A DNA stretch of 35,809 bases, taken from contig JABFSU010000069.1 in the NCBI GenBank assembly GCA_013140455.1, positions 1 to 35,809 on the forward strand. The letters run 5' to 3'. Both the position numbers and the translations under genes were made by a program. The DNA comes from Nitrospira sp. (GTDB lineage: Bacteria > Nitrospirota > Nitrospiria > Nitrospirales > Nitrospiraceae). The notes under the pieces were generated by a model. The model saw only the letters and a list, made by a program, of their open reading frames with translations, was not told the DNA's origin and made no database searches. Below, piece by piece: positions 1 to 35,809 of this stretch (positions are counted from its first letter, which is position 1; every line of letters starts with the position of its first letter).

Positions 1-455
1 CCGTTTCCGTAGACGCTATCCAGATCGAAAGCCGCTGTGCGGAAATTCGTCGTTCGCCGAGGATCGGTCCGTTCCATCAAAGGAGATCGGGGATCGAGCG
101 TGAGATAGTGATCGATAAACTGGCCAAGAAACGTCACCCCTGCCGTCATCGTGGGGTTATCCGGGTTATTGGGGCTATGGACGGCGGGGTTGAGGATGGA
201 TTGAATCGGGTCGGTGAGGAGATCCATGGCATCGATCGGTCCACCCAGGGTTCCAAGCCGCTTGGCCTGCTCGCGCATCTCGTCGGTTGCCGGTGCGAAG
301 GGGTTCAGGCCAGGAAACATCCTGGTAAAGGTATTCTCTGAGGATCGTGTCCGTTCCTGCGCTGATGCCGCGACTGGCAGTATTGCTACCATTGCCGCAC
401 AACAGAGTATCTGCATGGCGCTTAGCGGAGTCCATGCCGGCCTTTTTTGTACCAT
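1..455 (-). CDS. Exported animal-type haem peroxidase, N-terminal part (cut by window edge)
   Basis: The reading frame is open from an ATG at 455 to the window edge, about 151 codons. An N-terminal signal peptide ends near AASAQ (residues about 13-32). It is followed by an FLGQFIDHYLTLD block and an FDLDSVYGNG block, which match the animal haem peroxidase (An_peroxidase) family, where the His in the FIDH-type motif is the distal haem histidine. Family members oxidise small substrates with peroxide; an exported one would work in the periplasm or outside the cell. The start was chosen by the ribosome site: AAGGAG lies about 6 bases before the ATG at 455 but directly abuts the ATG at 461, too close to use. 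The catalytic C-terminal part is outside the window. Element B1 (765-832) lies about 310 bases upstream. Confidence 0.75.
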   Translation of the reverse strand, partial: MVQKRPAWTPLSAMQILCCAAMVAILPVAASAQERTRSSENTFTRMFPGLNPFAPATDEMREQAKRLGTLGGPIDAMDLLTDPIQSILNPAVHSPNNPDNPTMTAGVTFLGQFIDHYLTLDPRSPLMERTDPRRTTNFRTAAFDLDSVYGN

Positions 456-886
456 TCCCATCTCCTTCGTTTAGTTAAAGCCATCAAATACGACCAACAA
501 GTAAAGAGAAGTGCAATCTGCATTCCTCAAGCGCACAGCGTTAGATCAATTATTGGGTAAAGTTAGCTAGAGGAATTTCATGTGTGTACTGCAAAGGCAA
601 TGAAGAGCAAGTCGTTGAAAGTTAGTCATATGTGCCGATGACAATGCGACGACCATTTTATCCGCAGAGGAGAATAGAGTGCTTCGAGACACCTTCGGGG
701 ATGTGAAGGTTGGATCCATTGTATGCATTCGCCTCTCTCCGTGTCGGTCGTCATCAGAAAGTAAGGCGGGAGCCTCAGGAGGACTGAGGGCCCCCGCCTC
801 AAAGAGGCGGGATGCTACGAATCGCGCCTCTTTATTGGTGAAGGATATGTCAAGAAAGGTGTGGTCACCCTATCTCAACGATGTCG
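456..886. other. Intergenic stretch without a convincing gene
   Basis: This 430-base stretch separates the haem peroxidase from the PepSY-TM gene. It contains element B1 (765-832), described separately. The remainder is more AT-rich than its surroundings, consistent with a promoter region for the peroxidase. The short open frames on both strands have no ribosome site or recognisable protein features, and I do not call them. Confidence 0.5.
765..832 (-). repeat. Element B1: paired GC-rich hairpins
   Basis: This is the first of three related intergenic elements (B1, B2, B3). One hairpin pairs GGCGGGAGCCTCAG with CTGAGGGCCCCCGCC around the loop GAGGA (plus-strand reading). The second pairs AAAGAGGCG-GAT with ATC-CGCCTCTTT around a 7-base loop. 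The third hairpin of B2 and B3 is not recognisable here. It lies in the upstream region of the haem peroxidase gene. There is no T-run after either stem, so it is not an ordinary terminator. It could be a structured leader RNA or a REP-like mobile palindrome. Confidence 0.55.
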
Positions 887-1483
887 TCACTTGAGCTCGA
901 AGAGCAGTAGTGCCAGCAACGGCGGCAGCATTCCGGCGGCGATCAGCCATTTCCCTCTGCGCGCCATTCCATACTTGCCCTTCAAAAGGAACAATCCTGT
1001 AAAGCTGAGTATGATCAAGATCAGCGCAAAGACGTCCGCTGCCCATTTCCAGCCTTTGAGACGATTCAAGTGCAAAGCGTTGACCTGATATAAGACCGGT
1101 CTTCGTGAGACCTTCTCATATGTGCCATGTCCAGTTGCGAAGTGCAGATGAAGCGACGCGTTGTCATAATAGATCTTGACTTGATCTGGAGTTGGGAAGT
1201 CGTAGACTTTGTAGTCCTCTTCCTGGACCAGGTTTCCGAACTCTGCGATCCGCTCTTTTGTGATTTCCTCTTTCGTAAAGGGGTGAGGCAGCGAGATCGG
1301 TTGTTTCGAAATGACAAAGTCGGGATTCCAATCGCCGATGTGATTAAGGGCTATACCTGACAGGCAATAGGCCAGAATAAGCGAGGCGCAGGCGTACCCG
1401 ATATCCCTGTGCGCGGCCATGTTGAAGCGCGTGATGGCGTCCCCTTCCGGCCAGCGGAGCCTGGTTTTCATCCATTTCAGCAT
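887..1483 (-). CDS. PepSY-associated TM helix protein
   Basis: A 198-residue membrane protein with a predicted transmembrane helix near residues 25-45 and two more in the last third (about 140-160 and 170-195), around a periplasmic segment. The block HRDIGYACASLILAYCLSG followed by NHIGDWNP is typical of the PepSY-associated TM family (PepSY_TM_like_2). Members sit next to TonB-dependent receptors and iron-reduction genes and are thought to take part in metal or siderophore handling at the inner membrane; the precise reaction is not established. I start at the ATG at 1483, which overlaps the stop of the upstream chelatase-like gene (TGATG), implying translational coupling. The upstream-extended frame would run far into that gene. 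It is the last gene of the Fur-box cluster that begins at 7517. Confidence 0.75.
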   Translation of the reverse strand: MLKWMKTRLRWPEGDAITRFNMAAHRDIGYACASLILAYCLSGIALNHIGDWNPDFVISKQPISLPHPFTKEEITKERIAEFGNLVQEEDYKVYDFPTPDQVKIYYDNASLHLHFATGHGTYEKVSRRPVLYQVNALHLNRLKGWKWAADVFALILIILSFTGLFLLKGKYGMARRGKWLIAAGMLPPLLALLLFELK

Positions 1484-2412
1484 CAGTTCACTCTTGATAC
1501 TTGCGGTTGAATCTTTCGCACATACTCGTCGGTGACGGAGACCACCCATCGCTCGATGTTCAGATCGGGCAGAATGGAATCCGGTTTATATTGGACACGA
1601 TTCTTGCTGTCGGGTACCTTGGCGATCCCATCGCCGATAATCTTGATTTGAAACATTTCGTCGTGGGCGACCAGCACGGGGATGACGAGGGCCGTGCCTG
1701 AAGTCTTGAGAACCTCGTTGATGGCTGCGGTCGTCTCTTCCGGCTTATAGTTCGCGATATGGCCGCACCAGCCGTATGAATACCCCGCAATCCCGGTGTG
1801 CCGCCTGACGTACTCTGCCGCTTTGTCGAACAGATCGACCCATTCCTTATCGTATGTCTCGTCGCCATATCCGATCAGCACGAGGCCTTCATTGGCCGGA
1901 TTGTGTGAGAGGGCCGTCACTCGCCTGAGGAGATTTTTCTGAAGGATGTCCGTAAAGTCGAGCGGCGGGGTGATGTGGGGTTTTGCCTTCGGAGAGTATC
2001 GCTGAATATTCTCGATCTTGAGTTGTTGCATGGAATGCGGATCTTCTTTCAGCCCCACAATGGTCGGAATGTCGTCAAAGGTATGGGGGCTGACGGTGAG
2101 GAAGACCGGCACAATGATGACGTCGGTAAAGCCCTCTTGGTCGAATTCTTTCATGCGGGTGGCAATTGAGGGCTCCGTGTATTCCATGAAGGCGGTTTTA
2201 AGACCCTTGACGCTCGCGTGAGCCAGAATCGGCGCCGTGACTCGCGCTTCAAGATTTAAGAGAGATTGGCGCCAAGTCACGGACCGGGAGCCGTGATTGA
2301 CCAGTAATACCCCTATTTTTGTATCTGCATGGAACTCGGCGGTCCTTCCGGGGGTCTCCGACAGACACAGTGTTGCGAGCGCGACAAGCATTGCGAGCAT
2401 CTTGAATTTCAT
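1483..2412 (-). CDS. Exported CbiX/CbiK-like tetrapyrrole chelatase
   Basis: A 309-residue protein with a signal peptide (residues 1-25) and two CbiX-like halves. Family catalytic histidines are visible: His40 in LLVNHGSR, His110 in VFLTVSPHTFDDIP and His250 in VLVAHDEMFQ. CbiX/CbiK enzymes insert cobalt into sirohydrochlorin in the cytoplasm. The signal peptide here instead points to the periplasm, as for the periplasmic CbiK form known from Desulfovibrio, which binds haem. Sitting between a TonB-dependent receptor and a PepSY-TM gene, it more likely handles an imported tetrapyrrole or metal than makes vitamin B12. The ribosome site GGAGG lies 5 bases before the ATG at 2412. The metal and porphyrin substrates cannot be told from sequence. 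Confidence 0.75.
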   Translation of the reverse strand: MKFKMLAMLVALATLCLSETPGRTAEFHADTKIGVLLVNHGSRSVTWRQSLLNLEARVTAPILAHASVKGLKTAFMEYTEPSIATRMKEFDQEGFTDVIIVPVFLTVSPHTFDDIPTIVGLKEDPHSMQQLKIENIQRYSPKAKPHITPPLDFTDILQKNLLRRVTALSHNPANEGLVLIGYGDETYDKEWVDLFDKAAEYVRRHTGIAGYSYGWCGHIANYKPEETTAAINEVLKTSGTALVIPVLVAHDEMFQIKIIGDGIAKVPDSKNRVQYKPDSILPDLNIERWVVSVTDEYVRKIQPQVSRVN

Positions 2413-2468
2413 CTGTACCTCCGTTGTGAGTGAGGTTTCTGAACAAGAGACCGGTTCGATGTCCGGTA

Positions 2469-4535
2469 TTACAGCGTCATCCGCATGCCGACGTAGTAGA
2501 GATGCTGTCCTTCCGGAGGCGCGACGCCTCCGACTTGCACCCGCGACTCCGTGATATTGTCGGCACCGACATAGAACTCCATCCCATTAGCCAACGTTTT
2601 GGCCAGCCGCATATCGAGTTGAACATTCGCCGGAGCGAGTTCATTTTGGTCGCGGTCGATGCGTCCGTTTCCATTGGCGTCCGTGAATCCGAACGAAGAG
2701 AAGTAACGAAGCCTGGTCGTGAAGGTCCATCCGTCATACTCGATGTTGGCGCGGGTTTTCCAAGTATGGCGCGATCGGCCGAATAGATATTGGTCCGTGG
2801 TTTGGTCTCGCGCATCGACATACATGTATCCGGTTTCAAGGTAGAGCCACGTGAGGGGCCTGATTCCCCCCTCGAGTTCGAAGCCTTGGCTCCGCGTGAC
2901 AGCGGTGTTGAACGGCTTTTGGCAGAAATTTTGTGTGACGCCAAGACTGGCTGCTTCAGCCGCCGAGCAGGTGCCGTTGACGAATTGGATCAGATTGTTC
3001 ACGTCATGTCTGAAGACCGAGGCGCCGATCTTGGCGCGTTCAAAGTAGTATTCGACATTGGCGGTATAGCTTGTCGATTTCTCAGGCGCGAGATTGGGAT
3101 TGCCGACAATTCCGAAGAACCCGCCTTCGACGAAGGAGGCGCCAAGTTCAGATAAACCAGGGGATCGGAATCCTTTGGTGTAGGAGAAGCGACCCCGGAA
3201 GTTTCCAGGTTTGAGGAGCAGCGTTGCTTGCGGGCTCCAGGCTCCTCCTGCTTCGCTGTTCGTGGTATAGCGACTGCCGAGGACGAGATCCATCCATGGC
3301 AAGACGGAAATTTCATCCTGGAGCCAGCCGGCCGATTCAGTCAGGCGCTTGACGGCGGAGGAAGATGAGAAGTTCAGCCCTTCGATCGACCGGATATCAT
3401 GTTCGCCGCCCAATGTCAGCAGGTTGTGTTGATCGAGTTGGCGGGTGTATTGAAATTGCGGTTCCCAGAGCGTCTGGGTGTATTTCGATACCCGGGTTTG
3501 CGCGCCGGTTCCCAGCGTATTGGTGCGAGACTCGTTTTGGAAGCTTTGGTAGTGCCCCCACAAGCTCAAGGTCGATATTGCATCTGGACTCCAATCTATA
3601 CGGGCGACGGTCTGGTTGCGCTCATTGTTACTGGTGGTCTGGCTTCTGGTGGACGCGGCCGTTGCTCCTCCGAGGCTGATGCGATCCTGGTCGCTGTACT
3701 TGTTGTAGAGGGAGAACTTTGTCGAGTTTGAGAAGGCATAATCGAAGTTGGCGCTGATATTCTTCGTCGAGTAGCGCGGCTCTCCGTTCGTGACCGGTGT
3801 TTCAGGAATATAGTCGACGCCATCGGACTTCGAGACCCCCGCCGCGATGAATCCGCCAAACTTGCCGTCGGCGCTGCGGAATTCCGGTGCGGCAAACGTA
3901 GTGACGGTGTTGTAACGACCGTACTGGCCGGTAATGGTGCCGCCCAGAGGTTTCGTGCCTCGCTTGGTGCGGATATTGATGACCCCTCCGATGGCGTCGC
4001 TTCCGTACTGCACGGCGGCGGCTCCCTTGACGACCTCGATCGATTCGACATCGGGAGATGCCAGCAAATCTTCGGTAAACTGTCCTCCTTCGGTCGACCC
4101 GATCAATTCCTGTCCATTGACGAGAAACAGCGTATGGATGCTTTCGAGTCCCTGGATCTGAAACTGTTGAAAACGTCCTCCTGTCCGGCGAAATTCTATG
4201 GCCGGTACGTCTTGCAACACCTGCCGAAGATTGGTTGCGCCGGCCTGCTCGATCATTTTTGATGTAATACGCTCGATCTCGACGGGCGAGTCTTTCTGCG
4301 CATGCGGAGTCCAGGTTCCAGTGATGACAATGTCATCGACGTGGAGTCCGCTCTGAGGGGGTGCAACAGGTAGGAGGGCCGGATCAGCAGCCTTCGGAGA
4401 AGTATCGGGAACTGATGAAGAAGTTTCCTCGGCTGCCTGCGTATCGAACGGTGTCACCGCGTGCAGGCCTGTGATCGCCAGTATGGCGAGCACGGTCCGT
4501 GTAGAGATCAGAAAACCGGCTCTGTTCATATTCAT
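2469..4535 (-). CDS. TonB-dependent outer-membrane receptor
   Basis: A 688-residue receptor with a signal peptide ending near DTQAA, a TonB-box-like DDIVITGTW, a plug domain (about residues 60-180, containing NLRQVLQDVPAIE and VESIEVVKGAAAVQYGSDA) and a long beta-barrel ending in the aromatic/hydrophobic strand YYVGMRMTL. Such receptors import siderophores, haem, cobalamin or similar ligands using TonB energy. The ligand is not evident; the flanking exported CbiX-like proteins suggest a tetrapyrrole or metal chelate. The start at ATG 4535 has AAGGA at a good distance; an earlier ATG in frame (4640) would add an N-terminus with no signal character. It is followed 56 bases later by the CbiX-like gene at 2412. 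Confidence 0.88.
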   Translation of the reverse strand: MNMNRAGFLISTRTVLAILAITGLHAVTPFDTQAAEETSSSVPDTSPKAADPALLPVAPPQSGLHVDDIVITGTWTPHAQKDSPVEIERITSKMIEQAGATNLRQVLQDVPAIEFRRTGGRFQQFQIQGLESIHTLFLVNGQELIGSTEGGQFTEDLLASPDVESIEVVKGAAAVQYGSDAIGGVINIRTKRGTKPLGGTITGQYGRYNTVTTFAAPEFRSADGKFGGFIAAGVSKSDGVDYIPETPVTNGEPRYSTKNISANFDYAFSNSTKFSLYNKYSDQDRISLGGATAASTRSQTTSNNERNQTVARIDWSPDAISTLSLWGHYQSFQNESRTNTLGTGAQTRVSKYTQTLWEPQFQYTRQLDQHNLLTLGGEHDIRSIEGLNFSSSSAVKRLTESAGWLQDEISVLPWMDLVLGSRYTTNSEAGGAWSPQATLLLKPGNFRGRFSYTKGFRSPGLSELGASFVEGGFFGIVGNPNLAPEKSTSYTANVEYYFERAKIGASVFRHDVNNLIQFVNGTCSAAEAASLGVTQNFCQKPFNTAVTRSQGFELEGGIRPLTWLYLETGYMYVDARDQTTDQYLFGRSRHTWKTRANIEYDGWTFTTRLRYFSSFGFTDANGNGRIDRDQNELAPANVQLDMRLAKTLANGMEFYVGADNITESRVQVGGVAPPEGQHLYYVGMRMTL

Positions 4536-4648
4536 CCAATGCGTCCTTTGCGTTAAGAAGGTGACAGTGTGAGTGCGAAATCGGTGGTCATCGGCAGTCG
4601 AAGCGGTCATGGGGTCAACCCGCCTCGCTTGCTGAGGCATCGATCTCC

Positions 4649-6340
4649 CTAGGGCTGTGCCATGCGTCGTTGTTCAGTGTCGTGTGGAATCAATTCGGCG
4701 GTGAGTCGCCGGACACCGTCTTCCAGCCAGCGAGTCAAGACGGGGTCGACTAATCCTTTCTCGTTCATCTCGTAGGTCAACCCTTTCAGCATGGTTTTAT
4801 AGGGACCGGATCCGTAGAGGCGGTTGGCGATGACGAGCACCCGCCCGTTTTCCCCTCCGGCTTCGATCGCCGCGCGCACTGCAGCGACCGCTTGTTCACG
4901 CTCTTTGGGCCAATCCTCTCGGACGGTCAGTGCTTTCACCGCCTTGAGCTTGGCGCAGTGGGGATCCTGCCGAAGCCGATCGATGTTCTGGCTCATGACC
5001 GCCAGCCATTTGTCGTTGCCCTCGTCGGTGCCTTCTCCATGTGCGATGAGCAAAACGGTTTCATTTGCGGGATCCGTGCTCATTTCGGCGATGCGTTTGT
5101 GGAGAACTTGCGCAATGGCAGGGTTTTGCTCATACCCGCCGAACGTGGAGAAAAGAGCGGCCGTTCTGACTTGAGGAGGGGCCTCAGTCGCATGATCGTG
5201 TCCGCCCCCGTGGTCGGACCCAGGTACATCCTCAGCAAGGCCGAGAATGTAGTCCGTGAGCGATTTCATATGATGATCCAAGGCGTACATCCGGACGAAG
5301 ACAATCCGCCTGATTCCCCGTTGTTCGAGGCGAGAGACGGCGTCCTGAATGATGTGCGGGTCGCCCATTCCATAGGCCATTTCGACGGGGTATTGGGACA
5401 TGAGCGGTTGGATGGCCGATTCCACCGCGTCGTTCCACGGTTGAGTCGATCCGTGCGGCATGATGACGACCCCCAGCGACGCGGCCGAGAGTGGTGTTTC
5501 CCGATTCGCTGTTTTCTTCAACCACAGCAGGACATTCGGATGCGGAAGCAGTTCGTTCGGCTTATACACGACCTGGGTCTGCTTGAATTGACCGCCCAGC
5601 CAACTGGTCAGGGACATAGCCGTATCAAACTTGGGGCCGATCGATACCGGTACAAGCAGGGTACGACCTTGTTTGGCGATTTGAGCAAGAAGGCGGGACT
5701 TGATGTCTCTATTTTTCTGTTCGGCATTGTCCGCGGCGCGGTCATAGTAAATGACGGTCTCCGTATCGCGAAATTCTTTGTAGCGCTTGACGTATCCGAG
5801 CAACTTATCTACATCGGCTTTCAAGGCTATCGCACTGGCTTCATCCATGGCGCCGGTGCCGACGAGGATGAGTCGTTCAGCCGTGGCTTGCTCGCTCAGC
5901 GCCTCGACCCGATCGAGTACGATCTGGCCGATGAGGTAGTCGTGAGCCATGGCCGGTGCCCACCGGACGGGCAGTCCTCCGGTGTAGGCGGGTACAAGCG
6001 GCTTGATTCGCGTGAGTAACGGGTCAGCATCGGAGAGAAAGAGCGGGATGACCAGGATGTCGGTGGCTCCGGCTTGCTTCAACTCCTGCGCGGCCCGTGA
6101 GAGATACACCGCGTATTCACCGTCAACGCCCGTATAGTCACGGCCGACCAATCCAAGCGCAGCCGGATACGATTTCTTAAACTCCTCGACGAGGGTTCGA
6201 ACTTCTTGATTGCCGAGAAATCCGCGATCCGGAGCGACGACAAGAAAGCCGACTTGCGAGGGCGTTGCGGCATTCGCCGGCGTTCCGCTCGCGCAGAGCA
6301 TCACGAGTGCGGCGATGACGGACAGTTTGTGTAGGAACAT
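4649..6340 (-). CDS. Exported double CbiX-like protein with His-rich insert
   Basis: A 563-residue exported protein with a signal peptide at 1-25 and two tandem chelatase-like regions. The first (about 28-275) has lost the usual histidines: APDRG stands where HGSR is expected, and LFLSDADP where a His is usual. The second (about 287-555) keeps PHGSTQ (His296), ALDHHMKS (His356-357) and IAHGEGTDEG (His434), and carries a His-rich segment, SDHGGGHDHA (375-384), that could bind metal. Family knowledge points to tetrapyrrole metal chelation, but the broken first half and the export signal suggest a binding or delivery role. AAAGGA sits 8 bases before ATG 6340, and the gene follows tonB closely (16-base gap), so it should be co-transcribed. 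Confidence 0.7.
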   Translation of the reverse strand: MFLHKLSVIAALVMLCASGTPANAATPSQVGFLVVAPDRGFLGNQEVRTLVEEFKKSYPAALGLVGRDYTGVDGEYAVYLSRAAQELKQAGATDILVIPLFLSDADPLLTRIKPLVPAYTGGLPVRWAPAMAHDYLIGQIVLDRVEALSEQATAERLILVGTGAMDEASAIALKADVDKLLGYVKRYKEFRDTETVIYYDRAADNAEQKNRDIKSRLLAQIAKQGRTLLVPVSIGPKFDTAMSLTSWLGGQFKQTQVVYKPNELLPHPNVLLWLKKTANRETPLSAASLGVVIMPHGSTQPWNDAVESAIQPLMSQYPVEMAYGMGDPHIIQDAVSRLEQRGIRRIVFVRMYALDHHMKSLTDYILGLAEDVPGSDHGGGHDHATEAPPQVRTAALFSTFGGYEQNPAIAQVLHKRIAEMSTDPANETVLLIAHGEGTDEGNDKWLAVMSQNIDRLRQDPHCAKLKAVKALTVREDWPKEREQAVAAVRAAIEAGGENGRVLVIANRLYGSGPYKTMLKGLTYEMNEKGLVDPVLTRWLEDGVRRLTAELIPHDTEQRRMAQP

Positions 6341-6356
6341 AGAGTGTGTCCTTTCT

Positions 6357-7517
6357 TCAGCGGTCCAGGTGGTAGAGAACAGGGATATAGACGTCGATAT
6401 GAGATTGACCGAGCTCATATTGGAGATGGATGGGCGTGGCGCGATGCATGAGGCTGAGCGCGTCTTGATCCAGAGAGACAAAGCCGGAGCTCTCAGCCAC
6501 GACGGCGCTAAGTAACTGGCCGTCATCTCCTATCGTGGCATGCACGACGACTTTTCCTTCCCATCCCTGCATGGCCGCGAGGCGCGGATAGGCTTGCAGA
6601 CTTTTGATCTTTCGCTTGAGCAGATCCTTCAGCCAGCCAAAGTCTGATCGAGCGGGGATGGTTCTGGTGATGGGGGGATGTCCCATAGCGATGATCGCAT
6701 GATGGGCATCAGAGGAGTCTGCTTCACTGGTCTGTGCGGCAACTGAGGAGTTCCCGGATTCAGCGCCGCGTGTTGTGGTGTCTACAGAAGATGAATGGGG
6801 CTCTGCCGTGGCTGTGTGATTGCCCTGAGCGGAAGATGGCGCATGTTCAGAATGAGAGGAAGCGCTCCCAGTCGATTCAGTCGATGACGGCGCCTGGGGC
6901 TCTCCCTGCGCGACGGGGGATTCTTGATGCGCTATGGTCGATTGCGTCACGTGAGTGAGTGTGGGCTCGATCGACCGTTCAATCACGTGAGGAGAAGGCT
7001 GGACAGTAGGAGCAAGGACTTCGTTGGCCACGGGACTGCTTTCAATACGCTGTTCCATGGGTCGAGAGGTGGTGACAGGAGTGGATGTGAGAATTGCGGT
7101 GGATGACACGATGTCCCGTTCGATTCGAGTGACGGGGGTGGATTGGATCAGTGGTTGATAGATGGTCGCGGGGGAGCTGTCGGGGGGTGGCTCGGCCACT
7201 CGTGATTGTGAGGCCGCGGGTTCGTGATGCGGGCGTGCCGCTGCCGATGCGGCTGGTGTCACGGCGGCGGTGGGGCTTTGGCTGGCAGAATGCGCGTCAG
7301 CGATACCCGCAGAGCTTTGGATGACAAGGTCCATGCGGTATGCCGACGGCGGGAACTCAGGAAGGTCGCGGAGAAGCACGGCTGCCGTGGCGACGACAAT
7401 GGCATGCACGCAGAGGGATACTCCCCAGGCCGACGTGAGCCGGCGAGGCTGATCGATCGAACAGACGAGCGTGGCTGAAAGCGCGTGGCTTGAGGATACG
7501 GCTGGCATATGCTCCAT
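6357..7517 (-). CDS. tonB: TonB-family energy transducer (first copy)
   Basis: A 386-residue protein with one N-terminal membrane helix (about residues 32-52), a long Ser/Thr/Pro/His-rich periplasmic linker (about 70-280) and a C-terminal TonB domain (YPRLAAMQGWEGKVVVHATI onwards). It would transmit proton-motive energy from ExbBD to the outer-membrane receptor encoded two genes downstream. No exbBD is next to it; the pair at 22039-22831 may serve both TonB proteins. A near-perfect Fur box (7521-7535) ends 4 bases before ATG 7517. This leaves no room for a ribosome site, so translation may start at the next in-frame ATG (7508) or be nearly leaderless. Confidence 0.82.
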   Translation of the reverse strand: MEHMPAVSSSHALSATLVCSIDQPRRLTSAWGVSLCVHAIVVATAAVLLRDLPEFPPSAYRMDLVIQSSAGIADAHSASQSPTAAVTPAASAAARPHHEPAASQSRVAEPPPDSSPATIYQPLIQSTPVTRIERDIVSSTAILTSTPVTTSRPMEQRIESSPVANEVLAPTVQPSPHVIERSIEPTLTHVTQSTIAHQESPVAQGEPQAPSSTESTGSASSHSEHAPSSAQGNHTATAEPHSSSVDTTTRGAESGNSSVAAQTSEADSSDAHHAIIAMGHPPITRTIPARSDFGWLKDLLKRKIKSLQAYPRLAAMQGWEGKVVVHATIGDDGQLLSAVVAESSGFVSLDQDALSLMHRATPIHLQYELGQSHIDVYIPVLYHLDR

Positions 7518-7520
7518 AGG

Positions 7521-7535
7521 TGATAATTATTCTCA
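7521..7535. promoter_or_regulatory. Fur box upstream of tonB
   Basis: TGATAATTATTCTCA on the plus strand (TGAGAATAATTATCA on the minus strand) matches the 7-1-7 Fur consensus with a single mismatch. It overlaps a likely -10 region (AATAAT) for the tonB gene at 7517, so iron-loaded Fur would block the promoter. A fur gene lies at 26822-27253 in this window. Confidence 0.8.
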
Positions 7536-7564
7536 AAATCATATATCGCAAACAACGCGGCGAT

Positions 7565-7596
7565 GAACATGTTCGATCTCCTGATAAACATGTTTA
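7565..7596. promoter_or_regulatory. Two tandem palindromes, possible operator
   Basis: GAACATGTTC (7565-7574) and TAAACATGTTTA (7585-7596) share an ACATGT core, and their centres are 21 bases apart, two helical turns. Such spacing suits cooperative binding of two repressor or activator dimers. They lie in the 135-base gap between the tonB start and the end of the upstream permease gene, just upstream of the Fur box. The binding protein is unknown. Confidence 0.45.
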
Positions 7597-7652
7597 CTTT
7601 CCTGGCGAAAGAAATATGGCTCTGATCGTACGAGGTCTGCCGTGAGGGGTTT

Positions 7653-8825
7653 CTATCGGCCAGGGGCGCGCAATGCGGCAGCGACAGACAAGCGGGCAGC
7701 CCGAATTGCCGGAGGGATTCCTCCGATCATGCTGATGCCCAGTGCAAACCCCATTGTGGACAGCGCGGAGGCGGGAGTCAGTGTCAGGCGGAATGCGAGT
7801 TCAGAAAAAGTGCTGAAGTTCATTGTCGAGAGAGTGACAAACTGCAAAGCCGTGCCACCTCCGATGGCCAGCAGCCCGGCCAAGGCCCCGAGCGTCAGGG
7901 ACTCGAACAATAAGGCCGATAGAATTTGGTGCGGCTGGAATCCCAGTGCCCTCAGCATCCCGATTTCTCTTGTGCGCGAAGCGACGGCTCCGTACATGGT
8001 CATAGTGCCTCCCAGGACAGCCCCCACGGCAAAGATGAAGGTGAAGGTGAAGCCCAGGAGGCGAATGAAGGTGGCCATCGTCATCGATTTGTCTCGGTAG
8101 TAATCGCGTTCCCGTTTCACCTGCAGCAGGAGCCTGGTATCCGCCGCGATGGCGTCATCTATAGATTGAAACGCCGATGAACTGGATAGACGCAGGGTGA
8201 GCGACGAATAGGAGTCCCGTCCATAGGCGGACATGAGCTGGTCGACGTCGCCCCAAATCTCTGACTCGAAGGCCGTTCCCTGTGCCTCCGCGATGCCGAC
8301 GACGAGCCACTCCCGTTTCCCTATACGCAGATGAGAGCCGATACCGTCGCGAAGAAATCGTGTGGCGATTTGAGCGCCGATGACGATTTCAGTCGTGCCG
8401 GGTTGCCAGGGGCGCCCCTGGCTCAGACGAACCTGTGGCCGGAGTATGAAGGCGTCCGGCCGGGTGCCCCGGACCACGACATTTGCAAGGGTATCGGTTC
8501 CATTTTTTGCCAGGCTGATCAAGACAACCAATTCGGGAATCGCCAGGGGTTCGCCGCCGGACGTCTGCGCAATGTCGGCGAGCGTGCGCACGATGTGCGC
8601 TTGATCGCGATAGATCCCGCTCGCGATCTCCGTGGTCGCGCCTTTCCGCAGCAGCAGCACGTTATCCGGCGAACCGCTTTCGATCAATGCCCGGTTCAAT
8701 CCATTTCCCAGCATGAGGACCGCCAGCAGGATCAGGCTGACCAGTGCCAATCCCGCGATGGTCAGCGCTGCCGTACTGCTTCGCACCCAGACGTTTCGAA
8801 GACTGTAGGCCAAGAGGAGTTTCAT
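7653..8825 (-). CDS. FtsX-like ABC permease (MacB type), second permease
   Basis: A 390-residue permease with an N-terminal membrane helix (about 20-42), a large periplasmic domain (about 45-255) and three C-terminal helices. The block SRTREIGMLRALGFQPHQIL is the conserved cytoplasmic coupling segment of FtsX/MacB permeases. These proteins work as mechanotransmission exporters or lipoprotein movers together with a LolD-like ATPase. It follows the first permease by 11 bases and closes the araC-adaptor-ATPase-permease-permease run. The substrate cannot be deduced; the neighbourhood of iron and haem genes makes export of a toxic metal chelate or small molecule plausible. Confidence 0.82.
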   Translation of the reverse strand: MKLLLAYSLRNVWVRSSTAALTIAGLALVSLILLAVLMLGNGLNRALIESGSPDNVLLLRKGATTEIASGIYRDQAHIVRTLADIAQTSGGEPLAIPELVVLISLAKNGTDTLANVVVRGTRPDAFILRPQVRLSQGRPWQPGTTEIVIGAQIATRFLRDGIGSHLRIGKREWLVVGIAEAQGTAFESEIWGDVDQLMSAYGRDSYSSLTLRLSSSSAFQSIDDAIAADTRLLLQVKRERDYYRDKSMTMATFIRLLGFTFTFIFAVGAVLGGTMTMYGAVASRTREIGMLRALGFQPHQILSALLFESLTLGALAGLLAIGGGTALQFVTLSTMNFSTFSELAFRLTLTPASALSTMGFALGISMIGGIPPAIRAARLSVAAALRAPGR

Positions 8826-8836
8826 GGATCAGGATC

Positions 8837-10006
8837 CTATCCGGGGTTATGCAAGTCCTCCGCGATCTTGTCGCGCAGGAGTGCAAAAATTGGGAATATC
8901 GCCGCACAGACGGCGATGCACAGGGTGATGGACGCGCTCAACAGCAAGGTGCTTGGGTACAGGGTCAGATGTTGAAAAAAGTTTCCCAGTTTGGCAGCAA
9001 GGAGCACCCCATAGAAGTGTGAGGCGGGGATCGTGATGGCGATACCCAGGGCCGAGCCTATCCCTGCAATGAGCAGCGCTTCTCCCGTGACCAAACCCGC
9101 CAGGTGGCGTGGTCGAAATCCGAGCGTTCGCAGGACGGCCAATTCCTTCGTGCGCTCGCGCACGGCCATCACGAGGGTATTGGCGAGCACCAGCAAGGTG
9201 ACGCCGTTGAGTATGATCGCCAGAAGCTTCAGTGCGCTGATAATGGCTCCGGACATGGCGACGAAGCCGGCTTGAAACGCTTGCTCGGTTTCCGTTCTGG
9301 TCTCCGAGGTGGAATTGGCAAATTCCGCATCCACCAATCGGCTCACGCGTCCGGCGAGGGAGGGATCGGCAATGCGGATGACGTACCAGCCGACCGTGCC
9401 GGCCCGGTCCGGGTCACTTTGCTGTCGGCGTTCGTTCATGTAATCCCAGCGCAAGAGCATCCAGGTCTCATCCGTGGCGGCGTCGGCCCCGCGATAGATC
9501 CCGCGCACGACGAATTCCCAGTCTCCGGGATAGAGCGTTCCTTTGAGCGCGATGACATCTCCGACTTTCCACCCATAGAGCGCGGCTAGTCGGCGACCGA
9601 TCAGGCATCCCCGGCGATCACTGAGAAAGGCCTGGCGTTCGTCCGCCGGTATCGACAGTTCGCTATGAAGGTCCAGAAACGACGCCGGTTCGACGGCGAA
9701 CTGAGGGAAAAATCCCTTGGCGTCCCGGTAGACTCCTCCGAACCAGTTGGCGTAGGTGACCCCGGTCACCCCATCCAGCGAAGCGATACGGTCTCGATAG
9801 GCGAGCGGGAGATGAATGGACAGCGACGCGGCATGGCGAGCGATCAGTCTGTTCGGGACCGAGGCCTCGACTCCGGCGTACCAGGCACGAACCGTCGTGA
9901 CGATGAGGTTGAAGGCGAGGATGACGGTGGCGATGCCGAGCGCTGTCAGCACGACGCGCAGGGGATGCCGCCGAAGATTGCGAACGATCAAGGTCCCAAG
10001 CGTCAT
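8837..10006 (-). CDS. FtsX-like ABC permease (MacB type), first permease
   Basis: A 389-residue permease with the same plan as its neighbour: an N-terminal helix (about 16-40), a periplasmic domain, then three helices with the coupling motif RERTKELAVLRTLGFRPRHL near residue 285. Its start codon overlaps the ATPase stop codon (ATGA at 10003-10006), showing translational coupling. Two different permeases in one operon suggest a heterodimeric channel rather than the MacB homodimer, and here the ATPase is a separate protein, as in LolCDE. Confidence 0.83.
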   Translation of the reverse strand: MTLGTLIVRNLRRHPLRVVLTALGIATVILAFNLIVTTVRAWYAGVEASVPNRLIARHAASLSIHLPLAYRDRIASLDGVTGVTYANWFGGVYRDAKGFFPQFAVEPASFLDLHSELSIPADERQAFLSDRRGCLIGRRLAALYGWKVGDVIALKGTLYPGDWEFVVRGIYRGADAATDETWMLLRWDYMNERRQQSDPDRAGTVGWYVIRIADPSLAGRVSRLVDAEFANSTSETRTETEQAFQAGFVAMSGAIISALKLLAIILNGVTLLVLANTLVMAVRERTKELAVLRTLGFRPRHLAGLVTGEALLIAGIGSALGIAITIPASHFYGVLLAAKLGNFFQHLTLYPSTLLLSASITLCIAVCAAIFPIFALLRDKIAEDLHNPG

Positions 10007-10683
10007 GAGCTCGCCACCGTGCCTTTGTCGAAGTGGAGGGTCTCTTGAGCATAGTCGGCGGTCCGTGGATCGTGGGTCACCATGAGGATGGTCTTATTGA
10101 GTTCCCGATGAAGTTTCGTGAGGAGGGCCATGACGGCTTCGGCTGCGCTTCGGTCAAGATTGCCGGTGGGCTCATCGGCTAATAAGATCGTGGGATCGCT
10201 GACGATGGCACGGGCGATCCCGACGCGTTGCTCCTGCCCCCCGGACAACTGGCGGGGATAATGATCGATCCGGTCCTTCAGCCCGACGAGGCCGAGCGCC
10301 GCACGGACATGCGTGGCGCGTTCCTGTCGTGTCAGCGTGCTCAGCAGCAGCGGCAGTTCCACGTTTTCCGCTGCGGTTAACACCGGAATGAGATTGTAGA
10401 ACTGGAACACGAAGCCGATGTGCCGCGCCCGCCATCGGGCGAGATCCGATTCTCCTTGCTGCGAGACGGTAAGACCGGCTGCGCGGATCGTTCCCTGAGT
10501 CGGACGGTCTAGCCCGGCGACCAGATTGAGGATCGTGGTCTTGCCGGATCCGGATGGACCCATGATCGCAAGAAAGCGCCCCGGCGGCACGGATAAGCTG
10601 AAATCTTTGAGGACCGGGATCTCCTGCTCTCCTCGAAAATAGGATTTGGAGACACGTTGAAATTCAACAACCGGGGCGGTCAT
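10003..10683 (-). CDS. LolD/MacB-type ABC transporter ATPase
   Basis: A 226-residue ATPase with Walker [13 protein letters not shown] (about residues 40-51), signature [14 protein letters not shown] (about 140) and Walker [13 protein letters not shown] (about 160), followed by the H-loop VTHD. This is the LolD/MacB/FtsE subgroup that drives FtsX-like permeases. It sits between the adaptor gene and the two permease genes, with ATGA overlaps on both sides, so the four proteins are almost certainly made in fixed proportion and form one complex. Confidence 0.9.
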
Positions 10684-11942
10684 GGCTGGGGCTCCTCTCG
10701 CTGGGGTATTCGTGAACGGACGTTCATGCCGGCGTGCAGCGACGGCGGCGGCGCGAGGATCACCTGTGACGACGCGGTCAAGGTTCCTCGCACGTCGCTG
10801 TCTCCACCGCTCCTGGACAGTTCTTCTACGGAGACTTCCCGGGCGACCCCGTTTTCGAGCACATAGAGGATGGATCGGCCGTTCTTCTGCACGAGTGCGG
10901 ACGAAGGAACGAACAGCCGCGGCGCGGTTGAATCGCTCGGTCGAGCGACCGGTGAGAACGAGACCTTGGCGCTCATTTCCGGGAGTACGCGCTCGTCACG
11001 CTCGACGAAGCGAACTTTTGCCAACACCGTGCCTTTGGACCGGTCGGCAGTCGGCACGATTTGTTCGACCGTTGCGGGATAGTGTTTGCCCTGCAGCGCG
11101 TCCAGAGTGATCTCGGCTGATTGGCCCTGCGCGATCTGTGAGAACGAGGATTCCGAGATCTCCGTCTCGACCGCGAGCGAGTTCATATCCGCGATAAGGA
11201 CCACCGCTCCGCGCGAACTGGCAGAGCTGGCCATCGGCGCGACGACTTCGCCGATCTCGGCAAATTTCTTTAAGACGGTGCCGTCGAACGGTGCTCGTAT
11301 CAGCGTGTTCTCCAGCATGACGTCGGCGGTCTGTACGTCGGCTTCCGCCGCCGTAATGGCGGCCGCCGCAGATCGCACCGTCGCTTCCGCACGTCGGAGA
11401 CGTGTGGCTGTCGTGTCGAACTCGGCTTGTGAGATAAACTGATTTGGCAGTAAGGCCTCGGCTCGTGCGTAACTGAGCCGGGCGTCCCGCTGTTCGGCTT
11501 GGGCGTTTGTCAGCGCGGCTTTGGCCACATCCAGGCGTGCCTGCACCTGGCGTTGAACGGCTTGGACGTCGTCTTGCTGAACCCGCGCAATGATGTCACC
11601 GGTTGTGACGCGGCTGCCGACGGAGACGGCGAGATATTCCAGACGCCCGGTACCTTTGGACGCGACAGAGGCTTGTCTCTGCGCGACGACATATCCACTG
11701 GCGCTCAAGAGCGACGACGGCGTGGCGCTCCCGACGATCCGCACCGGAGCGGTGTCAACCTCCGGCAAGGAGGAGAGCTCTGGAAGAACCCAATAGAAGA
11801 GCCCTGCCAGGCAACCGCTACAGACGATGCTTGCGCCAACCCATCTGAGCCAGGGCCTTGATTTGCGGGGTTCTTGTGGAGATTCTTCCCGCGGCAAGGT
11901 GAGGACGGACACGTCTGCATCTCGAATCGGCGGAGCGGTCAT
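10680..11942 (-). CDS. Periplasmic adaptor (HlyD/MacA family)
   Basis: A 420-residue membrane-fusion protein. One N-terminal helix (about residues 30-52) anchors it, a lipoyl/barrel-sandwich region flanks a coiled-coil hairpin (about 120-200, Ala/Gln/Glu-rich), and beta-barrel and membrane-proximal domains follow. Adaptors of this family link an inner-membrane transporter to an outer-membrane channel; no TolC-like gene is in the window. Its start overlaps the stop of the AraC gene (ATGA at 11939-11942) and its stop overlaps the ATPase start. Confidence 0.88.
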   Translation of the reverse strand: MTAPPIRDADVSVLTLPREESPQEPRKSRPWLRWVGASIVCSGCLAGLFYWVLPELSSLPEVDTAPVRIVGSATPSSLLSASGYVVAQRQASVASKGTGRLEYLAVSVGSRVTTGDIIARVQQDDVQAVQRQVQARLDVAKAALTNAQAEQRDARLSYARAEALLPNQFISQAEFDTTATRLRRAEATVRSAAAAITAAEADVQTADVMLENTLIRAPFDGTVLKKFAEIGEVVAPMASSASSRGAVVLIADMNSLAVETEISESSFSQIAQGQSAEITLDALQGKHYPATVEQIVPTADRSKGTVLAKVRFVERDERVLPEMSAKVSFSPVARPSDSTAPRLFVPSSALVQKNGRSILYVLENGVAREVSVEELSRSGGDSDVRGTLTASSQVILAPPPSLHAGMNVRSRIPQREEPQP

Positions 11943-12598
11943 GAATGGTCCCTTGTCGGAATGGGGCGTGATTTGAGGGGGCGCCGGCAGCGTTCCGATC
12001 GAAACTGGATCGGGGATTGGCCGGTCGCTCGCTTAAAGAAATGGCTGAACGCAAACTGATCGCAGAATCCGATGGCCGTCGCGATTTCAGCTACGCCTTT
12101 TTCCGTGGTCTGCAGCAATAGGCTGGCGGTTTCAAGTCGGCGACGCTTGAGATGCGTGGAGAACGATTCGCCCATCGTGCTGTGGAATAGATCGGAGCAA
12201 TACTTTTCCGAATATCCGAGAAACTGCGACAAGAGTTTGAGTGTTAAGCCCTTGTGGAGATTTGCAGTCATGAACTCGTGAATGCGCGTTGAAAGAGGCG
12301 GCTGCGAGGCCGTGGTGTCCCCGTTTGCCGGATTGAGGACATGTGCCAAGTTGAACAGACCGCTGATCACCTCCAAGAATTCTCGCTCCGATTTCACCTG
12401 GGCCAGTCGATCGGCCCAGTGGGGGGCGTAGCGGCTTAGTTCTGCTGTGAGTGTGTGAATGCGTCTAGCAAGCATGATTGGCTGTGCAGGTTTCGTCATC
12501 TGTGAAGCGAATCCCATTCCACTGCTGTATGTCAGCGAAGCTGCGCCGACATCATGATGAACGCCATAAGGCTGTGTGATATCGGGCTCTGGACTCAT
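11939..12598 (-). CDS. AraC-family transcriptional regulator
   Basis: The C-terminal part (about residues 110-205) carries two helix-turn-helix units typical of AraC, including GVAEIATAIGFCDQFAFSHF and the FKRATGQSPIQFR end. The N-terminal part (about 45-95) resembles no sensor I can name. It probably controls the export operon it heads, since its stop overlaps the adaptor start. The start is uncertain. A TTG at 12640 would extend the frame without support. I chose ATG 12598, with GAGG rather close and GGGAAGG further back. That ATG lies in the loop of element A1, so either the element controls initiation or the real start is later (ATG at 12517 or 12499). Confidence 0.75.
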   Translation of the reverse strand: MSPEPDITQPYGVHHDVGAASLTYSSGMGFASQMTKPAQPIMLARRIHTLTAELSRYAPHWADRLAQVKSEREFLEVISGLFNLAHVLNPANGDTTASQPPLSTRIHEFMTANLHKGLTLKLLSQFLGYSEKYCSDLFHSTMGESFSTHLKRRRLETASLLLQTTEKGVAEIATAIGFCDQFAFSHFFKRATGQSPIQFRSERCRRPLKSRPIPTRDHS

Positions 12599-12635
12599 GT
12601 CCTCTGGCCTTCCCACACACGTTCGTGTGGCGTGG
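12584..12635 (-). promoter_or_regulatory. Element A1: structured RNA motif at the araC start
   Basis: Read on the minus strand, a strong hairpin (12612-12635, loop AA) precedes the core at 12584-12609. The core has an outer stem GGC/GCC, an internal loop of CAGA and AGA, an inner stem GGAC/GTCC and the loop ATGA. The loop contains the likely araC start codon. Unlike A2 and A3 it has no terminator, but CCGATATC beside its 3' arm (12578-12585) can pair with GATGTCGG (12546-12553) downstream. It lies between the Com-like gene (stop 12650) and araC. Confidence 0.55.
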
Positions 12636-12649
12636 TTCAACCAACTCGA

Positions 12650-12853
12650 CTAAGACATCCGGGGCGGCGTTCCGCGAATCAACTCAATCGGGACGTACAC
12701 CAGGCGGCGGCACCGCTTGCATTTGATTTCCAAGCCTCTCCCTGTCCATCGGGCAATCAGTTGTCCGCATGCGCAGCGAAGGCTGCCGTCATGAGGTTGT
12801 TGTCGGTCCTGTCTGTCCACCTGTGCACACTCCTGATCCGAGACTGGAGTCAC
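12650..12853 (-). CDS. Com-like small zinc-ribbon protein 1
   Basis: A protein of up to 67 residues with a Cys-X-Cys pair (Cys27, Cys29) and a Cys-X2-Cys pair (Cys45, Cys48) around GQLIARWTGRGLEIKCKRC. This matches the Com family of phage Mu, where Com is a zinc protein that binds its mRNA and switches on translation of mom. It is closely similar to the protein at 19285-19464. It lies between elements A2 and A1. The annotated start is GTG 12853, but its GGAG is only 2 bases away. GTG 12820, with AGGAG 9 bases before it, is an equally good choice and leaves the cysteine domain intact. The function here is unknown; RNA-linked regulation is an inference from family and context. Confidence 0.7.
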   Translation of the reverse strand: MTPVSDQECAQVDRQDRQQPHDGSLRCACGQLIARWTGRGLEIKCKRCRRLVYVPIELIRGTPPRMS

Positions 12854-12873
12854 CGCTCCGTAAAAGGTTCCAT

Positions 12874-12907
12874 AAAAAAGCCCATGGCCACTGTGTGACC
12901 ATGGGCT
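12874..12907 (-). terminator. Intrinsic terminator of the A2 attenuator
   Basis: On the minus strand AGCCCATGG pairs with CCATGGGCT, extended inward by TCAC/GTGG with one G-U wobble, and is followed by six T residues. It ends about 20 bases before the start of the Com-like gene at 12853. Its 5' arm includes the GCC that closes element A2, so the two structures cannot coexist in full. Confidence 0.8.
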
Positions 12908-12960
12908 CTGGACTCGGTGTCCTTTGGCCTCGTCTTCCTGGTTCGCTGACCGGGAAGACG
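12903..12960 (-). promoter_or_regulatory. Element A2: attenuator-type RNA motif before com-like gene 1
   Basis: On the minus strand a long hairpin (12931-12960, arms CGTCTTCC and GGAAGACG) leads into the core at 12903-12929. The core has an outer stem GGC/GCC, internal loop strands CAAA and AGA, an inner stem GGAC/GTCC and the loop ACCGA. The 3' GCC of the core is shared with the terminator at 12874-12907. Stabilising the core would therefore weaken the terminator and allow transcription of the Com-like gene. Element B2 lies directly upstream. Confidence 0.65.
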
Positions 12961-12971
12961 TATGTAAATGA

Positions 12972-13063
12972 GGGCGGGGGGCCCCAGGAGGACTGAGGGC
13001 CCCCGCCTGTGAAGTGGGAGGTCATGGCTCCCACTCCGCTGCCGGCGCGTGGAGCGCGCCGGC
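12972..13063 (-). repeat. Element B2: three-hairpin repeat
   Basis: Three hairpins in a row, about 92 bases, align base for base with B3. In plus-strand order they are a GC-rich arm pair around CCCCAGGAGGACTGAGG, a GTGGGAG/CTCCCAC hairpin with a 7-base loop, and GCCGGCGCG/CGCGCCGGC around TGGAG. It lies just after the stop of the di-haem peroxidase gene and directly before element A2 of the Com-like gene, so the two elements together make a leader of roughly 200 bases. Confidence 0.65.
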
Positions 13064-13095
13064 TGGTCGTTCTATTCACATCTTATCTGTCGTGG

Positions 13096-14955
13096 TTATT
13101 CATAGTCCTCGTTCAACGCTCTAAGAAAGGCTGCCAGAGGGCCGACATCCTGGTCACTCAAGCGGATGCCGCCGAGTTCCCGGTCTCCATTGCGCAGCAG
13201 CCCCGTGCGCTGGAGATTCGAGGAACCTCGATAAAAGTCGACGATTTGCTCCAGGGTATCGAATTGTCCGTTGTGCATATAGGGCGCCGAGTGTCCAAGG
13301 TCGCGAAGGCCCGGTGTTTTGAAGACGGCCACACTGGACGGCAAGAGTGCCTGTGCGCTGCACCGCCCCACGAACGGCGCGCTGTCCATCACCTGATCCA
13401 GTGCGTCGTCTGTCTGTGTCGAGAAGGGGCTCAGCCCATGCTGGCCGGCGCTGAGAGTCTCTGCGCAGAGGATGCGCCGGACACGGCGCTGAGAGGCGGA
13501 GAAATCGGGATTGGCAAAGACATTCCAGACGCCGAGGTCGGTCAGGCCAGGCTGGCCGGCCGATGGGACCTTCCGGAAAGGCTCCAGGGCATGGGGATGC
13601 TGCTCAGTGGCGGGCAGATACAGGTTATGGGCGGTATTCCGTTCGCGGAGGTCCGGGATTCTGAGTTGCGCGAATAACCCCGCCCCGTGAATCCGGTCAT
13701 ATTCCGCTTGGGTCGTTCCGGTATTGTGCATACGGAAATCTGTGAAGGTCGGTGCCTGATGGCAGGCGATGCAATTCCCGACTTTCCCGCGAGTCGCGGT
13801 GGATAATGCATTCAGCCCATGGCGTGTCTCTGCGAAAAAGATCTTCAATCCACGCAGTTCCTCGGCTCCGAACGTGAACGGTTGGTCGTGAAATGGAAAT
13901 GCGCCGTCGGCGGTGGCAGGATCGCGTTTGACGAATTTCAGGTGCCGGTGATGTTTTCGAAGTTTCTTGTGCGGATGCTGGGACACCCAGGACAGACTAT
14001 TGCCATGCTCCAGCCGTTCGATCGAGGCCAGCAGTCGCCGGCTGTACTCCAATGGGCTTTCCCGAAGCGCTGGCTTTCGGGGTAGGCCGTTTTTCTCCAA
14101 GAACACATCGTAGGGAGAGAGGTTGAAGGCGCCGCTCTCGTCCTGTGAAAACACCAGACCTTCAGTGTAAGCGCTGACCAGGTTTGCCACGGCGTGGAAG
14201 ATGTCCGTGTCCGACGCAGTTGCCACGTTCAGACGGAAGGCTTCAGGGAGGCGAAACTCTTCGGGAATCGAGGGGGCGGTTCCTTTCAAGACAACGGCGT
14301 ACGGTAACCCGCCGAAATCCTGGGCCAGCGGGCCGGTTCCATCGTCTTCCCGGACAATGCGGGCCAGATGGGCAATGGCCTGTGCCCGTTCGCCTGGCAG
14401 CCAGCCGAAATTGCGTCCTGAAAAGGTGGCCTCGACCAGCCCCGCCGTCGTCGCGAATTCGGCATCGAAATGCAGCAGAAGCCCGCCGCTCCGCGGAAGC
14501 GTCGCGTTGACCAGCGAAGGGGAATTGCGCGGGGCAGCGGTCATCCCGTCTGCGCGGGCGGGGACCGGACTGCGCCGGGCAAAATCGGCATAGGTCCGCA
14601 TCGTGCCGCCCGGCGTCTCGACGTGCTCATCGACCAAATGACAGGCCCTGCAGTTCATGGACAGCCCTGCGAACGGACCGGGCAGCGGCTCGCCGATGGT
14701 GACGGTTTTGTCCATGACCGGATCGCCAGCTGGCAAGGGATCATTTACCGCTGCCCCTTCGGCGAGGAACTGCTGAAAGAACTGCGCGAATCTCGTTTCA
14801 AGGAATAACCGCTCGCCGACGGTGATTTCAGGCGGATCTGCGGCGGCCTCCTGGGCCTGAGCGACGGAGGACAATGATTCCATGCCTATTAGGAAGCAAA
14901 GGAGGACACCGATGAAGACCATCCTTCTGGCAGTGCGACGATTCAACTGCATCAT
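13096..14955 (-). CDS. Exported di-haem cytochrome c peroxidase-like protein
   Basis: A 619-residue exported protein with a signal sequence at 1-35 and two c-type haem sites: Cys102-Arg-Ala-Cys105-His106 and Cys395-Ile-Ala-Cys398-His399. The C-terminal TPGLRDLGHSAPYMHNGQF, with Met560 as possible axial ligand, is typical of the CcpA/MauG family, which reduces peroxide or oxidises protein residues in the periplasm. It is much longer than ordinary bacterial peroxidases (about 330-350 residues), the haem sites being nearly 300 residues apart. A His-rich stretch (HPHKKLRKHHRHLK, 327-340) lies between them. ATG 14955 has GGAGG at a good distance; an upstream in-frame start at 14982 has no support. 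Element B3 lies in its leader. Confidence 0.82.
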   Translation of the reverse strand: MMQLNRRTARRMVFIGVLLCFLIGMESLSSVAQAQEAAADPPEITVGERLFLETRFAQFFQQFLAEGAAVNDPLPAGDPVMDKTVTIGEPLPGPFAGLSMNCRACHLVDEHVETPGGTMRTYADFARRSPVPARADGMTAAPRNSPSLVNATLPRSGGLLLHFDAEFATTAGLVEATFSGRNFGWLPGERAQAIAHLARIVREDDGTGPLAQDFGGLPYAVVLKGTAPSIPEEFRLPEAFRLNVATASDTDIFHAVANLVSAYTEGLVFSQDESGAFNLSPYDVFLEKNGLPRKPALRESPLEYSRRLLASIERLEHGNSLSWVSQHPHKKLRKHHRHLKFVKRDPATADGAFPFHDQPFTFGAEELRGLKIFFAETRHGLNALSTATRGKVGNCIACHQAPTFTDFRMHNTGTTQAEYDRIHGAGLFAQLRIPDLRERNTAHNLYLPATEQHPHALEPFRKVPSAGQPGLTDLGVWNVFANPDFSASQRRVRRILCAETLSAGQHGLSPFSTQTDDALDQVMDSAPFVGRCSAQALLPSSVAVFKTPGLRDLGHSAPYMHNGQFDTLEQIVDFYRGSSNLQRTGLLRNGDRELGGIRLSDQDVGPLAAFLRALNEDYE

Positions 14956-15028
14956 GACAAACCTCCGTGGTGGAACCACCAATGATTCCTCCTGAAAATA
15001 GAACCGGCCTCCGTTCGAGTAATACGTA

Positions 15029-15120
15029 GGCGGGAGGCCTCAGGACGATCTGAGTGCCCCCGCCCATGAAGCGGGAGCGTACAACTCCCACTTCGGTGCC
15101 GGGGCGTGGAGCGCGCCGGC
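15029..15120 (-). repeat. Element B3: three-hairpin repeat in peroxidase leader
   Basis: This copy matches B2 along its whole length with scattered differences, most of which keep the pairing. In the middle hairpin GAAGTGGGAG/CTCCCGCTTC pairs fully as minus-strand RNA through a G-U pair, but would have a C-A mismatch as plus-strand RNA. That supports transcription in the direction of the di-haem peroxidase gene, whose start is about 75 bases downstream. A small hairpin (14968-14981) lies between it and the ribosome site. Confidence 0.65.
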
Positions 15121-15162
15121 TGATTTCTTGAGGTCTCGGTGAAATTCATCTGACGAATCGCT

Positions 15163-15837
15163 TCACCGGCCACCGGCGCCGGGCTCGTTCAGCAGGCGGC
15201 TGAAGAGCGAGACCAGACCGGGATCAAATTGAGTCCCTGATGCCACGAGGAGAATCCGGAGCGCAATCCGGTTTCTCGACTCCCGGCAGCCTTCGCCGGG
15301 GACCCGTATGGCGTCGAACGCATCGGCAATCGCCAGAATCCGTGCGCCGACCGGAATGAACGTGCCTCTGATCCCGTAGGGATAGCCGGAACTGTCCCAC
15401 CGCTCGTGATGATGGGCAACGAGCACGGCGGATTCGCGCAGAAACGTGAAGGGCTCCAGCAGTTGCGCGCCGAGTCGCGAATGGCTCTGGACGGCGAGAT
15501 AGGAGTCGGGTTCAAATGGAGACGGTTCTGCGGTGAGCTCACTGGGGAGCATCAAGAGGCCGATATCGTGGAGAAACGAGGCCAGCTTGAGATGGTGCAG
15601 CTCGTCGTCCGTCAACGCGGCAGCCCGTCCGATCCTGAGCGCGACGGCGGCGCTGCGCCGTCCATGGCCGGCTTGCCACGGGAGCGACCGGTCGATCTCT
15701 CTGCTGACCTGGCGGACCAGAATACTCTCGATGTCCCGGCGGGATGCAGCAGGGAGCCGAAGGCGATCGATCTTGCCGAGTAACCGCTGAATGCGCACAA
15801 TGACCGGGTTGACGGTTGAGCTGTAACTGCGTGGCAT
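15163..15837 (-). CDS. HD-GYP-type phosphohydrolase domain protein
   Basis: A 224-residue protein made almost only of an HD-GYP-like domain. It has His58, the HD pair His90-Asp91 in FLHDIG, His119, HHHE (142-145) and Gly-Tyr-Pro at 151-153, then VGARILAIADAFDAI. HD-GYP enzymes hydrolyse cyclic di-GMP. The Lys that normally follows HDIG is Leu here (HDIGL), so activity is uncertain. There is no receiver or other sensor domain. The start is ATG 15837, with GGAGGAG 5 bases before it. The longer frame (to 15993) would run through the terminator and element A3, so I reject it. Expression probably depends on the attenuator directly in front of it. Confidence 0.8.
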   Translation of the reverse strand: MPRSYSSTVNPVIVRIQRLLGKIDRLRLPAASRRDIESILVRQVSREIDRSLPWQAGHGRRSAAVALRIGRAAALTDDELHHLKLASFLHDIGLLMLPSELTAEPSPFEPDSYLAVQSHSRLGAQLLEPFTFLRESAVLVAHHHERWDSSGYPYGIRGTFIPVGARILAIADAFDAIRVPGEGCRESRNRIALRILLVASGTQFDPGLVSLFSRLLNEPGAGGR

Positions 15838-15850
15838 CGGAACTCCTCCA

Positions 15851-15889
15851 AAAGCACAAAGCCCAAGACCACTCTCGTGATCTTGGGCT
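15851..15889 (-). terminator. Intrinsic terminator of the A3 attenuator
   Basis: On the minus strand AGCCCAAGA pairs with TCTTGGGCT, extended by TCAC/GTGG with one G-U wobble and capped by GAGA, then followed by TTTGTGCTTTT. It lies directly before the ribosome site of the HD-GYP gene. Stem position and inner TCAC/GTGG match the A2 terminator although the outer stem sequence differs, as expected for a conserved structure. Confidence 0.78.
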
Positions 15890-15910
15890 CTGGGTGAACA
15901 ACCTCTGGCC
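15885..15910 (-). promoter_or_regulatory. Element A3: attenuator-type RNA motif before HD-GYP gene
   Basis: On the minus strand the core has an outer stem GGC/GCC, internal loop strands CAGA and AGA, and an inner stem GGT/ACC. Its 3' GCC is the start of the terminator at 15851-15889, the same overlap as in A2. It lies in the 104-base gap between the four-helix membrane protein gene and the HD-GYP gene, so it would act inside an operon. Confidence 0.65.
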
Positions 15911-15941
15911 TGATTAAATTGTCTGAACCGCTCCGAGGGTG

Positions 15942-16460
15942 CTAGGTCTCTTCGGGACGCTTTCCGCCCATCAAGGGCTGTTTCAGAATCCACATTTCAT
16001 GCAGGGGGATCCACATCATGATCAAGAACGTCACCATCATCAACGTGTCCCCGGTCAGCATCGTCAGGACGAAGACAGGTGACACGTAGCTGATCAGCCA
16101 GGGCGACAGCAAATCTAACCCGACGCCGGCAAACGAGAGCCAGGTCATCCAGACCTTCATGGCCTGGCTGGCGCTCGTCAAATACAGCACGTGGACCAGA
16201 ATCATGAAGACGACCGGCATGGTGAAGAGGTGAAAATGCGTCACCTCCGCCAGTTCCCGGAACGACATCGGTTCGCCGAAGGTGGCATCCGATCCCCGGT
16301 AGTGTTCTGCAATGCCTTGTGGCGACAAGCTGGTCATACTGTGAGCCCAAAAGAACGAAAACAGAAATCCGATCAGCATCAAGAGCAAAAACTGTGTGTA
16401 CAGCAGTCGGATATGGCGATCGGAGTCCCGGAGTTTGAATCGTTGATTAAAGTTTTTCAT
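15942..16460 (-). CDS. Four-helix inner-membrane protein, unknown
   Basis: A 172-residue protein with predicted helices near residues 22-42, 72-95, 100-125 and 130-155. The segment HFHLFTMPVVFMILVHVLYL (about 75-94) has two His in and next to a helix on top of further His residues at the ends, as seen in membrane haem-b proteins, but no family motif I can name. It follows the FMN-binding protein by 24 bases. A role as the membrane electron carrier for that flavoprotein is an inference from position and His content. No clear ribosome site precedes ATG 16460. Confidence 0.65.
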   Translation of the reverse strand: MKNFNQRFKLRDSDRHIRLLYTQFLLLMLIGFLFSFFWAHSMTSLSPQGIAEHYRGSDATFGEPMSFRELAEVTHFHLFTMPVVFMILVHVLYLTSASQAMKVWMTWLSFAGVGLDLLSPWLISYVSPVFVLTMLTGDTLMMVTFLIMMWIPLHEMWILKQPLMGGKRPEET

Positions 16461-16484
16461 AGGGGGACGCTCGGTCCGCTTCGT

Positions 16485-17171
16485 TTAGTTGCCGAAAATG
16501 GATGTAAAGATGCCCTTCTCAGATTTGCGGGATGCGACTGTATCGCTTCCCAGCCCGGCCGGCTTCAAGTAAAACTCGTCGACGAGGACCAGCACACGCT
16601 TGACCCCGGCGCTCATCGAGCGGACGGACATGGTGGCGCCGCTGATGTTGATGATGTCCTTGTTGATCCGGATAGGGTCGGATACCGTTCTTCCATCATA
16701 TTGCGCGTTGAACCGCTTTTTCCCGACCTCACTGCCTTTGGCGTCGCGAAAGACCAGCAATTCCACGTCAGTGCAGGCGCCTTTCGGATCGACGCCGACC
16801 ATATAGGTCATGTGCTTGTATTTGCCGATGGTGTTGTGAATCATGGCATAGCCGTCGATTTTGTCCCCGGTTTCCCCGATGTACAGCTCAAAGGATTCCT
16901 CTGGAAACTTCCAGCCGATCCGCTGCTCAATGAGCTCTTTCTTTTCCGGTGTCAGGCGGATCAGGTCCTTGTGCACGCGCTGGGATTTCGGGAGGATGGT
17001 TTTCACGGCCTCCTCTTCTGTCATAAATTCTTCATACTTGAAGTCGTCGTCCTTCAGAAATCGGCGCAATTCGTTATCCCAAATCTTCTCAGCTGCCAGG
17101 ACCGGGAGTGACGAGGCTATGAGCAGCACAGTGATGATGATGGTGCGGAACGCACTCAGTTGAGGGAACAT
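16485..17171 (-). CDS. Exported FMN-binding flavoprotein
   Basis: A 228-residue protein with a signal peptide at 1-27 and a C-terminal FMN_bind domain (about 90-215). The motif NISGATMS places Thr180 where NqrC/RnfG-type proteins carry covalently attached FMN. The attaching enzyme, ApbE, is encoded divergently at 19624. It likely carries electrons in the periplasm between an inner-membrane donor and an extracytoplasmic acceptor. AAGGAG lies 5 bases before ATG 17171. The gene overlaps the end of the lipoprotein gene by 16 bases, so they are in one operon. Confidence 0.83.
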   Translation of the reverse strand: MFPQLSAFRTIIITVLLIASSLPVLAAEKIWDNELRRFLKDDDFKYEEFMTEEEAVKTILPKSQRVHKDLIRLTPEKKELIEQRIGWKFPEESFELYIGETGDKIDGYAMIHNTIGKYKHMTYMVGVDPKGACTDVELLVFRDAKGSEVGKKRFNAQYDGRTVSDPIRINKDIINISGATMSVRSMSAGVKRVLVLVDEFYLKPAGLGSDTVASRKSEKGIFTSIFGN

Positions 17172-17614
17172 CCATGCTCCTTTAGTTTAGTGTCCAGGCG
17201 GCTTTGTACATCAGTCATGACCTCCGCCGAGGGATCAGTGGAGGCCCAGCCGAAGAGGCGTGAGCCGCCGCGGAACGCCCATCGCTGCCGCTCTTCGGCA
17301 AAGCTGACTTTAGTGACATCGTCCAGCCGCTTGACGATGAGGGTGACACGGGACCGATCTCTGCTATCCCCCAAATCGCGTTGGAGGGCACCAAAGGTCC
17401 GTCCCGGCATCGGAATTTCCAGCCAGCCGGTGGCAATCATGCCGCCGTCTTTGTCTTTCGTAACGATGGCACGATCCTTCACCGCCTCCAGCGCAGCCTC
17501 CCAGGCATGGTCATAGCTGCACACCGCAAACCGCTGTTGCATGCCGCTCATGGAGGCGCAGGCCGTTAATAAAGTCGGCATCAGGAAGAGAGTAACGAGT
17601 CGTCGCATCATCAT
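17156..17614 (-). CDS. Small lipoprotein, unknown
   Basis: A 152-residue protein with a lipoprotein signal (MRRLVTLFLMPTLLTAC, lipid-bearing Cys about residue 19). The mature part is a small mixed alpha/beta domain with a DRSRVTLIVKRL strand pattern that faintly resembles BamC-like or other envelope lipoproteins; I cannot assign a family. It lies between the porin and FMN-binding genes and probably belongs to the same outer-membrane or periplasmic assembly. Confidence 0.7.
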   Translation of the reverse strand: MMMRRLVTLFLMPTLLTACASMSGMQQRFAVCSYDHAWEAALEAVKDRAIVTKDKDGGMIATGWLEIPMPGRTFGALQRDLGDSRDRSRVTLIVKRLDDVTKVSFAEERQRWAFRGGSRLFGWASTDPSAEVMTDVQSRLDTKLKEHGCSLN

Positions 17615-17634
17615 ACTCGGCCTTGTTTCTCACT

Positions 17635-17665
17635 GAGGTGCCACCCCATGCTGGGGCGGCACCTC
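17635..17665 (-). terminator. Strong intercistronic hairpin
   Basis: As minus-strand RNA, GAGGTGCCGCCCC pairs with GGGGTGGCACCTC, 13 pairs including one G-U, around a 5-base loop. No T-run follows, so it is not a classical terminator. It probably protects the porin message end or lowers expression of the following lipoprotein gene. Confidence 0.55.
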
Positions 17666-17674
17666 ATGGTCCTT

Positions 17675-19150
17675 CTAGAAGTACGTGGCTGCCTGAATCA
17701 GGAAGCCGTTGCCGTTCATCGGACTGCCCGATGATCCTAGATCCCCTGCGGGAACCAGGCCCTTCGCATCTTTCTGGGTGTTGAATTGCCAGTCAAACTT
17801 GATGACGGTGTCTTCGATCGGCCGGAAGTTGAGGCCGAGGGTCAAGCGCTCGAGCTCCCGCTGGCCTCCCAGCGCATTCTGCTTGGTGCGGCCATCCGTG
17901 TCGGTATTGACATGTTCCCACCGGACGACGGCGGTAAATGTCGACGCATCTGTGAAGTGGCTGGGTGCCCAGGTTTTTAGGAAGTCGGGCATGAAATGGT
18001 AGTTGCCCTGAATATAGTAGCCCTGCATGCCGGCCGGACCGATGCCTCTGTTGGCGACTCCGGTCGCATTGTTGTTGCTGATTCTCGTCCAGGCCGATTC
18101 CCCGATGACTTCGAACGGGCCTCGTTGCAGGGTCCAGTCCAACGCAACGATGTCGATCGTGCCCGTATCGACAGTGCCGGCTGATGGCTTGTAGGAGCCA
18201 TGGTAGCCGGATCCTGCGACTTCGATGCCCAGCATGGGGCTGAAGGCCACACGGCCGACAATGGCCTTGTTGTCATCGCGATCACGGGAGACGCTGCCCC
18301 GGCCGCTTCGGACGCCGAGGTCGGTAATCCCACCAGCAGTCTGGCTCATACCATTGACCGCATAAAGTTCGTAGTCGATCTTCGAGAGGGATGTCGGATA
18401 GAGGGTTCCGTAAATACCGGCACCGGCTTCAAACCAGGTGCTGGGAATGATAATTCTGGAAACCATCGGACGATCGACGAGATCGTTCAGCGGTGAGTCG
18501 TGCAGCAAGTTGAACTTACCGACCGGCATCAGAAGAATACCGCCGCGGAGATTGATCGCTTCATTAATCAGATAGTCCAGTTGAGCAAACTCAATCTGCA
18601 TAGATCCATCGGAATTGGTCGTCGTGGATTGTCCGATTGGAGCATTGGGTCCGCCTCTCTCGATCTCGATTTCTGTGGCGAACTTGATATGGTCGGTGAT
18701 GTCCGCATAGATGAAAGGCACCATCCGCTGCTGGCCGAAACTATTGCGGCTGGGATTGTCCAGATTCTGGCGAGACAAATTGTTGTACATCACATCGACA
18801 TACCCGCCGACCGTCGCTTTTGGCGCGCTCAAGAACGGCTTCGCGTAGACTAGTTTTCCTGATCCGGTTGATCCAAATCCCAGGGGGACATTCTCTTCGC
18901 CTTTGCGTTCGACTCGAATATCGGTGATAGGGCCAGCTGCCATGGGATATTGGGCAGCGCCGGGCTGGCCTTCCTTCTTCTCCATGACCCGTTCGGCCGA
19001 ACTTTCGCGCCGTTCGTGTTCCTGCATCTTCTTGTTCACGGCATCATCGACTAACTTTTTGATTTCCTCCGGGGTCATATCGACTGCCAAGGCCGGCATG
19101 GCCGACAAACTGGCGATTACGAGAGCCCCGAGGATTGACCGCATCTTCAT
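17675..19150 (-). CDS. Outer-membrane porin
   Basis: A 491-residue protein with a signal peptide (1-23, ending PALA), an N-terminal charged helical segment (about 26-60, coiled-coil-like) and a beta-barrel region with alternating strands ending in FLIQAATYF, a C-terminal Phe as usual for outer-membrane barrels. It resembles phosphate-selective porin-like barrels. GGAGG lies 6 bases before ATG 19150; the longer frame would swallow element A4 and overlap the Com-like gene. The substrate is unknown. Linked FMN-binding and haem proteins suggest passage of an electron acceptor or metal chelate. Confidence 0.82.
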   Translation of the reverse strand: MKMRSILGALVIASLSAMPALAVDMTPEEIKKLVDDAVNKKMQEHERRESSAERVMEKKEGQPGAAQYPMAAGPITDIRVERKGEENVPLGFGSTGSGKLVYAKPFLSAPKATVGGYVDVMYNNLSRQNLDNPSRNSFGQQRMVPFIYADITDHIKFATEIEIERGGPNAPIGQSTTTNSDGSMQIEFAQLDYLINEAINLRGGILLMPVGKFNLLHDSPLNDLVDRPMVSRIIIPSTWFEAGAGIYGTLYPTSLSKIDYELYAVNGMSQTAGGITDLGVRSGRGSVSRDRDDNKAIVGRVAFSPMLGIEVAGSGYHGSYKPSAGTVDTGTIDIVALDWTLQRGPFEVIGESAWTRISNNNATGVANRGIGPAGMQGYYIQGNYHFMPDFLKTWAPSHFTDASTFTAVVRWEHVNTDTDGRTKQNALGGQRELERLTLGLNFRPIEDTVIKFDWQFNTQKDAKGLVPAGDLGSSGSPMNGNGFLIQAATYF

Positions 19151-19183
19151 CGGTATCCTCCACGGTGAGTTGGGTTGTGGTCT

Positions 19184-19209
19184 GACTCGGGACTCGGTGG
19201 TCTCTGGTC
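19184..19209 (-). promoter_or_regulatory. Element A4: RNA motif before porin gene
   Basis: On the minus strand the outer stem is GAC/GTC instead of GGC/GCC and the inner stem GAC/GTC, around the loop CACCGA, with internal loop strands CAGA and CCGA. The stem changes on both sides keep pairing relative to A1-A3. No terminator follows. It lies 34 bases before the porin start and about 76 bases after the Com-like gene stop. Confidence 0.5.
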
Positions 19210-19284
19210 TGGTGGTTGCGAACAGGATCGTACCTCGAATGAATACTGCTGTAGTCTGCGGAAAACCTCCTTTCGTGAATCGAC

Positions 19285-19464
19285 TCATGACGCGACGGTG
19301 CTCCATCCTTCGATGGATGAGAAGGGGATCACGACGATGCGCTTACAGCGCTTACATTTCAGCTCGATCCCTTGCCCTCGCACCTTGGCGATCAATTGCC
19401 CGCACTCGCAGCGGGTTTCATTGCCATGACACGTGTCCGGTTCCGACTTTCTTGTGGTAACCAT
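19285..19464 (-). CDS. Com-like small zinc-ribbon protein 2
   Basis: A 59-residue protein with Cys19-X-Cys21 and Cys37-X2-Cys40 around GQLIAKVRGQGIELKCKRC, clearly homologous to the protein at 12650-12853 and to the Mu Com family of zinc-binding RNA-binding regulators. It was found by direct translation from ATG 19464. The gene heads the porin operon, with element A4 between it and the porin, and a Fur-box-like site lies upstream at 19493. The first cysteine pair is C-X-C rather than C-X2-C in both copies, an unusual zinc-ribbon spacing. An RNA-binding role is inferred, not shown. Confidence 0.68.
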   Translation of the reverse strand: MVTTRKSEPDTCHGNETRCECGQLIAKVRGQGIELKCKRCKRIVVIPFSSIEGWSTVAS

Positions 19465-19492
19465 GGCGGCCTATTGTCCTAGTAAATGAAAT

Positions 19493-19507
19493 TGAGAACG
19501 ATTATTA
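19493..19507. promoter_or_regulatory. Probable Fur box in divergent promoter region
   Basis: TGAGAACGATTATTA matches the 7-1-7 Fur consensus at 11 of 14 half-site positions. It lies between the Com-like gene (start 19464, minus) and apbE (start 19624, plus), so it could control both. Similarity to the better box at 7521-7535 (shared TGAGAA and ATTAT parts) supports the call. Confidence 0.55.
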
Positions 19508-19623
19508 ATATCTCGCTAGAGGGTCCGTTGTCAAGAGGGGCGTGCTTGTCGCATAGTGAAGCGGTGCGGTCGATTTGTACCTGCCTGTCGGGAACCGGCT
19601 CTTTGGGGCGGAAGGATGGTGGA

Positions 19624-20640
19624 ATGAATCGAAAGTGGGGTGTGTTCGTGGCGGGTCTGTGTACGGTAGGAGTGCTGGTAGGGTGCGGATCGATTCGTGT
19701 GGGCGAACCACCGGTTGTCGTTAAGCGAACTCAGATGCATATGGGCACATTGGTAGCCATTACGGCAGTGGCACCAACGAAGGAAGAGGCTCACGTCAGT
19801 ATTGAGGCTGGATTTCACGAGATTAAACGACTCGAGCAGTTGCTGAGCACATGGATCTCCGCGAGTGAATTGTCTCAGGTGAATGCCGCAGCGGGGCAAC
19901 GCCCAGTCGCGGTGAGTCGGGAAACGCTCGACCTGGTCAGCCGGTCGCTTGAGATGGCACGACTGACGGATGGCGGGTTCAATATTGCGGTCGGTCCCGC
20001 TGTTGAGGCCTGGAGCGTCACGGAGCGGCAGCGGAGACCAAGCTCGGTAGAGCTTGATCGGTTGCGCCCCCTGGTCGATTGGTCTGTAATCCAGCTGAAT
20101 TGGACCGCGAACACAATTTTTCTTCCACAGCCCGGCATGCGTATTGACGTCGGTGGAATCGGGAAAGGGTATGCCGCGGATCGCGCCGTCGGTGTGATGA
20201 AAGGGGCCGGCGCGCGGGGAGGCGTGGTGGCGCTTTCAGGCGACATCAAAACGTTTGGTGATCTACCCGGCATGAAGGGATTTCCCGTCGGCATTCGCCA
20301 TCCACGGCAGGAGGGAACGCTTATTGCTACGATGGATCTTAAGAACGAAGCGGTCTCTACGGCCGGTGACTACGAGCGATATTTTGAGCAGGATGGCATC
20401 CGGTACCATCACATTCTCGATCCAAAGACGCTTGAGCCAGCGCGGAAATGCCAGAGTGTGACGGTGATCGCTGCCGAGGGGACGGTCGCAGACGGGCTCG
20501 ATACCGGGATCTTTGTGTTGGGTCCAGAAAAAGGGATGGCGTTAGTCGAGCAATTGCCGAATGTCGAAGCTGTGATCATTGATGATCAAGGAAGAATAAC
20601 GGTATCCTCGGGTCTTCGATCTCGACTGCGGTACCCATGA
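19624..20640 (+). CDS. apbE: ApbE-type FMN transferase, lipoprotein
   Basis: A 338-residue protein with a lipoprotein signal (Cys21 in VLVGC) and the ApbE domain. Family motifs are HMGTLVAITA near the start of the mature domain, GGIGKGYAADRA in the middle, STAGDYERYF, and HHILDPKTLEPA followed by VADGLDTGIFVLG. ApbE attaches FMN from FAD to a Thr or Ser of exported flavoproteins; the obvious client is the protein at 16485 (Thr180). ATG 19624 has GGTGGA just upstream; the frame extends to 19486, but that extension overlaps the Fur box region and lacks signal character. Confidence 0.88.
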   Translation: MNRKWGVFVAGLCTVGVLVGCGSIRVGEPPVVVKRTQMHMGTLVAITAVAPTKEEAHVSIEAGFHEIKRLEQLLSTWISASELSQVNAAAGQRPVAVSRETLDLVSRSLEMARLTDGGFNIAVGPAVEAWSVTERQRRPSSVELDRLRPLVDWSVIQLNWTANTIFLPQPGMRIDVGGIGKGYAADRAVGVMKGAGARGGVVALSGDIKTFGDLPGMKGFPVGIRHPRQEGTLIATMDLKNEAVSTAGDYERYFEQDGIRYHHILDPKTLEPARKCQSVTVIAAEGTVADGLDTGIFVLGPEKGMALVEQLPNVEAVIIDDQGRITVSSGLRSRLRYP

Positions 20641-20667
20641 CAGGCGATTTTGTAGAAAGGTGTAGCG

Positions 20668-21042
20668 ATGGTGTATAGCCCGTCAAATATTGTGGAGCAA
20701 GGGATTCGGTCCTATCTTGTCTTGGTGCTAATCTTCTGCGGTGCCTGTGGAGAATTTGAAACGGGCTATTTCCAGAGCAAAGTGAATCAGGTCACGCAGG
20801 ATGAGGTCGCCAAGCGGTATGGAATGCCGCATAAGCAGGAGAAGCAACCAGACGGACACTCTCTCTGGACGTATTTTGTGCGGGGAAGCGGAACCAGCGG
20901 CTATAGCGGGTATGCCAGAACGGAGTATTGCCGGGCTTATCTGCTCACCTTTGACCAGCAGGGAATGTTGCGCGACTGGCATGACCAGGATTGTGCGACG
21001 CCGCCGGCGAAAATTACCGAGCCGTTTTCAGGTCGTAACTGA
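20668..21042 (+). CDS. Small lipoprotein, unknown
   Basis: A 124-residue protein with a hydrophobic start and a probable lipidation Cys (LVLIFCGAC, about residue 27). The mature part begins with VTQDEVAKRYGMPHK, the pattern of SmpA/OmlA-like small outer-membrane lipoproteins (a short motif before Gly-x-Pro). It carries a few further Cys residues. It lies 27 bases after apbE and is probably co-transcribed. Its 3' end overlaps the convergent tonB gene by 29 bases. No function can be assigned. Confidence 0.65.
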   Translation: MVYSPSNIVEQGIRSYLVLVLIFCGACGEFETGYFQSKVNQVTQDEVAKRYGMPHKQEKQPDGHSLWTYFVRGSGTSGYSGYARTEYCRAYLLTFDQQGMLRDWHDQDCATPPAKITEPFSGRN

Positions 21043-22042
21043 TCGAAAACTTGATGGGGCGTTGCGGGCGACCGAGCGGGCGTGAGAGCTTGATCGGTGG
21101 GCCTTGCTCCACGTCGGCAATTGCCGCTCGATCAAGCACGATATTTCCTGAGCTTTTTGCGATTTTCACATCCGTCAGCGTGCCGTTCTCGTGGAGCATC
21201 GCCACGAGCACGACTTTCCCCTGTACGCCTTCCAGCCGTAAAGTTGCAGGGTAGTGCTTTTCCAGATCGGCAATCCATTTCCCCATCAGCGCTGAGAGCC
21301 AGCCATCATCCGGTTTTGCGGTGATGGACTGATCTGGCGGAGTGAGCGCGGCCACTTCCGTGGCGGCTGGCGGTGCAGGCTGATGGATTGCCGTCGATGC
21401 ATCTGCGGTCCTGCTGGGTGTGGACATTGGTGGTTGCGGGACTTCTTTCTGTGTGCGAACAGGCTCAGGCGTAACGGGTGCAGGTTCTGGAGCGCTGGCG
21501 GCTATGCTGGATGGCGCGGAGGCTGACGGTGGTTCGGGGAGGACCACTGAACGCGCGGGCGCTGGTATGTCGGCCAGGGTTGTTGTAGGCGGAGCCTCAT
21601 GCGATTTCACGGCAGCGGGCGGCTGAGGGCGTGGATCTTCGCGGATTGGTTCAGGTGTGGGTTCGGGGTTCGAGGGTGCCGCGGTTTGTATTGGGGAAGG
21701 CGGAGCCGGTTCCGTACGAAGCGGTGTGTTTTGGGTTTGAATTGGAGGTGCCGGAGCGGGGACAACGGGAGACGGCAAAGGCTGAGCGGGAACGGGGGGA
21801 GGTGCCGGGCTTGGGGGGCTCGGCGGAGACTCGTTGGCGGCAGCCGGAGGCGTATGAGAATCCACCGGCTGAACCATGGCGACATTCCATTCGAACGGCT
21901 CCTCCAGCAGTGCCAGTTGCATCTGTTGAAGCAGTACCATCGCTCCGAGCACAAGGCTGCCGTGAAGACCAAGCGAAACCAGCCATCCGGCCGTATGTGC
22001 TCCGCCTGCGCTCACTCGATCATGATTCCGGGCTTGCGTCAC
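21014..22042 (-). CDS. tonB: TonB-family energy transducer (second copy)
   Basis: A 342-residue protein with an N-terminal helix (about 18-40), a very Pro-rich linker with Pro-Pro and Pro-Ala repeats (about 65-240) and a C-terminal TonB domain (WIADLEKHYPATLRLEGVQGK onwards). It is directly coupled to exbD through an ATGA overlap at 22039-22042. With ExbB and ExbD it forms the energising complex for TonB-dependent import. Its linker is of the Pro-rich kind, unlike the Ser/Thr-rich linker of the first TonB at 6357, so the two probably serve different receptors or spans. Confidence 0.85.
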   Translation of the reverse strand: MTQARNHDRVSAGGAHTAGWLVSLGLHGSLVLGAMVLLQQMQLALLEEPFEWNVAMVQPVDSHTPPAAANESPPSPPSPAPPPVPAQPLPSPVVPAPAPPIQTQNTPLRTEPAPPSPIQTAAPSNPEPTPEPIREDPRPQPPAAVKSHEAPPTTTLADIPAPARSVVLPEPPSASAPSSIAASAPEPAPVTPEPVRTQKEVPQPPMSTPSRTADASTAIHQPAPPAATEVAALTPPDQSITAKPDDGWLSALMGKWIADLEKHYPATLRLEGVQGKVVLVAMLHENGTLTDVKIAKSSGNIVLDRAAIADVEQGPPIKLSRPLGRPQRPIKFSISYDLKTAR

Positions 22043-22416
22043 AACCGGATCACCTCAAGGCTGACCTGTTGGAATCCCAATCCTCTGACTTCGTCGACGA
22101 GGGCGACGAAGCGTTCGAGCACGGTCACTTTATCCGCCCGAACGACCACCGCAGAGTCGCGCGGTTCTCCGCCGAGCGCCGAAGGCAGGCCGCCATCCGG
22201 TATGGGCTTGTCGTTCAGAAATAGGTGACCTTCCGATGTGAGCGTAATGACGAGGGGCACATCTTTGCGGTCGCTGACCGACTTGGCTTTGGCCAGATTG
22301 ACCGGGATCTGTCCGGTACTGATAAAAGTGGCGGTGGTCAGCACAATCACCAACAGCACGAGCATGACATCCACGAGCGGGATGACGTTGATCTGATCAA
22401 CTTGCTGACGATCCAT
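22039..22416 (-). CDS. exbD: ExbD biopolymer transport protein
   Basis: A 125-residue protein with a single N-terminal helix carrying the key Asp in NVIPLVDVMLVLLVIVL (about residues 9-26), then a periplasmic domain with VVVRADKVTVLERFV. ExbD and ExbB form the proton channel that powers TonB. The N-terminus overlaps the end of exbB by 20 bases and its end overlaps tonB. Confidence 0.9.
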   Translation of the reverse strand: MDRQQVDQINVIPLVDVMLVLLVIVLTTATFISTGQIPVNLAKAKSVSDRKDVPLVITLTSEGHLFLNDKPIPDGGLPSALGGEPRDSAVVVRADKVTVLERFVALVDEVRGLGFQQVSLEVIRL

Positions 22417-22831
22417 GATCCACCTTGTACTGGGTCAGCAGTTCGGCGACCCGGCGTCGGAGAATGTTATTCATGACTACGCAGGGGATCGCGACGAGCA
22501 ATCCCACGGCCGTCGCTTTCAGGGCGAGGCTCAATCCGATCATGATCGTGTTGACCGCCATGGTGCCGGACGTGCCCATGGTGTGGAAGGTCAGCATGAT
22601 TCCGAGGACGGTGCCCAGCAGCCCGATGTAAGGCGCATTGGCTGCGACGGTGCCGATGACGACCAGCCGCTTTGTCAGCGCGATTTCAAAAACCTGGGCA
22701 TTGGGGTAGTGAGCGGCGTTGATGTTGCGGTAGAAGAGCCAGCGCTCAACGGCGACCGCGACCGACCACAGGCTCAGGCCGAGCAACAGTCCGATAATGC
22801 CATAGTCCACGACATGTTTCAGTGAGTCCAT
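22397..22831 (-). CDS. exbB: ExbB proton-channel protein, short form
   Basis: A 144-residue MotA/TolQ/ExbB-family protein with three predicted helices (about 10-30, 60-85, 105-130) and the motif PYIGLLGTVLGIMLTFH. It is shorter than enteric ExbB (about 240), matching the short ExbB type known from TonB systems of epsilon-proteobacteria. AAGGAG sits 7 bases before ATG 22831. A 117-base gap with no gene separates it from the upstream iron ABC transporter; it contains only a small GC hairpin (CCGGG/CCCGG near 22880). Confidence 0.88.
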   Translation of the reverse strand: MDSLKHVVDYGIIGLLLGLSLWSVAVAVERWLFYRNINAAHYPNAQVFEIALTKRLVVIGTVAANAPYIGLLGTVLGIMLTFHTMGTSGTMAVNTIMIGLSLALKATAVGLLVAIPCVVMNNILRRRVAELLTQYKVDHGSSAS

Positions 22832-22948
22832 GCACGTACTCCTTCGGTAGTACTGGTTTTGCGTCAGGACCGGCCGGGACAGAGCCCGGATTGTCCTTCA
22901 TCAATGCCAGATGGTGAAAAGACCTGTCAACTGGAGCACGGTGGGAGC

Positions 22949-24052
22949 TTAGCTTGGAGAACAGGGGGCCGGAAAGACCACCGTGTGAGTGGCCAAGACC
23001 TGGAGTTCAACGGCGGTTCCTTCCTGATACACACTCGTCGAGCCCTCACTGCTATGGACGATCTGCCCGGAGGGAAGACGGACAGTGTAGAGATTTTCAG
23101 ACCCCCGGAACTGGCGGCCGATGATACGGGCGCTTGCGCCTTTGGCCGGGGACAGGTGGATATCGTCTGGCCGGATCATCACGACCACGGCGGTGTCTTT
23201 CGCGCCGGGGAGTGTATTGGGAAATTCGCCCAACTCGGTATGAATCATCCCGTCCCGGATGTCGCCCTGAATGAAGTCGGCTTGTCCCACAAAGTCCGCG
23301 ACGAAGGGGCTGGCCGGCATATGGTAGATCAACTCCGGAGTATCCATCTGTTCCAACACGCCCTGGTTCAAGACCGCGATCCGGTCGGCCATCGCAAAGG
23401 CTTCTTCGTGATCGTGTGTGACGAGGATGGTCGTCGTTTTGGTGCGCCGCAGCAGCGCATGCAAGTCCTGGCGCATCCGGCCGGCCATATCGGGGTCCAG
23501 ATTGCTGAAGGGCTCATCCAGCAAGAGGACGACGGGATTTTGCACGAGCGCGCGGGCGAGGGCGACACGCTGCTGTTGCCCGCCGGACAGTTCATGCGGA
23601 TAGCGGCGATCAAATCCCTCAAGACCCGTGAGTGTGAGCATTTCTTGAACTTGGCACTTTCTGTCGCCTCGTGACAGGTGTTGGAGCCCGAAGGCGATAT
23701 TGTCCGCCACGCGCAGATGGGGGAACAGAGCATACTCCTGAAAGACCATCCCGACGCGCCGCTCTTCAGTTGGGACGGTGAGATTCGCATTCGACATCAG
23801 ACGTCCGGAGAGAAACAGTTCGCCGGACCGAACCGGTTCGAAGCCGGCAATAGCCCGGAGGATCGTGGTCTTCCCGCAACCGGAGGGACCCAGCAGGCAG
23901 AGAATTTCTCCCTCGCGCGCAGCAAAGGAGATATTGCGGATTGCCGGCCGGCCGGTTTCATAGGCGCAGGCAACGGCGCGCAGCTCCAGCACAGTGGACG
24001 TGGGCTGGTAGAGGTCCGGTTGGCTCAAGCCGTGAGGTGTGTCAGTGTGCAT
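22949..24052 (-). CDS. fbpC: Ferric iron ABC transporter ATPase
   Basis: A 367-residue ATPase with Walker A GPSGCGKTTILR (about residues 54-65), signature LSGGQQQRVALARA, Walker B VVLLLDEPFSNLD and a C-terminal regulatory TOBE-type domain (about 240-360), the FbpC/FutC arrangement. ATG 24052 is preceded by GGTGA; the GTG at 24061 is weaker. It powers the permease encoded directly upstream. Confidence 0.85.
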   Translation of the reverse strand: MHTDTPHGLSQPDLYQPTSTVLELRAVACAYETGRPAIRNISFAAREGEILCLLGPSGCGKTTILRAIAGFEPVRSGELFLSGRLMSNANLTVPTEERRVGMVFQEYALFPHLRVADNIAFGLQHLSRGDRKCQVQEMLTLTGLEGFDRRYPHELSGGQQQRVALARALVQNPVVLLLDEPFSNLDPDMAGRMRQDLHALLRRTKTTTILVTHDHEEAFAMADRIAVLNQGVLEQMDTPELIYHMPASPFVADFVGQADFIQGDIRDGMIHTELGEFPNTLPGAKDTAVVVMIRPDDIHLSPAKGASARIIGRQFRGSENLYTVRLPSGQIVHSSEGSTSVYQEGTAVELQVLATHTVVFPAPCSPS

Positions 24053-24084
24053 GTAGTTCACCGCTGGTGTTGAGGCGCGGCCTC

Positions 24085-25668
24085 TTACGCGGCCCTCCAG
24101 TCTTTTGAGACCAAGAGGAATAGGGCCGGCAGACTCAATAATACAATTAGCAGCGCCGCAGGCGCTGCTAATTGAAAATATTCCTCGCTCGCTTCCAGCC
24201 AGACGCGGATGGCTAATGTGTCGAAGCCGACCGGGCGTAAGAGCAACGTGGCCGGCAGTTCTTTCATGGTCTGAAGAAACATGAGTACCCAGGCGACGAC
24301 AAAGCCGTTGCGGACCAGCGGCAGGGTCACGCGGCGCCAGGTTTCGCGGACGCCCAGTCCCAAGGTGCGGGCAACTTCTTCGAGATTCGGCGTGATCTGC
24401 TGCAGGGCTGGTTCCAGCGATTGGAGCCCGGCCGGAAGAAAGTGGATCACGTAGGCGATGACCAACAGTAGGACTGTCCCATACATCACCGGGGCGATCT
24501 TCAGACAGAGCACGAGCACTGCGAGTGCAGCGACCGGTCCTGGTAGGACATAGCCGGCATAGGCGGCCTGGAGGCAGCCGATATTCAAAGCCGTCGGGCG
24601 TCGGCTTGCCAGATAGGCCAGGGGCAGGCCGATGATCACGCCGACGGTCGCGGCCGCGGCCGCCAGCAGAGCGCTGTTCCAGATGAAGCCAAAGAATCGG
24701 CTATCGATGATCGCGTGCGCTTCCGGCGAGAGACTCCAGGTGATCAGCAAGTAGGCGGGAATGCCGAAGGACATGGCGACGATCAGGCTCATGACCGCAG
24801 TGATGGAGGCAGCGCCGACCCAGGAGCAGCGCACGCACTGCGGCGGCCGGTAGCGGCCGGCGGTCTGATAGAAGCGGCTACGCTGGCGGAACCAGCGTTC
24901 CGTGACGAGAAACAGCAGAGCCAGTACAACGAGCAAGACGCTGAGGATGCTCGCGGCGGTATTGTCGGAACGTCCGGTCATCTGTTGAAAGACGGCATAG
25001 GTGAGAGTTTGGTACCGCAGCAGTGACACCGCGCCGAAATCCGAGACCACATAGAGAATGACCAGCGCGACTCCCGCGGCGATCGACGGACGTATGAGGG
25101 GAAGCGTCACGCGCCAGAGCGTCATGAGACGGGAGACTCCGCAGACTCGCGCGACTTCCTCGAACGATACATTCAGGCTTAGGAGGGCGCTACGTGTGAG
25201 CAGGTAGACAAAAGGAAAGGTATCCAAGGCCATGACGAGGGTTGTGCCCCAAAAGCTTTGCGGTGACACGATGCGGGCTTGCGGTCCGGCCCAGAGTTGC
25301 CAGAGGTGCTCCACCGGTCCGCCGAATCCCAGAAGATAGGTGTAGACGTAGGCCAGGACGTATGTGGGCATGGCGAGGGGAAGAATCAATGCGGCTTCCC
25401 AGAGGCGGCGTCCTGGAAAATCGAAACGGACCACCAGCCATGCCGTAGAGACCCCCAGGATCAGCGTGAGGACGGCGACCGCTCCTGCGAGAGTAATGGT
25501 ATTGAACAACAGCTCAGGAATTCTCGTCGCCCACAGGCGAGACCAGACAGCCGGGTCAGCCGAGAGTGCGAGGACGGTGACATAGCCGAGCGGAAGCAGA
25601 ATCAACCCGGCGGTGGCGATCGCGGCAAGTTGCAGCGGAGAAGCGAGCTGCTGGCGAAGCGTGGTCAC
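24085..25668 (-). CDS. fbpB: Ferric iron ABC transporter permease
   Basis: A 527-residue protein with about 12 helices, made of two fused permease halves, each with its ATPase-coupling EAA loop (EVARVCGVSRLMTLWRVTL and EVARTLGLGVRETWRRVTL). This fused form is typical of FbpB/FutB/SfuB iron permeases. The start is GTG 25668, with GAGG 6 bases upstream. It follows the binding protein by 15 bases. Confidence 0.87.
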   Translation of the reverse strand: MTTLRQQLASPLQLAAIATAGLILLPLGYVTVLALSADPAVWSRLWATRIPELLFNTITLAGAVAVLTLILGVSTAWLVVRFDFPGRRLWEAALILPLAMPTYVLAYVYTYLLGFGGPVEHLWQLWAGPQARIVSPQSFWGTTLVMALDTFPFVYLLTRSALLSLNVSFEEVARVCGVSRLMTLWRVTLPLIRPSIAAGVALVILYVVSDFGAVSLLRYQTLTYAVFQQMTGRSDNTAASILSVLLVVLALLFLVTERWFRQRSRFYQTAGRYRPPQCVRCSWVGAASITAVMSLIVAMSFGIPAYLLITWSLSPEAHAIIDSRFFGFIWNSALLAAAAATVGVIIGLPLAYLASRRPTALNIGCLQAAYAGYVLPGPVAALAVLVLCLKIAPVMYGTVLLLVIAYVIHFLPAGLQSLEPALQQITPNLEEVARTLGLGVRETWRRVTLPLVRNGFVVAWVLMFLQTMKELPATLLLRPVGFDTLAIRVWLEASEEYFQLAAPAALLIVLLSLPALFLLVSKDWRAA

Positions 25669-25683
25669 AACGGGCCTCGTGAA

Positions 25684-26751
25684 TTAGCGGAGGCCCATTT
25701 GCTCGATGAGCGTCAGAGTCGGTTCTCGGAGTTCAGCCAATCGAGTCAGCGGCACCAGGGCCGCGCGGAAACTTTTCCGATCGACCAGGGCCGGGTCGGC
25801 CTTGACCTCCGGATGGAGCGGATACTCTTTATCCAGGTCGGCAAACATCTTCTGTCCGGCTTGTGCCACGAGAAACTCGATCAGCAGCTTCGCATTGTCG
25901 ACATGGGTGCTCGATTTGGTGATGCCGATCCCTGTCACGTTCATAATCGCGCCCATACCACCGTCTTTTTGATCCGGCATGATGACGGCCAATGGCGCGG
26001 TGGGCTGCGTGGCGAGATGGCGGTACACGTAGTAATGATTCACAATGCCCACAGCGACCTGTCCTTTGGCCACGGCATCCACGATCTGAGAGCTCTTCTG
26101 GTAGACCTGCGAGCCAGCGTTGTCACGCAGGCCTTCCAGGAATTTCTTGGTGCGCTCGTCGCCGTGCGTGGCGCGGATCACCGACACGCCCGCTTGAAGA
26201 TACTCACTGCCTGAGTTGGGAATCGCGAGCTTGTCTTTCCATTGGGGATTCGCCAGGTCGAGCAGGGAGTTGAGCTGATCGGGCTTCACCATCGTCGTGT
26301 TGTACGCAATAATCCAGAACCGGCCGGAGAGACCGACCCAGCTGTTGTCTGCGGCGCGGAACTGCGAAGGAATGGCTCGCTCGATCTCGCGCATGTTGAG
26401 CGGCCGCAACAGTCCTGCTCCCCGAGCGAGTTCAAGGCTTCCGGCATCATTGGTCAACAGGAGGTCAGCCGGGGTTCGATCGCCTTCTGCCTTCAGTCGG
26501 TTGACGAGTTCCGTGGTGCCGGAGGATAGCAGATCTACCTGGATGCCCGTTTTTGCGGTAAACGCGTCGAAGACCGGCTTAATGAGTCGTTCGGCCCGGC
26601 CTGAATAGACGACCAGTTTGTCGGCCGCAAACGAATCTGTATGCGGAAAGGAGAATGAGCTGAATGCGATGAGGATCAGAAGGAGCACTGGCATGTGGCG
26701 ACGATGAAGAGAAGTCATGGATGAGCAAAATCGTTCCAGGAAAGTAGCCAT
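25684..26751 (-). CDS. fbpA: Ferric iron-binding periplasmic protein
   Basis: A 355-residue extracytoplasmic solute-binding protein with a signal peptide (cleavage likely after SFAA) and the FbpA/FutA fold. It begins KLVVYSGRAE, and a Tyr-Tyr pair in IVNHYYVYRH (about residues 235-244) corresponds to the iron-binding tyrosines of the family. ATG 26751 with AGGAAG about 10 bases upstream was preferred over the ATG at 26718. A weak Fur-like site lies at 26780-26794. Transported iron may also be other transition-metal ions. Confidence 0.85.
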   Translation of the reverse strand: MATFLERFCSSMTSLHRRHMPVLLLILIAFSSFSFPHTDSFAADKLVVYSGRAERLIKPVFDAFTAKTGIQVDLLSSGTTELVNRLKAEGDRTPADLLLTNDAGSLELARGAGLLRPLNMREIERAIPSQFRAADNSWVGLSGRFWIIAYNTTMVKPDQLNSLLDLANPQWKDKLAIPNSGSEYLQAGVSVIRATHGDERTKKFLEGLRDNAGSQVYQKSSQIVDAVAKGQVAVGIVNHYYVYRHLATQPTAPLAVIMPDQKDGGMGAIMNVTGIGITKSSTHVDNAKLLIEFLVAQAGQKMFADLDKEYPLHPEVKADPALVDRKSFRAALVPLTRLAELREPTLTLIEQMGLR

Positions 26752-26779
26752 AAAGCGTGGTCTTCCTCGCGATTGAAAT

Positions 26780-26794
26780 TGATAAATCGTCTCA
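26780..26794. promoter_or_regulatory. Possible Fur box before iron ABC operon
   Basis: TGATAAATCGTCTCA keeps the outer TGATAA and TCA of the 7-1-7 Fur consensus but has four mismatches. Position, just before an iron transporter operon, is the main support. Confidence 0.35.
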
Positions 26795-26821
26795 AGAAGA
26801 TAGCAAAACAAACGGCAGGGG

Positions 26822-27253
26822 TCAATGACGGCAGCGCGAACAGAGGCCGTAGAGTTCGAGGCGGTGCGTGGTGATGGTGAACCCGTTTCTGGTGGCGACC
26901 TCTTCCTGCAGCTTCTCGATCTCACAGTTCTCGAACTCGACGATCTTATGGCAGTCGGTGCAAATCAGATGGTCGTGGTGGCCCTTGTGGGAAATGTTGT
27001 CATATTGGGTTTGCGTGCCGAAATGCCGGGCTTGTGCCAGGTCTGCCTCACAAAAGAGGTTGAGCGTGCGATAGATGGTCGCGAGCCCCAGATGCGGGTC
27101 TTTCTTCGCCAGTTGGTGGTACATCTCTTCCGCTGTGATGTGCTCCTGTTGGAGGAAGGCCTCGAGAATGAGTTCACGCTGACGCGTGTACTTCAGCTGG
27201 TGCTTGCCGAGGTGCGCTTTCAGTGCTTCTATTTCTTTCACATGTTTAGGCAT
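26822..27253 (-). CDS. fur: Fur-family metal-responsive repressor
   Basis: A 143-residue Fur family protein with an N-terminal winged helix (GLATIYRTLNLF, about 56-67) and the metal sites HHDHL (92-96), Cys98-X2-Cys101 and Cys138-X2-Cys141. Fur represses iron-uptake genes when iron is plentiful. Fur is the natural candidate for the boxes at 7521, 19493 and 26780. The promoter at 27286-27314 precedes it. Zur or PerR members look similar, but the iron genes around it favour Fur. Confidence 0.85.
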   Translation of the reverse strand: MPKHVKEIEALKAHLGKHQLKYTRQRELILEAFLQQEHITAEEMYHQLAKKDPHLGLATIYRTLNLFCEADLAQARHFGTQTQYDNISHKGHHDHLICTDCHKIVEFENCEIEKLQEEVATRNGFTITTHRLELYGLCSRCRH

Positions 27254-27285
27254 AGAGTCCGGCCGACCTTCCTTTCAAAGGAGCT

Positions 27286-27314
27286 ATTAAAGACCAAAGC
27301 CGGCAGAGGGTCAA
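27286..27314 (-). promoter_or_regulatory. Sigma-70-type promoter for fur
   Basis: On the minus strand TTGACC and TTTAAT are separated by 17 bases, 33 bases before the fur start codon. No ribosome site better than GGAAGG is visible in the leader. Confidence 0.5.
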
Positions 27315-27350
27315 GGGGGGAAAAGGGGGGGAAATGGCGAGCGGATGGGT

Positions 27351-27380
27351 TTGACGATTCTCTAGCTGGCTGTCTATAGT
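27351..27380 (+). promoter_or_regulatory. Sigma-70-type promoter for the 27411 gene
   Basis: TTGACG and TATAGT are separated by 18 bases, and the start codon at 27411 lies 31 bases further on. It points away from the fur promoter on the other strand. Confidence 0.55.
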
Positions 27381-27410
27381 TCGATCTTTCCTGATTATCG
27401 GAGAGGATAG

Positions 27411-27974
27411 ATGAGAAAGCCCAACCAGATTACAGTCGATCGCGCGCTCCTTCTCTATGTGTTGTACCTTGCGGAACCGCACGGACTGCTGAGTGACGTC
27501 AAGTTACAGCAGCTGGGCTTTCTCTGCGAGCTCCAGACATTTGGCAAAGGCTTCAAGGGGTTTCACTTCGAGTTTTTTCGATTCGCGTACGGGGCCTTCA
27601 GCAAGGATCTGGACAATGATCTGATGTCACTGCGCCGGAAAGAGCGGGTCGAAAACTTCACCTTGTCTGATCAAGCAAAAGAGGACGTGATTCCGCTCTT
27701 ACTTAAAGGCATCGAAGGCGTGGAGCCGAATGAAAAAGTGAAGGAGATTGTCGATGCGGTTATGACGACCTACGGTCCTCAAGACAGCGGCGCTATCACG
27801 AATTCAGTCGAAGCCGTCGAGCTGAGTACGCCTCAAGATCCCGAGTTCAAGATTCCCATACGCGACATTGTCTTCCATACGACGCTGCTGGTTCCGCACC
27901 GCATCGAGGTGCAGGCTGAATTCACGCTAGCGCCTGCCATTCTCGCCAAACTCAACATCGCGATGGGGTATTAG
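27411..27974 (+). CDS. Panacea-like (DUF4065-type) protein, uncertain
   Basis: A 187-residue cytoplasmic protein. The segment KLQQLGFLCELQTFGKGFKG followed by an aromatic FEFFRFAYGAFSKDL and DLMSLRR resembles the Panacea (formerly DUF4065) pattern of KLQKL, then a YGP-like turn, then a short charged helix. Panacea proteins are often antitoxins, but no toxin-like partner is next to it (the neighbour at 28017 is a receiver protein on the other strand). GAGAGGATAG precedes ATG 27411. I assign only the possible family, not a function. Confidence 0.5.
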   Translation: MRKPNQITVDRALLLYVLYLAEPHGLLSDVKLQQLGFLCELQTFGKGFKGFHFEFFRFAYGAFSKDLDNDLMSLRRKERVENFTLSDQAKEDVIPLLLKGIEGVEPNEKVKEIVDAVMTTYGPQDSGAITNSVEAVELSTPQDPEFKIPIRDIVFHTTLLVPHRIEVQAEFTLAPAILAKLNIAMGY

Positions 27975-28016
27975 CCGTTCACGGCCTGCTGCACGGCGAG
28001 TCAGCCCTGTCGGGCA

Positions 28017-28430
28017 TTAGCGAACGTGAGCAGCCGACATAGGCGGCGATTCACCCTTCAGTGCGCGTGCGGCTGTATCCGTCACGCCGGCTAACGAGTC
28101 GGAAGTGACGGGAACGAGCCAGGCATGCAGGGCTCGTGCGGCGGCTCCGCCGTAGGCCAGCCCTGCACTCTGGTCTTCGCGCGTGACGGCGATGAAGGGC
28201 GTATTGGGGTGCAGGTTACGAAAGAGCACGAGTCGGGAGAGCCCGTCATGGTCTCCGGAGCGTACTTCCGCCACAATCAAGTCATAGCCTGAGACCTGCC
28301 GTACTCCGGGTTGGCTCAAGATGTCCCTGGTGTTTGGCACCCCGAGCACTGCCGTTCCCTCTTGCCCGATGGACTGACGAAGTGAATCCCGGAACGTGGC
28401 GTCGTCGCTAATAAGGAGAATGGTGGGCAT
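28017..28430 (-). CDS. Degenerate receiver-domain protein
   Basis: A 137-residue single receiver-like domain beginning MPTILLISDDATFRDSL. The phosphoacceptor Asp that should follow the DLIV strand is Glu here (YDLIVAEVRSG), the two acidic residues near the start are present, and the Thr/Lys switch region is only partly kept (AVTREDQ). Such pseudo-receivers often act without phosphorylation. ATG 28430 was chosen over a frame extension to 28523 that adds a basic N-terminus without ribosome site. It lies alone between the Panacea-like and M32 genes. Confidence 0.6.
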   Translation of the reverse strand: MPTILLISDDATFRDSLRQSIGQEGTAVLGVPNTRDILSQPGVRQVSGYDLIVAEVRSGDHDGLSRLVLFRNLHPNTPFIAVTREDQSAGLAYGGAAARALHAWLVPVTSDSLAGVTDTAARALKGESPPMSAAHVR

Positions 28431-28642
28431 GCAATGGTACCTGCCTATTCGATGAGCGGGTGGAAGCGCGCCAATAGCCTGTTCTCTGGTCCGGATGAGC
28501 CGGGCGCGTTTTCTCTTGTGCATCCGGTCACGACGGGCACAGTGAGACCAATGTGTCGGAGGGTAGCGGGTTAATAGCCTTGGCGACAGAGCCTTATGGC
28601 ATAGGGCTGATTGCCTGCCGAGATCCCGGTAGTGGACAGGTT

Positions 28643-30175
28643 TTACAGTTTGTAGAGCTCGCCGTACTTCTTTTCGAGGTAGGTCAGGAAGGGTTCCGGG
28701 TTGATGCTTTTTCCGGTCACGCGTTGGGCGAGATGGTCCGGGGTAAACATGCGGCCCCAGCGATGAATTTTCTGTTCCAGCCAGCGGCGCAGCACCAGCA
28801 ATTGGCCGGCCGCGATTTCATCGTCCAGGTGGGGGATCTCCAGCTTGGCTTGTTCGAAGAACTGGACCGAATAGAGATTGCCCAAGGTATAGGTCGGGAA
28901 GTAACCGAAGGCGCCGAATGACCAGTGGACATCCTGCAACACGCCTTCGGCATCAGTCGGGGGAGTGATGCCGAGATAGTCCTGCATCTTCTGGTTCCAG
29001 ATGCCCGGCAAATCGCCGGGGTCGGTCCGGCCTTCGATGAGATCCTGCTCGATTTCGAAGCGGAGCATGATGTGTAGATTGTAGGTGAGTTCATCGGCTT
29101 CCACACGGATAAAGGAGGGCTTCACGCAATTGATGGCCGCGTAAAAGTGCTCCAGATCGATGCCGCGCAATTGGTGGTGAAACGTCTGTTGCAGGATCGG
29201 GTAGAAGAACTGCCAGAACGCCCGTGACCGCCCCACGCAGTTTTCCCACATACGCGACTGGCTCTCGTGGATGCCGAGCGACACGGATTCCCCGAGCGGC
29301 GTGCCGAAGTAGCGCTGGTCGAGTCCTTGATCGTAGAGGCCATGGCCGCCTTCGTGAATACAACTGAAGAGGCAGGACTGTAGTTCGTGCTCATGGATGC
29401 GGGTGGTCACGCGCACGTCGGTCGGATGGAACGACGTCGTGAACGGATGGGCGGAGAGGTCCAGTCGTCCGCGCTCAAAATCATAGCCCATGGCGATGAG
29501 GACGAGTCGGCCGAATTCCAGTTGCCGGGCCTGATCGTATGAGTGCCGGAGAATGCTGTCGTCGATCTGCGTCGGGCTTTGGGTCACGCGCTTGAGCAGC
29601 GGTACGAGACGCGCTTTCATCTGCGCAAACAACGGACGGAGCGTGGCAATGGTGGACCCGGGTTCGTAGACGTCCAGCATCGCATCGTAGGGCGAGGTTT
29701 TGTACCCGAGGTATTCAGCCTCTTCCCGTTTGAGCGCCAACACCGTGCGGAGGTTGGGAAGAAACTGGCGAAAGTTGTTCTGCTCTTTAGCCTCGGCCCA
29801 GACCTGCTGCGCCAGGGAGGTTTCCCGGCTGAGTCTGATCACAAAATCGGAGGGGAGCTTTTTCGCGCGGCTGAAATCCCGCCAGATTTCGCGGAGCAAC
29901 GAGCGCGAGGGTTCGTCCCACAGATCGCCGGGTTGATCGATGGCCTGTCCGGTCGTCGAGTCGATGGTGGCGGCCAGGAACCGTTCGATGTCCGGGGCGA
30001 CGAGTTTGTCGTGTGCGATGCCTTGGAGTACGGCGATTTGTTCTGCCCGCGCTTCCCCGCCGCCGGCCGGCATGTGCGTTTCCTGATCCCATGACAAGAC
30101 GGATGCGGCGCTGTTGATTCTGGTGATCTCCAGCAGCTTGGTTGTGAGTGGTTCAAGCGTCGCAACAGTCTTCAC
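28643..30175 (-). CDS. M32-family metallocarboxypeptidase
   Basis: A 510-residue cytoplasmic protein with the M32 zinc motif HEGGH (His274, Glu275, His278) and third ligand Glu304 in GIHESQSRMWEN. Full family length and conserved C-terminal LGNLYSVQFFEQAK support an active Taq-type carboxypeptidase, which removes C-terminal residues from peptides. The start is GTG 30175, with GAGGAG 7 bases before it. It is divergent from the O-methyltransferase. Confidence 0.9.
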   Translation of the reverse strand: MKTVATLEPLTTKLLEITRINSAASVLSWDQETHMPAGGGEARAEQIAVLQGIAHDKLVAPDIERFLAATIDSTTGQAIDQPGDLWDEPSRSLLREIWRDFSRAKKLPSDFVIRLSRETSLAQQVWAEAKEQNNFRQFLPNLRTVLALKREEAEYLGYKTSPYDAMLDVYEPGSTIATLRPLFAQMKARLVPLLKRVTQSPTQIDDSILRHSYDQARQLEFGRLVLIAMGYDFERGRLDLSAHPFTTSFHPTDVRVTTRIHEHELQSCLFSCIHEGGHGLYDQGLDQRYFGTPLGESVSLGIHESQSRMWENCVGRSRAFWQFFYPILQQTFHHQLRGIDLEHFYAAINCVKPSFIRVEADELTYNLHIMLRFEIEQDLIEGRTDPGDLPGIWNQKMQDYLGITPPTDAEGVLQDVHWSFGAFGYFPTYTLGNLYSVQFFEQAKLEIPHLDDEIAAGQLLVLRRWLEQKIHRWGRMFTPDHLAQRVTGKSINPEPFLTYLEKKYGELYKL

Positions 30176-30278
30176 GTCCGGCCTCCTCGCGTATGCTAAG
30201 ATCTCGATTCCTCAGCCAGTCTACGCAAGGGGGACAGGATTTTTCAAATGATGCCGAAATGATGCGGAAGGATCGGGA

Positions 30279-30929
30279 ATGAAGACGTTGATCGCTCCTG
30301 AGATCGAAACCTATGCTCAGGCGCACTCCATGCCGGAATCCGACGTGGCCCGCGCGCTCCGTGAGGAGACACAGCGGACCATGGAGTATGCGCAGATGCT
30401 CGTCGGGCCGCTGGAAGGAGCGTTCCTCAAAATGATGGCGCAGCTGGTCGGGGCGACGCGTGTCCTGGAAATCGGGATGTTCACCGGCTACAGCGCACTC
30501 TGTTTCGCGGAAGCGATCCCTACCGATGGCCGCGTGGTCACCTGCGAGATCGACGAATCTTCGGCAGCGTTGGGGCGGAAGCATTTCGCCAACAGCCCGC
30601 ATGGCAAGAAGATCGAGATCCGTCTCGGCCCGGCATTGGAAACCATGCGAGAGCTGGCCGGTCCATTTGATGTGATCTTTATCGATGCCGACAAGGTCAA
30701 TTACCTGAACTATTATCGCTGGGCGCTCGATCTGCTGTCGCCTGCTGGCGTGATCCTGATCGACAATGTATTGTGGGACGGCGATGTGCTGAAGCAGCCG
30801 CCGCCCGATGAGAAAACGGCGGCGATCCAGGAATTGAATCGGACGGTGGCCGGCGATCCGCGCGTGACGGCCGTCTTGGTGACGATTCGCGATGGGGTCC
30901 TGGTGATACGGAAAAAGGCGTCGGTGTGA
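30279..30929 (+). CDS. Class I SAM-dependent O-methyltransferase
   Basis: A 216-residue protein of the CCoAOMT-like family. Motif I is VLEIGMFTGYSALCFAEA (about residues 63-80), the metal/substrate motif is FIDADKVNYLNYY (about 131-143), and IDNVLWDGDV follows. The family methylates catechol-type hydroxyls in a divalent-metal-dependent way; the substrate here is unknown. AAGGA precedes ATG 30279. The stop overlaps the start of the transporter gene (TGATG), so the two are coupled. Confidence 0.88.
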   Translation: MKTLIAPEIETYAQAHSMPESDVARALREETQRTMEYAQMLVGPLEGAFLKMMAQLVGATRVLEIGMFTGYSALCFAEAIPTDGRVVTCEIDESSAALGRKHFANSPHGKKIEIRLGPALETMRELAGPFDVIFIDADKVNYLNYYRWALDLLSPAGVILIDNVLWDGDVLKQPPPDEKTAAIQELNRTVAGDPRVTAVLVTIRDGVLVIRKKASV

Positions 30930-31834
30930 TGCGGTCGCCTTCGACCAATGCCGCCTATGGTGCGCTCGCGCTTGCCGCTGTGTTGTGGGGCGGGTCGATC
31001 GTCGCGCAGAAGCTGGCATTGGGATCGTTTTCCGCCGTCGAAGCGTCGGTGTTGCGCGACATCGGCGGGCTGGCCATTCTACTCACGACCTGGTGGTGGC
31101 AGGAGGGGACGCTGGCCACGATGTCAGGCAGGGACCTGCGCGTGCTGTTTCTGCTCGGGCTTGGAGTGCTGGGCAATCACCTCCTGATTCTGATGGGGCT
31201 CAAGTATGTCAGCGGGGCGGTGGCCGGGGTCATCATCGGATCGGCCCCAGTGGTCACCGCGCTGCTGTCTTCGGTCATGATCCAGGACGTCCCGCTCCGA
31301 TCGGTGTGGGCCGGGGGACTACTCTCCTGTGCGGGTGTCGCCCTCGTGTCGATTGCAGGGTTTCAGGCCGCCGGCGAACATCCGGTGTTAGGCAGTCTGC
31401 TCGTGTTTCTCGGCGTGGTGAGCTGGGCGCTCTATAGTATCGGCAGCCGCGCCGTGATGGACCGGATCTCCCCCTTGACCGTCAACTGGACGACGCTGCT
31501 TGTCGCCACGGTAATCCAGATTCCTCTCCTATGGACCGATCACAAGATGCTCGACGCCGGGGTGGCATCGGTCACGATGCCGGATTGGCTGGCGCTGGCG
31601 TATCTCGTCGTGTTTGCCACGGCTGTGGCGCAGCAGGCCTGGTTGTTCGGTGTGCAGGGCATCGGGCCCTCCCGGGCGTCGATCCTCGGCAACCTCACGC
31701 CGGTTGCGGCGGTCGCTCTCTCGGTCCTGATTCTGCATGAGTCGGTCGGTCCGGTGGAGATCGTCGGGATTGTGTTGATCCTCGCCGGTGTCTGGGTGGT
31801 CGATCGATCCACAAAGATGCCGGTCAATTCGTAA
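30929..31834 (+). CDS. EamA-family (DMT) transporter
   Basis: A 301-residue protein with ten predicted helices in two EamA repeats, the typical DMT superfamily exporter plan. The first repeat is AALAAVLWGGSIVAQKLALG. ATG 30929 overlaps the methyltransferase stop codon. Substrates of the family are diverse (amino acids, metabolites), so the transported compound is not known; coupling with the methyltransferase suggests a methylated product. Confidence 0.85.
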   Translation: MRSPSTNAAYGALALAAVLWGGSIVAQKLALGSFSAVEASVLRDIGGLAILLTTWWWQEGTLATMSGRDLRVLFLLGLGVLGNHLLILMGLKYVSGAVAGVIIGSAPVVTALLSSVMIQDVPLRSVWAGGLLSCAGVALVSIAGFQAAGEHPVLGSLLVFLGVVSWALYSIGSRAVMDRISPLTVNWTTLLVATVIQIPLLWTDHKMLDAGVASVTMPDWLALAYLVVFATAVAQQAWLFGVQGIGPSRASILGNLTPVAAVALSVLILHESVGPVEIVGIVLILAGVWVVDRSTKMPVNS

Positions 31835-31889
31835 CGCTACTCAAGAGTAAGGTGTTCTACCATAAGGAAATTCCTGATTGTGGAATAAT

Positions 31890-31920
31890 GGCCCTAGTAC
31901 TGATTCTATCAGGGCCTTTC
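31890..31920 (+). terminator. Terminator after the transporter gene
   Basis: GGCCCT pairs with AGGGCC around a 15-base loop and is followed by TTTCC. The stem is short, so strength is uncertain. It ends the methyltransferase-transporter pair before the 32138 gene. Confidence 0.5.
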
Positions 31921-32137
31921 CTGTACGATGCCCCTCATTCATGCGTGCTCATCCGTGCCGCACAGGCCCTGTGCCTCATTCCCCCTGCCATTCCAAGGCC
32001 GACTGGCCGCATTCCATACAACATTGTTCCCTCACTGGGTCTGCACGTAGAGAGGCCTTCGGGTGTGATTCGTCGCACAGGGTGACGGGATCTTTCCCTG
32101 ATCCGGGCTGCTTCATGATTACAGTGACCCACTGCCT

Positions 32138-32317
32138 ATGAGGACTCGGACAATCCATATCGCTATCGGCTTGATACTGGCAGGAACGTTCCTATTCGAT
32201 TGTTTCACGCCGCTGGGGTATCAGGAGTTCCTGCTCTATGCGGTGCCGATTGTGCTCACGCTCTGGCTGGAGCAGGCGTGGTCTACCTATCGGTGGCGGG
32301 TCTGGCGACGCTCCTAG
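32138..32317 (+). pseudogene. N-terminal fragment of the sensor kinase, out of frame
   Basis: From ATG 32138 the frame encodes a membrane start, with helices in AIGLILAGTFLFD and EFLLYAVPIVLTLWL, that resembles the first part of similar membrane sensor kinases. It ends in a stop at 32315 after the frame slips. The next helix (VVYLSVAGLATLLAYAG) continues in the frame of the main kinase ORF. One base appears missing near 32265-32290. It should be read together with the kinase entry that follows. Confidence 0.5.
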
Positions 32318-33969
32318 CCTATGCCGGATTGGTCCTTTCTCCCACCGGCATTCCGGCGGATGTGGCCTTTCTGAATCGCACACTCAGTGCCACGCTTTTC
32401 TGGGTCGTGGCCGTGCTGGTGAGCCGGAGCCGTGTGGCCATCCTGGATCGAAGTGCCCGGCAATTGGCTGCGCTGGTCAATTCGTCGGTGGATGCGATCA
32501 TCAGTCAGGATCTTCGTGGAATGATTACCAGCTGGAATGGGGCGGCAGAACGCCTGTTCGGCTATGACGCCTCTGAACGGATCGGCCATTCCCTGAGCAC
32601 TATCATGGCATCGGAGCAGGTGTGCGAAGAAGCGGTGAAGAGTCGACAGCTCCTGTCTGGAGTCGCGGTGCCTCCGTATGACACGGCATGGCTGCGTCGT
32701 GATGGGTCTGTGATTGAGTTGTCGCTGAGCCGGTCTCCGATTCGAAACCGGTTCGGTTCCGTTGTGGGCATGTCCACCATTGCGCACGACATCACGGCGC
32801 GGCTGAAGGCGGAGGCGTCTTTCAAGCACAGCGAAGTAACGCTCCAGGCGTTCTTTGAAAGTGCGTCACTTATGATGGGCGTGGTAGAGGTCCTCGATGA
32901 CGATATCCGGCATCTGTCCAGCAATCGCGCCACGGCTCGGTTTTTTGGTGCCACCCAGGAAGAAATGAGCGGGCGGCTTTGTTCCCAGTTGGGTGTGCCG
33001 AAGGATGTGGCTCGTATGTGGCTGAATCACTATCGTCTCTGCATTAAGGAGCACTCGCCAGTCCGGTTTGAGTACGAGCATCGTTCCGTGCGAGGAGGCA
33101 AGGTTGAGCAGCGATCGCTGCTGGCGACGGTCTCGCTGATCGATAACGGAGCGAGCGGGATCGTGCGGTGTTCCTTCATTGTGGACGATGTGACGGAATG
33201 GAGAAAGGCTGAAGACCTGCTCCGGGAGGCGCATGCCATGCTGGAGCAGCGCGTGGCTGAGCGGACGGCCGAACTCGGCAGCGCCACCGTGCGGGCCCGG
33301 ACGCTGGCTCAGCGACTCTTTGACGTGCAGGAAGCGGAGCGGCGCGCCGTGGCGCAGGATCTCCATGATGAAATCGGGCAGGTCCTGACGGCGCTCAAAC
33401 TGAATTTACAGCAAGTCCAGCGTGACGGGAGAGACGCACGGCCCTCGATCGAGTTGAACGAAAGCATCGAGATCAGCGACCAGCTGTTGGCCCGGGTTCG
33501 AAGCCTGGCGTTGGATCTGCGTCCCTCGCTGTTGGACGACCTCGGGCTGGTGCCGGCCCTGCGTTGGTATGCGACCAGGCAGGCCGAACGGACCGGGTGG
33601 ACGCTTCAGCTGCATCTGGACGAGACTCCGGTGGCCTTGACCGCGCCTCGTAGCATTGCCTGTTTTCGTGTCGTGCAGGAGGCGATGACCAATATCGCTC
33701 GTCATGCCAAGGCCACATCCGTGTCGCTCTCTCTTGCGGTGTCTTCCGAGCAGGTTCGTGTGGTGGTGCAGGATGACGGGTGCGGTTTCGACGTGGTGGC
33801 CGCGCGAGTCCGAGCCCAGCAGGGGGTGAGTCTGGGGATGTTGGGGATGGAGGAACGGGTCAGCCTTGTAGGAGGCACTATGACGATCCAGTCGATGATC
33901 GGGCAGGGAACGTCCTTGGTGTTCTCCGTCCCGCTGACCGAGCCACGGCAGGAGGCATTGTCGGTATGA
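32200..33969 (+). CDS. PAS sensor histidine kinase, NarX-type, 5' end frameshifted
   Basis: The frame from a TTG at 32200 (589 codons) has two or three transmembrane helices at its start, a PAS domain (about residues 85-200, ending in a PAC-like WLRRDG), a second PAS-like segment (about 210-330), a HisKA_3 dimerisation domain with the phosphoacceptor His389 in DLHDEIGQ, and a GHKL ATPase domain with the DDGCGFD box. The first true helices lie in another frame (32138-32317), so this gene is either broken by a one-base deletion or affected by a sequence error. It is coupled to the response regulator by an ATGA overlap. The signal sensed is unknown. Confidence 0.8.
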   Translation: MFHAAGVSGVPALCGADCAHALAGAGVVYLSVAGLATLLAYAGLVLSPTGIPADVAFLNRTLSATLFWVVAVLVSRSRVAILDRSARQLAALVNSSVDAIISQDLRGMITSWNGAAERLFGYDASERIGHSLSTIMASEQVCEEAVKSRQLLSGVAVPPYDTAWLRRDGSVIELSLSRSPIRNRFGSVVGMSTIAHDITARLKAEASFKHSEVTLQAFFESASLMMGVVEVLDDDIRHLSSNRATARFFGATQEEMSGRLCSQLGVPKDVARMWLNHYRLCIKEHSPVRFEYEHRSVRGGKVEQRSLLATVSLIDNGASGIVRCSFIVDDVTEWRKAEDLLREAHAMLEQRVAERTAELGSATVRARTLAQRLFDVQEAERRAVAQDLHDEIGQVLTALKLNLQQVQRDGRDARPSIELNESIEISDQLLARVRSLALDLRPSLLDDLGLVPALRWYATRQAERTGWTLQLHLDETPVALTAPRSIACFRVVQEAMTNIARHAKATSVSLSLAVSSEQVRVVVQDDGCGFDVVAARVRAQQGVSLGMLGMEERVSLVGGTMTIQSMIGQGTSLVFSVPLTEPRQEALSV

Positions 33970-34619
33970 GTAAAGTCCGCGTGCTGTTGGCCGAAGATCA
34001 TCAGCTGGTCAGAGCCGGGATTCATGCGCTCCTGGATAAGATGGGCGGCGTTTCGGTGGTAGCTGAGGTCAGCGATGGGCAGGCCGCCGTGAAGGCGGTG
34101 GAGACGCAGCAGCCCGACCTGGTGCTCATGGACATTGCGATGCCCGGGTTGAATGGATTAGAGGCTGCCAGCCGGATTACGAAGAGTTGGCCGAAGGTCA
34201 AGGTCGTCATCTTATCGATGCATGCGAATGAAGAGTACCTTCGCCAGGCTCTGAAAGCCGGGGTGACAGGGTATTTGTTGAAAGGCGCCGATATCCAGGA
34301 ATTGGAGTTGGCGATCAGAACGGTCAGCAAGGGTGAGCCCTATCTGACCCCTTCGGTAGCCCGGTATGCAATTGAGGCCTATCAGCATGAAGGGGCTCGC
34401 CCGCTCAATCCGCTCGATCGGCTCAGCCCGCGTCAGCGGGAGATTTTGCAACTCATCGCCGAAGGCCACTCGACCAAAGAGATTGCGTTCCGGTTGAGCC
34501 TCAGCGCCAAAACGATTGAGACGCATCGGTCCCAACTGATGGAGCGGCTGGATATCCATGATGTCGCCGGTCTCGTCCGGTTTGCGATCCAGGTCGGGTT
34601 GGTCCATCCCTCCTCATAA
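33966..34619 (+). CDS. NarL-type response regulator
   Basis: A 217-residue regulator with a receiver domain (residues 1-120; phosphoacceptor Asp in DLVLMDIAMPG, about residue 56) and a LuxR-type helix-turn-helix (about 150-210, SPRQREILQLIAEGHSTKEIA). The start ATGA overlaps the kinase stop, so it is the cognate partner of that kinase. Its targets cannot be told from the window. Confidence 0.9.
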   Translation: MSKVRVLLAEDHQLVRAGIHALLDKMGGVSVVAEVSDGQAAVKAVETQQPDLVLMDIAMPGLNGLEAASRITKSWPKVKVVILSMHANEEYLRQALKAGVTGYLLKGADIQELELAIRTVSKGEPYLTPSVARYAIEAYQHEGARPLNPLDRLSPRQREILQLIAEGHSTKEIAFRLSLSAKTIETHRSQLMERLDIHDVAGLVRFAIQVGLVHPSS

Positions 34620-34788
34620 GACGCGGACAGTCCGCTGTCCAGGTCATTCGTTCACGCTCGGGCCATCAGGAATTTCCTCACTGGGTAGGGAGAGACGTAT
34701 CTGCTAGGAATACTGATGTGAGCGGTGATTGACTGCCGACAGGACTGTCGTGCAACGGCTGGCGGTAGGCTTGTTCTGCGAGGGAGTG
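34620..34788. other. Short intergenic stretch, no gene
   Basis: Only a short palindrome (GGACAG/CTGTCC, loop TCCG, about 34626-34641) without T-run is visible, followed by the leader of the 34789 gene. I see no RNA gene or promoter strong enough to call. Confidence 0.4.
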
Positions 34789-35052
34789 ATGGTTGTCATT
34801 GGACTCTTGGTGAAGGGGCCTCAAGGGGAAGAGTATTTGGTACCCGGTGAATCCGAGGTTGGGGCTGGGCCCAAGCCATTTCGGATTTTTCGGCGCGAGC
34901 CACAAGGCTGGGTGTTGGCCAATCTGTCGACGGATGAGCAGGCTCGCTTGCGCGCGGAGGCGATGATCGGGATCTATAAGATGGCCAGACAGTTTGGTGT
35001 CGGGGTTCCCTGGCCGCCCCAGGGATTCAATCCAGATGCTCCAGGACAATAA
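34789..35052 (+). CDS. Small hypothetical protein
   Basis: An 87-residue soluble protein beginning MVVIGLLVKGPQG, with no recognised motif. A GAGG site 5 bases before ATG 34789 decides the start; the frame could extend to a TTG at 34729, but without a ribosome site. It overlaps the following receiver gene by 17 bases, so they are probably co-translated, and it may assist that receiver. The name should stay hypothetical. Confidence 0.55.
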   Translation: MVVIGLLVKGPQGEEYLVPGESEVGAGPKPFRIFRREPQGWVLANLSTDEQARLRAEAMIGIYKMARQFGVGVPWPPQGFNPDAPGQ

Positions 35053-35446
35053 CCAACGTCCAGGGGGCGGGCCCGTTCGGGTGCTGGTGGTCGACGATCA
35101 TCAGGTCCTTCTCCGTGCCTTGGAGGACTGGCTGCGCGGGGTGCCACTGGTCACAGTGGTCGGGATTTGTGGATCGGCCAAAGAGGCCCTCAGCTGCCTT
35201 TCTGAACGGCGACCCGATCTGGTGTTGATGGATGCCAATATGCCCGACATGGGAGGCCTCGACGCGGTCGAACCGATCAAGCAATGGAATCCTTCCGTTC
35301 GAGTGGTCATCATGTCCTTCGACGAAGTTCATCTCGCCATTGCGCGAAGGATGCCGACGGTCGACAAGGCTATTGATAAACACCATTTGCGAGAGCAGTT
35401 TCCTCTGCTGATTCAAGAAGTCGCTCGTACCAGACCCTCTGTCTGA
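35036..35446 (+). CDS. Stand-alone receiver-domain protein
   Basis: A 136-residue protein consisting of one receiver domain (VRVLVVDDHQVLL at the start, phosphoacceptor Asp in DLVLMDANMPD, and a Lys in VDKAIDK). There is no output domain, as in CheY-like or phosphorelay receivers. It overlaps the previous gene. A link to the kinase at 32200 is possible from position only. Confidence 0.75.
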   Translation: MLQDNNQRPGGGPVRVLVVDDHQVLLRALEDWLRGVPLVTVVGICGSAKEALSCLSERRPDLVLMDANMPDMGGLDAVEPIKQWNPSVRVVIMSFDEVHLAIARRMPTVDKAIDKHHLREQFPLLIQEVARTRPSV

Positions 35447-35535
35447 GACGCGATCTTCCGGCCTCCGGGCGTGATTCTCTCCTCGCCCTCCTGATGTCGA
35501 TTGCAGTATGATGCCCCTCTCACGGAGGAGGCCGC

Positions 35536-35809
35536 ATGCTCGAACAACGTATCGACGAAGTGACCAAAGCCAATCAAGCCTTTTACGAGGCCTTCGGGAG
35601 CCTCGATATCGCCAAGATGGACCGTATCTGGGCGCACCAGGAATATGTCACCTGCATTCATCCCGGCTGGACGCTCCGGTCGGACTGGCCCGAAGTGCGC
35701 GACTCCTGGGTGCTGATTTTTAACAATACGTTCTCCATGCAATTTGAATTGTCCGAGGTCATGATCCAGGTCGCGGGCGACATGGCCTGGGTGATCTGTG
35801 TCGAAAGCA
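35536..35809 (+). CDS. NTF2/SnoaL-like protein, N-terminal part (cut by window edge)
   Basis: The frame from ATG 35536 runs open to the window end (91 codons). NQAFYEAFGSLDIAKMDRIW followed by a CIHPGW segment fits the nuclear transport factor 2-like (SnoaL/DUF4440) fold, common in small bacterial proteins of unknown or varied function. GGAGGAG precedes the start with 5 bases. The C-terminal strands lie outside the window. Confidence 0.65.
   Translation, partial: MLEQRIDEVTKANQAFYEAFGSLDIAKMDRIWAHQEYVTCIHPGWTLRSDWPEVRDSWVLIFNNTFSMQFELSEVMIQVAGDMAWVICVES

Follow-up and report, generated by a model that had tools for sequence, protein, structure and literature searches.

What does a protein built from two chelatase-like halves do between tonB and a receptor gene? 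The question was raised by a minus-strand gene at 4649..6340 of the window (the whole stretch of Nitrospira DNA that was analysed, 35,809 nt long, from a genome of 3.79 Mb), and by an earlier note that had read its product as a periplasmic metal or tetrapyrrole carrier derived from a chelatase. The 563-aa product was assigned by ORF, Pfam, profile alignment and fold, and is called DCH here (double class II chelatase-like protein). Its identity in other Nitrospira is 70-93%.

Gene order and domain matches

The cluster was read along the minus strand in the order AraC, adaptor, ABC ATPase, two MacB-type permeases, tonB, DCH, receptor, CbiX-like protein and PepSY_TM-like protein. The AraC-type regulator (11939..12640), the LolD/MacB-like ABC ATPase (10003..10683) and the two MacB-type permeases (FtsX; 8837..10006 and 7653..8825) were assigned by family match, and the periplasmic adaptor (HlyD/MacA-like; 10680..11942) by TIGR01730 at 171 bits (cut-off 94.9). 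The tonB gene (6357..7517; Pfam TonB_C 44.6 bits, cut-off 24.6; TIGR01352 50.7, cut-off 27.1) ends 16 nt before the DCH ATG at 6340, and the DCH stop is followed after 8 nt by the start of the TonB-dependent receptor gene (2469..4640), which among NCBIfam models fits the haem receptor TIGR01785 best, at a score well under the cut-off. These short gaps suggest that DCH shares one transcript with tonB and the receptor. The position given in the earlier note was thus confirmed, and the adjacency of DCH and receptor is conserved across genera. Beyond the receptor lie a second CbiX-like protein of 309 aa with a signal-peptide-like start (1483..2412; Pfam CbiX 53.8 bits) and a PepSY_TM-like membrane protein (887..1483; PF16357 63.9 bits, cut-off 27), whose gene start was inferred from relatives (longest ORF 887-1549). 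No TolC gene was seen in the cluster. A sigma-70 promoter scan gave a result below chance, and Rfam models, including the cobalamin riboswitch, gave zero matches in window positions 1-16000. Also observed, at window positions 13096-14982 upstream of the AraC gene, was a protein of 628 aa that has CxxCH motifs and weakly matches a RoxA-like cytochrome.

By inspection of the translation, DCH begins with a signal-peptide-like N-terminus (residues 1-24; 6269..6340, minus strand), with hydrophobic residues 8-17 and ANA at 22-24. The homologues have similar hydrophobic starts, and no lipobox cysteine is conserved in the DCH alignment. We infer that DCH is probably exported, as the earlier note had proposed; nothing points to the cytoplasm. 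Pfam CbiX matched the whole of DCH at 25.7 bits (cut-off 22), with no one stretch significant by itself, and Pfam Ferrochelatase scored 17.4, under its cut-off of 27. The CbiK family model was absent among the Pfam/NCBIfam matches of DCH up to E 0.1, there was no Pfam/NCBIfam match to CobN or another class I chelatase domain, and the CfbA nickelochelatase model NF033198 scored 23.7 against a curated cut-off of 120.

Two bilobed units and their invariant residues

DCH is divided into unit 1 (residues 26-282; 5495..6265, minus strand) and unit 2 (residues 283-563; 4652..5494, minus strand), each assigned by alignment, profile and fold. When profiles cropped to residues 26-282 and 283-553 were compared by hhalign, the units aligned with each other at probability 98.9 with an E of 2e-17; unit 1 and unit 2 also aligned, at 98.3 and 92.6, respectively, with the operon's single CbiX-like protein. 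Since the unit profiles align mutually and with the single CbiX-like protein, DCH is a tandem fusion of two bilobed units with four lobes. The description of DCH as double therefore stood, each "half" being itself bilobed.

Residue conservation was taken from an alignment of 27 DCH homologue rows, which omits a copy with an in-frame stop (G188 contig 55), a split copy (G253), two duplicates (L015 and L051) and fragments in G036, G203, G259, G329, G375 and G378 (L and G numbers denote locus entries and genomes of the survey, respectively). H267, H296, H434, M294, M325 and D38 are invariant in 27/27. In unit 1, a bilobed chelatase fold without the usual metal-site His, these are replaced by an invariant Asp-Arg-Gly (D38-R39-G40), in agreement with the claim that the first half lacks the catalytic histidines. 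In unit 2, H296 (codon 5453..5455, minus strand; PHG motif) aligns with H40, the first canonical His of the single CbiX-like protein, and H434 (codon 5039..5041, minus strand; AHG motif) lies in the second lobe. The claim that the second half keeps its histidines held for these two and failed in part for H357, which aligns with the second canonical His (H110): residue 357 is His in 17/27, Gln in 8/27 and Ser in 2/27, and a His at 356 or 357 was found in 22/27 homologues. A His pair inside one lobe is lacking from unit 1 and, in unit 2, would consist of an invariant H296 and a variable H357. Because H296 and H434 are invariant and H357 is not, unit 2 is best described as having one invariant HisGly motif per lobe. 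The single CbiX-like protein kept H40, E77 and H110 in 12/12 homologues, with H218 and H250 also invariant, and from these residues looks like the likelier active chelatase of the operon.

The His-rich insert to which the earlier note had drawn attention (residues 375-384; 5189..5218, minus strand) is present, although weak (3 His per 10 residues) and variable among the 27 rows: residues 368-389 contain at least two His in 21/27, one in 2/27 and none in 4/27. The profile alignment places it at the His run of 6m25, an archaeal chelatase of solved structure. Judged by the alignment, the insert is a variable, lineage-specific loop and not the defining feature of DCH.

AlphaFold2 models were built from only 8 related sequences, and the pLDDT was 59.7 for the whole of DCH and 65.6 for unit 2 alone, both low confidence; unit 2 was folded separately because of the low confidence of the full-length model. 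In these low-confidence models, unit 1 matched coproporphyrin ferrochelatase and SirB at Z of about 15 (8aw7 at 15.1), and unit 2 matched SirB at Z 15.1 (5zt7), CbiK and the Porphyromonas FetB (PDB 9b86) at 13.2, and periplasmic CbiK at 12.9. Among the 50 rows listed for unit 2, the sole entry that is neither a chelatase nor chelatase-like is the last (Z 10.7); 2jh3 we take to be a chelatase-like protein. The comparison with CbiK that the earlier note had proposed as a check gave periplasmic CbiK (2xvz) as the top Foldseek match of unit 2 (E 5e-6). With the whole-DCH model, the top Foldseek ranks went to TorT and sugar-binding proteins, at a poor rmsd. A PDB search with the single DCH sequence returned one chance-level match only, and matches to PDB chains needed the DCH family profile. 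Both units are thus predicted to have a class II chelatase fold and match solved class II chelatases best, which agrees with descent from a chelatase and not with an unrelated fold.

Distribution, neighbours and the probable ligand

The DCH profile matched 31 of the 395 Nitrospirota genomes sampled. Near-full-length DCH was found at 26 places in 23 of the 395 (11 genera), the remaining matches being fragments or the single CbiX-like protein only. Several fragments carry in-frame stops; such decayed remnants lie at 7656-7922 of L022 and at places in G378, G329 and G203. The decayed remnants in several genomes point to repeated loss. Beyond Nitrospirota, the search covered plasmids and, by a close-relative method, genome contigs. 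Homologues annotated as hypothetical were found on Candidatus Manganitrophus plasmids: on two plasmids the stretch with DCH also encodes a receptor, a ferritin-like and a PepSY protein, and on a third the DCH gene is broken into four ORFs. In the Manganitrophus plasmid entries L059, L060 and L063, the module is accompanied by a DUF3016 protein.

To describe the neighbours, 33 locus entries were used, of which two pairs are duplicates or near-duplicates and one (L014) is almost without flank. Within 9 kb of DCH, we found a receptor in 28/33, TonB in 19/33, exporter parts in 19/33, PepSY in 16/33, ferritin in 11/33 and a single CbiX-like protein in 11/33; some genomes have arrays rich in receptors that inflate these counts, and the entries cannot be treated as independent. 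In comparison, the 22 carrier genomes searched (about 77 Mb) contain 259 Plug and 63 ferritin matches, which gives a genome-wide expectation per stretch of 0.066 for the receptor and 0.016 for ferritin. Bacterioferritin adjoins the DCH cluster in relatives, and the exporter type varies by lineage, being MacAB-like in Nitrospira, RND beside L041 and L044, and ABC-2 beside L036. Three other proteins recur at these loci: a spermine-synthase and TPR protein of about 1000 aa between the haem receptor and DCH in three genomes (L018 4722-7832, L019 9955-13029 and L046 3599-6657); a secreted-looking protein of about 214 aa with no Pfam match between DCH and a haem-type receptor (L021 10741-11385, L013 (two), L014, L015, L047 (two), L050 and L052); and an OmpR-type DNA-binding protein (PF00486) between the receptor and the single CbiX-like gene (L021 13865-15490 and L015 5439-6455).

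The adjacent receptors were scored against a haem-receptor model with a cut-off of 316.85. Three exceeded it (L018 432.6, L019 422.8 and L046 438.4), each passing both TIGR01785 and TIGR01786, and in four more (L015, L021, L047 and L050) haem was the best model at 270-307, below 316.85. The window's own receptor scored 149.7 for haem, 126.1 for haem/lactoferrin and 120.3 for B12 (B12 cut-off 599.7). The receptors of L043 and L059 lean to siderophore models, under cut-off. FRAP/NPNL is a haem-receptor motif; a loose pattern for it was found in 4/18 receptors with no His between, and was not used as evidence. The haem-binding protein HmuY was found in 6/395 genomes, in two of them about 2 kb from a DCH homologue, and was not found in the window's genome; the four other HmuY genomes are without DCH, so that the tie is one-sided. 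In the short stretches seen of these four genomes, the ORF listing showed no large CobN-like gene and no clear hmu operon look. The idea that DCH replaces a CobN-type HmuS beside HmuY throughout the phylum is unsupported by these four genomes and was dropped. On contig 55 of G188 (L061 and L036), the DCH copy with one in-frame stop shares its strand with a receptor, ExbB, DUF2149, RnfD, PhyH, ApbE and a CobN-like protein. Judged from its genes, this cluster may be a haem or cobalt system supplied with electrons, and it was counted in favour of haem. Haem oxygenase (PF01126) was found in 0/22 carrier genomes, so haem would have to be opened by another route if it serves as a source of iron; FeoB_C was likewise found in 0/22, and FeoB was set aside as the iron route into the cytoplasm. 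Taken together, the haem receptors, haem-binding proteins and iron-storage proteins beside relatives suggest haem as the probable ligand of DCH, which may also remove the iron from it.

The reading given in the earlier note is supported in part. Two invariant histidines in a kept chelatase architecture fit either a carrier or an enzyme that removes or swaps metal. As a pure haem or porphyrin carrier, the account nearest to that of the earlier note, DCH would have kept its cleft for binding, lost its chemistry, and would carry haem from the receptor to a partner in the inner membrane. The loss of His from unit 1 and the variable second-site His of unit 2 are consistent with this, and from the alignments H296 and H434 could be two axial ligands; however, a CbiX-like protein with H40, E77 and H110 in the same cluster (11/33 entries) suggests that the pathway includes chemistry, and we consider a pure carrier possible but improbable. 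A different ligand, set by the receptor, would make ferric siderophores or other iron chelates the source from which DCH releases iron. The receptors beside L040 and L044 pass the siderophore model cut-off and not that for haem, PepSY_TM and PNPOx are same-strand neighbours in L040, and PepSY and ferritin neighbours recur. The genomes of L040 and L044, however, contain 30 and 20 receptors, many of them in arrays, so that a receptor next to DCH could be there by chance; other homologues have haem receptors and HmuY as neighbours, and the chelatase fold is known for tetrapyrroles. Iron release from siderophores is therefore rather unlikely.

It is very unlikely that DCH is a periplasmic cobalt or nickel chelatase for cobalamin-type synthesis or metal supply. 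CbiK and SirB are among its best structural matches, and one homologue has a nearby CobN-like gene that may code for a cobaltochelatase, but no cobalamin riboswitch or other Rfam match was found in window positions 1-16000, the B12 score of the receptor and the CfbA score of DCH are both far below cut-off, and the neighbours include iron storage. The chance is slighter still that DCH exchanges metals to make other metalloporphyrins, e.g., of manganese, the role that a review gives to FetB. Of the haem-linked structures FetB comes closest (Z 13.2), the review describes a FetB-dependent Mn-protoporphyrin (PMC13402209), and homologues are present in Candidatus Manganitrophus, whereas no manganese gene was recognised among the scanned neighbours, and the ferritin and haem-receptor neighbours fit iron better.

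Proposed mechanism and comparison with known systems

Our preferred reading, held tentatively and at somewhat less than an even chance, is that DCH is a periplasmic, chelatase-derived haem-handling protein that cooperates with the receptor, the second CbiX-like protein, the PepSY protein and the MacAB-like exporter. Haem or another iron tetrapyrrole would enter by the TonB-dependent receptor, energised by the neighbouring TonB, and would bind in the unit 2 cleft, approached by H296 from one lobe and by H434 from the other. Following reduction by the PepSY membrane protein, iron would be removed, probably with the aid of unit 2, alone or with the second CbiX-like protein. The iron would end in bacterioferritin, and the emptied porphyrin could exit by the MacAB-like pump; unit 1, its metal site lost, may serve in binding, docking or support. 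A more specific and, as a whole, doubtful proposal is that Nitrospirota have a periplasmic haem-iron system whose class II chelatases work in reverse, in which the tandem double and the single protein would strip receptor-delivered haem, with electrons from PepSY, iron storage by bacterioferritin, porphyrin expulsion by the MacAB-like pump, and neither haem oxygenase nor a CobN-type HmuS. If true, nitrifying and manganese-oxidising Nitrospirota would be able to take iron from other cells' haem, using a combination of parts that the literature found does not describe for this phylum; class II chelatases, mainly known as metal inserters, would gain a reverse branch outside the cytoplasm; and "hypothetical proteins" would become a testable haem-iron module, a class II counterpart of HmuS.

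CbiK(P), the periplasmic cobaltochelatase of Desulfovibrio vulgaris, reportedly binds haem; it is an exported protein with a CbiK fold, as DCH is predicted to be, but consists of one unit, whereas DCH has two and no Pfam CbiK match. The best profile and fold matches of DCH are SirB/CbiX and CfbA, and the insert of DCH falls at the position of a His run in an archaeal enzyme of CfbA type. SirB, CbiX and CfbA, however, act in biosynthesis and carry their His pairs at fixed sites (PMC11301274), whereas DCH has one invariant His per lobe in unit 2 and, in unit 1, none at the corresponding positions. A His pair in one lobe is given for CbiK and CbiX-L in a review (PMC7689651). Homodimeric CfbA has a four-His arrangement (PMC11301274), which by sequence comparison is the nearest pattern to that of DCH unit 2.

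A class II chelatase fold outside the cytoplasm together with a receptor was already known. In Porphyromonas gingivalis, IhtB/FetB lies by the receptor IhtA and shares with DCH this fold, a place outside the cytoplasm that for DCH is probable, and a TonB-dependent receptor. IhtB, a CbiK-like protein beside its receptor, has been proposed to take iron off haem (PMC10913741), and a review attributes metal exchange in porphyrins to FetB (PMC13402209). IhtB/FetB differs from DCH in being a single-unit reported lipoprotein, DCH having two units and no conserved lipobox cysteine, and in working with a reported ABC importer where the DCH cluster has a MacAB-like exporter; PDB searches by sequence and profile gave no detectable sequence match between the FetB chain and DCH. 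As a counter-example, disruption of a CbiK-like gene in Bacteroides fragilis was without effect on haem-iron use, according to unpublished data quoted in PMC6460266. No description was found in the literature of a tandem double unit, its first half lacking the metal-site His, in such a setting.

HmuS of Bacteroidota, which removes iron from haem (PMC12583661), shares with DCH the setting of a receptor, HmuY and proposed iron removal. It is a CobN-type class I chelatase of about 1450 aa that needs NADH and membrane, unlike DCH, which is without a CobN match. The MacAB-TolC system resembles the window's cluster in its adaptor, ABC ATPase and MacB-type permeases, which here lie upstream of DCH; it differs in that the cluster has the ATPase and two permeases as separate genes, with no TolC gene seen. 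Protoporphyrin is exported by MacAB of E. coli (PMC4263509). By analogy with IhtB, FetB, HmuS and MacAB together, the cluster may be read as receptor, iron removal and porphyrin export.

Follow-up and report, generated by a model that had tools for sequence, protein, structure and literature searches.

The Com protein of phage Mu is a small four-cysteine zinc protein whose gene lies directly upstream of its target, mom, and in the mom mRNA an RNA hairpin adjoins a structure that hides the start codon. To our knowledge, Com has a single known target and has so far remained a curiosity of phage biology. RAT hairpins, the sites of the BglG-LicT-SacY antiterminators, are approximately 30 nt long, contain an internal loop, and overlap the 5' arm of an intrinsic terminator, and riboswitches join one sensor structure to expression platforms that are terminators or start-hiding structures. 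Selection of RNAs with a phage Com gave the motif CC(N)2-3GAG in loops; the selected RNAs often carried two GAG(N)2CC motifs flanking a short stem, and one binder, RNA I, includes CCAGAG (PMC6483171).

We analyzed a 35,809-nt stretch of a Nitrospira sp. genome, referred to here as the window, for which the original prediction was that two small proteins are homologous to each other and resemble Com. Both genes lie on the minus strand: com1 (12853 to 12650) has a GTG start and encodes 67 amino acids, and com2 (19464 to 19285), the first gene of an operon preceded by a Fur-box-like site, has an ATG start and encodes 59 amino acids with the motif RCECG..KCKRC. Their products are 54% identical over 41 residues (E = 1e-16), confirming the homology. 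The resemblance to Com also proved real but lies below the level of Pfam and NCBIfam: scans of the com proteins with these libraries returned no family and no CAT RNA-binding domain, and the Com-like proteins did not rise above noise with the Pfam Com model, PF10122. Membership in the Com family is therefore based on PHROG and profile comparison. All 22 of the 22 Com-like members scanned matched both PHROG 13819 ("gpCom," best 6e-4) and PHROG 6417 ("translational regulator," best 9e-5), and comparison of the family with phage Mu Com by hhalign gave a probability of 94%. The RCxCG and KCxRC cysteines are invariant among 21 diverse members, defining a four-cysteine ribbon, with zinc inferred. 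The predicted structure of a Com-like protein has a three-stranded core and a 10-residue block with pLDDT of 82 to 86. A PDB fold search with this model found nothing significant (the top matches were initiation-complex chains, with the IF2-beta zinc ribbon fifth), and a sequence search of solved structures gave only weak matches. A tblastn search of com2 against phage records produced no match and so gave no indication that the gene is left over from a recent prophage. Orthologues of com2 are present at at least 80 Nitrospirota loci, and nearly all of its relatives are in Nitrospira or Nitrospirota assemblies.

Four copies of a short hairpin, element A, accompany these genes, all on the same (minus) strand as the genes that follow them. 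Read along this strand, the Fur-box-like site and com2 are followed by A4 (19184 to 19209), which lies 76 nt past com2 in the leader of an outer membrane porin-like gene (17675 to 19150, AUG at 19150, with only a subthreshold match to BBP2), and then by a weakly matched DUF3576-like gene, an FMN-binding gene, and a gene without a Pfam match. A3 (15886 to 15910) comes next, ahead of an HD-domain gene (AUG at 15837) and a subthreshold cytochrome-like gene. These are followed by A1 (12904 to 12929) in the leader of com1, com1 itself, A2 (12585 to 12609) 41 nt past com1, a gene for an AraC-family regulator (11939 to 12640, start uncertain), and a HlyD/ABC/MacB-type exporter. A3 is 3.3 kb downstream of com2 but behind four same-direction genes and is thus also linked to com. 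The predicted arrangement, with A1 and A2 flanking com1 and A4 after com2, was correct except in one respect: A2 had been placed before its own gene, when it is A1 that precedes com1 and A2 that follows it. The candidate autoregulatory copy is therefore A1. A second, hairpin-rich repeat lies on both sides of the cytochrome-like gene; its two copies (12993 to 13065 and 15050 to 15122) share 82% identity across 73 nt, and a shorter stretch related to them occurs at 768 to 799.

Element A consists of an outer stem, a CAGA/CNGA internal loop, and an inner stem, as in the GAC-CAGA-GAC..GUC-CCGA-GUC hairpin of A4. A strict pattern search of the organism's own genome found only A1 to A3, so that A at first gave the impression of a repeat confined to this locality, and only the use of a structured model changed this picture. 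With a model built from the four copies, A1 to A4 score from 52 to 35 bits, and only two further matches in the whole genome, both on contig C93, have comparable scores. A collection of 148 matches from the window, the same genome, and related loci, seeded by this model, gave the consensus 5'-G(G/A)C-CAGA-(3-bp stem and loop)-C(A/C)GA-G(C/U)C-3'. In the outer stem, 63 matches had the triplets GGC/GCC, 57 had GAC/GUC, and 22 had GGC/GUC; the GAC/GCC triplets of three readings look like misparsed upstream bases. Among 36 distinct sequences, 97.2% of cells were paired, with 29 double-change cells, and at most 53% were paired when the partner was shifted by one to three columns. This set was picked by a pattern in which the outer triplets had to read G(G/A)C and G(C/U)C but did not have to match each other, which introduces a mild bias into the outer-pair counts. 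Later pattern scans demanded pairing of both stems and so provide no evidence for the structure. No Rfam family matched the window at gathering level, and a permissive Rfam scan of positions 12400 to 16000, a range that excludes A4, found nothing over A1 to A3.

The copies of A fall into two classes according to their 3' end, GAGCC or GAGUC. In the GAGCC class, 123 of 141 copies contain the start of the 5' arm of an intrinsic terminator, mostly 5 to 9 nt before the end of A. This arrangement is like that of RAT, an internal-loop hairpin overlapping the terminator 5' arm that a protein would stabilize. Terminators of this kind, both on the minus strand, begin in A3 (15857 to 15892), ahead of the HD-domain gene, and in A1 (12877 to 12909), directly ahead of com1. 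At L242 and L243 a second A-like hairpin lies 3' of the terminator, which suggests that distant families use two such controls in tandem. Most of the GAGUC class is of the A4 type, ahead of the porin, and only 3 of its 112 copies overlap a terminator. In A4, GAGUCCCGAG (19186 to 19195, minus strand) would instead form the 5' arm of an alternative, translation-inhibiting pairing with CUCGGGGCUC in porin codons 7 to 10 (19123 to 19132, minus strand). All 10 positions are complementary, including one G-U pair; the complementarity is intact in 61 of 71 loci, and the predicted duplex is mostly at about -20 kcal/mol. At porin codons 6 to 9, the dominant codon accounts for 0.97 to 1.0 of conserved residues versus a gene median of 0.57, the lowest codon entropy among 193 windows of the gene. 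As in the mom mRNA, the hairpin thus adjoins a structure predicted to hide the start codon; unlike in Com/mom, the A strand itself joins the inhibitory fold.

Folding calculations predicted that the terminator is preferred at A1 and A3 and the start-hiding pairing at A4, with penalties of 10.0, 10.8, and 5.0 kcal/mol for forcing the A hairpin in A1, A3, and A4, respectively. A2 has neither a terminator nor a start-hiding partner, and its A hairpin is itself the predicted minimum-energy fold. The A2 loop contains an AUG in frame with the AraC gene (AUG, GUG, or CUG among relatives). A2 may therefore work differently, and its hairpin may conceal a start codon instead of exposing one. Like a riboswitch, element A joins a single sensor structure to two expression platforms, but the sensor is very small, matches no Rfam family, and is coinherited with a dedicated RNA-binding-like protein. 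Taken as a whole, the identification of element A as a cis-acting RNA switch is well supported.

The association of com with A, which had been inferred from position and family alone, extends to related genomes throughout the family and to other families of the phylum; the condition set in advance for rejecting it, a lack of co-occurrence in other genomes, was thus checked and not fulfilled. Using thresholds of E ≤ 0.01 for A and E ≤ 1e-3 for com, we found A in 151 and com in 148 of 175 family genomes; sorting the genomes by the matches listed, and the remainder by elimination, gives 143 that carry both, 8 with A alone, 5 with com alone, and 19 with neither. Because A4 and A3 lie within the com2 operon, this distribution alone could be explained by loss of one operon. 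A stronger test used 25 com copies at 24 loci, chosen by protein score alone and mostly paralogous or divergent. A same-strand A with at most one mismatch was present within -160/+260 nt of 24 of the 25 copies, and one without mismatches in 19, versus 0.033 and 0.016 expected per copy, respectively, from the rest of the same loci. Some of these com copies are orthologous, so binomial values overstate independence, and many A copies are orthologous, so their counts exceed the number of independent events. The contexts of the com-A pairs differ (TonB receptor, HD gene, AraC-exporter, or porin), and where com paralogues occur at unrelated loci, every one is accompanied by an adjacent A of its own. 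Mostly, A lies 20 to 90 nt past com, with the next gene after it, and among the loci read no gene other than com is so consistently adjacent to it.

In a phylum sample of 296 genomes, the 217 outside the family included 37 with com, 18 with A, and 17 with both; the 180 without com yielded a single weak A match, about the level expected by chance. In distant families, an A-like hairpin follows com by no more than a few tens of nucleotides, for example 12 nt (L242 and L244), 11 nt (L243), or 43 nt (L247), and others have diverged forms of A or none detected by the pattern used. Several exceptions could be inspected individually. Both G070 and G134 have a stretch of N in the porin region, at the place expected to hold com and A4, and in the com-only genome G171 a diverged A lies 226 nt downstream. 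In G059 (L168, around 3700), A4 and the porin are kept, but the genome yielded no com, and A is bordered by IS-like sequence; this is possibly a natural loss of com.

Several trans copies of A, including those on contig C93, have no com gene nearby. For the most part, A lies ahead of genes with the look of iron uptake functions. Away from com2, A precedes TonB-dependent receptor genes at five loci (L155, L166, L204, L208, and L219), a TonB gene at L155, an ExbB and TonB gene and an ECF sigma factor gene at L205, and ExbB/ExbD clusters at L174 and on contig C93. A different small CxxC protein (MKGSCQKCGG..CVNCGW) is encoded at L093 (1862 to 2000) near the C93 Fur-A leader, and similar reading frames lie near A in L205 and L216. 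In the window, the Fur-box-like site (19494 to 19512, minus strand) agrees with the consensus at 15 of 19 positions and overlaps the -10 element of a promoter-like site (19534 to 19507). Sites matching at least 13 of 19 positions precede com2 at all 80 of the 80 loci; among 400 stretches drawn at random from these loci, 14 reach this level, and some of the 14 perhaps overlap the site itself. A Fur-like box is also present at 8 of 15 trans A sites. From these sites and the gene context, Fur binding and iron control are inferred, on sequence grounds only. A gene for a TonB C-terminal domain protein (21014 to 22042) near com2 fits an iron-type neighborhood.

We consider it likely that Com-like proteins stabilize A and thereby activate an iron regulon, either by antitermination or at the level of translation. 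When no binder is present, downstream sequence would capture the 3' strand of the element (CAGAGCCC or GAGUCCCGAG), which would serve as the 5' arm of the terminator at A1 and A3 or, at A4, pair with the beginning of the coding sequence, and in each case the next gene would be off. Phage relatives of Com read GA-containing loop motifs, and Com is modeled here as binding likewise to the two CCNGAG halves of the internal loop, so that the stabilized hairpin would release the terminator or free the start codon. Lying behind a Fur-box-like promoter, com2 would be expressed under iron scarcity, and its product would then turn on its own operon and the A sites elsewhere, ahead of TonB receptors, TonB/ExbB/ExbD, and the ECF sigma factor. 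Computational analysis established the structure, covariation, competing folds, genomic linkage, and iron-type gene context on which this proposal draws; that Com binds A, which way the effect runs, and that iron is the signal are inferences.

Com was proposed as the binder on the basis of the com-A linkage and the likeness of A to the phage Com motif. In element A, a short stem separates CCAGAG or CCAGCG from CCNGAG; A and the phage motif have in common a GA-containing CC..GAG form that is bipartite around such a stem. The spacing in A is N1 and not N2-3; the likeness is therefore a resemblance and not proof. The A copies without a nearby com gene, the A kept in G059, and the deviating features of A2 also weigh against Com as the binder. 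Nothing identifies the binder of A directly, and sites in leaders are open to other regulators; nevertheless, that another protein binds A, or a small RNA pairs with it, while Com acts elsewhere appears quite improbable, given the linkage, the Com-like motif, and the lack, among the loci read, of any other gene with such consistent adjacency. We also consider it unlikely, though somewhat less so, that A is a riboswitch that responds to a small molecule or a metal, perhaps an iron-related one, and needs no protein, with com as another iron-regulated gene in the same operons. The near-universal presence of A beside com copies at different loci, its absence from com-less genomes outside the family, and the two near-copies of the Com motif inside it all argue against such a switch, even though riboswitches typically have an internal loop that is compact and conserved, more than one kind of expression platform (two here), and targets of the iron type, and the A-terminator overlap is equally compatible with ligand binding.

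Element A looks palindromic and in some leaders lies within about 100 nt past a Fur-like box, as might a DNA site. There is very little left to recommend a promoter, a repressor operator, or a dispersed repeat, however, since A has a fixed orientation toward the downstream gene, the covariation, terminator overlap, and synonymous constraint on the complementary coding stretch all point to the RNA level, and A, unlike a dispersed repeat, has few copies in the genome. These same features largely refute both a DNA operator and a repeat of that kind. Com as the binder of A thus remains the best explanation of the linkage and the motif, although binding has not been shown.

Compared with Mu Com/mom, the Nitrospira system shares a com gene directly 5' of a target and profile similarity of the protein. 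It differs in being chromosomal, in having iron-type targets instead of DNA modification and several target sites in trans, and in its inferred action on transcription terminators besides translation, with a protein below the PF10122 threshold. Element A may work like RAT without being a member of that class, since it overlaps a terminator but the Com-like proteins are zinc ribbons that lack CAT-RNA-binding and PRD domains; translation would also be controlled, and the targets are not sugar genes.

Within the collection of papers searched, there was no earlier description of a Com-hairpin iron circuit, and Nitrospira and its relatives may thus possess a previously undescribed protein-and-RNA switch. 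We are inclined, with rather more reserve than for the binding proposal itself, to see a chromosomal system, spread across the phylum and layered on Fur control, whose dedicated Com-family zinc ribbons bind a single type of hairpin that switches both termination and translation of an iron acquisition regulon, and whose several com-A pairs in a genome may act in parallel. Were this so, element A would be a new RNA family for annotation, and its variants a natural set of hairpins from which to learn how a minimal zinc ribbon reads RNA. If Com-like proteins do bind A, the iron genes that respond would become predictable, and Com-type control, through antitermination besides translation, would be a chromosomal strategy in the phylum that includes nitrite oxidizers and comammox bacteria.
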